Assembly (NCBI GenBank): GCA_006384855.1
Contig: VCJN01002855.1
Span: forward strand, 1 to 64,000
Direction: 5' to 3'
Length of the DNA: 64,000 bases
Source of the DNA: Tetraselmis striata
Taxonomy: Eukaryota; Chlorophyta; Chlorodendrophyceae; Chlorodendrales; Chlorodendraceae
Part shown: piece after piece, positions 1-64,000 of the stretch
Layout: every line of letters begins with the position of its first letter
Numbering within the stretch: position 1 is the first letter of the stretch
Notes under the pieces: generated by a model
The model's input: only the letters and a program-made list of their open reading frames with translations
Told to the model about the DNA's origin: nothing
The model's database searches: none
Program-made: the position numbers and the translations under genes

Positions 1-110
1 CGCCTTTGGCGCCGAGCTGCCCCGGCCGCCGCGCCTTGGCGCCGCGCTGCCCGGCCGCCGCGCCTTGGCGCCGCGCTGCCCCCGGCCGCCGCTGTCTTGG
101 GCGCCGCGCC
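1..110. repeat. GC-rich short tandem repeat, about 3 units
   Basis: About three imperfect copies of a 32-34 base unit built on GGCCGCCGCGCCTTGGCGCC occupy the left edge. The array probably continues outside the window. It produces spurious Ala/Pro/Arg-rich open frames. No function is apparent. Confidence 0.7.
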
Positions 111-314
111 ATGCCACCGGTGCGTGATTCACTGGACAAGTCATCGCCCTTGATGGACGGTTACCAAGCGAGCATCCCCGTCCGATCCACAGGGGGGTTG
201 CTCTTGGGCAGCCGCCATAGCCTCCACAACCTGCCACAACCGACCGGCGGGTGCGTGTGATTCCATACAACCGCAGTTGAGTGGTGCACCAGCACGCATG
301 CCGGGCCCACTCAC

Positions 315-910
315 CTCTGAACGCAGAAGGCCCACAATGTCCCCGTCCTCGAAAACAGCGCGCCACTGGTCGCCCCCGCCGTAGTCCTCCAACACCCACT
401 CGGGTAACGACGCCGGTTATCACGCCGTTAGTGCCATAACTCCCCGGAACTTCTTGGCGATGACCTTCATGTAGAAGTCGCCGGGATCGCCTTTCCATAT
501 CACGCCCTCATCGCGGGTTCGACGCCCGCCGGCGGCCACGCAGGCGCGTCGATGTCCATACCGTCTTCGCCAACGGGGTCCTCCCCCACGCCCATCACAT
601 CGTCCACCTTCGAGCCGCCGTCGTCCGAGACCGGCGCCGGCGGGCCGTTTCCGACGGCTGCAGCTACTCCTGCTGCCGCCCCTGTTGTTGTTGTTGCTGC
701 TGCTGCCGCCCCTGCTGCTGCTGCTTGTGATAAGGCGGCCTTGCGGCGCAACTTCGCCGCACGCTTCAACGAGTGGCTACAGTTCGGGAATTTTAGGAAG
801 TGCCGCTCTCGCGCCATCTTATCACATGTGCCCGTCACGTTGCCCCGGCAGTGCTTGCATGAGTACACGCCATCCTTCGACACACTCGCTATCCATCCCT
901 TTGCCGGCAT
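315..910 (-). pseudogene. BED-type zinc finger plus Tudor-like fragment (transposon or gene relic)
   Basis: Reading leftwards from 910, a 136-residue frame starts with a zinc-finger-like pattern: a tryptophan, then C-x2-C (CKHC), then H-x5-C (HFLKFPNC). This fits the BED finger at the N-terminus of many hAT transposases. An Ala/Thr-rich and then acidic linker follows. Around 480-315 the protein resembles a small PTM/DIR17-like Tudor fold, with AKKFRG followed by WRAVFEDGDIVGLL. Two in-frame stops (about 430-450) or a frameshift separate the pieces. A perfect donor GTGAGT follows position 315, so the fragment was once spliced. Identification is by pattern only. It could be a decayed hAT-like transposon or a host regulator fragment. 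Confidence 0.4.
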
Positions 911-2080
911 GCCTGCTGCCGCGCGCGGGGGGCGGGGGGGGGGGGGGGGGGGGTTGAGAGTTGGGGTGGATGTAACCCACCACCGGCAGGCAACACAGAT
1001 GCGAGTGCGCGGCTGTCCGCGCTTGATTCAACGGTGAGCGGCGGTGACCGTGAGGCGACCCCGTACTTCATGCGCGTGCTGGGGCGTTACACAATCATCA
1101 GCAGTTAGGGCGGCTGCATTAAAACGCGCACCTACGAACACCACCTACCGCCTACCACCTACCGTACCACCTACATCCGCCCACACCTCCGCCCGTCGTG
1201 CCGCACATCGCCGCACCACCGCGGGGTCAGCGGTCAGCGATGTGCGGTCAGCGATGTGCGGCGATGTGCAATGAGTGCGTACATCCGCCTGTACTTAGCC
1301 CGGGTGCTCCGCGTCGGCGGGCGACACGCGAGCCCGCGTGCGCATATCAATTTGATGAAATTATGGAAACGAGAAATTCATATAGTACTTTACAGGTCGC
1401 GCGCGATAGTCGTCGCTACTGGGTATGAAATCCACGTCCCTCGTCCGTCCCGTATCGTCCCCGTATGTCGTCGTGCGTCACCAGTAGGGCACATTTACGT
1501 CACATCTGAATCTCACAGTGTTTTAACTCTAGCGCACATGCACTTGGCACCGGTGTGCCATGTAAGGATTTCACGCACATTACCCCCCACTAATCATGCA
1601 GCACCACAGTGATGCCACCCTGGGAAAATTTATCTTCACTAGCGATTTTGGCTTGGGGCATCAGTGTACACGTATGGACACCTGTTTCTACCGGATATGG
1701 TCAGGAATGGCACAGCTGTGGTGGCTGCCCTGTAGGTGTATATGAAAACACAGGTGCTGAAAATAAAAAAGATATTGAAAAATGAATTTGTTGGTATGCC
1801 GATATCGGAGCGGTACGGGTCGTACATGCGGACCCTTACCACTGCCCAGAAACTTAAGCATCTGGAGTCCTCCAGCACATATACATTGATTACTGAGAGT
1901 TGGTAGGATGCATGGGGCCACCTTTCGGATGCCCCTTTGGTCCATGCGCAGTAAGAACCTTTTTAAGTACGCGCGTACTAGCGCCCGCCACCGCCGCTCC
2001 TGGGATAGTTATAATATATTAGGCTACATTTCAGTTTCGGCCGTAACCGTATATATACGTAGTCGCATGTTACGTATACG
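911..2080. other. Intergenic, no recognised gene
   Basis: A G homopolymer lies at about 934-953. The rest is unique-looking, of mixed composition, and becomes AT-rich after 1320. Open frames here are short and overlap on both strands without recognisable motifs. Confidence 0.5.
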
Positions 2081-2099
2081 CTACGTAGTCGCAAATATT

Positions 2100-2800
2100 C
2101 GTACGGGTACTAAAATTCGGCATGTTTGCGGTTGCGGCCGGCACCGTGAAATGTGACATCCCAGTGTCCGATCGCAACCGCAGTATGCACGCTTCAGCTC
2201 CTGCACCTTCTTCGCCTTGATCAGGTACAAACCGCCGGGTTGTCCCCTTCTGTAGACGGCCAAGGGTTTGAATCTGCTTCCACTCCGACTGCGCGATCAC
2301 CGCCCACAACGGAGCGATGGTCTCACTCACATCGTAGTTCGGCCCGCGATCTTTGCCAGTACCTTACCCGTCGGCGTCCACGATTTCCTCGTCGCCCTCG
2401 CCCGCGTCCTCCTCATCCCCTTCGTCCTCATCGCCGCCGTCCTCGTCCTCATCCTCATGCTCATCATCGCTGATCTCGGTGCTCTAGTTGTTACTCCGCA
2501 CGGCGCGATCAGCCGACACACCTCCAGGCCCAACTTCCTCTTCGTTCTCCTCGCCCGCCCACAAGTCGTCGGCAGCCGTGCCCGTACGTAGCGCCTGGAA
2601 GAGGGGCTTGCGGCCGCAGCGGGTGGGGGCGGGGGGGGGGGGGGGGGGGTGTGGTGGCCATCGCGAACAGTCGCTTGGGATTGTTGTAGCCTGAGCACCA
2701 ACACGGCACGATGTGGGCGGACGACTTGCAAAGGTGCCAAGTCAGTGACGTTTGACCGCTCCCCCTCAGTCCTGTGAGTTCCAACGTTCAAACGGGCCCA
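2100..2800 (-). pseudogene. Degenerate acidic coding-like relic
   Basis: On the minus strand one frame reads KPLFQALRTGTAADDLWAGE, runs on to an in-frame stop near 2487, and continues in the same frame as a strongly acidic tail (DDEHEDEDEDGGDEDEGDEE) to a second stop near 2370. A further frame downstream reads RGQPGGLYLIKAKKVQELK. A G homopolymer (2631-2649) interrupts the upstream part. The mix of coding-like composition and stops suggests a decayed transposon ORF. The family is not identifiable from what I can see. Confidence 0.3.
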
Positions 2801-3191
2801 ACATGAGCACGCCATGGCGCCCGGGCTGGTGCCGGGCCGAGCAGCAAGCAGGGCGCCGCCTGGCCCCGACGCCTCTTTGCGGCCGGCCTGTATATTGCGC
2901 TGAATATGTATATTCTGCGTAAAGTATTACTTCGATTTACGTCTCAGTGAGCCAGATTTGAGGCGGTCGTAAATATTGCCATATTTGCGACCAGCGAGCC
3001 CAGTCGCAAATCCTGGAGCCGCAAATCCGCCAGTTTACGGTTATGGGTGCGGCTCAGTAACACAACTCAGTATTAAGCGATTAGGACTACTCGCGAGCCG
3101 CAACCGTAAATTCGTACCGGGTACCCGTACGATTATTTGCGGTTATTTTACGGCCGAAGCTGACATGCAGCCTTACCTGTTATTATTTATA

Positions 3192-3834
3192 CAGTGACTA
3201 TATACCGATATAATAAACATTGCGTCCCCCCCCCCCCCCCGTTCACTATATCGGTATGTTCACTATATCGGTGTTCATTATAAGCAGGCCCACCCGACCT
3301 CTATAGTAAACGGTTTACTAAATCGGTACTACTGTTTATTGTAACGGTGACCCCGTTCACTGTAGCAGTCTGTGCCCATGCAAGGCAACATGTGACTCTG
3401 GATTTGTGTTTCAAGAGTTCTTGATTACTTTACATGGCTTTCTAAGGTGGCGATGGCGACAGACGCGGTGGGGCAGTTGAGTGGCGGTGGGCGCAATGTG
3501 CCGCAGTGTGCCGCCGCCGCCGCCGCCGCCGAGTGGCTGTAGAGGCCTCTGCGCCCGTACTGGAACGGTACCGGCTATCGGAACACGCCAACGGCCGGGT
3601 TCGGCGTCGGCAACACAGCCGTTATGTAGAGAAGTTTACTATATCGGTATAGTTTGGGGCATTGTGTCCCCCCCCCCCCCGTTCACTATAGCGGTAAGTT
3701 TATTATATTGGTAAGTTTATTATAGGGGTATACATAGGGATTTTTCCCGGTGTTAAGAATCCGTCCCCCCCCCCCCCGTTCACTATATCGGTATGTTCAC
3801 TATATCGGTATTCATTATATCGGTATAGTCACTG
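3192..3834. mobile_element. MITE-like element with CAGT termini and TA flanks
   Basis: The left end reads CAGTGACTATATACCGATATAA and the right end is its near-perfect inverse (TTATATCGGTATAGTCACTG). Both ends are flanked by TA (3190-3191 and 3835-3836). TA target duplication plus CAGT termini is characteristic of Tc1/mariner/pogo-type elements. No transposase frame is inside. The interior holds many subterminal copies of TTCACTATATCGGTA and related variants (near 3241, 3257, 3631, 3681, 3778, 3796), several just after poly-C runs. The size is about 643 bp. Confidence 0.65.
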
Positions 3835-4272
3835 TACCCACTTACGGGTAACAGTACTGGTGTGAATTACAAAAAGGGCAGTTCCCCAGAATTAACAGTA
3901 CTGGTACTGGTACCCGTACCTGCTACTGTACGTACTACAGTCGTACACACCGCGCAACAATGAGCCCGCGCCTACTGCGCCGCGCGCGGCAGCGCCGCCA
4001 ATGACAGAAGCTCTGGGATGAAGAACACAACCAGCAGCTGGAGTGGGCGTGGTGCTGCCGGGCGGGCCGAGAGTGGCCGGGGGAACTACCGCGCCGAAAC
4101 CGCCGAGGAGCTTGCTGGGTCCGTGCATCTCGTTCGGCGCCGACGGAAATTTGTGCAAAGGGTAAGCCGTGGTCATCTACGGAGTCCGGCGCGCCCTCCC
4201 CTCTCAAGAGGTCAGCCAGGCGATAGTGGCCTGAGTGGGCGGTGAGGGGCCGAGCGCGCGCTTAACAGCAAC

Positions 4273-6223
<1,951 letters not shown>

Positions 6224-6889
6224 CCTGTGGTGCCAGCCCGCACCAGGTGCCTGGGAGTGCCACAGCAGGGCTACGGCCCTGAAGAGCAGAGGCGCCGCAT
6301 CCGCACATGTCATAGTATACCAGGGAACACTCTTGCGGCACTCCCGAAGGCTCCGCTGGGACGCCTTAGCTATCTGCGCCGCCTCATCCGAATATGATTT
6401 AACGAACGCCCTGCTACAGTTTGAGGATGCCCCTGGCTGCCGTGCCAGTATATGGCTGCGATGCTTAATGACTACGGCATGTGTTGTGGCTGCATGGGTG
6501 ATCCACTCATCCAGCGGGATTCTTTGGCATTCCTCGACGCATGTAGCTGCGTCTCGGAGATGTTTTTTTGCGACGGTCCTAACCTAATTCATGAGGTAGT
6601 GGCGCGGAGGGAACTGGCACAAACTGTGTGTGTGTCACTGCCGTAAACAATGCACACTGGTCCAGTCATCACTGCTGCATTACTTTGTGGTATCAGAGAC
6701 TCATCAGAGCTGCTGTAGGCAATAACACCACGGTGCACGAAAAAAACAGCGCCCTCGTTGGGCACACCGGCTGTCGGTATTCTGTCACATCGATGCCGAT
6801 TTGCTGGCAGGCGGAGCGCCATGTGTTGCGCTGCGTCAACTTACTTGGTGGTTCTGGTGCTGTTGCTACTGGTGCTGGTGGCTGCTGGT
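6224..6889. other. UBC13 3' flank, nothing recognised
   Basis: This should contain the 3' untranslated region of the E2 gene. The first TGTAA-type signal I find is distant (7005-7009). No other gene is supported. Confidence 0.4.
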
Positions 6890-7035
6890 GCGGCCGTAGC
6901 TTGAGCTGTAATTACACTATATGTGTTTCCTGTAGTGGTTAGAGATAGCATGCCCTGAAAACAACTCAGTCTCGGCGGCCGAGAGCAGCATACTAGCAAG
7001 TTGCTGTAAACAATTTCCATTTCCTGTACCACTGC
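6890..7035 (+). repeat. Dispersed repeat family A, copy 1
   Basis: A roughly 130-base segment containing GGCCGTAGCTTGAGC, a TGTAATTACACTATATGTG-like stretch and AGCATGCCCTGAAAACAACT recurs at about 30975-31110 and 31735-31890 in the same orientation with substitutions and small indels. No internal ORF or clear tRNA-type B box is visible. It could be a SINE or the end of a larger element. Confidence 0.55.
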
Positions 7036-7514
7036 AGCAGCACATACAGCTAGAAGCGGTTGGGGAAAAAGGGAAACCCCGTAAACTTGGTTAGAACTTT
7101 ACATAGATGTGGAGTATGGGTTTGCCAGGTAGAAACGAAGGGAGAGAGCGGTACATTGACGGAGAAGGTATAGCACCAAGCTAGGAAGGGGGTGCAGGCC
7201 ACCATGCGGCATCCTCCCCGGTGGGCGTATTTCCTTCAGCGCGTCTTGACGGCGCAATGCCAGGCGGGACGACTAGGTTATATGTCACAGCGTTGGACCC
7301 TAACAGTAGGCGAGCGGGGTGACAGCAACGGCGTACCGTACCGATGTACAATTCAAAGCCTGCGCGCGCAACTGCGCGCTGAAGCAACGCCCTCGTCATA
7401 TTATGTAAGGATTATAGTTACATGAGCTAGCTGCAAAAGGCGATCAGGAAACCACCCGAATAGGCAATAGGAAACGTCCACTACATCAGTTGCGAGGTGG
7501 ACCCGTATTAATCC

Positions 7515-9005
7515 TTTATTACATTAGGGCGTTCACAAATGCGCACTACAAACGGAACTAACAACAACTATGAAAGGTTTCCAGCAAAAGAGAGACATAC
7601 TGTAAGCCTGAAACCAAGGTCGAGCATGAGGCCAGGGAGCCAAGAACCAAGGAGGAGCCAAGGGAACCACGAAGTCGCTTGGCTGCCAGGAACCAAAGGG
7701 ACCACCGCCCCGGGGTAGGCTATCAGCCGCGGCGAGGACGCTTGCAGCCAATGACCCGGGTCATAGCAACACAGGCCGACGAGCGACGCGACGCAGGCGC
7801 AGGAGCACCATCACGTGCCGCACGCGCGGCCGCGACCCCGCCAAGAACGTTGTCTGCATGTGCCATGTTGATGAGCAAGGAGAAACGGCGGCGCCACGCA
7901 AACAAGAGCCGGCCGTTTTTTTGGCCAGTGTGTGTGTGGCTAGCTTTCGCGAGCTCCACCAAGAAGGCCTCAGCGTGCGGGGCCAGCGAGCCAAACTCGG
8001 AAACGGCGAAAGGAACAAAGCGAAGCATGCCGGCGGCGTTTCGGACACCCTCGTCATACTTCTGGATTTTGTGGCGCTCTGCAGCCCGCAAAGCAGTCGT
8101 TGGATCCGAGCTTGACACGCCGAGGATAGGGGCAATGGTGGTATCGACAGCAACCGTGTTCCCGCGGATACCGCCATACCCAAAAAGCCCAACATCGGCC
8201 GGCCGACCGTCGCAGCCCTTCGGAAGAGAAACAAGCACCGACGGGTCCGTGAGGATCTGGACACCCACCCCCAGCGCGGACTTCACGTCGTGGCAAATGT
8301 CGGAAAGGCCATGTGCCGCCTACTCGTGTGCGGCGTGATTGGAGTCTCCCCCAGAGCAACGTGCCACGTGATCAGCGTACGCGACCGCCCAAGTTGAAGG
8401 AGTGAAATCCACGCCAGCATCCTCAAAACGGGCCATCATACCTTGTACCGAGAAGGAGCAAAAAGCACAAGGGCGTGGCTCGCCAAGTAAGTAAGGGAGA
8501 GGACAGGAGCCGCCGGAAGGCCGAATGGGTGGCAAGCGGCAACGCGGAACATGGAATCGTAGTACTCAGGGGAACGCTCAGGGACTTCACTAAGGCGACC
8601 CTCACTTGGAGGATCAGTCACCAGGAACGCTGTCGCAGCGCCTAAGAGGCGGCCTCGGAAGCGGTTGCTGTCAGGGCCGCTTGTAGGCATACGCGCAGCA
8701 AGCTTTGCGAAACGGACCGTGTGAATGCGGTGGCTCAGGGTTTCCTATACTTATTTCCGCATGGAGTGCAAGGGGAAGTCCGAGTAATGCGGGATAGCTT
8801 GGAGGTCGGCCGCCGAGCGCATTGCAGACGCCGGCTCAGCCCCGGCGGCCGAGCAGCCGGCACGGGCAACGTGGGAGCGCTTGGAGGGGAGCAACTTTAG
8901 GGCAGAGGCCAACGGCCCCGCTAGATCCTCGAGCACCGCGTCTCCACACTCGTCAACGACACGGGTATGAGCAGCGCGAAGCTCGACAGCCCACATTAAT
9001 CCTTA
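7515..9005 (-). mobile_element. 5'-truncated retroelement with RLE-like 3' end, copy 1
   Basis: This segment matches 44896-46115 at high nucleotide identity in inverted orientation. Both copies end in the same 3' sequence GCCCTAATGTAATAAA. The copy here extends about 260 bases further 5' than the other. A shared exact 3' end with different 5' ends is what target-primed reverse transcription produces. The TGTAA within the end sequence fits a green-algal polyadenylation signal. No target duplication could be assigned. Confidence 0.75.
7723..8996 (-). pseudogene. Retroelement ORF C-terminus, restriction-like endonuclease-type domain
   Basis: Reading leftwards, pieces in different frames give: an upstream segment (8996-8751); a segment ending GAATAFLVTDPPSEGRL (about 8630); a zinc-binding-like region with CAFC, then DHVARC and H; and from 8286 a long frame with GRPADVGLFGY, TVAVDTTIAP, AERHKIQKYDEG and FVPFAVSEFGSLAPHAEAF, ending KRPRRG. 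This order (C-x2-C, H-x4-C, then D...K-x-x-K-Y and F-x-P-F-x-x-x-x-x-G) is that of the PD-(D/E)XK-like C-terminal domain of non-LTR-type reverse transcriptase ORFs in plants and protists. Frame breaks near 8740, 8500 and 8300 mark it as inactive. The reverse transcriptase itself is missing. Confidence 0.6.
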
Positions 9006-10567
9006 TGTCGTTTTAGTGTGTGCAAAAGCATTAAATATCCTGGATCCATAAATGCATGTTCGGGATCGGCGCGACGACATAAGGCATTGGTTAAGCGTGT
9101 GGTTTAATTAAGGCTTGTCTTAGCCTTTCATGTAAACGAGCTGAATTTCTTTGGCAAATCTTGCCCCCTTCGTGACTGGCCAGCAACATGACCTACAGCG
9201 CGCGTGGCATGCGCGGCGCTGCAACAGCAGCGCTCGGTAGTCGCAAACTGAAACCGAATCCGGAGGCGTACTGTATCCCCATATAGTCGCTAATCCTCGG
9301 CGGATCGATGATATGCTGCGACGAGCCGAGCGAACGACTACGAGATACATCGTCGGGAGTCTTTGCCGCGGTTGCCGCTACGACACCATCACACTCCATC
9401 CGCTGCAGTAACCAGCTGCGCCGGTGTTCTCCTCTCAAGAAGTCACGCCAGAGCTCAGGTGCGGTCTGATCGCCTTGAAAACCCAGACAGCAACCGTAGG
9501 CGGGGGCTATGGGCTCTTGAGCACTGCGTCTTCCGAGCGTCGGTGGTCAGCAGCCCTACTGTTCGCCGTTCCCGGCCGGCGGTGCGCGGCGCAGATGAAC
9601 AGTCGCATCATCAGCATCTCGTCGGTTGCAGCCTGGCGGGCACCTCCGTGGTCCTAGCCCTCCCCCCAGCTGCTCGAATAGAGAAACCTCGGGCTATTTG
9701 GTCTACTTCGTTTCCTGTAGCCTGCAGCAGGGCACACAGGCACTTCCAGCCGCGGGTTTGCTTCCGTCTCGCTGGGGCGGGCCTGAGTCAGCCGCCATCT
9801 TGGGGAAAACGGAAACAATTTTCGGTCCAGCTGTCCTTTTGTTGGGGGGGGGGGGGGGGGGGGGGGCGAGAGAGGAGGTTGGCTGCCGAGGCAACCTGGC
9901 GGTGTATGGCAGACTAGGATCGCCCGGACATCAGGTAGTCCGGTAGTCTGCAGGCGGTTTAGCGCACCGACCTCTCGTCTTTTGCTTTTATTTCCGTGTG
10001 GTCTCGTACGCTGGGTCCGCTAGATGGTAGTGGGTCCAGGTAGGTCCGCTGTCTCCTTAAATAAAGTAACGGCTTTTATACCGCGGTCTGCCGGCTCCTC
10101 GTCCCCGGCAGACCCGCCCTCCCTCCGACACCCCACTTTCTCGGGTTGACTAAAATATCCCCGGGAGTGAGATGGAGCTCTGACTGTTGTGTATCCGCCA
10201 CAGCGGGGGTAGTACTTCTAGGTTTCGGCGGTCACTCTGCCTGGCCGGGTCGGCAGCGGAAATCCATAGACTACTAATTTTCTGTCTGCCCCCGGGGTCA
10301 TTGCGTCGTTGCTACGGCCGACCGCACCTGCTCGTGTGTACCATATCTTGCGCTATCTATCCCTCTCTGTAGTGTAGCGCCTGCCGGGAGTGGTCACAGA
10401 GCACCACATTTGCACTGCACGCAAGTGGGCATTCGCACGGCAGCTAGGCGGACTGCTGACGTCACTTGTCCGTTCCCGTAGGAGAGCAGCGGCGAGCGCC
10501 GTGACGCCCCGTCGGGACGTAACCCCGTGACACGCTAGCGCGGCGTGGGAACAGCGCCGGCATTGAC
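9006..10567. other. Intergenic, upstream flank of bestrophin-like gene
   Basis: No coding region is supported. A G homopolymer lies at 9844-9866. From about 10400 the sequence becomes GC-rich and should include the promoter and 5' untranslated region of the gene starting at 10568. No TATA box is evident. Confidence 0.4.
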
Positions 10568-12295
10568 ATGGGCACTCAAGGGTACTCGGACATGGTTCGC
10601 CGCAGCGCCGAGCCTAGCGGCATGGCCACGCCGCCGCTGATGCAGTCGAGCCAGGTGGGGCCGCTGGGCGGCTCGGCCGCCTTCGGACCGCGGCAGTCGC
10701 TGACTCAGAGCGCGCAGTTCCGCAGCACCGCGCGACGGTCGGTACCCGCCAGCTACGCATACCAGTCCCAAACCCGGAGCGCGCCGTTTAGCGTTCACTC
10801 GCGCGGTGTGCCCATCCACGACTTCAGCCGGTACCAGGATATCAACCACATCTTGTGGAGCACATTTCGCCAGATGCGCGACGTTGGCAGCTCGTTCTTC
10901 TACCTCTGCATGATGCAGAGCGCCTCCACCCTGTTTTCCATGGCGCTCACGATGGTGTCGTACCTGTTCTTCGCCTACTCCAACAGCACGGCCCGCGCCA
11001 TCACCCAGGGCAGCGCCTGGACCTTTGTGGGGTTTGTCATTTTCCTCCCCGTGTTTGGCCTCTCCATGCTCACTTTCATGCGCCGCGAGCGCGCACTGAA
11101 GTACGTCGCCAGCGTCAAGTCTCTGGCGCTGTGGATCTATCTGGCGCATCGCGATTGGGTGCCGCCAGAGTGCCTGCCGGAGGGTCACCTGGGCGCCGTC
11201 CAGCAGACGATCTTCAACATCCTGGGCGAGATGCGCGGCTACCTGCTGCCGCCGCGCTACTACACGACTACCTTCCCCTACACCGGGGTGCGCCACAAGA
11301 TGATGACCATTGCGCAGGACCGCGCCAAGTACATTCGCCGCATTGCCTCCAACTTCAAGAAGCTGAGCCAGTACAACGACCCGCTGCGCCGCGCTGGCCT
11401 CGACAGCGCCGGCCTCTGCAAGCTCACAGAGATGTACTGCAAGCTGCACAATGCGTTTGAGCAGATGGCCAACGTGAAGGAGTACCGCACCCCGGTGCCG
11501 CTGCGCGCCCTCACGCGCTTCTACGTGCTCGTCGTCGTGCCTCTCTTCTTTGGCCCCTACTACGTGTCCGTCTCCACTGCTGATGGCTTCAACATCATCT
11601 TTGCCATGCTCATGAATTTCGCCATGCTGGCGCTGCTCACCTCCACCATCAACATGGAGGACCCCTTTGACAACCAGGGCCTGGACGGCATCTACATTGA
11701 CGAACCGCTGTCTGAGTGCGAGCAGACCATCAATATGGATGAGGACCATGAGCTGGAGATGGCTGTGAACGAGTCCCTGGGTGGCGCTCTGGGCGCCAGC
11801 ATGATGCATCCCCTGCCGCAGGGCGCCGCCTTCCGCCAGAGCAATGAGAGCGGATACGCCAAGACAGAGCCGGCCAAGGTCGGTGGCGCCAAGACCGTCC
11901 TTCGGTCCCATGAAGTGGTGGATGTGCATGTTGAGGACCGCTCGCACGATGCGACCGCTGATCAGGAGGGAGGTGACATTGAAGCCGCCAGAGATGCCTC
12001 CGAGAACGCCAACGACCAGTCCATCGTGAGCGCGCAGGGGAACCAGTCCGACAAGTCTGAGCAGGATCACCTTGGGCTCGGCTTCGTGATGCCGCCGCAG
12101 TCTCCAGATGATGCGCCCAACTACGAGTCGCTGGTCTCTGTGCCAGACATGCATGCCCTGCACCATGAGGCGGTCGTGGACATGCACGACGGCGCCGGCA
12201 GCTCCATGGCTGGCACCCCTGAGAGGCTGGATGAGGACGAGGGCCCTGTGGAGGGCGCCGACCAGCCCGTCCGCTTCTTCAACAAGCAGCCTTAA
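10568..12295 (+). CDS. Bestrophin-like multi-pass membrane protein
   Basis: An intronless frame of 575 residues with strong GC3 codon bias. Residues 1-85 are a Ser/Gln-rich, Arg-containing N-terminal region. Hydrophobic segments lie at about 109-137, 151-170, 313-333 and 340-361. Motifs between and after them match the bestrophin/RFP-TM anion channel family as seen in algae and oomycetes: EYRTPVPLRALTRFYVLVV before TM3 and TSTINMEDPFDNQGLDGIYI after TM4. The E-D-P-F-D motif is the hallmark. The C-terminal third (about 380-575) is acidic and probably cytosolic. If it is a channel, it would carry chloride or bicarbonate, and several algal bestrophins act in carbon concentration; that role is inference. 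The start is the first ATG in frame. A TGTAA lies 311 bases after the stop. A 598-residue antisense frame is a codon-bias shadow. Confidence 0.65.
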   Translation: MGTQGYSDMVRRSAEPSGMATPPLMQSSQVGPLGGSAAFGPRQSLTQSAQFRSTARRSVPASYAYQSQTRSAPFSVHSRGVPIHDFSRYQDINHILWSTFRQMRDVGSSFFYLCMMQSASTLFSMALTMVSYLFFAYSNSTARAITQGSAWTFVGFVIFLPVFGLSMLTFMRRERALKYVASVKSLALWIYLAHRDWVPPECLPEGHLGAVQQTIFNILGEMRGYLLPPRYYTTTFPYTGVRHKMMTIAQDRAKYIRRIASNFKKLSQYNDPLRRAGLDSAGLCKLTEMYCKLHNAFEQMANVKEYRTPVPLRALTRFYVLVVVPLFFGPYYVSVSTADGFNIIFAMLMNFAMLALLTSTINMEDPFDNQGLDGIYIDEPLSECEQTINMDEDHELEMAVNESLGGALGASMMHPLPQGAAFRQSNESGYAKTEPAKVGGAKTVLRSHEVVDVHVEDRSHDATADQEGGDIEAARDASENANDQSIVSAQGNQSDKSEQDHLGLGFVMPPQSPDDAPNYESLVSVPDMHALHHEAVVDMHDGAGSSMAGTPERLDEDEGPVEGADQPVRFFNKQP

Positions 12296-12605
12296 GTCAC
12301 CTGCGCCTGCATAGCTTTCTATTTGCCACATATTGATCTCTCTGTACAGTCTCGATCTCCGGCGGCAGGGGCAAGTGGCAGCCTCGTGGCCACCCCCAAG
12401 ACACTGTCACACTCGTGACAGCCTGATCTGCCAGCTGCTCCTTGTTCTGCGCTGTCTACCCCCCCCCCCCCCCCCCCCCCCCAGTCCCCTTAATCCAAAC
12501 TACGAGATCGCACTATCGCCTGTGTGGTCACCTGCGGCATGCTGCCAGAATGGGTCACCCCTTCGTTTAGGTTGTCTGTCTCTGCTGGGCGCATACCTGG
12601 CATGT

Positions 12606-12610
12606 TGTAA
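12606..12610 (+). other. Candidate TGTAA polyadenylation signal
   Basis: TGTAA is the usual near-upstream element in chlorophyte 3' ends. This one lies 311 bases after the stop at 12295, downstream of a C homopolymer (12460-12482). Confidence 0.35.
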
Positions 12611-12994
12611 ACTTTTCCTCTCCAAGAGCCATGCAATCTACGCCGTCTTCGGATACACCGCTGTCTGTTGGCTGCAGGGAAGCTTCATCCCATGTTGTTG
12701 CTACCGGTATTGGGTAAGATTGGTGATGCCGGTTGCATTGTCATTTGTTGCGATCAGCGAAAACCTCCTCGTCCGTGTGACCATGCTATCGGCGGCCATT
12801 GAGGGCGTAGACACTTTGACAGCTCCTGCTCGGGACTCGCTGAGGACCCCTCCCGCTGAGATAAATCGGCATGCTGTATTGCTATGGGTACCAACACGGC
12901 TTACCGGTCGCAGTGTTGCTATTCGGTCAATGGCTCTGTGGGTGATGACAACCGGGGGAATTTGATTCAAGCCTCGTCCTTGATGGCATCTTTG

Positions 12995-13260
12995 CGCTGG
13001 GACTTTGGGGATCCGCAGGTAATTTGACGGTGTGATTGCTCGGCTCTACGGCCGGCCGGTCTGAGCGACTCGTGTGGGCATTCATGGGTCTCCTTTTGGG
13101 TTATTGTGCTTGATACCATGTTAGCATGTACGCTGGGACTTTGGGGATCCGCAGGTAATTTGACGGTGTGATTGCTCGGCTCTACGGCTGGTCTGAGCGA
13201 CTCGTGTGGGCATTCATGGGTCTCCTTTTGGGTTATTGTGCTTGATGCCATGTTAGCATG
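12995..13260. repeat. Two-copy tandem repeat, about 136-base unit
   Basis: Unit 1 (12995-13130) and unit 2 (13131-13260) are almost identical, starting CGCTGGGACTTTGGGGATCC and ending near CCATGTTAGCATG. Unit 1 has an extra short CCGG-type expansion (CGGCCGGCCGG). The duplication looks recent. Short minus-strand frames across it are repeat artefacts. Confidence 0.85.
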
Positions 13261-14706
13261 GCTATCTAGATTATAGTGTTGCCCATACTGGGAATTTCAT
13301 GTAACTGTTTAGAACTCAGATTTTGCGATCTGCATCGCAAATTTGCATATCGCATAATTATGTAATATCAGCACGTTGTCACGCTTAGCATTCGCAGTCT
13401 GCTTGGCACTACAGAATAGCACTCAATGGCAGTTCCTTCATTTGCGTTGCTACCGGGCAACAGCTCCTCATCAGCGCTCGAGCATAAACTCTATAAATTG
13501 GCAAGTGAATCAAAAAATATTGGCTGCCGGGAAAACTCCCACGAGATATTGTAGGAAATCCTTTGCTACAAGCAGCATGAAGCGAGCCCTCACCTGCCTC
13601 TACTTCTGGCATGCATCATACACAGTGTCGCAAAACAAATGCGAAGAGTATGGATGGCACGTACATTAATATTGTGTCCTGGCAGCCATTGATGATATAT
13701 GAACCGCAGAGCTCCCTTAGCCCCTTCCTGAAAGACGGCTGCTGTGGAGCTAGCCTGAGCTCCCTGAGCTAAAACCCTCCAGCAGCAGCAATCAACGCCG
13801 TCGACGAAGCTGTATACTCGGGCTAGCCCATACTGGAACAGTCACGAAGTCATTGCGCCTCTCACACCTCATTCCTTTGCGTGGCTTGGTGAGAGTGTCG
13901 ACACAATACCCGTCAGCGAAGGAGACAGTTGGAACCTTGCTGTGATCGCCCATCATTTCGTGCATCCGCGATATGTTCACCAGGCCATGAACTCGGCGTG
14001 TTAATGCCAGCATGCCTCTACTAGAATGTCATTTACTGTTTTTATTTTTCTCAACACGTCTAGCATCATGTTATGTGTTAGTGAGCTAGAGTCAGCATCG
14101 TAACCTGAGAGTAATTATGTTGCCAATGGAGACAGCAAGCATGCAGTAAGCAGGAGCCACACAGGAGGGGGGTGTCAGACAATGGGGTGGCATATTTCGG
14201 CTGGATAGCCAACTGTTTTATGTTCTGGCGTTCCTTTAAACTATGTTACTCGTCCATGTACTTGTTTGAAAAATGCACCAGTTCTAGACAGTGTCTAAAG
14301 ATTTTTCAACATAGCCGCCATGTAGCTCCACCGTGTGTGCACTCAGTTGCTGCATCCTGGCTACTAACATCGCACACACGCTTACTTTACAAATCCAAGC
14401 AGGTGTAAATTTTCTCAGTAGTGGTCAGATGAGAGTTCTGATTGGAGGCAATAATCGCTCATTGATATGGCCGGGCTTTCTCACAGGGAAACCAGCAAAC
14501 CAAGGCATTGGACGGGGTTGGAACCTAGGGCAAACGACGTGCACAATACATCACCCCGTGGTTGTTTGTTTCGCCAATGCATTGCTGCTGGTTCGTGCCT
14601 CTGGGAGTTTCATCCCGTTCATTCACCGCTCTGGTTTGCGAGCCGTAAATCTGGGACTCTCGCAGCAGCAGCAGGAATGGATGCGGGCATCGTAGCAGCA
14701 ACATCC
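13261..14706. other. Intergenic, no recognised gene
   Basis: AT-richer sequence without a supported coding region. It contains the 3' flank of the minus-strand gene ending at 14707. Confidence 0.4.
14387..14391 (-). other. Candidate TGTAA polyadenylation signal
   Basis: TGTAA on the minus strand, 316 bases beyond the stop of the glycosyltransferase-like gene. It is the first such motif I noticed on that side. Confidence 0.25.
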
Positions 14707-16362
14707 TCACAACGGCGATGAGCGCAGGCGCCGCATAGTCGCCCGTCGTAGCTTCACGCGCATGTACTGCGCGTGCACGCTGAGCACAGCGAGCAAGACT
14801 AACGCGACGAGGGCGGCGCCCAGGTACATCGGCACCATCTGCGCCATGAGGCGCTGCGAGGGCGCGTGGCGACGATGGCTTTCGAGGAGGTCGTGTTGAT
14901 AGTAGATGGCCCCGGGCTCCAACCAACCCGGGGAGGCCAGCTGTTGTCGCCATGCTCGGGCTGCTGCCTCCATTTGCGCTGGAGCCTCTGCCCCTTTAGC
15001 TGCTGCTTTCTTCCCTGGGCGCGAAGACTGGGCGGACCCATCGGCTGCCGGGGCTGTCTCGCATGGCGGGGTGTCTTGCGCTGTGTTATCGCCGTCCGGT
15101 GGCTGGTCGTCACACGGTGGTGGTGGCGGAGAGGGGGGAGGCGGCGGACTGGGCACCACCGTCATCTGCCTAAGTGCCGCCGGCAGGAACGCGCACTCGA
15201 AGACGGGCGGCACGCGAGCCTCCTCAAAGAAAGCGCACCGCGCGGCACACTCTGAATCGGCGCACAGCTGCGATGTCAGTGCCGGAGTTTCGCGCAGCAG
15301 GTCCAACACCGCACGCAGCGCATCCCGCCCGCGATGCTCCCCCGCTGACGCAAGCACGCCTGACGCGAGGCGCCTGGCCTCGCCCGCCCACCGCCGGCCC
15401 GCGAAGCGCATCGCGCGCGGCGCCGTGTAGCCGCCGAGATGGCGCCGCATGCCGACAAAATCCCAGTTGTAATCCTCGCACGGCAACAGTCGCACGGCTG
15501 TGCCGTTGAAATTCACATCCAGCACAGTGTTCGGTGCGACAGGGGTGCCCGCCGCCGCCGCCGCTGCAAAGTTTAGGCAGTTGGTGACGGGCACCGCCCG
15601 CCCTCGCACGGCAACGTTTGCGACGGTGTCGCAGTAACCGCCTACGCTGTCGGACATGCGCTCCGCAAGGCTGACGAGCGCCGGCGGCTTGGCAAGCCGC
15701 CCAGGGCCGCTGAAGGCAGGGTTGTGCCGCACAAAGCGCGCCATGGACGCGAAGTATGCGGCAGCGGCGGCCTTTCGCCGGCCTTGCACGAACAGCAGGC
15801 CAGCGTCAACCTGCGTGGTGGCGTCCTTGAAGGTTAGCCCCACGTCGAACTCGCCCCCCCGGAAGACGTCGGACACGTCCTCCAGGAGCAGCACATCCGG
15901 GCTGAGCACCACGACGTGTGACTCGTCCCCCTCAGAAGCGCTGGCGGACAGGTAGGCCGCGAGCGCTGCCGCTCTGCCGGTGTCTGCTTCGCCGTCCGCC
16001 TCCAGCGGCGGGCCGCCTCGCAGACGCAGCACCTCCACGCCCTCGGGCAGCCCGCCGTGAAATTGTGTCGACGCGTCCGTCAGCACCACCATCCGCAATA
16101 CGCGCCCGCGATGCTCATGCGCTCGCCTCGCCGACATGAACGCTGCGGTTACCGCGGCGCTGGCCTCGCTGTGCGGGGCGAATCGGTGGGTGTCGGCCGG
16201 GTCGGACAGCACCGATAGAAACGTCAGCGGTACCGCGGGACCCTCCGCGCCCCTGCCGTCTCCCTGGACCGCCTTAACTGACTGCGCGTGTGAGACCCGC
16301 ACCGCCACAAATACCACTGCCAGCATCGCCACCGCCGCCGTTTCTGCTCTGCGACGAGGCAT
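14707..16362 (-). CDS. Secretory glycosyltransferase-like type I membrane protein
   Basis: An intronless frame of 551 residues. Residues 1-26 form a signal peptide (MPRRRAETAAVAMLAVVFVA, then cleavage after a HAQ-type site). Residues about 45-310 resemble a GT-A nucleotide-sugar transferase of the GT77/GT8-like kind. VVVLSPDVLLLEDVSDVF (150-167) sits where the D-x-D-bearing strand belongs, followed by FDVGLTF and VDAGLLFVQGRRKAAAAAYF (185-204), as in the vnsGllfvr region of such enzymes. The usual D-x-D is replaced by S-P-D. An SPPPPPSPPPPP stretch (405-416) is an extensin/HRGP-like hinge. A transmembrane helix lies at about 512-531, with a short Arg/Lys-rich tail. It probably acts on cell-wall or scale glycoproteins in the Golgi or at the surface. 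Whether it is catalytic is unclear given the altered motif. Confidence 0.6.
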   Translation of the reverse strand: MPRRRAETAAVAMLAVVFVAVRVSHAQSVKAVQGDGRGAEGPAVPLTFLSVLSDPADTHRFAPHSEASAAVTAAFMSARRAHEHRGRVLRMVVLTDASTQFHGGLPEGVEVLRLRGGPPLEADGEADTGRAAALAAYLSASASEGDESHVVVLSPDVLLLEDVSDVFRGGEFDVGLTFKDATTQVDAGLLFVQGRRKAAAAAYFASMARFVRHNPAFSGPGRLAKPPALVSLAERMSDSVGGYCDTVANVAVRGRAVPVTNCLNFAAAAAAGTPVAPNTVLDVNFNGTAVRLLPCEDYNWDFVGMRRHLGGYTAPRAMRFAGRRWAGEARRLASGVLASAGEHRGRDALRAVLDLLRETPALTSQLCADSECAARCAFFEEARVPPVFECAFLPAALRQMTVVPSPPPPPSPPPPPCDDQPPDGDNTAQDTPPCETAPAADGSAQSSRPGKKAAAKGAEAPAQMEAAARAWRQQLASPGWLEPGAIYYQHDLLESHRRHAPSQRLMAQMVPMYLGAALVALVLLAVLSVHAQYMRVKLRRATMRRLRSSPL

Positions 16363-17010
16363 CGCGTCCGCGACTGGCTAAAGGGGGGTGCTGGTCAAAG
16401 CCGGTGCGAGCGGCGGCGGGCGAGCACACCCTAGAGCGAGGCGACGCTCCGGCACCCCGGCGTGGGCTGATAGCTCTGGGCGGGGAGCGTGCAGAACCCC
16501 AGTCCCCTTTGAAAGACGGGTGCTGGGGATTCGCTGGGACGTGGAGCACAGGGTAGCGCTTCCTTCAGGAACGGCGGTGCTGCCTCGTCCGTGGTCCCTG
16601 TCCCTCCCTATCCTAGATGCTGAGTGGTGGGTGGTTGACTGACGGGGAGGTGCTGGCGGGTGCACGGATCGCCCGTTCACATCACATGTAATCAAGACGA
16701 TAGAATCACGGCGAGCATGAGGATGGCGATGCATGTCTGGCAGCGAGCAGTGATCAGGGTCTAGAGGAGGACCTACTCATCCAGAGGACTCCTTACGACG
16801 GATACCCTATCCGCTAGAATGGGATATATTTGCTGAACTCTTTTACCCTGCTCATAACTCGTCAGCAGCAGCGGCATGCCTGGAGCTACCTGAGACTGAC
16901 TGTTGCTGGGCTATACCCGGAAGGAGGAGCAGCACAAACGCACAGGGTCACTACCGCCACCAACGATCACGCAGACACCTGCAGACGGTCCGCACCTGTG
17001 CGTCGACGGC
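16363..17010. promoter_or_regulatory. Divergent intergenic region
   Basis: This separates the minus-strand glycosyltransferase-like gene (start 16362) from the plus-strand INTS14-like gene (start 17011), so it must contain both promoters. No TATA element stands out. A start further upstream at 16903 in the same frame as 17011 is possible but less likely. Confidence 0.5.
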
Positions 17011-18016
17011 ATGCCGTTGCTCATCGTGTTGGACGCGCTGTCGGCGGAGGAGCGGCGCAGTGGCGCGCGCGAGCTGGTGCGAAAGGCGCTGAGGCGGCTG
17101 ATCAAGCGCTGCGAGGGGGAGGCGGTGGCGCTGCTGGACGCCGCCGACCTGGCTGGCGCCGAGGAGGGGAGCGCACCCCAGGTGGAGGTCGGCGCCGGTC
17201 CCGAGCACCTGGCCAAGTTGTACGAGCCTGGCACTTCATCGACGGGGTGGGCCCCCCCCGGGGGGGGGGGGGGGGGGGGGGGGGAGCAACGCCGTCAGAT
17301 TACAAAACAGCCAATCTTATCGGTAGATAAAAGGTAAGAGTGTGCACCATTTGGGTGTGCGGATCGAGCCCTGCTTCCGGAAGGAAACAGTTGCTGCTGG
17401 GGTGCTGCTAGCAGTTGGGTTTGCGAAAGGGATGGTTGGCATGTATGCATCGTGGTAGCTGCTGCCTGGCGTCTGAGGGGGGCAGGGAAAGGGGATGGGT
17501 AGAGCTGGATGCAGAGTGGTGGTGGAAGCGCCTTAGGAAGTGCGCGTATAGGGTAGGTGCGAAGGATGCATTAAGAGAGTGCTCAACTTGAGAGAGAATG
17601 GGGAATGGGGACGCCTTGAAAGGCGGAGCATCACCCTCTTACTGGTGACTCTCCTTTCAGAGAGTCACTCCAATCAATAGGCAGAGGGCATGAGTGAACA
17701 GCCCCATTTCTGTGTGCATATGGAGATCTTCTTCAGGAAGGAGCGGCTCAGGAGCATCAATTGGGATTCTACCAGGAGTAGTACTCCTGGTGCTTTAGGC
17801 ACGTTCACGTGTGGAAGGGGTGGGTGGTTGGCGAGCATGCATCGTGCTAGCTGATGCCTGGCATCTGAGGAAGGGGGGGGGGGGGGGGTAGTCGTAGGGG
17901 ATAGAGGCGTGAGGACTGGGGGCTGCTCCCTTGCGCCATCATGAGGCTGCAACTATACGCTGAATCGGAGAGTGTTCTACTTGTCCTCCCAGTGCCCCTT
18001 GGGGTGCCGTTCTGTA

Positions 18017-18056
<40 letters not shown>

Positions 18057-21000
18057 GGGAGGCTACTCAGAGGGGAGGCAAGCATCTTCATGGCGTGAAC
18101 AAGGTCGGCCAGGCAACGAGGCTGGACATGGCTCCCCGCGTGCATGGCGTCAGCTGGGCCGGCGCATCAGAATTGGGTCAATACGGGCAGGGGCGACCGG
18201 GCGAGAGCAGGTGCATTGTCGCTGCCCAAAGCGCCCGAGGGTGTCCCGGGGTGCCGCGGATGGGGAGACAGTGGGTGACTGCGGAGGACCAGGCAGGGCG
18301 GGAGGCTGGGGCCGGATGCGCACCTGCGCGGGGGAGCCCGTGACGGCCTTGGGGCAAGAGCTGATGGCAGGGTGCCTACCCCCGGCACACAGGATGGCCA
18401 AGCTGAATGACTCCAAGCGCGCCGCACATGGCGCAGCGGCGCGCGAGCGGGGCGGGACCTGGTTGCGGCTGCTGGGCGCGGTCTCAGCCACCGAGATGCA
18501 AGGTGCATGCAGCTGCCTTCCCTGGTGCGTCTATGTACCTTACCTGGCGGCGGCGGTCTAACCGTTGCCATCACGTGCCGCCCTGGTCTGTGCTGGCTGT
18601 TCTTGGGCAGGCCAAGCCGCTGACCCGCCGCGCGTGCTCTTCATCACCGACAGCGCCAAGGACACCGGCTGCCCAGACTTTATCCAGTGAGTCCAGCGCA
18701 GCCCAGCGCAGCCCAGCCTAGCCATACCCTCGAACAGAGCTCTCGCCTGCCCTTTTTACCTGTCGTTATCCGCATCTGAAGGGTCATGGGAGGTGAGGTG
18801 GGGTCTTGTGTATGCAATGCGGCTGTGGCAGGTAATGTTCTCACGTGCAGACTGAAGGGATATACCACATGGCAGTTTGACCCCCCGCCCCCCCCCTTCC
18901 AAGTGATGAAGTACTTGAGCAAAAGTCCTGCTACCTCTGCTGGAGCTCCGTATTTAATGATGTTCCGCCATGACCCTGTGTGTATGTTTTGGGAGCAATG
19001 ACACCACTGCCGATATGATGAATATGGGGCTACAGTGTCTATCCGCGGCAGCATGCCCTCGCTTGTGGTCTTTCTCCTGGCATCCTTATCCCCATCTCCC
19101 CGCCCGCCCACCCATGCCTCCGCAGGGTCGGATCCAGCAGCGGGGCCGCCCTGCACGTGGTCCTCCTTCGCGGCACCTGCCGGCACTGCCCCTGGCTCTC
19201 CGACCTAGCGTCCGCCTCCGGAGGTGCGCCCCCATCAGTCCATCCCCCCCAATGAGCCCACAAGCCCGCACATCCGCCAGCCCGCCTGACCATCCTCTGC
19301 CCTGATGCTGCCAGCGCCTTTTCCTTCCTCCCAGCATACTCGCACGCAGTGACCATGCCCGGGCGTGGGTGCCGCGCAGCCGTCATGCCCTCGCACATAC
19401 CCAACCATGCGCCGCTTGCCAAATGAACCGCGCGGTGTGGCAGCATGGCCCTGCTGCCGCGCTGCTCACTCCATGACGTCCCTTAATAGCAGCAGACTTA
19501 TGCCCCCTGTGTGTCCCATTCCCATGCTGACGTTGCTCCCTTGCCCTCGGGCACGTCCACGGCCTGCTAGGCTCGTACACTGTGGTCATCCCCACCGAAG
19601 AGCCGGACGCAAACAAGAAGCGAAGGCGTGGCCGAGGTAGGGTGCGGCGGGGCGCTGTGAGGTGTGAGTCCTTGTAGGAGTGACACTGCTGTTGGGAGCA
19701 GTGAGCCAAGCGGTGGCGCGGGTCCGCCGCATTCCCCCCCTTCCCCCTTCTCTCTTCCTGTTTGCCCCTGGTGCCCATCAGCTGAGTGCCGTCACGGCTT
19801 GGCCGCCCAGGTGAGGGATTCTTCCAGTTCACACACATCAAGGGCAGTGCCGCACGAGGCGCGGCGGCCTTTGAGCCTGCGGCGGTCAGCCTCCAGGCTG
19901 CAGCCGCCAGGCTTGGGGGTGCGGCCCCCACACCGACAATGACCCTGACACCGACAACGTGCTGGACACATCAACCCCGCTCCCACTCCGCTTGCCTTGG
20001 CGTTCTATTATCTCAGCAATACTGCCGCATATCCTCTGGGCCGCCGGCCTCCAATCATACCTTGCCAAATTGGTGTCTCGGTAACCCATTGGGCAACTTC
20101 CGACATGTACCCAGTCAAGCAGGGCTCCAGGGCACTCTGCCGGAGATATCCAGGATCCACACCTAGAAAACGCAAACACACCGGGCGAGCGAGAGCTGCC
20201 TTGCCAAGACACTCGCGTCATTTACGATCGCCACCATGCCGCAATGACTTATCAAGCTGCAACCCCATACTACGTATGCCGGATCTGCAAATGATGTGAG
20301 ACCAAATTCAGTCGGTCATTATGGTTGCGCATTCCATCGCAGCATTTGAATAGGAAGGCGCTAGCGCTCCAATATTATGATGCGCCAACCGTTCCCAACC
20401 GGCCACTCCTTGCTGCAATCTTGTTGCGCAAGTGCCTGGGCTCGACCCCTATCTACTAATATCCGCGGCGGACGCACGATGCTCTGAAACCAGCCCTTGC
20501 CGTTGCACCGCCAGCTGCATGTACCTCCATCCTACCACGCCGATGGTACGCAGCGCCCGCCATCAGCGCAGGATCAGAACGGTGCTCAGGCCCCTATCTG
20601 AGAGAGAGAAAGGGGGGGGGGGGGGGGGGGATGAGAGCCCCCCATCTGAAGGTCAGCATCTCCGAGCCTCTGTATGGATTATGCGGCTCCATATCCATCA
20701 CGTGCTCAATGTTAGGCCCGGCCCTGTCGCGCTTCGGCAACAGCGCGCGCCCTGATATCGCGCCCAACTGCTCGAACTTAATTTTGTCACAGGGCGCTGC
20801 CACTTTCCCCTGAGGCACCGCTATTCAAGTGCCCCTCCCCGCCCCCCCCCCCCCCCCCTCTCCCCCCCTTTCCCCTCTCGTCTCGCAATCCAAAGTTCCA
20901 CGGCCGCCCTAACACCCGCTTTGCCGCCGCCTCGTCCGCAGATTGCTTGTCAAAGCTCCAGACAGTCACGCTGTCGCTGGGTCATCTCACGTGCGAGTGG

Positions 21001-21834
21001 CGCCTGACGCCGCCGCTGCCGGAGACGCTGTGCCACCCGGTAGTGGTGCCCGAGCGCGAGGACAGATCAGACGCCCGGCTGCGGCCCTCACTGCAGCTAT
21101 CCATCCTCGGTATGCCGTCCCCATCCTCCCACCCGCTGTTGCCCGTTACGCGTCATCACCGTTTTCGCTCAGCAACACTGCTAGATTAGGTGAGGGTGGC
21201 AGATTTATCCATCCAGATTACGATACCACGTCTTGGTGTGACTGTCCTGTGTGTATTGTTTTGCAATGCGCCAGTGTTGAATGCGGAATTCCTCAGGGCG
21301 GCAGCACAGTGTCGTATCGTATTTGTGGTGCATGACGTACAGGTGCCGACGCGGTAGTATGAACACTTCAAGTAAGAACCTGGCCTACCTGTCAGGGGTT
21401 TGCTCTACATGAAACTATCGCGGAACCACAGTTACTGTTGTTTTGGTTGCATGCGGGCACAATGTGAGGCTGACACTGTGGGTTCTCATAGGTGCATCGG
21501 CACCCGTAGTGTGAGTATAGCTAATAGTTGTACCTGTTTCTTATAATGATAAACGGTATATTCTGGAACCCCGGGGAGCTCCCATGTCGCCGCCTGGCGC
21601 TGTTGCTGCCGGCAGTGTGATGGGCTGCCTCCTGCACTCTAGACCTCCTGCAAGTCGCCTGGTTTCCTGGTGCTCGTTTCCTGGTCCTGTGCTGCTCCTG
21701 CCTGTTTAAGTCATATGTATTTGAATATTTGTTGTCAGGGATGGTTTCGGAGCACCGATGCTATTTGAGTTGCGGTCGGTCCACGGTGTGGTCTTTCTAC
21801 CCAGCCTGGTCACTAGGCACAAGTAAGAGGAAGT

Positions 21835-21867
<33 letters not shown>

Positions 21868-22846
21868 CATCGCGTGGTTGCTCGGTGAAGTTTTACCCGC
21901 TGATGAGCGACTTGTGCTGTATCAACAGTGCTCCGATGCCATTCACCCGTGATAGGATGATGCGTACCTATACATTTCGCCGCATTGTCCCACCCGCCTA
22001 CGGCACCGCTACTCTACACTTCCTTATTCTATCCTGACCTGACCTGACCTACCCAAGGTATTGACAGCGCCAGGAACAACAGGTGAATCTAGGGAGTCTA
22101 GGATATTGGCCTGACCAGTTGGCGCAAGCACTAGTAAATGCGCAAACTGTCCTGACTATGCGACCCCTCTACTTTAATAAAAGAGGGAAACTTCAATCCG
22201 CTGAAACAATCTTAAAGATCGGAAAGTGCTGATGCTCCAAAACCATAATCAGGTCACGCCGCGCAGGCCGCAATGCCAAAGCTCAGTGTGCCGTCCGCAC
22301 GCGCAGGCTTTGTGGCGGCGCAGGCCTTTGCCTTTCCGCTGGTGACCTCCTCGCATGTTATGTTCCCCGTGAGCTCCAAGCACGCCTTCCCCCCGCTGCT
22401 GCTGGCAAGCCTCAAGGTGCACCCCTTTCCCGCCCATGGAGCAGCCCTCTGGTTTTGTCTGCATGGGGCAATGTGTTGGAGCAATCGTGGCCGCATTCCA
22501 AAACTGCTTTCGCCGGGCGCCTTTTTGAGGATCCTGCGTTTATGCCTGGTCTTATGACAGGGTGAGCCGCATCATGAGCCGCTTGTTGCAGTGGTGGGCT
22601 TGAGCGGTGCACCACCCCCCCCCCCCCCCCCCCCCCCCCTCCCCTCAACTCCCCCCCCCCCCCCCCCCCCCCCATCCCACCCACTGCTTACCCATTTGCC
22701 AACACTGTCTCCGAGAGAGACCGTTCTCAGCTTGATAGTACCGAGTCTACGCAGAATCATTCATTGCGCTGATTCCACTTTGAAATGCCTCCCCCCCGCC
22801 CCCACACCCCACCCCACACCCCCCCCCCCAACCACCACACCCACCC

Positions 22847-22929
<83 letters not shown>

Positions 22930-25606
22930 CGCACGCCCCAACTGAGGTAAAGCGTGGCGCTCTCTCAAACGCCCAATGCCTTTCTCCCTTCTGCCTCGGT
23001 ATCCCGCTTGACCGTAGCTATTGGCCTGCCCCCCCCCCCCCCCCCCCCGCCCGGCCCGCCGCCTGTACGCGCAGGTGAGGGCACGACAAGCAACGTGGGC
23101 AGCCTCGCGGCGCTGCACCTTGAGCCGGCGCCCAACGCTGCGGAGGGGATGCTCTTCAGCCTCTCGGTATGCTATTGGGCTGTTTTTCGGGCGTGTTTTA
23201 TCGCATCACACCTGCGATGGCACACCTTCTGCCTCTGTTTGCCACCCATCTCAGTCCATCTCCCTCAGTCAAGCGTGGTTCCCCTATACATGTGGGCGCC
23301 GGTATGACGACTTAGTTAGTGTGGTGTTTTTCCGGAGCGCCGCAGCTGTGCAGAGCATTGGCAGCTTGTTCACAGTCAAACTCCGCGAAGTGTGGTTTCG
23401 GAGCATCGGTCTCTAAGGTCCTCGTGGTGGTTACATCTTGTTACGAAAAATTGTTTCAGAGCATTTACAACTATTTATGAATCACGGTACAAAGTGGTGC
23501 AGTTGGTGTATTTATTAGTGCTTTCGCCAAGTGGTCAGACTGATGGCCGAGACTCCCTTGACAACAATCACTGCTTATGCCTGGCGCTGTCAATGCCTGG
23601 CTTCATAGTCGATTCGCAGCCCATCACAACTTGAAAGCCTGCCTTCTTCATACAAGAGTGGTCTCTCCCTCCAACGGTGCCCTGTTTCTCCGTCCGCAGT
23701 TGCTGCACAAGGAGCACCCCTCGCTGGATTGGCTCCTGTCTCTGGAGTGCCAGCAGCCGTCGAGCAGCACATTTGGGGACATCGGTCAGCACCTGCAGCA
23801 CGACCTGCTCAAGGTGAGCGCCACGTCCCCTCACCGAATGTCGTTGCCTGTCACATTAGGCATGCTACAATCACTCGACAATCAGGGTCAGCAAGGTTGC
23901 CGAGGTCAGCGCTCAAAACAGGCGCCATCACAAGCTATATACGGCAGTACCGTCTACATGAGTAGGTAGTTTATCTCCTATTCAAACCGTCCTCCAGATC
24001 TGGTGTTGGTGGAGTGCTGAATTAACAGGGGGGGGGGGGGGGGGGGGGGATTGTACCGCGGTGTGGCTATAGTATGGTGGCAGCTCCTGAATGGCCAACT
24101 TGTCAGGAGTGGTTTCGGAGCGCCCCGGATGGGTGGAAGCTGTTACCGCTGCTTCCTGGCATCGCATGCATGGGACCACGAACGTTGATGCGTACAGACT
24201 GTCTGAGTCGCTTTTGTGTGCCCCTGCCTCCCTTTCTCCATCCCCCGGCAGGCTCAGCGCTATGCGCGTTCCCTTCCATCACGGCAGAGTGCCCTGGAGG
24301 AGACAGTGGCCCATATAGAGGTGACCCCCCTCCTCCCCCGGCATCGGCATTGCATTTCCGATCCGTCTAGGCCTCTACGACCGACAAGCAGTTCAATGAT
24401 GAGAGAACGGAGGAGCAGACGAGAGGGAAGAAAAAGGGGAAAGGGACACGTGAAGCAAGGGGTCGAGCGGGGCAACATCTTGTGGCCTGCCAATGTGCCA
24501 TTCCTTGGGGGCGTCAGGGGACTAGTACCCCCTCCCCACTCCCGTGCGCGCCGTTTGGATGCAGCCGCAGTGCGCCCTGCTGCCGATGTGACGGCCACAA
24601 TGCGTGCATGTTTGTCACAGGCGATGGCGGCAAGGTACGGCGCGCCGGGAATCCACGAGGCGCTGCAGACCCTGCTGGCAGGGTGCGGCCCCCGCCTGCC
24701 TACCTGGCCCAGCGGCACGCCTGCACCTACATCCACCATGGCAGATGTAGGACGTGCTAGAATGCCCCCCCCCCCCCCCTCTCCCCGCTCGACAGCGGCG
24801 CATTCCATGGCGATGCAACGGTCTGTGATGAGTCGGAGGGTGTGCCCCAATACTGACGCGGGGCGGAACACCCCCCCCCCTTCCCTCTGCATCACCCTCT
24901 TCTGCTGCACCCAGGGTGGCCGCTGAGTTTGAGGAGCGCGAGGCCTCGGAGAAGGCGCAGAAGCGGCAGCACAACACGCGCAGGCAAAACGGTGCGTGTG
25001 CGGGCCAGTGGCCATGGCGCAAAGAGGCTCGACCTAAAACTGTTCACCCCGACTTGACAACACTTCTTATCACTCTGTCGACGGCGTCATTTAGTCGCAC
25101 CCCGGGAAGTCCATCCATGTACTGGGACAGTATCGGCGTGTATGTGTGTGCCAGCAAAACCATTGCTGCCATTATCTGGCTCACAGCACTAAGAAGAAGA
25201 TATCACAAAAATCCTGACGCAAACAGTGCCTTGCTTGGCGCTTGCAAAACTCGATGTGCACGTAATGAAGTATGTGTGTCTGTTTTGCGTAACAAGACTG
25301 CGAGTTCTGCCATCGACCTCATCGCATGCGATTACTGTTGGAGCCGTCAATGCACCCCCTGAGAAAAATGGTCGTCTGTATTGGCAATGCTTTTGTTTGT
25401 CTATGCTCCTAAACCACCTTCTCGGTGGTTGTAAGGCGGCACCTCTTTCCCCACCATGGTAGGAGTACCATCAGAGCCTGTGCGCGCGGCTGGCTGAGCA
25501 GGCACTGATTCCCCCGGCCGCATGCGCCGCAGCACAAGCCACGGTGAGCTCCCAGGCGCTGGGCATCCTGCAGCAGATGATGGACAAGGCGCCGGACGAG
25601 GATTAG
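17011..25606 (+). CDS. INTS14: Integrator complex subunit 14-like protein (VWA-domain)
   Basis: INTS14 with INTS10 and INTS13 forms a nucleic-acid-binding arm of the Integrator RNA-cleavage complex in the nucleus (family knowledge). Exons I can support: 17011-17246, 18393-18502, 18611-18686, 19126-19223, 19571-19636, 19782-19810, 20942-21109, 22253-22416, about 23075-23166, 23700-23813, 24252-24320, 24621-24746, about 24928-24991 and 25463-25606. Most phases join. Joins at 19810/20942, 22416/23075 and 24991/25463 do not, so a small exon or other splice sites are missing. The start MPLLIVLDALS parallels the MPxxVVxDxS start of the family. VLFITDSAKDTG and LHVVLLRG look like later VWA strands. 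Further family-like landmarks follow in order: SLGHLTCEW, AAEGMLFSLS, HPSLDWLLSL, DLLK-AQRYARSLP and AARYG. The VWA metal-site serines seem reduced (DALSAEE). Identification rests on remembered pattern order. Confidence 0.6.
18020..18053. repeat. (CT)n microsatellite
   Basis: About 17 CT units in intron 1 of the INTS14-like gene. The Ser-Leu repeat frames across it are artefacts. Confidence 0.95.
21836..21866. repeat. G homopolymer, about 31 bases
   Basis: The longest single G run in the window, within an intron of the INTS14-like gene. Length in the read assembly may be unreliable. Confidence 0.9.
22615..22672. repeat. Paired C homopolymers
   Basis: Two C runs of about 25 and 22 bases separated by TCCCCTCAACT lie in an intron of the INTS14-like gene. 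A strand capable of forming i-motif or G-quadruplex structure is expected. Confidence 0.9.
22850..22926. repeat. (CA)n microsatellite
   Basis: About 37 CA units in the same intron as the paired C runs. It generates Thr-His repeat frames that are not genes. Confidence 0.95.
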
Positions 25607-25948
25607 CATTCGCGTGTTGGCCGGGTGAAGGAGGGCCTGTGGCCCGTAAGCGGCTCAGCGCCAGAAGGAGCAGTGGCGCAGGATGCGACATGGCATCGCT
25701 TAATTAATAGACGTGGCGAGGAGCCTTAAATGTGGGAACCTTGCGAAGCCAGCAACAATACGAACGACCACTTGGTCCATGGGCATGACTGTTTCCCATT
25801 GGCAATACGCAAAACACCCCCCTCTCGGGATTAGTGACCGGCTGAGGACAGGCTGATGCTATAGAGAAGGAAGCATGCCCGGTGGCAAGTTTCTATGTAG
25901 TAATACGAATCACCGCAGTCAGAATGCCATGCAGCCACATGCACCTCG

Positions 25949-25953
25949 TGTAA
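25949..25953 (+). other. Candidate TGTAA polyadenylation signal
   Basis: TGTAA followed by TTAAAA, 343 bases after the stop of the INTS14-like gene. It is a plausible but unproven 3' end. Confidence 0.3.
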
Positions 25954-26357
25954 TTAAAAGGACTACCTTTCCCTCTTTTGCCTCTCAAAACAAGGAGCAA
26001 CTCTATAATACTTTGGAATGCTCATAAGCTTACGGGCACGAATGTGCTTGTAAATCCCATTTGGTGTACATCCAAAATTGAGCCCACTTAGGATGGGTGA
26101 GGGAGAATCCTCAGGAACCTGGGATTTTGTGCTGCTAATGTCGATAAGCAATGAGGCTAGCTAGAGGGAAACACGCTAGTAGTCGCTGGGCATCTCTTGG
26201 TAGGTGCTGAAATACGAAGAAAACATGTAGGGGGCTGTTGACTGCCGAACGTGTTTTGCAAATGGCGTCCATTGTCGTTTATGTGCTCAACGCCCCCAGG
26301 TGACTACTACGCACCAGTACCAGTATATACCTATGAAGTAACTTGACAGTTGAATCA

Positions 26358-26696
26358 GCGATGCGTCGATTTTTCAGAAAATTTTAAAAGAACAGGTTCT
26401 ATATCACTAGCCTACAGTTCCATGAATTACATTGCAAGCGCTTTGAAGTACCAGAGTTTTTTTCCATTACCAGCAGCGAGTAGCGAGTACCAGTACTCAT
26501 AGCTTCCCAACCGTGAGATCGTAATCGGACGGCTGTGTAATTAAGGACCGTGGGCGGGCGGGTGGGTGGATTATAGTACTTAGTAGTACATGCCAGTAGA
26601 TAAGCGCTTCAGTCATGCACCTATAGGCCCGATCCGCTGCACTATACGGGTACCCGTATGGCAACAAAGTTCACCGCCGAAAAATCGACGCTTCGC
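26358..26696 (-). mobile_element. MITE-like element B, copy 1 (339 bp)
   Basis: It is bounded by inverted 18-base ends of the form GCGAWGCGTCGATTTTTC. The interior, including an ACGGGTACCCGTAT palindrome, a GTGGGCGGGCGGGTGGGTGG stretch and GAGTAGCGAGTACCAG, matches the element at 49602-50178 in inverted orientation. It encodes nothing. About 30 bases outside the left end also match the second copy, so the true element may be slightly longer. Confidence 0.65.
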
Positions 26697-26699
26697 GGG

Positions 26700-26835
26700 A
26701 TAACGGAGCGTCGCCTACTGGTAACTGGGCCCTGGGCTTTCCGTATCTGGATCGTTGTCTAAACGGCCGTCGGAGAGACGCTGCAAGGGTTTCACTGGTG
26801 CCAGTCCTGTCCCGGGGGCGGAAAAAAAAACAGTA
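26700..26835. repeat. Dispersed repeat C, copy 1
   Basis: The segment around AAACGGCCGTCGGAGAGACG and CAAGGGTTTCACTGGTGCCA has an inverted partner at about 32325-32435. Identity is high, with small indels. It lies directly beside MITE-like element B. Confidence 0.6.
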
Positions 26836-29650
26836 CCAGTAGTCGCCACTACTGCCCCCTCCCCCCCTCAGAGAGCGCCCTCGCGCGGCTTCCTACACCT
26901 ATCCACATAAATCTGTGTTTCATGCATTAAATCAACATGTCCAATTGCTGCCCATACGCAAAAAACGCCGGGGCTGAGTGCACGGATGTTCCAAACGACT
27001 AGGGCACTCAGGAAAATCACCGCTTTGAAATCGCGCTAGACTTGGCCGTGCCACACAGCAACCGTTGCCACCTACTGTTTCGATCATGCAAATGCAGCTC
27101 GGGGGGCGACATCTCCATAAATTCACGAGTTGTTATTCATTTCCCATCCATGCCCATGGATGGGCATGGCCTACGCTTGCCGCTTTACTCAAACCATTCC
27201 AGTGACTCTTGTTGAAAAAATGCTGCACTATGTGTGTTGGGCATTGATATCGTGTCATTTAGGGTGTGCGTCATCCCTAAATGACCTCCTCATCACCGGC
27301 ATCCCCACGAATGCCAAAGACACCTGCATTTTACGCTGCTATTCAATGATCTGGTCGCTAAAGACCAAGCACTTGAAAAGGCGGCGTGCACGCGTACTAT
27401 CGACAACGTGATCCGACTGCTCTGCACCGACAAAACCGGAGAATGGGTGTTACATGCGGACGCTCGCGTCGTCCACCCCCCTTCCCCCCCTAAGCGGCAG
27501 CTGCTGACGCTACAGCCTCCCCCTCCCACTAGTACCGGCTCCGTGATCGTCCGCCTCGCTCGCCGTGAGTCCGCGGTCGACATTGTCTTGCGCGCACAAT
27601 GGACCGGCTCACGCAGCGTCATCCCAATAATTATTCCCCGTTGATGCGTTGTCCGCTTGCTAGGCGCCCCTCGTCTGGACGATGTGGAGCGCCCCGTCCA
27701 CCATGTATGGATTCGCTCCGCATCCCTGCGTGGCTAGACGAAGACCGACTTGTGGCAGCACCTTGCAAAGGGGTTGCTGCTCGCCTACGACGCTGATCCC
27801 GCCGCAGCCGGCGCCGAACCGGCGCAGCCGCCGCCTCTAGCCGCCAAGGAACTGCCACGAGCCGGCCTGCGCGCGTGGGCAGACGACGCCGCAGACGAGA
27901 CAACTACATAAGCGATCACCCGGCCCCACACCAGCACACTGTTTGAGCCGCTGGAACTCCGTGAGGTGTGGAAGCCCCGCCGCATCTCCGACGGACCCCG
28001 GCTTGAACTACTGGATGTGGAGCCCGTGCGCCTATTGCAAGACGTACGCATGGGCGCAATCTTGTTCCTCCCCTACGACTCTTATTTGACCCCGCGCCAA
28101 GCTGCAATCCACGTTGTGGTTGAGCACCCGGACGACGGCACAAACCCTCTTGCCCACCCGCGAGCCGGCGTTCTTCAACATGCCTTGGCGAAACAATTCT
28201 TCCGGAATGCGTTGACTGCTCGCACGACATATACGGGACCGCCCTTGGCGGCTTCCCGCACCTCGTGCTGCCAGATGTCGCCGGGCTAGCGGAGGCGATC
28301 GCCGCCACCTTCGGTCAGCGCGTCAACGGGACGTCCGAGATCGGGCACGCCGAATGGATGACCCGCACCTTCCGGGAGGCATAAGTTAAGCCATACGAGT
28401 ACGACTCGGAGCCCCGCTTGCCACCCGTCGGCGAGGCGATGAAGCAGCATATTAGGGCGATGTCGCTCGGCAAGAAGGACGCTGAGTTCATCGACACCTT
28501 GCGCCTGATGACCCTCTCGCTCAATTGCCCCCTTGCCCTCCCCCGATCGATCCGGCTGCGCACAGTGACCATGTACTTGACCCCGGTGGCCGACGACCCG
28601 ACGACCCGTCGACCCTCGATATCCACCCGTTCAGGCTCACCGTCATGGAGGCAAGCGAGATAACCGACCGCAGCAGCCAACGCGCGTAGTCTTAAACGCC
28701 GGGCGCCCCGCTCGCCTCCCTCGCCCTCCGCGCGGAACGGACAACTCTCTACACCCTAAATCCTTCGCCCCGCCGAGCGCCACCACAGCCATATCGGGGG
28801 CACACGCGAGAGCGGCAATTTGGAGCAATGGCGCAAGACCGTGTATTCGGCTGGCCGCCCCAAACTCGTAGCCGCCGGCAAAGCGAACGCGCAGCCGAAG
28901 GAGCGGGCAGCGGTGGAGCGTCAACCGGTGACACTTCCAGTCGAGCGGCTAGCGAACCGGCGCAGCCAGCCCCAAAAGGAGCCCCCAGAATAGCCCTCAC
29001 ACTACCCGCCCCCGGCCAACGCCCCACCCGCCGCGACAGCCCCCAAAGACGCATCACTGGGCGTGGTCGGCGAAGACCCTCGATCTGCCCGGTTTCGAGC
29101 GCGTCGTCATCTAGGTGCAGACGGCGGTGGCAGCCCTTGATTAGCATCATCCAGCAACCGGTGCAAATCCGGCGGCACCCCAACGCCTACAACAACAGTC
29201 GCCGCCCAGGGCTGCGCCGCGGTGCCACGCGACTTCGAAAGCTCTTACTCGACTGCGAGGAGTCCGGCATGGAGGTGGACGGCACACGAGCTTGCATGCG
29301 AGGGACCGACAGCACCCCGACATGGGCGCCCTTGAGCTGGAGTCGCACGCCCCCCTGTCCAAACTGATTCTCCGCGACGGCACGGCCGAGCGTCATCTCA
29401 TCCAGTGGAGCGAGAGACGACGGACGCAGCCGAAATATCCGAGCTGTCATCGCCGGCCAGCAATCCAGCCCTCGAGTAGGCGAGTCCCGCTTGGCCAAAC
29501 TCTCAGCTGAGGCCGACCACCACCCCAACCCCCGCGCCGGCGATCTTGCTGGATCAGCCGCCGGCTTGCTAGAAGCCAGCACCAGCCAAGCCCGCCGGCA
29601 AGGCGGCCAAGACCAAGCAACAGCGCAGCTGTAGCCGCGCCGCTCCCATG
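26836..29650 (+). pseudogene. Degenerate coding-like region, probable retroelement relic
   Basis: From about 27400 to 29600 the plus strand has GC-rich, coding-like composition in several short frames broken by stops. Legible pieces include LLDVEPVRLLQDVRMGAILF (about 28010), DIYGTALGGFPHLVLPDVAG then TSEIGHAEWMTRTFREA with an in-frame TAA at 28382, and directly after it LPPVGEAMKQHIRAMSLGKK and KDAEFIDTLRLMTLS. A later piece reads SKLILRDGTAERHLIQWSER. No domain is recognised. It may be a gag or other structural ORF of a retroelement. Earlier sequence (26836-27400) contains a hairpin at 27253-27286. Confidence 0.35.
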
Positions 29651-30536
29651 GGCAAGTCAGAAACAGCCCGCCGACGGGCGCCCGCCACTAGGCAGCGGCC
29701 ACTGGGAGGTGAGGATCTTGAGTAGTGCGGCAGACTTGGCGGCACCCACATGCACGCAGTGGGCGCTGGTAACTTCTAAGATCCGTAACATGCAGAGTGC
29801 AGTAGGGGCTCAGCGAGGTGATCGGTTGTCACGATCCTTGGATCTCGGGACGACCGGGGAGCCCTACGGGGGGCTTTTCATACAATGCTCGCAGTTCCGG
29901 TAGAGCATGTTGGCGCCGCCGGACAGCACCCATGTACGAAGGGCTGTTAGAAATACTTCCTGCACGTCCCCGGCCTAGTGTCGGCCTCTCTGAGATCCGT
30001 CTATGGATGGGAGGGGGGCTGTGCGACTACTTGCGAGGGATGTTCGGAAATACACATGTGTTCTCGTACCTCGGTACGGCCCGCGACCGACCTGCAAAAA
30101 ATCTGGCCTACCTCCCTACCGGTATGGGTTCCACTTGCTACTCCGAGCTTCCTTGCGTTATACGACGGAGTGTTCGGCGGCGCCCTGCGGGCGACCCGTT
30201 TGGAACACACGGGGAACCCTCAGCCGTTCCATGAGAACGAGTAAGGGTGGCGAGCGGCGCGAGGAGGCAGAGGCTTGGCAGTAAAAGGTGGGGAGGGCGT
30301 TTGGGAACGGAGAGGCCGGGCATGGTGGCTACTCGGGGGCCAAGCGCAAAGAGCCGGAGTGCTCTTAGGGAGTCGCGGCCATGCAGCGGGAGGAGGCCGT
30401 TGGAGGCCATCAGCCATGTTTCACATTGGACGGGCGGCTACAACGGCGAAGCGCGGTGTGGCGACAAGCGGCGCGAAGTCGAGAAGGACCGGCTGCCTGC
30501 CACGGAGCAACGTGTGGACACTTGGACGAGTTGGAG

Positions 30537-30574
30537 GGGGGGGGGGGGGGGGGGCAGGGGGGGGGGGGGGGGGG
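30537..30574. repeat. G homopolymer pair
   Basis: Two G runs separated by CA, about 38 bases in total, in intergenic sequence. Surrounding Gly-rich frames are artefacts. Confidence 0.9.
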
Positions 30575-30974
30575 TAGTGCCCGCTTGTCCCCTCCAACCC
30601 CCCTTGGCGCCCCTACCGAGGACAGCGCTCAGACGGGCGAGATAGCGGCAGCAGCGGCGGACCGCGGCCGAGGCCAGCGCACCGCCATAGCCGGTGCGGC
30701 GGGGTGATTGCTTTGGCGCATCGACCTGCGGGATATTTTCAGCTATGGCGGAAAGTGGAGCCAAGACGCGCGGCGACCGCAACACTGAGATGTAGTCGTG
30801 CCGGTGAATTACTAATAATGTGAAGGAAACCCGGGGGTGGGGCGAGTACGGCATTCATCACCCATGTTATTTTGCCAATTACTAGCGATAGTCGCTCTTG
30901 CTTTGCGACTGCTTGTAATTATCCAAAAATGACAAAGCTACTGATCACGAGATAGTAGGAGGCGGGGCTAGAAA

Positions 30975-31110
30975 CGAAAGAGGCCGGCCGTACCTTGCGC
31001 TATGATAGTGTAATTGCACTATGTGTTTTCCATCGAGGCTAAAGACATCATGCCCTAAAAACGACTCACTTTGAACAACAAAGAGCGGCAGATTATCACG
31101 TTGCAACCAA
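30975..31110 (+). repeat. Dispersed repeat family A, copy 2
   Basis: It shares GGCCGGCCGTACCTTGCGC, a TGTAATTGCACTATGTG stretch and CATCATGCCCTAAAAACGAC with copies at 6890 and 31735, in the same orientation. Confidence 0.55.
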
Positions 31111-31734
31111 ACTCAATTTCACTTTCCCGCCAGCGTAGCCGCAGCCAATAACTACGGCGCAGGTAGCGGACGTCGCTAGCGAGGAAAGCAAATGGGCGAC
31201 AACCAACGAGGAGGAGGAGCCGCAGTTCATGGGCAGGACGACCACCCACATGTACGGGGAGATCGGGAGGACGTCCCAGGACCCTTATTGTATCCGAACC
31301 GGCGCGCCGCCTCTTATTAGTATAGCCAAGAATCACTGACGTTTCTAACCGCAACCCCCGTATATACTGCATATTGTGTAATTTCCAAACTACATGCCCG
31401 TCATAGATAGTGTACTTTCCGATCTGCGAGAATCGCATAAGCGCCGGTACTCAATACGCCGTGATGTGACAGGTAACGCGCAGAAAAATTCAGAGCAACA
31501 AGGCGCGGTAGCCCTCGCCAAACCCCACTGGCCGGCTCAGCGGTGTATAAAACACTGAACATCTCATGGCTATTCCGATTAGCTCCCCTCCCGCATCACC
31601 TTAGTAGCCGTAAGCGGGATGCCTCCGGCTGCCTTTGCTTGCCTGGCGAGCTCTTGATGAGATGGGTCCGACTTAGGTAGAGACGACAACAAAGGGCGCC
31701 GCTGCCCTAGCTATAGCCCATTGGACCGAGGAGG

Positions 31735-31890
31735 GGCTTGGAAACCAAGAAGGTCGGCCGTAGCTTAAACGGTGATTGCACTTGTGTTTTTTATTGTGGT
31801 TGGAGCAGATAGCTTGCCCATGGAACAACTCGGTATGGATAGTGGAATTGCAGCGGACTAGCGCGTTGTAATCAATTTCGATTTCAATTT
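31735..31890 (+). repeat. Dispersed repeat family A, copy 3
   Basis: It shares GGTCGGCCGTAGCTTAAAC, TTGCACTTGTG and AGCTTGCCCATGGAACAACT with the other copies. It lies only about 630 bases from copy 2, and both are preceded by a GAGG-rich stretch, so the repeat unit may extend upstream. Confidence 0.55.
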
Positions 31891-33060
31891 AGAATTTATG
31901 GTTTCGGAGCAAATCACAACAACTCTTGATGTAATCATTGCATTCTGTAGGTCGAAGCGTTGCTCTGAGAAGTGTGATTGCATTTCTATATCGCAAATAT
32001 GCCATTATTGTGAGCCAAGTGGCCCACGATGGCGTGCAAGTAATTGAGAAGTGCGCGTAGCCCACATACATGTGCATTGTTCAAGGAAAGCAGCATGGCG
32101 GGACTAGGTACATTATCCATTGAAAATGGGCCAAAAACTCAACGTGGGACGTGCTCATCAAATGGGGGTCAAAACTGTATTAAAAGGGAGGCTATACCGA
32201 ATGAAATTTATGTGTTGTACGAATGTACGACGTCGTCAAAAACAGCTGTTGATATTGCACGAAAGTACTACTAAGTGATGGCATTATAGTCGGTACGATG
32301 TACTACGTTCGGGAGGTGCTCACTTTTTTGTCCGCCCCGGGACAGGACTATTGGCACCAGTGAAACCCTTGCAGCGTCTCTACAACGGCCGTTTAGGCAG
32401 CAATCCAGTTAAGCCATGGGTAGGCGACGCTCAGTTTTTGTCAAGAAGCAAATTGTCGAAGCATTCTGCAAGACTAATTAGAGGCCAATGACGGAATTTC
32501 CAACATGTTGGATCACCTTCTAAAACACTGCCATGAAGACGACGCTGTACTTTGGCGCTGTGTTGAAATTATACTTGGAATTGCACCCATTTTTAGAACA
32601 GTTTGACCCCCTCTAAATGGCCACATCTCACGTTGAGTTTTGCGCCCATTTTCACTGGATTTGCGACAATTCCCGCTGTATGGCCATCAAAGAATTTGAG
32701 TAGAACGTCTGAAAGTGCATCCAGCAGAATATCACGCGTCCGAGTAACGCGCCTTGAGACGCATTTTGCATAACGGTACACGCTCATGTTGGCGCTGGCA
32801 CAATCCGATAAATAATCATGCTTTTTCCCAATGATATATTGATTATCTTCGGCGCAGCTTTTGCGCAGTGCCAAGGCGTCTAGGTATGAACCTATTTGAG
32901 GCAGATTTTCGAAACGATTGTTCGCAAATCTGTTCAAGATTTAATGCAAGTAGACATTCCCAAGCATTCCCCGCGCATCGGTGTGAGTAGTTTGCCGTCA
33001 GCAAGCGGGTTTGCTTCGCACGCGCGGCAGAACTGCATTTGCGACTATTTCCCAATAGAG
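31891..33060. other. AT-rich intergenic stretch with weak hypothetical ORFs
   Basis: Composition is clearly more AT-rich than around the host genes. A 114-residue minus-strand frame (32593-32937, ending GAKLNVRCGHLEGVKLF) and a 70-residue frame overlapping its start could be remains of one protein, but I recognise no domain. The inverted partner of repeat C lies at 32325-32435. Confidence 0.3.
32325..32435. repeat. Dispersed repeat C, copy 2 (inverted)
   Basis: The reverse complement reads AAACGGCCGTTGTAGAGACG and CAAGGGTTTCACTGGTGCCA, matching 26700-26835. Confidence 0.6.
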
Positions 33061-33692
33061 CGTCTATAAACTTACAATTGCATGTGTTGACCTAACCTAG
33101 AACTACCCAAGCTCCAGCGTGATGTGTTTCCTCAGTCACACACGGCCTTCCCGCCATGTCTACCAGTATGCATGCGCGACTGCACGTGTTGGGCGTGCCC
33201 ACCCATGTGTTGTGAATGTACCCAAAACGCCTAATATGGCGCCATTACCGATCGTGTTGATTGCTAATTAGGGTCATGTGTCTCTATTAAATACAATAAT
33301 AACGATGGCAGTACGTGAAGCTACAGCATGGCATGCGAGCGTTTCAGGTCATAAGTCCGAGGTTCAGCTAACCCATTACTCTTAAATTCAGATTCCGCCA
33401 ATACGGCCATAAGGGGCCTCGGACTTATATGGAGGGGTGTAGTCATCGTAGTTAGTGTCCTGGGTAGTGCGATACTGGAGGACGACTACCGCATCACCGC
33501 TACTGGCGGCAGATCATCCCACTCCTGCCATATCCTTCGTGCCTCTCTAGTTTCTTCGGTTCCCGGCGGTGGATCGCTTGAGCTTGCAGGTGCGTAACAG
33601 TCCTCGTGTGTGTAGGTGTAGGACGGCGTGAATATGCACAGCGCATTGCAACGCATTAGTTGCTACGTCCCTCGTGATCAAGTTTAAGGTGA
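33061..33692. other. Intergenic, nothing recognised
   Basis: No supported gene. The right part is the 3' flank of the TruB gene. Confidence 0.4.
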
Positions 33693-33697
33693 TTACA
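33693..33697 (-). other. Candidate TGTAA polyadenylation signal of TruB gene
   Basis: TGTAA on the minus strand, 29 bases after the stop codon that ends at 33726. The distance is short but possible. Confidence 0.3.
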
Positions 33698-33725
33698 TTG
33701 CGAGGAGCGGCTCGGTCCAGATCGT

Positions 33726-36700
33726 TCAGGCGCCTTGTCTCAAGCGCCGGTCGCGAGCTGCATCTGCAAGCTCTAAGATGTCCCAGGAACCCGCCACGCT
33801 GTAGTCCCCAATGCGCTCGCGGCGCAGCGCGGTGAGGTGCGCATGAGTGCCGACCGCCTCCCCCTGACAAGCGACAGCAGCCGGAAGCAAAACACACAGT
33901 CAACGCCGGTGCAATGAAGGGGAAGGCTGGGAAGGGGATGAGAGCAAACGGACGAATTGCCGTGCTGCCATCTTGGCCATTCGGGTCTGGGGTCTGTGGG
34001 GGGAGGGGAAGGGGAAGGGGGGGGGGGGAGGCACCAGATCGTGCGCAAGGGAGCGGATGTATGTTCCCTTGCCGCAGACGACGCGGAAGTGGAGGTTCTG
34101 CGCGTCCGCATCGTCTCGCCAGAGGTCGAACTTGGACACGTACACGTCGCGAGCGGGCCTGCGCAGCAGTGGACCCACCAGAATCTGAGTGCCTCGACAG
34201 TGGCGTGCCCCAGGGATCTTGCCCGCTTGCATTCCGTGCATCCTAATTGGAATGTACGGAATCATGGAGCTTTGAAAGGGAGAGTGGTGACGAAATCCCT
34301 CGGCACGATGTGGTTATTTGTAGCGGGGTGAGATCGCTGCCGAGCAACGTTATACATGATACATGGTTTATCATGGCGTACCATAATGCATGGTTTTGAT
34401 TTCCAGGCTTGAAAAACAAAACATCAACAGCCCACTACTTGTCTGGTTTGGGAGCAGCCGTAGCTTTGAGCGGCCATGGTTTCCTGTGTGAACTTTCGGT
34501 GGAATGTTATAATTTTAGAGTGTCAATATTGGAGTCTTGACATCCGACAGGGTTGTCGAGCAATGCGGAATGGGCTCCTAGGCAGGAGGGTGCACTATTC
34601 TTGCCGCCATTGCCAACACCCGAGCATCACCAGTCATCCAGAACTCGATGGTTTCGGAGCATTTGCAGCTTAAGAGAATCACATCAGTAGCAAGTGTACG
34701 CAGACTGCAGAAACAATGTGATCGACCATCCCATCTATCTCATGCCTTGTCAGGCAAAAGCACCGGCTTGTCTGCGCCTACTGAAATCCTGATATAACGC
34801 ATAGGGTTCTCACTCGTAAGCAAAGCAACAGGATACCACAAGTCTTGGAAGGTGCCCGCAATTGAATTTGACTGCAGTAACTCCCGCACACAGCAGGTCA
34901 TGCTGTGTGGGTTGCTTTCAAAAAAACTTATTGGGGTCGCGGAGAGATTCGTGTGGCGCAACGGGTTTATTCGGGGTATCAGTCAGTTGTGACATTTACG
35001 AGTACGATATACTACAGGTCAGAACGAGTACGATGTGTACAAGTATTAGTAGGATGTGCACCTGGGACTACGAGTATATGTGCGATAAAATGCTGCCGTG
35101 TGGCAAGCAGCATTGTGCTTTTGAGGCAAACGTCGCTGCGATTGCTAAACTGGTTATCGGAGCATGAGTTTACAATCCAGAGATCTAGAGGTCAACAGTT
35201 CAAACCTTGATGATGTCAGCCAGCAGAATGTGTCCCCGGGGAGGAGGGGGGGGGGGGGGGGGTGTAGTATGACAAGTACGAGTACAATATACTACGGGTT
35301 GGTACGAGCACAATGTGTACGAGTACTAGTAAGATGTGTACCTGAGACTACGAGGATATGTGCGATAAAATGATGCCGCGTGGCAAGAACTGTGCTTTTG
35401 AGGCAAACGTCGCCTCGATTGTTACACAATGAGGGCTGATGATAGTATTTCACATTGTTTTAAAAATTTCCGAGTACTTTCATAAGCTTGTCACTGACAA
35501 GGGAAGCACTCAACTGCCGCAAAACGTCGTGCAGTGGCGAAGTATATTATAACTTAAGCATTATTTGTCATATCTTTGGGGCGAGGGGCAGCATTCAATG
35601 GCAGCATCGCAACAAAGTTTTGGAGCATCAGTTGTGTCAGAGCGGCGGCATACACGTTTCATCTCGCACAATGACCACAACTAGCTTACCGGAAGGATGG
35701 CAGTGACTTTTGGTCTTGTCCTGCTTGCAAAATGCTTTGGCTGGCGTTGCAGGCAGTGAGTAAATGCCATAGCGAAATATGGTTTCGGAGCACTGATCGT
35801 CATGATGTGGACGAGACGGGCTAGGATACACTGTGGGAGGGTGGAGTTGGAGCATGGCCAGTTTATATACACGTGGCATAACTGAATGGATATTGCCCAC
35901 TTGCACCATGGTTTTGGGGCAACTATGAGCAATGCGCGGATGCCATGGCGCAATATGGTTTCGGAGCATTCATTGGTGTGCTATGGGACTACGCATTCGA
36001 ACCGCCTTGCGCAGGAGCGTTTGAAGCCGTAGCAAGCTTATATACATATGTGGCGAAAAACATAGCAGGGTATTGATTGGCCCAACGCATTTGTCTCATT
36101 TGTCTCTTTGACATGATGCAACAAAACGGGCATCGTCAAAAGGCCAGCGCCACCCCAAGGGTATGTATGGACAAACAACTCCCGGAGTTTGAGAATGACC
36201 TTTCTGGTCCATCAGGTCGATCATGCGGGTCAATGTGGCGCTCAGGGGGGGGCATCTAGGACATTCTAATGCGCACAGTGCGCGTGAGGTATAGCCCTAC
36301 TGGTGAGACTGCCGATATGACCCACTTGTACAACATGGTTTCGGAGCAGTTGTGGCTCTAGGGCCTTGAATTGTGTCGCGCCGCTACTCGCGAGTAGATT
36401 AGGTTTGCATTTAGTAGGCGACTCCGACAATCCAACCAACTCCTTTGTGCCACAGTACCTCCAATACTTGTGCCCTGACGCCGCACTTTCTATCACCAAC
36501 ACGGATGCTTCTCAGGCGTATGCGGAAGTAATGGGCAATCCACGCGCACCTCTCAATCTCCTTTCCCTTGCGCGCCAGCTCGTACAGCTTCTTGCCCTTT
36601 ATTTTGATGGCGGAGAACATCGGCGGCACCTGCTGGATGTCGCCGAGGAAGGCGTCCCGCGCCGCCAACAGCTCCTCGTCTGCGTGAATCACGGCGCAGA

Positions 36701-37414
36701 TCTGGGTGGTGAGCAGGGCCACGTTCCTGCCCACTCCAAGGGAGAGTCCCCCCCCCCCCCCCCCCCACAGCACCACCATCACCACCACCACGAACTTGCG
36801 CCAGCGCACCTGTGATGTGCTCCCACGGCGCCGTCTGCTCCACCGCCGACTCCTTGTCATACGACGGCGTGCCCTCGCCCAGCCGTATGGTGCCTGGGCC
36901 CAGGCCGCAGGCGCCAATTAGACCACTGTCTGCAATGCCAATGGTGCCAAACTGCCACTGGCGCGCCGCTGCAGAGCTGTCCCGGGTGGAGGGAGTAGCA
37001 CCGAGGGTTTTAAGGTGGGGGTGGAGGATGGGGGGCAGCATTACAAGGCGTGCCTTGCCTGTGTACTCCTTCTCCTGCGCCATGAAGGAGTCCACGTGCT
37101 TGGTGCCCTTACCCACACACACGATGACAAGCCCCGTTGCCATGGGGTCCAGCGTGCCAGCGTGGCCCACCTGCCAGCGCACGTGCCGGCGCTGTCAGCG
37201 TCTTTGCCCGCTTTGCCCGCAGATATCAGAGCCTGTAATATAAGCAACACGTAAGGGCTGCATGCAAGCCATAGGAACATTTGCTGCAGTTCCGATATAG
37301 GTTTCTCGACGTCGGACAGCTAGGGCAGCTAACCCGTGTTCTCATAACCTCGTCGGCAATCGCAGGCTTGCCCACAGACAAACCATTAGGATGGCGCTCA
37401 GGCATGCGAGCAGA

Positions 37415-37474
<60 letters not shown>

Positions 37475-37803
37475 GGGGGGGGGGGGGGGTGATGGAGTGG
37501 GAGCGAGGGGGGGGGGGGGTGTTAGTTGGATTTGTCAGCTCTCCCCCCCCCCCCCCCCCCCCCCCACCCCCCCCCCACCTTCTTAATCCTGAGCGCCCCC
37601 CGCAGCTTGCCACACAGGTCGAAAGAGGTCCAGTCCATCGGCTTGTCGATCAGCACCATCGCGTTCTGCCATGTCTCCATGGCCGGCATCTCCGGCGGCA
37701 CCACCTGCGTAGGCAGCGGCGGGAGCTTCTTCTTGCGCTGCTGCGTCTGCGGCGGCGGCGGTGGCTGCTCCGCCCTGCGCTCGCACGCACCGCGCCGGAA
37801 CAA
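33726..37803 (-). CDS. tRNA pseudouridine-55 synthase, TruB family
   Basis: TruB/Pus4-type enzymes isomerise U55 in the tRNA T-loop. Six exons assign exactly: 37803-37579, 37170-37059, 36893-36810, 36679-36550, 34158-34035, 33863-33726, giving 270 residues with coherent phases. Motifs in order: [38 protein letters not shown] with the catalytic Asp in [86 protein letters not shown] and [17 protein letters not shown]. Intron 2 uses a GC donor (GGCAAGG, 37058-37057) with an AG acceptor. Using the nearest GT instead would destroy the conserved KEYxGxIRLG. The first about 40 residues are Arg/Pro/Gln-rich, so an organelle transit peptide is possible, and an upstream start cannot be excluded. C/G runs follow donors of introns 1, 3 and 5. 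Intron 4 is 2.4 kb and full of repeats. Confidence 0.93.
34991..35422. repeat. Direct repeat pair inside TruB intron 4
   Basis: Copy A (34991-35146) and copy B (35271-35422) share GAGTACRATATACTAC, ATATGTGCGATAAAATG, GTGCTTTTGAGGCAAACGTC and the sequence between. They are separated by about 125 bases containing a short G run (35247-35262). Confidence 0.8.
37417..37473. repeat. (GT)n microsatellite
   Basis: About 28 GT units in TruB intron 1, followed by two G runs and a C run up to the donor of exon 1. Confidence 0.95.
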
Positions 37804-38969
37804 CCGTCACGCGCACGCTACCCTGGCGCCCCGGTGGATGCAAAGGGAGGTGTAACGCTGGCGGCGGCAGGCAGCGGCGCTCTGCTCACCGCGGCGGCAA
37901 GTCGGTGCTCTCGGCCGCCGCCACCCACGCCGCGACCCGCCCTCGCCCGCTCGGCTTCGCGTAGCTGCCGAGCCGCGCCACCCGCGGCGCGCCGGCGCAT
38001 GGGTTGCCGGACCGCATGATTGTCCTATTCGACCAGTACGCGGCGCCGCCATGATGGCGCGCGAGTGCCGGTGGCGGCGGGGCGCGGCGCGGAGTACTCG
38101 GCGTCCTCGCCATCGGCGGCGGCGAGCCGGCGGGGGCGGAGGCCGTCGCCATCCTGTGCACAAGCCGGCCTGCGATCCCTGTCAGCGAGAAGGCGCCCTG
38201 ACGACCACCCTGGAGCAGCATGTACAACAGAAGAGCGCGAGCAGCGGGCGTGGCGGCGGTGGTGGACGGAAGGGGCGAGCGGCAGCTCGGCGCAGTTTTA
38301 TCCCGTCCCTATCGGCAGCGGATATCTGTCGCTGATTTTTCCCGCCCTCGAGATACGACTGGACTGTCGCTACAGGTACGACTCTCGTCGCCCGCCGAGA
38401 GCGCACAGGTCGGGCGACAACTTGCGTAAGGATATGTTCCGTCTGACGGAAACCGCGTTGCGCGCCCAGCGCTGCCAGCAACGACCCGCTCTCGTCGAAC
38501 ACGATGACAGTTGTCGTTGGCTCCGGCCGCTTCTAATGGATTTTCAGCCAAACGGCTATGTGCGCGTGCTGTTATCTAGTGGTGGCGGAGCCCCGGTGAT
38601 GATGTCCTATTACGGAGTAGTCAGCCGCTAGACTAAAATAGGCTGAACAGTCTATTTTATTGGGCGGGAAAATGGTCGGGGGAGGGGGGGGGGGGGGGGG
38701 GTTCAGGATTGTCTGCTTGGGTGCTGCTGACGACTGGGGTTGTTCGACCATCATCGTCGCGCCGACGATGAGAGGGTGCTGAAATGGATGCGGGCGTGCG
38801 GGAGCTGTTGGTGGTTTCGGAGCACATCACCAGCGCGCGTGCTTCCTCATCATTATCATCATCATAATTAATACTGCCATGTACCTTAGGCCATTACACT
38901 GGACCTGACTCCTACTCTGGTTAATCGCGTGGGGCGAGGTGGGCGGGAGCGATTAAGAAGCCGGAAGTG
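37804..38969. other. TruB 5' flank and intergenic
   Basis: GC-rich sequence immediately upstream of the TruB start may contain promoter and leader. A 113-residue minus-strand frame (38227-37886) ends before the TruB start and shows no domain. A G run lies at about 38680-38701. Confidence 0.4.
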
Positions 38970-39290
38970 AGCCGGATCTTGGAGCCCCCGAACTGTTGTA
39001 GTGTGAAAGCCGAGGTTCCTACGACCACCGCGGCCCACTACACCTTGACCTAGTGTCGCTTGCTCTTCCTCCTTCGATGCTGCTGCGGTTGTCGCTTTAT
39101 TTGGTGCTCAACGCTTCAGTTGCTTCAACTGTACCATCAACTGTCGTTAGGCATGGAACAATTAATAGTTAAAATATTGGAACGGCGAATGCTAATAAGC
39201 GGAGAGCGTGCGGTGCGCGCGACCGTGCCGCCCCTTCCAAAAACATCATTTCGCCGCCACAATTACCACAGCTCCGTAGGCAGCGAAGTA
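38970..39290 (+). repeat. Long direct repeat, left copy
   Basis: It starts AGCCGGATCTTGGAG and continues through GTGTCGCTTGCTCTTCCTCC, GGTGCTCAACGCTT, AGCGGAGAGCGTGCG and CATCATTTCGCCGCCAC. It matches 42651-43106 in the same orientation with many substitutions. The two copies bracket the tandem array 39480-42300. Confidence 0.75.
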
Positions 39291-39479
39291 TACATGTTTA
39301 AAGGGGCCAATCGCATTTCGTATGTAAACACATTACATTACCGTGTTTGCTCGAAGTCGCCCCTGCGGCACATTAGTCTTATGTAGATAGTCTGAGGTGC
39401 CGGATATAGCTTCATCGGTTTTCCAAAATATCGATGAGGAGTCAATACAATAGACCAGACTCCCAACATACTTAGAGAT

Positions 39480-42018
39480 TCATAGGTTACGCCGTAGGCA
39501 ACGGCGCCCAGATCAACACCTGGTGGCTTAGCTAGAGGTGCACGCCTACGTGTACGCCGTTGCGCCCATCACGGCAGCGTCATCATCACAATGATGTGCT
39601 GCCGGTAAACTCGTTCTCGGTACTTCTCCGCCCCCTCATGCCGACCTCGCCGGGTGCGGATGACCGACCTATCTATAGGTGGAGCGCCTCGAGAACTAGC
39701 GCCTTGCAAGCTCTGCAAAGAATGCGGGTGCGTACGCGCCACGTATGGCGGGGCGTTATCAGCTGAGGGGCCACCTGCTGTGTAACTTCGTCCGAGTGAG
39801 CGTACGCATCGCGATCGTGCGTTACGCGGCGGTACGAGGTTGCTTTAGCTGCCCCTCAGAAATAGGTTATTTACGGCGTAGATAACGGCGCCCGGGTTAA
39901 TACCCGCTGGTCCATCTAGGTGTACGCCGGCATGTACTCGTATCACGGCGTCATCAGCATGGTGCTCAACTGCCGGTAGGCTAGTTATCGGTATCTGTCC
40001 GACACCCGTGCCGATATATCCGTCGGTGCATAAGACCGACACATATATAGATGGGGTGCAACGAGAACTAGCGCCTCGGAGGTCCTACGAGGCACGCCAC
40101 CGTGTACGCCCCGCATATGACGGGGCATCATCAACAGAGGGGCCATCTTCCAGTTGACTTCATCCGAGTGAGAAAGCATACTCAACGACTTGCGCGTCGC
40201 GACGGTACAGGTAATCAGCAGGGTATATAGCCTTCGTCCGAGCGAGCGTACGGCCATACATGTACGCATCGCGATCGTAGTGCGTGGCGCCACGGTACCC
40301 GTACGAGGTTACTTCGGCTGCTGCCCCGCCTACTCAGAGCTTTAGGTTAATCCTTTTGCCGTAGACAACGGCGCCCGAAACACGGACACCGAGGTGTACG
40401 CCGGCGTATACTACGCAGTCGCACCTATCGCAGCGTCGCCAGCAACGTGATCCGCTACCGGGATGGTAGATCTCGGTACGTCTCAGGCCCCGTGCCGATA
40501 TATCCGCCGGTGCTTAAGACCGATACATAGGTGGGATGAAACGATACCTAGCACCGCCTTGCAGGTCCTGCGAGGCACGCCGGCGTGCACGCGCTGCGTA
40601 CGACGGGGCGTCATCAGCATAGTGATCATCTACCGGATAACTTGGTCAGAGTGAGCCGACCATTACCTGATGTGTGCGTCGCGATCGTGCTCCGTGTCGC
40701 GCGACGGCATCATTTGTCCAAGGTACTCAGTAGGGCAAACTCCGTCCGAGCGAGCGTACAGCCGTACACATCGCGATTTCGCGTGGTGCGACGGTACGAA
40801 GTTAATCGGCTCCTCTCATCAGAGATTCAAGTTGCGCCGAAGGCAACGGCGCCCGAAATACAAAAAACACCGGTTGGTCCAGCTAGGTGTCTGCCGGGGT
40901 GTACGCAGTTGCGGTCATCGCGGCGTCATCATCTGCGTGATCCACCGCTGCTACTGGTAAGCTACATGTAGTTCTTGGTCCGTCTTGGGCCCCCGTGCCG
41001 ATATCCACGGGTGCGTATCCTACCATACCAATTATAGAGGTGAGTCTTTTTGTCTGTCTGTCTATATGTCTGTATGTCTGTCTGTCGCCGAACTTCGGAA
41101 CGGTTTCGCATAGATTATTAGATAGATAAAAATGTATCCGTTTTAGATTCCGTCATAATTCCGCGCAGGCCAAAATAACCGCAGCGCTTTACTGTTGACT
41201 ACATGTACCGGTACGGGTACCGGCCGCCCGGCCGCAGCCGGCCGGGCCGGTCGTCGCCGATCGTCATGTGTAAGGGGCGGGCATGGCGCGAAGCGCCGAG
41301 CCCGCCGTGTGGACCGGAGCCGGACGCGGAACGCCGTCGTTCGTCCGTCGCCGGACGCCGGACGACCGTCGCCCGTCCGCCCCGCCGCCTCGCCGCCGGG
41401 CCTTCCCGGGTTACCGCAAAAAGCGGTGCACCCTTTGGCACACACTTGCCGCACACACTACTTGGATGCATCCACAACCTATTAAAGCACAGCGCTAGTC
41501 GCCCCACAATAACCCTATGATTTACTAGTCATTAACGGACGCCGGGCCTTGGGTCGGTGGGTCGGCGGACGCGGGGTTGTACAATGTATCAACTACTAAT
41601 ACGATTCATCCTTGCGGCTCTCTAAATACCACACTCCTGCAACGGGTCTACTTGTAACCGATCTATTGCCGGCGCGCAACGGCGGGAACTAGCGCCTCAC
41701 AAGTCATGCAGGGCACGCCCACGTGTACGACGCGTACGATGAGGGGTCATCTGTCGGCATGTAACATTGTGCGTTGTGTGAACATATAGGCACTACGCAT
41801 CGCGATCGTGTGTCATGCGACAAGATGTACGAGGTACTTCGGATCCCACTCAGGGATGATTGGGGTTACACCGAAGACAACGGCGCCCATGTTAACGCAG
41901 CTGTTCCAACTAGGTGCACGCCATCGTGTACCGGTACCTGTACGCAGTTGCGTTGCTCATCTAGGCGTTGTCATTAGCGTGACCCGCTGTAGTACCAGTA
42001 CGAGTACACCCCCCCCCC

Positions 42019-42061
<43 letters not shown>

Positions 42062-42300
42062 GGGTCACATTGCTGGAGCGTAGCGAAGAGTAGCGCCTCG
42101 CGGGTCATGCAAGGCACGCCGGCGTGCGCCGCGCACGATGGGGCGTCATTAGCAGCGCGACCCGCTGCCAGTCACTATTCGTCCGTGTAGCCGTACGCAT
42201 CGGTCGTGCTCTGCGCGATGGTACTACCGATACATGTACGATGTTAATACGGTTGTACACCGTTCGCTCGTCCATACCGCCGATACCAGTAGCGCTCGGT
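39480..42300. repeat. Degenerate tandem-repeat array, about 380-480 base period
   Basis: Landmark ACGGCGCCC recurs at 39501, 39885, 40368, 40846 and 41880. Each is followed at similar distances by a TAGGTGYACGCC-like block, a GGCGTCATC block, GTGCCGATATATCC-like sequence and a second half unit containing GCGCCTCG, GAGGCACGCC and ACGGGGCGTCATCAGC. The expected unit near 41.3 kb is replaced by a GC-rich stretch (41190-41460). No ORF is conserved among the units, so this is non-coding satellite-like DNA or a very old tandem duplication. A (CA)n run lies at 42021-42058. Confidence 0.7.
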
Positions 42301-42650
42301 CGAGGTGCACCGCACTGACGAAGGGGCTTGGCTCGGCTGCCGGCGCGGTGTTGGTCGATGTCAGGCTGCGGCGATCAACGCATCTCCCGTGGCTGGAGTA
42401 GGCACAAACGGTGGCTCGCGGACTACTTGTGTAACGCTTTGCAGGCGGCGCAACAAAATCAATCGCGGTGTGCCCGTCCACTCCCACACTGTGTATCAGG
42501 TGGGGTTCCAAGGTGAGTGTCTCCATCAGCCAATGTCGAGCAACTCACGCTGCGAGCCATGGTGCAAACGGGCAGGGATGATGGAAGCAAGAGCGCGTGT
42601 CGGCGAGTCGAGAGTCTTGACGATATCTGAGCGAGTATAAACCTGAATTA

Positions 42651-43106
42651 AGCCGGATCTTGGAGACCCTTGACTGTTGTAGTGGGATAGCTGAGGTTCC
42701 TACGACCCCCGCGGCACACTGCACCTTGACCTAGCTAGTGTCGCTTGCTCTTCCTCCACTGATGTTGCTGCGGTTGTTGCCCGTTGGTGCTCAACGCTTT
42801 AGCTGCTTCACCTGTAATAGCGGCAAATGTCGTTAGGCGTGGAATGAATATATAGTTAGATTATAGTTAGATTAGTTCCTGCACTGATGTTGCTGCGGTT
42901 GTTGCCCGTTGGTGCTCAACGCTTTAGCGGCTTCAACTGTAATAGCAGCAACTGTCGTTAATCGTGGAATGTATAGTTAGAATAGTATATTATTCAAACG
43001 CCGCTTGCTAAGCGGAGAGCGCGCGTTGCGCGCGACCGTGCCGCGCGCCCCTTCCAAAATCATCATTTCGCCGCCACTGTCACCACAGCTCCGAAGTCAG
43101 CGAGAT
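42651..43106 (+). repeat. Long direct repeat, right copy with internal duplication
   Basis: This is the partner of 38970-39290. It is longer because about 125 bases, including GATGTTGCTGCGGTTGTTGC and GGTGCTCAACGCTTTAGC, are present twice (from about 42758 and from about 42880), separated by TAGTTAGATTATAGTTAGATTAG. Confidence 0.75.
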
Positions 43107-43430
43107 AGACCATCATCATCATCTATATTGCTATTGGCGGCGGCGGCGCGCGTCAAGGCGGCGCGACGCGGGCAGCATACAACGATCCACATGATTATTT
43201 GCACATATACATACAGTCTGCGTGGACAATTGCCTACTACGCTTGATGCCCGCCAACCAGCAGCCGTGCTTGTTTGTGCGTGGATAGCATGGGTTCCGAA
43301 ATTACATTTTTTTTCTGTGCGCACTTGCTGCTCTCCATTGCGTCAACAGCGAAGTTGTAAGGCTCATCCAAAATCAATAATATACTCTCCGGCACCAGAC
43401 TCACAAATCTATTAGGATACGTGTCGGCAA

Positions 43431-43784
43431 TTAACAGACCATGTGTTGATAATTTGCCTTTTCTTGAAAGATAGCTGGCAGAAACATCTTAGTCGTATTA
43501 CGAATCGATTCCAGGTCGCATTGCGGACATTTGTATTTTGCAGTGCCCATAAGAACAATACACATGAATTTTTCAAATAGGATAAAGTTATTAGACACAG
43601 ATAAAGTTGAATGCGTACTGCCCATGCACCATGATAAATTATGATTATTTCTATCAGGCGGCACTCCATGACAGCGACAAATATAAGGACCATCAAGAAT
43701 TATCCTAAGTTCTGTAAGCTGCCTATCTAGGTAGTGCCGGCGCGTGGATTCTGCGCATATAATATCGCCGCCCCCCGCGTGCAT
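43431..43784 (-). CDS. Hypothetical small protein, doubtful
   Basis: A 117-residue frame in AT-rich sequence. It contains CRCHG and YKCPQCDLESIR, so a small zinc-binding element is conceivable. I do not recognise the family. Base composition differs from the GC-rich host genes, so it may belong to a mobile element or be chance. Confidence 0.2.
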   Translation of the reverse strand: MHAGGGDIICAESTRRHYLDRQLTELRIILDGPYICRCHGVPPDRNNHNLSWCMGSTHSTLSVSNNFILFEKFMCIVLMGTAKYKCPQCDLESIRNTTKMFLPAIFQEKANYQHMVC

Positions 43785-43949
43785 CCGCCAGCAGTGTTCA
43801 ATAAATTGTGGGGTTGTACATGCCGGCTAATAAAATCAAAATCAAAGCCCTGATATAATCGTACTCCTATCAGTAATCACTAACCGTCGTCAGGGGTACC
43901 CGCCGTATACGGTACAATACCGTAATAGAGTGAATTACAAAGACCAGTA

Positions 43950-44740
43950 GTATGCCGCGCGGGTTCGTACGACCAGTAGGGCGTGGTCGATGCTGAACTT
44001 GCGCAGCAGCATAGCGGGTGGCGGTGAACTGGGGGGGGGGGGGGGGGGGGGGGGAAGGGGGGTATGATCCGTGTTCACCCTTGTCCCTTGTCCGTGGATG
44101 GACCGGTGGGGTAGGGGGTGGCCAGTTTGCCCACCAGTGCGTGCGACTGATGGCACTTGGGGCAAGGTGGGGTGATCGGCTCGTCCGCCGGGTGCTGGCA
44201 AGTCTTGTGGTCGCCGGGGCAATTGGCGCAGGCCTTGGGGCCCAATGGGGCGGGGTTCGGGTTGGGGCGGGCTGCGGCATGAGGGTTTTGTGCCCGGGGG
44301 CGGCCCGCATTGCCACGGAGCTCGTCCATCCAATTGGTGTTTAGGAGATTGCGCGCGGCCGAGATGAGCTGACGTTGAAGGTCGTCGTGCATGTGTGGCG
44401 CAACCCCTCGCGGAGCAAGTCTACCGCGGGAACCACTTGTCGAACATGGACGGCTCGCGGGAGGCCAGGTACATGCGGTGGTACCGTTGCATGCACGCCT
44501 AGACCGACTGTTCTGAACTCTACACGGCTGTACTTTGTACTGCGGGAGCCGACGAAGGAGCGAAGAACTGGCGACTGAGGCGGACGAGAACGAGTACAAG
44601 CCAAGCGAAGTACGAGTATGAGCATTGCGAGTGCGAGTACAAGTGAAGGCGAAGTACCGGGACGAGGACGACGAGGCGACAGTACGAGCGACTATAAGGC
44701 GACTAGTAGTGCAGGACAATATTACGAGTACCCACATGGG
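43950..44740 (-). pseudogene. Retroelement gag-like C-terminus with zinc-knuckle-like cysteines
   Basis: A 220-residue frame (44737-44075) ends with a Pro-rich segment and clustered Cys/His: ACANCPGDHKTC, then CPKCHQSH. Short C-x2-C-x3-H-x3-C and C-x2-C-x2-H spacings recall the nucleic-acid-binding end of retroelement gag proteins. An upstream piece in another frame reads YLASREPSMFDKWFPR. Frame changes and a G run (44030-44054) show it is not intact. It might belong with the gag-like relic at 46546-48170, but the intervening sequence does not prove continuity. Confidence 0.35.
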
Positions 44741-44895
44741 GTGCGAGTAACATGTATGTACCTGCGTACCAGCAACGGCGATTGTCGTACGCTATGGTGT
44801 CACCTGCTAGAGGATGATGATATCTACCGTGAGATGGAGCGCTGCCCTAGTAAGTGTTAGTGTTAGTAGGTACTAGAACCTACTAGAACCATCTA

Positions 44896-46115
44896 GAACC
44901 CTGAGCCACCGCATTCACACGGTCCGTTTCGCAAAGCTTGTCGCGCGTATGCCTACAAGCGGCCCTGACAGCAACCGCTTCTGAGGCCGCCTCTTACGCG
45001 CTGCGACAGCGTTCCTGGTGACTTATCCTCCAAGTGAGGGTCGCCTTGGTGAAGTCCGTGAGCGTTCCCCTGAGTACTACGATTCCATGTTCCGCGTTGC
45101 CGCTTGCCGCCCATTTGGCCTCCCGGCGGCTCCTGTCCTCTCCCTTGGCGAGCCATGCTCTTGTGCTTTTTACTCCTTCTCGGTACAAGGTATGCTGGCC
45201 CGTTTTGAGGATGTTGGCGTGGATTTCACTCCTTCAACTTGGGCGGTCGCATACGCTAATCACGTGGCACGTTGCTCTGGGGGCGACTCCAATCACGCCG
45301 CACACGATCGAGTGGGCGGCACATGGCCTTTCCGACATTTGCCACGACGTGAAGTCCGCGATGGGCGTGGGTGTCCAGATCCTCACGGACCCGTCGGTGC
45401 TTGTTTCTCTTCCGAAGGGCAGCGACGGCCGCCAGGCCGATGTTGGGCTTTTTGGGTATGGCGGTATCCGCGGGAACACGGTTGCTGTCGATACCACCAT
45501 TGCCCCTATCCTCGGCGTGTCAAGCTCGGATCCAACGACTGCTTTGCGGGCTGCAGAGCGCCACAAAATCCAGAAGTAGGACGAGGGTGTCCGAAACGCC
45601 GCCGGCATGCTTCGCTTTGTTCCTTTCGCCGTTTCCGAGTTTGGCTCGCTGGCCCCGCACGCCGAGGCTTTATGGGTGGAGCTCGCGAAAGCTAGCAACA
45701 CACGCACTGGCCAAAAAATCGGCCAGCTCTTGTCTGCGTGGCGCCGCCGTTTCTCCTTGCTCATCAACATGGCACATGCAGACAACGTTCTTGGCGGGGT
45801 CGCGGCCGCGCGTGCGGCACGTGATGGTGCTCATGCGCCTGCGTCGCGTCGCTCGTCGGCATGTGTTGCTATGACCCGGGTCATTGGCTGCAAGCGTCCT
45901 CGCCGCGGCTGATAGCCTACCCCGGGGCGGGGGTCCCTTTGGTTCCTGGCAGCTTGGCGACTTCGTGGTTCCCTTGGCTTCTTCTTGGTTCTTGGCTCCT
46001 TGTCCTCCTGCTCGACCTTGGTTTCAGGCTTATGTCTCTCTTTTGCTGGCAACCTTTCATAGTTGATGTTAGTTCTGTTTGTAGTGCGCATTTGTGAAAG
46101 CCCTAATGTAATAAA
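44896..46115 (+). mobile_element. 5'-truncated retroelement with RLE-like 3' end, copy 2
   Basis: Inverted near-identical copy of 7515-8744. It begins at AACCCTGAGCCACCGC, just after a small CTAGAAC repeat, and ends GCCCTAATGTAATAAA. It is inserted between the two minus-strand gag-like fragments. Confidence 0.75.
45018..45912 (+). pseudogene. Retroelement ORF C-terminus, RLE-type domain, copy 2
   Basis: Same protein as on the minus strand at 7723-8996. It shows GRQADVGLFGYGG, VAVDTTIAPILGVSSSD, ERHKIQK and then an in-frame TAG at 45577-45579 where the other copy has Tyr, followed by DEGVRNAAG, FVPFAVSEFGSLAPHAEA and the shared end KRPRRG. The stop and upstream frame changes make it a pseudogene. 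Confidence 0.6.
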
Positions 46116-46545
46116 CAATCATAGCATTTGCTATAGCAATAGTAGACAGAATATTACCACTAATGTGCTGCGGACAGACGAAGGTGCTAGGAACCTGTCT
46201 GTAGTTCGTTATGTGATACTAAAATAGCGCCGGGCCGCGGGCTAGGACCGCACACGACGCACGTCGATTTTAGTATTAGTCTAGTAGTTAGACGTAGCAC
46301 AGGTGGCGAAAATTGGATCTGTACACAACGCGCGGAATGACGGAAACCAACGACTATAAACAGGCCGGCAAAACCACCGCCGGGCCAGTCACCCAGGTTA
46401 CCGGCTTCCGGTACTGTAAGAATCCCTTTTCCCAAATCTCCGCTCATTAATCCTGGCCGTGTGGAATAACGATCCAGCAACGGGCCCTAAGACTCAGCTC
46501 CTGCTTTAGGACTATTTATGGCTAGACGACTATTCGGCCTAAGTC
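46116..46545. other. Intergenic, nothing recognised
   Basis: Sequence between the retroelement copy and the gag-like relic. No supported gene. Confidence 0.4.
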
Positions 46546-48170
46546 CTAATGGGGCTGTAACACCGACGGCCAACTCAGGGCGGGGCCGCCGTCGCCGCGC
46601 CCGCATGCTCTATTCACGGCATGCATGAAGCGGATACGGCCCGTGACGCCGACTTTCTTCTCCACGCGCCGTTCGCCGACGGGGGAGGCGTCGAAGAGTA
46701 GAGTCGACCACGTGCAACAACTCAAAGTGCCAAGTGAGCATGATGACGTGGTAGGCCTCCAGGTGGTGGCGGTCGGGGTAGGTTTGAGCCCGGTTGGCAT
46801 GTGGCTGGTATAGCCATGGAGCTCATGCCACTGCCATGCCTGGTCGTCGGTCGGCTTAGCGGCCAGCAAGTCGAGCTGCGCCCCGTACGCCCGGTTGGCA
46901 TAGTGCAGCGGGGAGCTGAGGGGTCGGCCACACGCATCGAGGTGGTTGTTGGAGACATGGCAGGACTTAACGTAGGTGCGGCAAGGCTTGTCGCCCCAAC
47001 GGTGGGTGGACGCGCCTATGGATGAGAACAACTCCTCGGGCGTCGTGTAGTTGCCCGGGCGGGGTTGCCGCCGGAGGGGGCCTCGGAGCGGCCGGGACGG
47101 CGCGCGTCGCGCCCGTCCGAGCCCTCAGGGACTAGTTCTCGTTCACCACATGGTCGACCTTGCCAGTGAGGGCAGCGATAGCCTCGACCCGTTTGGTGTA
47201 GTCGGCAGGGGTGAAGGTGAACGGGGCAGGTGGGGCCGCGGGCTCCGATGGGGCCGGAGCAGGTGCCGGAGCTGGGACTGAGGCCGGCGCCGAGGTCCCT
47301 ATTGGCGGCTTGGCCAACGGAAGCCTCGCGGGTGTAGTTCCATCCGCAAGACCACGCGCAGGTGTACGCTCGCCCAACGGGGTATTAAGTCGGCGTGTGG
47401 ACCGGGTCGCGATCGTGGCGGGTAGTAGGTAAGGTTGTACGGGCATGCGGTAGTACTGCGGGACGGTCGGTTCGCCCGATTCAGTAGTGGCTTCGTCAGT
47501 GAGGAACAGCCCGAGCGGTCGCGCACGCCCGAGCAGCAGTCGCAGATCACTCGAGCGGCTGAAGGGAAGTCAGCTCCTAGAGCCTCGGCTGCGCAATCAG
47601 CTGCGATGCTGTCGGCACAGGTGGGGCTTTTGAAGGTGTAGACCCCGTCGGCCTCCTCGCTGTCGGAGGGATGGTTGTCACTCGGTTGGCCGCAGCCGAA
47701 GCGGATGTAGCTGTGCTCGTGTATGGTACCACCGTCGTGGTGGTGCTCTAGCAATGGGAGTCCGTGGTGGTTGTAGCGCGTGCATTAGGAGAGGCCGTGG
47801 CTGCTGCGGTACGGGCACCGCCGGCCCTTAACTTTGGTTGTCATACAATGGGCGGCCGCGTCGTCCAAGAGGCACAATGCGGCCCGTGTAGTCGAAGAAT
47901 GCGGTACGGTCAGCGTCTGACAGTCGAGCGATGGTTTCGGGGTGGGCAAGTGCACAAGAGAGCATCACCAGGCTGGTCAGGGGGAACCAGTTGGTGAGAT
48001 GGACCTTTGCGGCGTCGTGCAGCTAATCGCCTATTGCACCAGGGTGAAGGTATCATATATGTCGTGGGCATGTTCGTCGTATAATTCGGCGAGGGTCTCA
48101 GTGGCGATTCGTGCCGGCACAGGGGGAGGCTCGTCGGCGGTTGGGCCGCGCGAGCCAGAAGCCATGGTGC
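46546..48170 (-). pseudogene. Retroelement gag-like relic
   Basis: Reading leftwards from an ATG near 48163 (MASGSRGPTADEPPPVPARI), the frame reaches ELYDEHAHDIYDTFTLVQ and a stop, then shifts to HLTNWFPLTSLVMLSCALAH and ETIARLSDADRTAFFDYTGR. Further on are a Pro/Ala-rich linker, PFTFTPADYTKRVEAIAALT, VSNNHLDACGRPLSSPLHYA and YPDRHHLEAYHVIMLTWHFE. Pro-rich linkers, helical segments and no enzyme motifs fit a gag-type structural protein, possibly of a DIRS- or Ty3-like element. At least three frame breaks show decay. Confidence 0.4.
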
Positions 48171-49160
48171 GTTGCGGAGGGTGCGTGCTCGTGTAGGGGG
48201 GCAAGAGCGCAGTTTCATGGTGACTTGTTACGCTGATGGTTACAGATGCTGAAAAACTGGCTGTTGTGAGGAACAACTATGGCTGCCCCCCCTATTTTCT
48301 AACAAACGCAAATCATTTCGACATCCCCGGGCATAGTTCTTAGTATGCTGGAAGTTGGATTTCCTCACGGATCCATTGCCAATTACTGATCCATGTAACT
48401 AATCAATGCAGTTGTGATTTTCTATTTGTTGGTCTTCTCTTGCCTAATCCTTCATCTCTGCAAAAAAAGCCGTGTGGCCCTGGCCCATAGGCCACCGCCA
48501 AACATGCCACTACGGGGTTCTACATGAGCCGCTTATAATAATAAACGCGGCCCTCAACCCATACCGTAGGTACTTGTACTCGTAATGTGGTAGTGTAGGT
48601 TATTGCAAAATACATTTGTAAAAAAATGCTAGGAGGGTGGAAAAACACAACTAGGACAGGCCCCGCCATTTCATGTTTTTGCCACCTACGCGCAAGTACG
48701 TAGAAGGATGAGGAGATAATGTGCTTGACGGAGGAGGTGCTGCGAGCGTAGTAGTGTAGGGATGCGATGTTGTTTGAAATGTGGATGAGAGCGAAGGAAT
48801 GAAATGAAGAATGAGGATATCGGGAAATTGACAAAGGAGCAGGAGGTCACTTGGAGGCCATTTGAAATACTTTTTGGCCTTCACAGTCCGACATGCAACT
48901 ACTAACATCAAGCCTAACCGCGACCATATGCGGGTTCATCAGTCAGTGGGGCCGTGAGATACCTAGCGTGAAGCCGCGCCAAGGCATATGATTATAATGG
49001 CATTCAAACTACCAGAAAACATCTTTGCTACCATTCGAGTTTGTGTATATCAATGCGGCTTTCGAGACGGTCATGTATATTGTGGCGCGCAATAGCGCAC
49101 AACGTGTGTGGATGCTCACATGCTGCGGAAGTGGACATGAGGATCAGGGAAGATATATGC
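48171..49160. other. Intergenic with short dispersed repeat
   Basis: About 75 bases at 48628-48702 (with CAGGCCCCGCCATTTCATG and TTTTTGCCACCTACGCGC) recur at 59698-59770 in the same orientation. No gene is supported. Confidence 0.45.
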
Positions 49161-50330
49161 TTGCAGGAGGAGTGGCTGCACAAAAGATGCACATCAATTG
49201 CGCATCAATTGCACATCAACTGCGCGGCTAAGTCACTCTTGGCTTTGTCACATGGCAAATCTGCGTTGATGACACCCATAATGCCATATGCGTGTTGTCC
49301 GCAGGCCCCATACTATTAAACCCCCGGCAGGCAGTTTTAAGGATTAGATCTGACAGGCGCAATCCACGCCAAATGCGGAGTGACCCGTACCGTTTTGTTG
49401 GTTCGGGCATCGGCGATGCTGGTCTGGAGCCCGTATCCAACTGCTTTGGTGTGATGCTCCCGAAATATGATATAGTAAACTCGAGGCCACCTCGGTACTA
49501 AAATGCAGACAATGCTTCTACATGGAAAGAAATCCGCCGATAAGACGGTCGAGCAGCTTCCGGAGAATAAAAAGATGGGTTCCTTACCCCCACATAATCC
49601 AGCGAAGCGTCGATTTTTCGGCGGTGAGCTTTATTGCCGTACGGGTACCCGTATAGTGCAGCGGATCGGGCCTATAGGTGCATGACAAAAGCGCTTATGT
49701 ACTGGCAAGTACTACTATGTACTATAATCCACCCACCCACCCACCCGCCCGCCCACGGTCCTTAATTACACAGCCGTCCGATTACGATCTCACGGTTGAG
49801 AGGCTATGAGTAGTGGTACTCGCTACTCGCTGCCGGTAATGGGAAAAAAAAAACTGGTACTTCAAAGCGCTGGCAATGCGAACGCTCGCTGCTGGTACTG
49901 GTACTCGCTACTCGCTGCTGGTACTGCTGGTACTGGTACTGGTACTCGCTACTCGCTGCTGGCAATGGAAAAAAAAAACTCTGGTACTTCAAAACGCTGG
50001 CAATGCAATTCATGGAACTGTAGGCCAGTGATATATGCTTCCACCCCGCAGTCGCTGTAGAGGACCTTCCTGATTGCCCTTTTCTTTGGTGATTTCCGAT
50101 ATCGCCTTCTGCTGCTAGCTCATGTAATTATATATAGAACCCGTTCTTTTAAAATTGTATGAAAAATCGACGCATCGCTGATTCAACTGTCAAGTTACTT
50201 CATATAATATATTATAATACGCTTGCCGGAGGGTAGGAGTGGCTGCACAAAAAGATGTAACATCAAGTGCGCGGTTAGGTTATTCTCGGCTTTGTCACAT
50301 GGCAAATGTGCGTTGATGACACCCATGCCA
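49161..50330. repeat. Direct repeats flanking MITE-like element B copy 2
   Basis: The segments 49161-49284 and 50223-50330 share GAGTGGCTGCACAAAA, GCGCGG and GGCTTTGTCACATGGCAAAT followed by GCGTTGATGACACCCAT. They lie either side of the element at 49602-50178. Confidence 0.7.
49602..50178 (+). mobile_element. MITE-like element B, copy 2 (577 bp)
   Basis: The ends are inverted GCGAWGCGTCGATTTTTC. The interior matches 26358-26696 in inverted orientation but is expanded by repeats of a CTGGTACTCGCTACTCGCTG type. No coding capacity. Confidence 0.65.
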
Positions 50331-50448
50331 CGGGTGTTGTCGCAAGGGCTGACGTCGTGGAGCTTCGGATGCGAAATTCCGCAGTGATTTCATTGAGGGT
50401 TTGCAAATAGGAAAAACCTCCGCGCTGGCCATACAGCAATGCTGCTTA

Positions 50449-52812
50449 TCACGGGCTGCGTTCGATGTGGTACACTGCGTTGCGGTTTGCACCACCATTG
50501 TACGCAAAGGTCTGCCCAAACGCACTCGCCTCCCACTGCTCCTCCCCAATGCACTCTTCATCCGGAGCCTCCACAAACGGGTCCAGCCCCAGCGTGCCCT
50601 TGCTGAGCAGGAAGCAGCCGGTAAGGCCGTCCTCAGCGTAGCCCTGTGGGTACTGCAAGCCAAAGGTGCCGCCCGTCTCCAGGGCCATCAGAGCGCAATG
50701 CTCCATCGACACGCCGCGCACTTGCAGCTCAAATGCCCGGTCCCCAGTGTCCACGTAGCAGCCCACATAGCCCAGCTGGCGGCTTGACGCAGCTGCAGGT
50801 GCTGAAGACACCAGCCACAGGCCGTCAGGCCGACTGGTCGTCCAGATCCCCACACCCGACAAGGCAATACATCCACCCTGGGATGCTGTAGCCCATAGAC
50901 ACGCAGCGCGACGCAGAGCAGCTCACCAAAGGGTGGAGTGGTGAAGTTGTAGACGGCGTTGCGCCAGGCATCGCCGTTCATCTGAAACTCCTGCCCGTGG
51001 TACACCGGACCCCACGGCTCACCCTGGCACTCATCATCCGGCCGCCGCAGCTCCTCTGTCAGGTTGGCAGTGGGCAGGAACCAGCACTCCGCCTTCTGGC
51101 CGCTCTCGCCTTGGGGGTACTGCAGCCCGAACTTGGCAGCGCCGACGCCACGCGCCAAGAGGGCACAGTCCTCGATGGTGGCGGCTGTCTTGAGCCGGAA
51201 GTTGCGCAGGTCAACACTGTCTGCGAAGCAGCCCTCGTAGGCAATGGGGATCCTGCATTGGCGCAGTGACCGCCGCACAGGGGTGTTGCATTGAGTGCTT
51301 GCGGATGAGGGAGTGGGGTATTGGTGCAGCGCAAGTGCTGCACGATTGCACGATGCCTCAGCCCTGCCACGTAGGTGGTGATGCACAAGTCGCCTCGAGC
51401 ACATGCTGACAACACAGCTACAGGATGAATGGCATGATGGCACCTATCCAGACCTGCAAGCGATGCACGCTCCCGTAGTGTCGTGGGCCACGCTGACCGA
51501 GGAAACAGGAGAGAAGGAGAGAGAGAATAAGGGAGAGGGGCTGCATGGGGGTTGCGTACTGGCACGTCTTGTCCATGCAATCTGCCCCCGCCTCGCACTG
51601 TGTGTCGGCCTCGCACTCAGCGCCGATGGGCCTCCCTTCCCGCCTGAAAACACAGCAGCATGTCCAACGGCCGAGCCAAGCCGGACATCAGTCGGACGCT
51701 TCTTGGAGCCCGTGGGCGATGACACAACATCGAGCGGGATGGATGCAGGGGTAGCAGACTCGCATAGCAGCTGTGACTGTGTGTGTGCAAGTGAGGCCTG
51801 GGCAATGGGTGCGGGTTCGCACATTTCAATACGATACACTGCGTTGCGGTTTGCACCACCATTGTACGCAAAGGTCTGCCCAAACGCACTCGCCTCCCAC
51901 TGCTCCTCCCCAATGCACTCTTCATCCGGAGCCTCCACAAACGGGTCCAGCCCCAGCGTGCCCTTGCTGAGCAGGAAGCAGCCGGTAAGGCCGTCCTCAG
52001 CGTAGCCCTGCGGGTACTGCAAGCCAAATGTGCCGCCCGTCTCCAGGGCCATCAGAGCGCAATGCTCCATCGACACGCCGCGCACTTGCACCTCAAATGC
52101 CCGGTCCCCAGTGTCCACGTAGCAGCCCACATAGCCCAGCTGGCGGCTTGACGCAGCTGCAGGTGCTGGACACCAGCCACAGGCCGTCAGGCCGACTGGT
52201 CGTCCAGATCCCCACACCCGACAACGCAATACATCCACCCCGGGGTACTGTAGCCCATGCATGGGCAGCACGGCGCGAAGCAGCTCACCAAAGGGTGGAG
52301 TGGTGAAGTTGTAGACGGCGTTGCGCCAGCCGTCGCCGTTCATCTGAAACTCCTGCCCGTGGTACACCGGACCCCACGGCTCACCCTGGCACTCATCATC
52401 CGGCCGCCGCAGCTCCTCTGTCAGGTTGGCAGTGGGCAGGAACCAGCACTCCGCCTTCTGGCCGCTCTCGCCTTGGGGGTACTGCAGCCCGAACTTGGCA
52501 GCGCCGACGCCACGCGCCAAGAGGGCACAGTCCTCGATGGTGGCGGCCGTCTTGAGCCGGAAGTTGCGCAGGTCAGCACTGTCTGCGAAGCAGCCCTCGT
52601 AGGCAATGGGGATCCTGCGTTGGCGCAGCAACCGCCGCACAGGGGTGTTGCCGTGAGTGCTTGTGACACCACTGGGGCAACAAATTGCCGTATTGTTGTA
52701 AGCATGGGCAGTTGGGGGGGGGGGGGGGGGGGGGTTCCACCTGCAGGCTTTGTTCATGCACTCTGCTCCAGCTTGGCACTGGCAGCTAGCTTGGCAGGCA
52801 GAGCCAACAAGC
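50449..52812 (-). repeat. Tandem duplicated cassette: Cys-rich module, WSC-A, WSC-B
   Basis: Exons 9-11 and 12-14 of the TIR gene are near-identical in the WSC-like parts, offset 1362-1364 bases, with equal exon lengths (326 bases for both WSC-A exons) and phases. WSC-A begins IPIAYEGCFADS, WSC-B begins LGYVGCYVDTGDRAFE, and both end in a NAVY-type strand as WSC domains do. The Cys-rich modules (CQCQAGAECMNKAC versus TQCEAGADCMDKTC) have diverged more. The last WSC-B ends NAVYHIERSP and a stop. Confidence 0.85.
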
Positions 52813-55800
52813 CTGCCCCCATCACGAGGTCTGTACCACAGGGTTGTCGCCGGTCAGCAGAGCAACGGCAAGCATACGTAAGACGCCACCTGCAGCTGAC
52901 AGTTGGATGGGAAATTAACAAGTGCGGCCATGATGGTGACATCGCGGCGGCAGCGGCAATGAACATGGGCGCGGTAAGGGGGCGCACGTGTCGCTGTCAC
53001 AGTCGATTGCCTCCTTGCCCGCGGTGCTTGGCGTGAAGAGAATAGGAAGAGGCTCAAACACTGGGGCGGGGAGCTCCGGTTTGTCATCGGGCGGCGCGAC
53101 ATCCAGCACCTCTAGCGGGACGCCAAGCTGCAGGAGGTCCGCCTCACGGAGAACGTCTTGATCCAGCATCAGGCCTCGCAGCAGACGCTGCATGGCGCTG
53201 GGTGACGGGAGGTATGACACCGCGGCAACGGCGTGCCAGGGACCTTCGACAGCGGTGGCGCAGAGGGCTACAGATTCACCATCCGGCGTCCAGGCGATCG
53301 AGCGGATGGTGCCCGAATCATCCAGGACCGATTGGGCAGTAATCCATTTGGCATAGGGGAGCGCCAAGCCGCGCTTATTGAGCCGCCACACCGCTAGCCT
53401 GCGCAAGTCACTGACCGCAACAATGGTGCGGCCGTCCGGCGAAAAGCTGACCACCCGGCCAAGCGTGCCGCTGCTGAAATCGCGAAGTTCCTGATGGGGG
53501 ACGGAGTACACCGGGAGGAGGGGGTGGGTCGGGACTTTGTCTTCAAGTGAACACCTTTAAGTGAACAACAAATTGTCGACTAATGTCATGGAGGTGAGAT
53601 GTTTTCTAGATGCGCAAGGACTACCCTGGCATTCTTTCGCATTCCGGTGGGGGGGGGGGGGGGGGGGGGGGCTCTGAATACCTCGTACTAATGCGAGATC
53701 ATTCATCTAATAAAAAACGTACCAAGGGGAATCGCCAATCACTATAGTTGTTGCGCAAGCTGCAGCAAAAGGGGTGGATTGTGCCGGGTTTGTGCCCTGC
53801 CAAAATAGCCGGGGCTGTCGTAGGGTCTGAAGCTGCTGCCCCAAACCTCCGGTGCCAGGGTGCCAGTGGCCGTTGTACAGATTGGCGCACGATGATTCCA
53901 GAAACGTCCGAAGCACCGGAGCGCGGAATGGATTTCACCAGGTCGGCTAGGGCTGACGCTGCTAAAGGGTTGGGGGTGTCACAGGCGAGTTGTCGTTCCC
54001 TACCCGCAATCGATACAGCGAATAAGCTATATGGCGGGAGTCTGAATAGTAGAATTAAATAGCAACCCCAATACAGGTATGAGGCATGAGGCATGAGGCA
54101 GAGGAACAGGCGAAAGGCAGAGCCCTGTTCCCCTACTTTTCGTTTTTGGTAAGAGGTTGAGGAATTCAGCACGTAGATGACAATTGCACGTCATGCTGCC
54201 CACACGTACCTGCAGCCTCTCCAGCGAGCCATCCCCAGACACCTGCCAGGTTTGCACCGTATTGTCAAGGGTGACCGTGGCCAGAAGCCTACCATCGCCG
54301 GAGAACGACGCGTCTGTCACTGCCTCCGCGGCAAGATCGTACACGGCAGATGGAGTGGAGCTGGCGGCGGTGCCATTGGGTGACACCCGCCAGACAGCAA
54401 GCATGCCGCCGTAGTGGCACGACACAAGAATGCTGCCGTTGGGAGCATACTGAAGAGCCCGAACAGCGCCAAGGCCTGGTTGCAAAACCTGCAACAATCA
54501 CAGCATTGGCAATTCACAATTTATAGTCGATGGAAACACAGCTAACATCACAATGGCCAGATGAGATACTAGTCACAGCGGTGCGAGAGGGTGCGCCATT
54601 GCAGGAGGGATGTTTGACGACGCTTGCTTCATGTCATTGGAAGTAGGGCATGCCGCCAGCGCGAGAGAATGCAGGGGTGCATGGCAAGTCATAGGGAATT
54701 GGCACTTGAATCTCAGTCAAGTGGAGCAAGATGGGGGGGGGGGGTGCGAGGAGAGGTCACGTTCATCAACACAGAATCGAGAGACGCATCGGAATAGGGG
54801 CCAACATCATGCATATAATCAGATGGACACAGACAGCAAAGCTGTAACACCCGCGGCAGCTGATGGCATGGATACCTGTGGGTTTCCATTGGCGAGCTGA
54901 CCGCTCACGCCGGCTGCCCATATCTTCAGGCTGTGGTCATTGCTGCCAGCAGCCAGCGTGGCACCCAGAGGGTGCCATGACACGGAAGTCACCCGATCGC
55001 TGAAGCCGCCCAGCACCACCACGGCGGATGGCTCGGTTCCATCAACGGGCCACAGGCGCACCACCGCATCGACGCCTCCGGTGGCAAGCTTCCAGGCCCC
55101 GCCTGGTGGCGCCCAATCCACAGCCGTCGCACCTCCACTGTGCGTGACGTTGCTGGATGTTGTGGGGAGCTCGAGGTGCCCGTGCTTTGGGACCCAAAAG
55201 GCGGTCTGCCCACTGGCCAACGCCATCGCGAGCGTATTGCCGTCCGGTGACCACTGGCAGGAGTGTGCCTCCCCAGGGTGCTTCCCATCCAGAGAGACAC
55301 TGACATCATACAGCATCTCTAGTGACACTGGTTCCTGACGCAGCAGCGGTAGGTGGCTGCTGCGGCGAACAGACCAGTGCCGAGGGTCAGTACCGGCCGC
55401 CCACACATAGAGGTTGCCGCTGATGGTGCCCATTGCCAGCTGCGGCAGCACAGCCGAGGGCATCCAAGCCAGGGACGTCACCATCTCGGTGCCATCCTTG
55501 TCAGAGCGAAAAACCATCGATGGAATAAACGGCGCGTCGCCATTGGTGACATCGGCACTGGGATCGGCCTCGAAGATGACCACGCGCCTGTCGGAGCCAC
55601 CCCTCGCGAGGAAGCGCCCATCAGCTGAGAACGCGAGGGTTGTGATCTCGCTAGCGGTGTCACGCGCCAGCTTCACAGCTGCTGGCTGGCTGTCCGCTTC
55701 CCCCAGTCTCTCGCGGTCAATGGCCCAGGTGCGGATGCTGGACCGGGAGCTGCGAAGACGCACTCCAGTGACTTCATCCTTGATTTCTTCTAGAGAGTCC

Positions 55801-58800
55801 TCCGCGGCGGCGGCCAGCAGGCTTGGACTCCATGCGAGCGCCTGGACGGGCCAACTATCAACCAGCAGCAGGCCCGCAGGCGCCAGCACCGATGGGTCCG
55901 AGTCGAGGCGCCACAGGAAGATGTGGCCGCTGCTGTCGGCGGTGGCGAGTGCCGTGGTGAGGTTGGCGCCGGGAGCGAACGCAAGGGCACGCACCCCGGT
56001 CGTGTGCTGCCCGAGAGTAACGGAGCCCACTGGCCCACCACCGGGCCAGAGCATCACGTTGGTGTCCAGCGATCCAGAGGCCAGCCAATCGCCGGCAGGG
56101 GACCACTGCAGGCAGGTCACATCGTCGCTGTGGCCCTCCAGCGGCTCACTGGTCCCCGCGGCTGGGCCTTGCGCGTCGACTACAAAGATGACCTGCCCGC
56201 TGGCGATGGCCAGTAGGGATGAGTTGGGGGAGTGCGCGAGGGCGTGCACCCGCAGGGAGGCGGGCACCTGGCGCGGCTGCAAAGGCTCAAAGGCAAGCTC
56301 GGCATCGGTGTGGAATTCGCGTACTGATGAGTCCCAACCGCCTGTCATTAGTTGAGAGCCATCGGGAGACCAGCTGATGCTCGACACACGGCCCTCATGC
56401 ACCGGCAGGATCTGGTGGGTGGGCAGAGGAGTCAGCTTAGTTCATGATGCAGAGGCAGCGGCTCCTCGTGTGGCCAGACAGTGAGCCTTTGGACACATAG
56501 TCTAGACAATCACTTGTGCAGTTCCCGTAGATATTGTGTGCATGATAATCATGTCCGTCAAGCGGTTGATGAACAACCATTGACAGGGTTCAAGGCATGT
56601 GCTGCTGAGGGGCAAAGGGCTGTCAGGCGCACCCCACGGTGAATCCACTGAGCAGTCATCAGATTTTCCAGCTTGGCCGTGGACTGAGCCTCAACTTCCT
56701 CCAGACCTGGGCCAGTCAGGGAGTCCACCACTAACTCCATGATCTTGAGGTCTGACCGAGCAGTCATACTTGTGCTGGTGCCAAGCAGCGGCATGACCGC
56801 CCAGGCAAGCGCCTTGCGGCCCATGGTGATGGCGAGCTGCAAGGTTGCCTCGGCAAAGTTACGCTGCTGATCAGCGAAGGCTGCACTTTCCACAGCCAAC
56901 GCCTCATTTGCCAATGCCAAAGCCTCATTTTTATTGGCAAGGGTGGCGTTGGCATTGGCAACAACTGCCATGTAGCCGGCAGCAATGGCGCCAGCGATGA
57001 TGAGCAGCAGCAGCAGTATTGCGGTGCCGCTCAGGAGGCGATGCCGGATGGAGTTCAACTTCTTTGAGGCGTCAATGTAAGCGGCCTGTAGGTCGGATGG
57101 TGCAGGCTTCTGGGAATACTTGACTGCCTGCGTCTTCCAGCCGTCCCATATTGATATGTCCTCGCCGTTGAGCAGTAGCGCGCTGGACGCCTGGCGACCC
57201 TTCCTATCCCAACGTAAGGCGCGCTCTGCCAGCTCGGCATACTCCTGTGCCGGCAAGGACATGAGGGGCAGTGCGCATCAGCGTTGTGACTGCAACAGTC
57301 GCATTGCATTGCATGTAAGCATAGCATGCAAAGAAAGGAGGTGGGTGGGGGGACCTTAAGGTAGGGGAGGTCAGTCGTGACAGACTTCATCACGTTGGCC
57401 AACATCCCCGCAACATTTCCACCCTGGAATCTCTCTGCACGGCCGTCGCAGAGATTGATGCCCGCAACGAAGTCGCAGATCTCCTTCAACTTATTCTTGG
57501 TGAAGGCTGAGCCGTCAGGCATTTTTGATCCCTGCGAAATGAATATGCACAGGCATATGAGGAGGCGGTGCCATTGCATTTGGGTGGCAAAAAAGACGCC
57601 CTATTCATGATGCCGCATATTTATGTAGATACAATATGGCATTATATAATATACTAAAATATTTTGTGCATCATCGGCACATTGTGGCTTTGGCGAATCA
57701 AGCGCCCAAGGGGGCTGGGACGCACACCTCATGATCACAGAACTCTTGGTGCGAGTCCCATAGAAGCTCCGCAGCTTTTGGGTTGGTTATCAGCTTCCAC
57801 GCCGTCTGTATAGCAGTGCCAAAAAGTGTACAGTAACATCAGTATCAGTTCAGTAGTTGTGTCAGTAGCGGTTCTGACAAAACAACTGCAACGTGGCAAT
57901 GCGCGAGGCCAGCCAGACTGTAAATCTGGAGGAAGAGACACAAATTGCCGTTGACTCACTCATACCCGGTGTCTTTGCAATGTGAAGTAGTTCACATAAA
58001 TGGATTCATGTACACCAGCCCGGATAACACAACCACAGGATACGCTAGTACCTTTAATCTGTATTGCTGCTATCAGATGTTAGCGACTACTAAAAATCGT
58101 CAAATTACAATCATTGGTTATGTGGGTACAGCCCCAGCATGCAAGGGCTTCACGAAAGATAATCATATGATAATCCTTTCTCGCATGTATGTGACAAAAT
58201 GCATTTGTTACCACTCTTTCATCATCTTATCCTTATTGAGTCATATGAAAACCTAGAACGGGTCCACGGCCTGCATGTCTAGTACTCAAGCGCAGATCAG
58301 TCACCCAGGTCGGGCTTTGGTATTCGAGGCGTTTTGCGTAATTCGTACGAGTACCCGGGTGATGGGGGTGCAGTGTTAATTAAGGTATATATATGGGTGG
58401 TTTTGGGTATATTTAGCTATTATGTTTTTGAGCATTCGAGCAGCTGTGATTCGACTATTTCCTGCTTTGCGGCGTTTCACTTGGGCAGCCAACAGTGATT
58501 CCAGGCAATAGAAGATGGCGTGGGCGGTCACGTTATCAAGGATGATCGGAACCACCGGCTTCGACTCCACCATCGCACAGTACAGCTCCTGTGGCGCACA
58601 GCAGACTAACAATTTAGAGTCCATGTAGTGACACCATTCACGCCGATGTCCAATTCATGCTGTGATAGGGCACGAGAGCAACGGGGCCTGCCGGCATTTG
58701 GCGTCCGATTTGAAATCTACCTCCATGCAGTTGAAGCTACCGAGGTAAGCGGCGTCAATCAAACCGACGAACTTGGCGGTGCTGCGGATTGCGTCGTGAA

Positions 58801-59004
58801 TCTCTTTCCTCCACGCCACAGGTCCCCGGGCGGCGAGATCCAGAAAGTCGCTCCAATAGGTCAATCCTCGTTCGCCAGACTGAAAATCGTCCGGCAGCCA
58901 GGCGTGCGACCAGGGGATGAGGGTGGGGGCAGCAGGGCAGTGCACGACTCATCAGTCCTCAGTGTTGCGTTGGCATGAAAAGTGGCCGAAATGCAGACGT
59001 CATA
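50449..59004 (-). CDS. TIR-TM-WD40 receptor-like protein with C-terminal WSC-like cassettes (5' incomplete)
   Basis: Fourteen exons: 59004-58731, 58588-58532, 57805-57728, 57531-57355, 57244-56633, 56411-54876, 54488-54210, 53490-52988, 52812-52741, 52614-52289, 52156-51823, 51643-51560, 51252-50927, 50792-50449. Exons 2-14 keep one open frame of 1575 residues. Exons 1-2: TIR domain, with WRKEIHDAIRSTAKFVGLID, YLGSFNCMEELYCAM (catalytic Glu in C-x-x-E-L) and KPVVPIILDN. Exons 3-4: linker with INLCDGRAERF. Exon 5: ALRWDRKGRQASSALLLNGED, then one helix (SGTAILLLLLIIAGAIAAG) after basic KKLNSIRHR, then an Ala/Asn-rich coiled stretch. Exons 6-8: about 14 WD40 repeats. Exons 9-14: two cassettes of a Cys-rich module and two WSC-like domains. 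Positive-inside predicts cytosolic TIR and external WD40/WSC. Exon 1 has one frame break near 58900-58950, and the first exon is not found. Confidence 0.8.
54876..56411 (-). other. Long WD40 exon of the TIR gene
   Basis: One 1536-base exon encodes about ten WD40 repeats, for example GRVSSISWSPDGSQLMTGGW, DDVTCLQWSPAGDWLASGSL, ITTLAFSADGRFLARGGSD and RVTSVSWHPLGATLAAGSND. Four more are in 54488-54210 and 53490-52988 (VRALQYAPNGSILV, VTDASFSGDGRLLA, RVVSFSPDGRTIVA, IRSIAWTPDGESVA). The total of about 14 suits two seven-bladed propellers. Confidence 0.85.
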
Positions 59005-59900
59005 CTGAGCGGACCGAAATATCCCACTATGTAAGAAGCATGAGTTAAGATTGTGTTTATGATACACGGACAATTGAATCAGCATGCTCCACAACTCCCC
59101 AACAAATTTGATCTGACTCTATTTTTAATAAGGCATTCCTGATGTCTCAGGGCGGGTTCACAACATGCTCTTTGGGGTGTTCTGCACTACTGGGACATTC
59201 ATTACACACTACTACCCATCTTTGAAAGTTACATTCATGAAAAGAAAGTTCCTACGGTACTAATTAGGAAAGATCGGCGTGCGGCGCAGTGGAGGGGGCA
59301 CCCTTATCCATGTCGTTCGGTGGTAACGTTGGTGTTCATGTGCTTTCATTGATGGGGCGCGACCTTTGGTGTGGCGGACCAGTATCGCGATGGGATTCGT
59401 GAATGATGGCGGGCTTGTGTTTCGTTTTGATATCGCGATGGGATATGGTGTCATTCCGTCGGTCTGTAATTATTGACAACAAATATACGAACTGACACTG
59501 AAAGTATTCGAATCACATTCGAACCTTTCGACCTTTCAGTCCAGGTCTGTCCGTCCGAAAAATGAACGCGGCATCCCGCACACCGCCCCTCCGACACCCC
59601 TGGCAGCACTCCCCGCCCCCCACTCGTGTCAGCAGGAAGAGGATAGGTGGCGAGGAAACCCCGGCAATTAGCGGATGCTCTTCGGGTGAAACCCTAAGCG
59701 TTGGAAGGGTGGCAAAACACGGCTAGAGCAGGCCCCGCCATTCAAAGTTTTTGCCACCTACGCGCTAGTATATTCTAGTGATCATCACGCGGCCACTAAA
59801 TAATATTTATTGTTTCACTGTGCGTGCGTACTGGTGCGTATACCATAGTGTATTGTAACTCATTGCAAGTTCTATTATTGCTCTAAACTAGTTCCGGTTT
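59005..59900. other. Upstream of TIR exon 1, 5' exons not resolved
   Basis: A splice acceptor (GGTCCGCTCAG) precedes exon 1 at 59005, so at least one 5' exon should lie here or beyond. No convincing start exon was found. The 59698-59770 segment is the partner of the short repeat at 48628. Confidence 0.4.
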
Positions 59901-60175
59901 CCCTCACTGTACGGGATTGCCATGGCGCGGCTCCCGTAGCGCGCGTGCGCGCTTGCGTGTTCATGACGGCCTGTCAGGGCCACCACCTGCCTCCACGGCG
60001 GCGGACAGATCCACTCTCCTTTGCTGTGGCACCCTCAATCGAGCACACCACAGCAAAGTCGCGGCCTTTTTTTGCCGCGTACGGTGCCGGCATTCCACCA
60101 TCGTACCAAATACGGTGAGCGTAGCCTTTTGCATCCCCCCCCCCCCCCCCCCCGCGGGAAAAAAAACGGTGGGAT

Positions 60176-61894
60176 TTGTGTGGTGAATGGACACGCGGCG
60201 CTTGCGACGCGCCAACTACTACCCGCAAACGAGCTGCAGTTTACTTGTCCAACGCGAGGAGAGGACGGAGCTGCAGCGCTTCCTCACTCATCGGAACAAG
60301 GTCCAAGCCAATCGACCAGTGTCGACCAACAGTAACTCCTAGCTGCCACCCCCCCCCCCCTTCCCTGTGTGGGCATGGCTGGATCCGGACTGGCCCCTAC
60401 TCGGCGCAGGTGCCGAGATGCGCTCCGATTGGGGCGCATGCTGGCGCATGCCCGTGTTTTAATTTAGTAATTTGGCGCGCCCTGGGGAATACGTGCCGCA
60501 GATGGACATGTAGGATGGGTTTTACGCGGTTCGAGTCGCCTCTGAGGATAGGGACTTTTCACGGTCGATTACCGTGGCACTCCGTACCGACTGGCTGGCC
60601 ATCCCATGGGCGTCCTTCACTTTGTCCCCTTACTACTTCTGTCAGTTCACAAACGTCCTCACCAGGGCATCGTTTCGTAGCCCGACTGAAGGAGACGGGA
60701 CGCCAGTCCCCCGGGCGCCGATTTGGTCTGCGCATGTTGCCCTACATGGACGATTTGCTGTTTCCTGTATCTAGCTCACACTCGGGCTGAGGCCATCTGA
60801 CAACGCGACTACATCGAACGCCACCTTGCGGGGTTTGGCCTGTTACGCATCCCAGCAAGGGCATCTAGGAGCCCACCCAGAAGCTCATGCACATGGGGTT
60901 AGAAATCGACACGCCGGGGTCGCCTAGTGTGCGTGCGCCCAATGAGAAACTTGCCACCATTGCTCGCATGGCAAAACGCCTGATCCAGCGTGCGAAACGC
61001 GACCGTCGGTGGCTGCGTGCTTGCGAGTTGGCCGCCACGCGGGTAAGCGCCTTTTTCTCTACTTGGCCACCGGCCCTGCCTGTTTCTACCTCCGTTGGTT
61101 GTACGATATGCTCAAGACTCGCAACTCTTGGTCCGGCCATGTCAAACTCACCCGACAGCTTAACATGACCTGCAATGGTGGGTGGGCGTGCCCGCCCAAC
61201 ACAATGGCCGCCCCTTAACCACCCTGTCAAAACCGGTTACTTGCACGTCGACAGTTCGTCATACGGTTGGGGCGCCGCACTGAACGAACACCACGAGGCT
61301 CGGGGCTCTTGTCACGACAATGCCTGGTCTGCGCGCATTACCATGAAAGAACTCAAAGCCGTCTGTTTGGCTTTTGAATCCTTCCTCTCCATGCTCCGCA
61401 ACCGTCACATCTGCGTGCACGAGGATAACCAAGCGGTTGTTGTCGCCCTCACCAACCTCACCTCTCACTCCCCGTGCCTCATGGTTGAGGTACGCAAAAA
61501 ATGGTACCTAATGGACACGCACAGTATTACCCTGTCCATGCACTGCATCCGTTCTGCGGCGAATATCGAGGCTGACCGCCTCTGTCGCGAGATTGACTGC
61601 GGCGACTGGCAGTTCAACCCATGTCGATTCGCCTCGCTCACTGCTACGTGAAGCGCCTGCACCATCGACCGCTTCACGACGTCCGAAAACGCCCTCCTGC
61701 GCCGCTGCCGGCGTGACCCGCGGTGTGAGGCCGTCGACGCCCTGCGCCTATCCCTATCCGACCCTGCATGGCGTTCCGAGCGCAACTGGTGTAACACCCC
61801 CTGGAACCTCATCGGCAATCTTGTCTCCAAACTGGAGTCCAGTGGTTCCCCACCCATTGTCATTGTTTCCTACTGGCCAGACAAACCTAAATGA
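60176..61894 (+). pseudogene. DIRS-like retrotransposon pol (RT and RNase H), decayed
   Basis: In order along the plus strand: MDM-stop-DGFYAVRVASEDRDF and LTLSPYYFCQF (RT motifs A-B, frame 1); PYMDDLLFPVSSS at about 60740 (the YMDD catalytic box, frame 2); HMGLEIDTPGS and NEKLATIARMAKRL (thumb-like); FLYLATGPACFYLRWLYDML (shifted frame); HVDSSSYGWGAALNEHH, ELKAVCLAF, HEDNQAVVVAL and RSAANIEADRLCREIDCGDW (RNase H, intact run 61175-61648). A TGA at 61649-61651 is followed in the same frame by DRFTTSENALLRRC, NWCNTPWNLIG and VIVSYWPDKPK to the stop at 61894. This order and the final WPxKP-type tail are typical of DIRS/Ngaro-type pol. No tyrosine recombinase was found. A C run lies at 60138-60153. 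Confidence 0.75.
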
Positions 61895-64000
61895 GATTTC
61901 AAGTGCCCTAGGGTGGTGACACTACACTTGCCACATACGGGGCAGAATTGATGCAACCGTGTGAGTAAGTTTGAGGTACCAAAGCGGCGTAGCCCGAGTT
62001 TACATCACACCCCATTTTCATCTAAATAATCATTGAGCCACGGTAGTCGCAGATACCCATACGGGTAGGCTACCCACCCCTACTGAAGTCGCTATCTCCA
62101 TTGTAGGGTAGTTTTGGTACACCATGTTTCGGTATACATGGTTAGTTTTCTGCCCCTATCTTGGCCATAGGTGGTCCAACCCAGGAGGCTAGTAGCTCGA
62201 ATTATAGTATACTTATAGGGCATTCAGAGGCATGTACCCACTCATATGTGGTGGTGAACTCACAGGCGGGGGTGGGAGATCCAAGCACGGTGGGTGGACT
62301 GGATTTCTGAATATGCCACGCACCGCGTCGGGGGCCACTCACCGCGTCGCGAAACATCACCAACGCCACCTTGCCCTTGCCTTGCATGCCAACTTATAAA
62401 AGCTCATCTTAGCGCCACTCTAGCATCCAAGGGGTCAACGGAGGCGCCAAGATCCGCTCAAGAAATGTCGAGTGCCGACACGCAGGCCTGAGATCATACC
62501 CGTTCGTGGCGTACGCAAGTGCCGTGAATGGTGGCCTACTGGCGACCAGCACTAAACCTCGTTGCCCATGAACACAGGTAGCATGTGATCGCAAGAACTA
62601 TTTCGTGTCTCAGGTTCTCCTTATCTCCCTTCTCGCGAAGCCTCGCCAACAAGCGTCGAACGCCAACACCACATATGCATCAGTGTGGGTTGGTCGAGCC
62701 TACCCCCGGCCGGCAGCGCCCCACCCCACTCTGGGCAGTACGGGTGCCACATCCCCCAGCCCTGTCCCGGCCCGTGAACGCTCTAAAGCGCACCCCCCTG
62801 CCTATATGTTTTTTAACGTTTTCTCATTGGAACCCGTGAGGAAACACTACAGTGGCGGACGCGGGGCGGGCAATGCCGAGTAATCGGTACTCCGAAGGTG
62901 AAAGTGCACCAAAAATAGTTCTGATGCACCAAGCACCCAATCCCCACACATGCGGTCAATCGCCCTTGTTCCGGATCTGGTGAGAATCCGACCGGGGATG
63001 TGGGGCCTGAAAGCTCTGTCCCAGGGCTTGCTATCATGCCCGGTTTGGGTGCGCTAGGCCAAAACCCTGGACTTTGGCACATGAAGGTGGCCTGGTGTAT
63101 CCAAAGTACCGCACGATGGAGATAGTCGCTACGTGGTCCCGTGAGCGATCTCGCACTGTGCGTGTTAGCGACTAAATGGTTGTAACGTACGCGTACGCAA
63201 AAGCGAACGTTGCGGTACACGCCTGATGACGCTCCTCCCTACACTAACTCAGCCACTGATTATGTAATCAGGCTGGAGAATGTTTGGGCATGTGCCCGAA
63301 AGAGAATGCGGAACGGGCATGTGCCAGAGGTACACGCACGTATGCCACGCGATGCCGTCTTATTCCGGTTTTTAAAGTCGAAAAGCGTGCTGTCCAATGC
63401 TAAGCGTGCTGTCAGGCCCGTGCTAACGTTGTGCATTTAACCTGACAAGGGATGTACCTTGTAAAGGATAGTCGCGACCTGCCGCGGCGGAGACGGCGGA
63501 AGCAGGGGGCGCTGTGCACCTGCCCCATACGGGTACGAGTACATTTGTACTGCTGCATACGGGCCGGGGCAGGGCTACGCGACTATATGAGCCTAGCTGG
63601 AAACGGCGACCTGAGGATGACACATAGTAGGGAACAAACATATATATATATATATATATATATGTATATTTATAAGTCTTTACGTATATAGTGGCAAATT
63701 ATGCCGTGAATACTTCTAATAAATATCACAGTCTGAAAGCGATAATAACATGATACCCGTCCTGCGACGACTACCTTCCAATGCTGCACGCCAATATTTC
63801 TGAATCTTGCATCCTCGTATGGATGATAGAGACCTCTAAAAGTTGGTCAGCGACTAATTATTTAATTAATCAGCGACCATGTAGAGCTCATTGTAACTAC
63901 GGGGCGACGACTAAATGCTCACGTGGTGACGAGTACTTGTACCCGGGAGCAGGAGGCCGGCACTGCGCACCGCGCGCGCGACCTCTAACTGTGTTAAGCG
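61895..64000. other. Right-end intergenic, nothing recognised
   Basis: No supported genes. An (AT)n stretch lies at about 63639-63662. Open frames are short and without motifs. Confidence 0.45.
63639..63662. repeat. (AT)n microsatellite
   Basis: About 12 AT units encoding an artefactual Tyr-Ile run. Confidence 0.95.

Follow-up and report, generated by a model that had tools for sequence, protein, structure and literature searches.

A candidate type II membrane TIR receptor gene with appended WSC-like domains in the green alga Tetraselmis striata

The DNA analysed here, referred to as the window, comprises positions 1 to 64,000 of contig VCJN01002855.1 (assembly GCA_006384855.1) of Tetraselmis striata. 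On its minus strand, 14 exons running from contig position 58879 to 50449 join into a single open frame of 1634 residues that ends with TGA at 50449, and all introns between them are GT..AG, in agreement with the original prediction made from this sequence. The first exon of that prediction, starting at 59004 (YDVCISATFHANAT), is not supported: it scores 12.3 against the betaA/alphaA exon of the paralogs, below the top scores from three shuffles (21, 17.7 and 15.7). An exon 1 candidate that matches the first exon of the paralogs (E = 9e-8, 42% identical) is present on the same contig (C2301:64720-64950), outside the window end; an ATG lies at 64998 and a donor site follows 64714. We consider 64998-64714 the likely first TIR exon, separated from exon 2 by an intron of 5.8 kb. 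When it is included, 15 exons with GT-AG introns yield an open frame of 1729 residues, with the domain order TIR, linker, one transmembrane (TM) helix, WD40 propellers and two repeats of an EB-like, WSC, WSC unit. The gene is real and the predicted chain of domains mostly right. Its features are listed below.

58880-64000, minus strand: intron 1, in-window part (whole intron 58880-64713); the likely exon 1 (contig 64714-64998, not within the window) carries TIR betaA/alphaA and a probable start codon
58721-58879, minus strand: exon 2, TIR from betaB to the start of alphaC (SGERGLTYWSDFLDL..FNCME); TIR_2 match, identity 59% with C1252 and 61% with C175
58532-58588, minus strand: exon 3, TIR alphaC including the conserved Glu (E149), and betaD; Glu column invariant in alignments A2 and A6
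57728-57805, minus strand: exon 4, TIR to linker; exon and phase the same in C1252 and C175
57355-57531, minus strand: exon 5, TIR end and linker start; 35 and 37% identical to the paralogs
56633-57244, minus strand: exon 6, linker (ERALRW..ALLLNGEDI..YIDASKK), TM helix (protein 328-346, from hydropathy) and start of a coiled region; bacterial linker HMM match
54876-56411, minus strand: exon 7, WD40 propellers; Pfam WD40 E = 4e-43 for the open frame around it
54210-54488, minus strand: exon 8, WD40; Pfam WD40 E = 7e-9 for the open frame around it
52988-53490, minus strand: exon 9, last WD40 blades and the C-terminal tail of the family, donor phase 2; tail resembles those of C2263 and C613 by eye
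52741-52812, minus strand: exon 10, Cys-rich EB-like module 1; identity 57% with the corresponding C1252 exon and 48% with that of C175, Pfam EB match no better than E = 0.11
52289-52614, minus strand: exon 11, WSC-like domain a, copy 1; alignment A4
51823-52165, minus strand: exon 12, WSC-like domain b, copy 1; AlphaFold model with structure matches to Wsc1 and Kremen
51560-51643, minus strand: exon 13, Cys-rich EB-like module 2; exon borders
50927-51252, minus strand: exon 14, second copy of WSC-like domain a, with 98% identity to the first
50449-50801, minus strand: exon 15, second copy of WSC-like domain b, ending in the stop codon; alignment A4

The predicted TIR domain falls short in a profile search with exon 2 alone (TIR_2, 17.8 bits; cut-off 28) and passes with exon 1 joined (28.9 bits), the matched stretch (98-168) starting past betaA. 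The same profile is above cut-off in the paralogs C1252 (40.2 bits) and C613. A fold model was made from C613 rather than from the window protein (mean pLDDT 71.7), and of the 19 PDB matches that reached E <= 0.001, 17 were either TIR proteins or SPARTA TIR complexes. When the PDB was searched with the single sequence of the window TIR-linker, one unrelated match was returned (E = 0.48); a search with the profile from alignment A6 found TIRs. The alphaC Glu conserved in NADase TIRs is present as E149, in a column that is invariant in all four rows of A2 and in all 12 sequences of A6, 11 of them bacterial. Because a TLR in printed alignments has Glu at the same place, this residue is no proof of catalysis. 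An HMM of the linker, built from 13 bacterial proteins, matches the window protein with E = 4e-14; among 1000 shuffled decoys the best reached E = 1.3. PADLOC gave no match for the window TIR-linker; two bacterial proteins matched its Thoeris ThsB, SAVED-TIR and other TIR models over their TIR part (best E = 4e-10). Nothing useful came from tblastn of the C613 protein against plasmids, or from viral_contigs queried with the TIR-linker or the WSC cassette.

Pfam WD40 matches the whole protein with E = 2e-48 over at least two propeller-length stretches, which bears out the predicted WD40 part although not an exact blade number of about 14. The two predicted WSC cassettes are present as EB/WSC/WSC units, and their assignment comes from structure. 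Pfam searches of the window WSC exons gave no match, and PF01822 (WSC) matched one of 13 members (E = 0.0019), the window unit not among them. An AlphaFold model of WSC-like domain b, copy 1 (pLDDT 86.5) retrieved with Foldseek, at ranks 1-3, Wsc1 (7pz2, two chains) and Kremen (5fwv), with probability 1.00, query TM-scores of 0.58-0.62 and E values of 4.5e-3 to 1.3e-2, none at 0.001 or better. This structure match suggests that the WSC-like units have the WSC fold with a sequence below the Pfam cut-off. A PDB search with a WSC profile was not informative. Other WSC-like proteins in the genome have PT-rich spacers and could be coat proteins.

The family linker is found at 29 loci of this genome, some of which may be haplotype pairs, and three of these carry WSC. 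These three (the window, C1252 and C175) share the order TIR-TM-WD40-EB-WSC. The paralogs C1252 and C175 are diverged (37% identical over linker/TM) and have one WSC each; between them Ka/Ks is 0.20 for TIR, 0.23 for linker/TM, 0.41 for the main WD40 exon, 0.20 for EB (25 codons) and 0.36 for WSC, which is below 1 in every module (highest upper bootstrap limit 0.74, for EB). As assembled, each has one frameshift, and C2495, a copy with about 90% identity, is interrupted by an in-frame stop and aligns with no more of the WD40 part than its start, so the window holds the only intact copy of the WSC clade in this assembly. In one clade of the 29-locus family, EB-WSC appears to have been added after an old C-terminal tail.

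One TM helix had been predicted, and the 1729-residue protein contains a single stretch with a 19-residue mean hydropathy over 1.5, flanked by four K+R before and one after. Sequons number 0 before and 10 after the helix, which alone is weak (p = 0.12); with the counted parts of C1252 (0 before, 5 after) the joint value is p = 0.025. Cysteines occur at 5 per 100 residues in EB-WSC vs 0.6 in the propeller part, and another WSC-like protein of this genome has what looks like a signal peptide at its N-terminus. These sequence features support a protein that crosses the membrane once, TIR lying on one side and WSC on the other, as predicted for one gene; the domain order is kept at three loci. They are consistent with a likely single-pass type II receptor in which TIR lies inside and the propellers outside, the WSC domains probably being outside the cell.

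The core of this protein is not new. All 13 bacterial relatives examined, from cyanobacteria, Chloroflexi and an acidobacterium, have a TIR-linker-TM-WD40 core; they include Tolypothrix sp. PCC 7712 WP_264267989.1, annotated 'TIR domain-containing protein', and proteins of Nostoc, Phormidium, Chloroflexi and an Acidobacteriales MAG. Like the algal gene, they encode a TIR with the conserved Glu, the same kind of linker (HTRLLxRALEW..LLRGxDL..YIxxSR), one TM helix and WD40. By sequence comparison the algal core is homologous to these proteins; over the TIR-linker rows, its identity to Tolypothrix is only 25-27%. The original proposal of a wholly new class of TIR protein was thus too broad, given this bacterial architecture and the 29 loci with its linker. 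However, the bacterial genes are single open frames in which no EB or WSC was seen, and because EB-WSC cassettes follow its propellers, the window protein is a variant with an added part rather than a plain member of the bacterial family.

Other known systems resemble it in part. Animal Toll-like receptors are also single-pass proteins that place a TIR and a ligand-type ectodomain on opposite sides of the membrane, but they have an N-terminal LRR ectodomain and a C-terminal cytosolic TIR; the algal protein is inverted (N-terminal TIR, type II), carries WD40 and WSC in place of LRR, and has a bacterial-type linker. Fungal Wsc1-type sensors and Kremen share the WSC fold by structure match but are not known to carry TIR or WD40. 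In the red alga Chondrus crispus, TIR and WD40 also occur together but with a central NB-ARC (PMC9806590, PMC7145615). Dictyostelium TirBCD provide another eukaryotic TIR of bacterial origin, related to TIR-STING, and TirC is an NADase with a predicted TM helix; WD40 and WSC are not mentioned in the available part of that source (PMC13142454). No NB-ARC was found in residues 1-456, which join directly to WD40, and an exon-wise search of this genome, in which split domains could be missed, gave 0 matches (6 of 14 control genomes were positive). A plant-type TIR-NLR is rejected on these search results, and a bacterial contaminant is rejected by the introns in the window gene and its paralogs and by 63 chlorophyll a/b-binding matches in the assembly. 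A search for telomere-like repeats was uninformative, and one for the RbcS N-terminal family gave no match here or in any control genome.

We favour, with somewhat more confidence than doubt, a single gene encoding a type II single-pass membrane receptor to which EB-WSC was appended in one clade. TIR would face the cytosol, and the propellers and WSC the outside or a lumen. The WSC units may bind a glycan or wall component, either microbial or from the cell's own coat, and the propellers may hold or sense a further ligand. Binding would cluster receptors, and the assembled TIRs would cleave NAD+, leading to a putative signal or cell death. The plasma-membrane location, the ligand and the signalling are all inferred.

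Two adjoining genes, a TIR-TM-WD40 gene ending near 52917 and then a separate EB-WSC gene, would fit the 26 of 29 family loci that lie on contigs without a WSC-like match. The unspliced last propeller frame also stops before EB, inside the intron, in the window (52917) and in C1252 (7007 of L049), and the EB frame of C1252 has one upstream Met. We nevertheless judge this arrangement very unlikely. Three diverged loci keep order and strand, with exon 9-to-10 gaps of 136, 148 and 175 bases, and the junction from 52988 to 52812, where a break had been envisaged, lies on the splice sites found and is phase 2 in the window, C1252 and C175. The propeller frame of C175 is open past the entire EB exon (6774-6851; first stop 6894), and a separate first gene would therefore be without a stop before EB. 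Upstream of EB, the frame lacks a Met in both C175 and the window, and what follows the C1252 Met does not resemble a signal peptide. By a rough estimate based on 60 WSC-like matches, the chance that any one locus has a same-strand WSC cluster in the 5 kb downstream of it is < 1e-3. Because order and the phase-2 intron at this junction are kept in both paralogs, TIR and WSC most likely belong to one gene. That this gene is a decaying copy without present function, as the broken C2495 and the frameshifts in C1252 and C175 might suggest, we regard as improbable: a frameshift of one base can stem from misassembly, the window copy runs through 1729 codons without interruption, and Ka/Ks between the two paralogs is below 1 throughout.

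Two other functions deserve more weight, although each seems doubtful. The protein could sense the integrity of the wall or theca instead of acting as an immune receptor; its WSC units would then be anchored in the coat of the cell itself, in the manner of yeast Wsc1, and its TIR would report mechanical stress or damage. The best structure match is indeed the domain of the Wsc1 mechanosensor, and the genome's other WSC-like proteins, with their PT-rich spacers, are possible coat components; however, 29 loci with faster-changing propellers (Ka/Ks 0.41 vs 0.20 for TIR) fit recognition of variable ligands at least equally well. Similarly, TIR might be no enzyme but a scaffold that, like the TIR of animal TLRs, brings in adaptors or further TIR proteins. 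The TLR Glu noted above agrees with this, whereas the invariance of that residue across the mainly bacterial A6 sequences speaks against it.

Surface TIR receptors occur in animals, and the TIR-NLRs used by plants are intracellular. What is new, relative to what was searched, which included this one eukaryotic genome, is a eukaryotic family of this architecture with an EB-WSC ectodomain added in one clade; a surface sensor combining TIR-TM-WD40 with WSC was not described in the literature searched. We tentatively propose that this alga, without detectable NB-ARC, uses expanded type II TIR receptors derived from bacterial TIR-TM-WD40 proteins for surface surveillance, and that one clade fused a WSC glycan-binding ectodomain to them. 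If true, this would add a lineage to the TIR cell-surface receptors, one doing TLR-like work with inverted topology and independent origin. A membrane TIR family of bacterial make-up in a photosynthetic alga, with its WSC-added clade, would show an independent path by which bacterial TIR proteins became eukaryotic surface receptors, and the window gene offers an open gene for testing TIR activation across a membrane.

The assembly that contains the window (C2301:1–64000) comprises 224 Mb in 2903 contigs; with 63 hits for the chlorophyll a/b-binding family, it belongs to a photosynthetic eukaryote. Exons were defined from open reading frames and by comparison with paralogs. Of the single minus-strand gene that had been proposed between 59004 and 50449, with two Cys-rich/WSC-WSC cassettes behind a TIR domain, a single transmembrane helix and some 14 WD40 repeats, the joined exons from 58879 onwards stand, whereas the first exon, beginning at 59004, does not. 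The translation of that exon scored 12.3 against the βA/αA exon of the paralogs, below the best score of each of three shuffles (21, 17.7 and 15.7), and it was rejected. When the upstream regions of the paralogs on contigs C1252 and C175 were compared by tblastx, the matches listed included a single long conserved exon of 111 residues with 64% identity. A whole-assembly search with this exon gave a minus-strand match (E = 9e-8; identity 42%) at C2301:64720–64950, just beyond the end of the window. The resulting model is as follows.

Contig 64998 (ATG) to 64714 (GTGAGC donor follows), minus strand: probable exon 1, phase 0
58879 to 50449, minus strand: 14 exons with GT..AG introns, 1634 codons in a single frame, stop at 50449

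The phase 0 donor of exon 1 fits exon 2, and the full protein with exon 1 has 1729 residues. The gene is real, and the original prediction was mainly right, although wrong at the 5′ end.

The TIR domain that had been read from the sequence is borne out once exon 1 is joined. On exon 2 alone the Pfam TIR_2 profile scored 17.8 bits against a cut-off of 28; with exon 1 the window protein reached 28.9 bits, in a match that spans residues 98–168 and leaves βA outside, and the C1252 paralog and an intronless gene on contig C613 reached 40.2 and 46.6 bits. The predicted structure of the C613 TIR-linker (mean pLDDT 71.7) gave 19 PDB matches at E ≤ 0.001. TIR proteins or SPARTA TIR complexes, including RPS4, RUN1, RPP1, Roq1 and AbTir, account for 17 of them, and unrelated enzymes for the other two. 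TIRs were also found by a sequence profile that combines C613 with 11 bacterial sequences, the best match being the CRISPR-associated TIR Cat1 (E = 9e-12).

The TIR-linker of the window protein had one tblastn match among 72,556 plasmid records (E = 1e-5), to a Tolypothrix gene annotated as 'TIR domain-containing protein', whose product combines a TIR with a linker, a helix and 15 WD40 stretches called by Pfam. This gene (L064; NZ_CP063798.1, 4468–8210) adjoins one annotated as an adenylate/guanylate cyclase domain protein, on a plasmid typed as mobilizable; the mobilizable plasmid and the cyclase neighbour are a possible route and partner. When the genomes of 84,980 species of bacteria and archaea were scanned with the first 244 residues of the Tolypothrix protein, a search that covered close relatives only, 13 loci emerged, in Nostoc, Tolypothrix, Phormidium, other cyanobacteria, Chloroflexi/Anaerolineae and an Acidobacteriales MAG. 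With L077 (a short match, 32%) left out, the 12 loci read encode 370 to 1224 residues, two being truncated by a contig edge and L065 stopping after 370, and all 12 have a TIR, a linker and one hydrophobic stretch above 1.7. Pfam WD40 is above cut-off in 13 of 13 bacterial proteins, Tolypothrix counted (one stretch only in L065), and TIR_2 in at least 10 of the 13. One bacterial relative, L066 (Nostoc sp. UCD121, 93–2171), has TPR repeats after a short WD40 array. An HMM of the linker only, built from the 13 bacterial proteins and run with database size set to 20,000, matched the window protein (E = 4e-14), C1252 (4e-14), C613 (9e-10) and a further member, C1973 (2e-9); none of 1000 shuffled decoys did better than 1.3. 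The algal gene thus has a core homologous to the bacterial TIR-linker-TM-WD40 architecture.

A search of the assembly with the linker/TM exon returned 30 rows representing at least 29 loci, two rows belonging to one gene on C2495; certain contig pairs among the 29 may be two haplotypes of one locus. While these TIR-linker loci are present, an exon-wise search of the whole assembly gave no NB-ARC match. Three of the 29 loci (C2301, C1252 and C175) are on contigs that also carry WSC-like matches, and in both paralogs the WSC-like match lies downstream of the linker match by 3.4 to 3.8 kb, with both on one strand. Seven WSC-less members, plus C613, were inspected at length. Those whose end was visible (C2263 and C613) have the C-terminal tail LLRxxxYGxLxExDLxxLGL, and in the window protein a comparable tail (..AMQRLLRGLMLDQDVLREADLLQLGV..) precedes the Cys-rich EB-like module (EB) and the WSC units. 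Aligned by eye, this order suggests that the EB-WSC ectodomain was most likely appended behind the old C-terminus. The C613 gene (L058, minus strand, 6806–3645) is intronless, with an open frame of 1054 residues encoding a TIR, linker, TM and divergent propellers, unlike the other members inspected, which have introns.

No Pfam domain was above cut-off in the WSC units of the window, and one of 13 aligned WSC-unit members matches Pfam WSC (E = 0.0019). The structure predicted for unit b, the second of the two WSC-like units in a cassette (13 sequences, mean pLDDT 86.5), had no structure match at E = 0.001 or better. Among the best 50 of its 59 matches at E ≤ 10, the first three places went to two chains of the yeast Wsc1 domain (E = 4.5e-3 and 1.2e-2) and to Kremen (E = 1.3e-2), all at probability 1.00 with query TM-scores between 0.58 and 0.62; the fourth match had a probability of 0.38. 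At 52614–50449, protein identity between the two cassettes is 98% for WSC exons a and b, and the intron separating these exons is 87% identical, against only 52% for the EB exons, the pattern of a recent duplication or gene conversion confined to part of the cassette. A C2600 protein with PT-rich spacers carries a domain of this WSC-like kind after a start judged by eye to be signal-peptide-like (MVRAVALLALCCLFLGGVVAS..), which supports an outside position of the WSC-like domain. WSC-like repeats spaced by long PT-rich (PTPAPT)n, with one signal-peptide-like start, were seen at L045 (C2600) and L035/L038 (C1921), and these are candidate coat proteins. Opposite-strand pairs of WSC-like exon arrays lie on C757 (8205–10757, minus; 28827–31408, plus) and C426 (8245–10670, minus; 39802–42407, plus).

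At the junction of propeller and EB, all three WSC loci have a phase 2 donor on the last propeller exon and a phase 2 acceptor on the EB exon, with gaps of 175, 148 and 136 bases. Unspliced, the propeller frame stops within the intron in the window (at 52917) and in C1252 (at 7007 of its extracted region, L049), and in C175 it is open beyond the entire EB exon. In C1252 a single Met precedes EB in the frame of that module, and no signal-peptide-like stretch follows it. Ka/Ks between C1252 and C175, computed per module with bootstrap, is below 1 in every module.

Ka/Ks between C1252 and C175 by module
TIR: 0.20 (245 codons; bootstrap 0.13–0.27)
Linker/TM: 0.23 (bootstrap 0.14–0.37)
Main WD40 exon: 0.41 (bootstrap 0.33–0.49)
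Last WD40 exon, two parts: 0.22 and 0.35
EB: 0.20 (25 codons; bootstrap 0.03–0.74)
WSC: 0.36 (bootstrap 0.20–0.63)

Against this stand one frameshift each in C1252 and C175, as assembled, and the C2495 copy (85–94% identical over matched exons), which has an in-frame stop and matches the first WD40 part only. The frameshifts seem to be single-base (L049 at about 6600; L050, the C175 region, at about 3160) and reflect either assembly error or decay. The C2495 copy (L051, C2495:1–9900; C2495:18280–18507) represents the 5′ part of the gene at roughly 90% identity, with its stop in the linker exon and with exon 1 preceding exon 2 by about 9.4 kb.

The one transmembrane helix originally predicted corresponds to the sole hydrophobic stretch of the window protein, at 328–346. 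The 20 residues on the N-terminal side of the helix include 4 Lys or Arg in the window protein and 6 in C1252, and the 20 on its C-terminal side 1 and 2, respectively; the count before exceeds that after in 15 of 17 proteins (4 algal, 13 bacterial), two Nostoc proteins having one fewer. The window protein carries no N-glycosylation motif ahead of the helix and 10 behind it (p = 0.12); C1252, counted over its WD40 part to the frameshift and its WSC unit, carries none ahead and 5 behind (p = 0.025 for the two jointly). Cysteines are dense only in EB-WSC, at 5.0 per 100 residues, compared with 2.2 on the N-terminal side of the helix and 0.6 across the propellers. These features fit an N-inside, C-outside orientation without a cleaved signal peptide, consistent with a putative type II membrane protein, whose topology would be opposite to that of Toll-like receptors.

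Beyond the domains, their order, their homology and the Ka/Ks values established here, a mechanism may be proposed in which the WSC units would bind glycans or wall material, the propellers would sense or present ligand, clustering would activate the TIR, and the TIR would cleave NAD+. The Glu of the NC(M/L)xEL motif, which corresponds to the catalytic residue of NADase TIRs, is invariant in 4 of 4 rows of a TIR alignment, and the same column is invariant across one algal (C613) and 11 bacterial sequences. The RUN1 E100A structure with NAD is among the structure matches of the C613 model. A TLR also has Glu at this place in the profile alignment, so the residue allows catalysis without proving it. 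A non-enzymatic TIR scaffold is one main rival to the NAD+-cleaving receptor, and a wall-integrity sensor is the other.

Passages of earlier work describe TIR-NBARC-WD40 from Chondrus crispus and TIR-only proteins in unicellular green algae (PMC9806590, PMC7145615), 16 chlorophytan TIR domains in one survey (PMC7075850), SARM1-like sequences of green algae in a TIR atlas (PMC13142454), and TIR-NBD-WD40 architectures in plants and bacteria (PMC9153377). In the open-access literature searched, the terms 'TIR-WD40', 'WD40-TIR' and 'TIR-WD' do not occur and no paper treats TIR domain, WD40, green algae and Chlamydomonas together; among the titles and abstracts listed, none is on a TIR-TM-WD40-WSC architecture. 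The core of the gene is of a bacterial kind that is already known, and relative to that literature the eukaryotic EB-WSC ectodomain is new.
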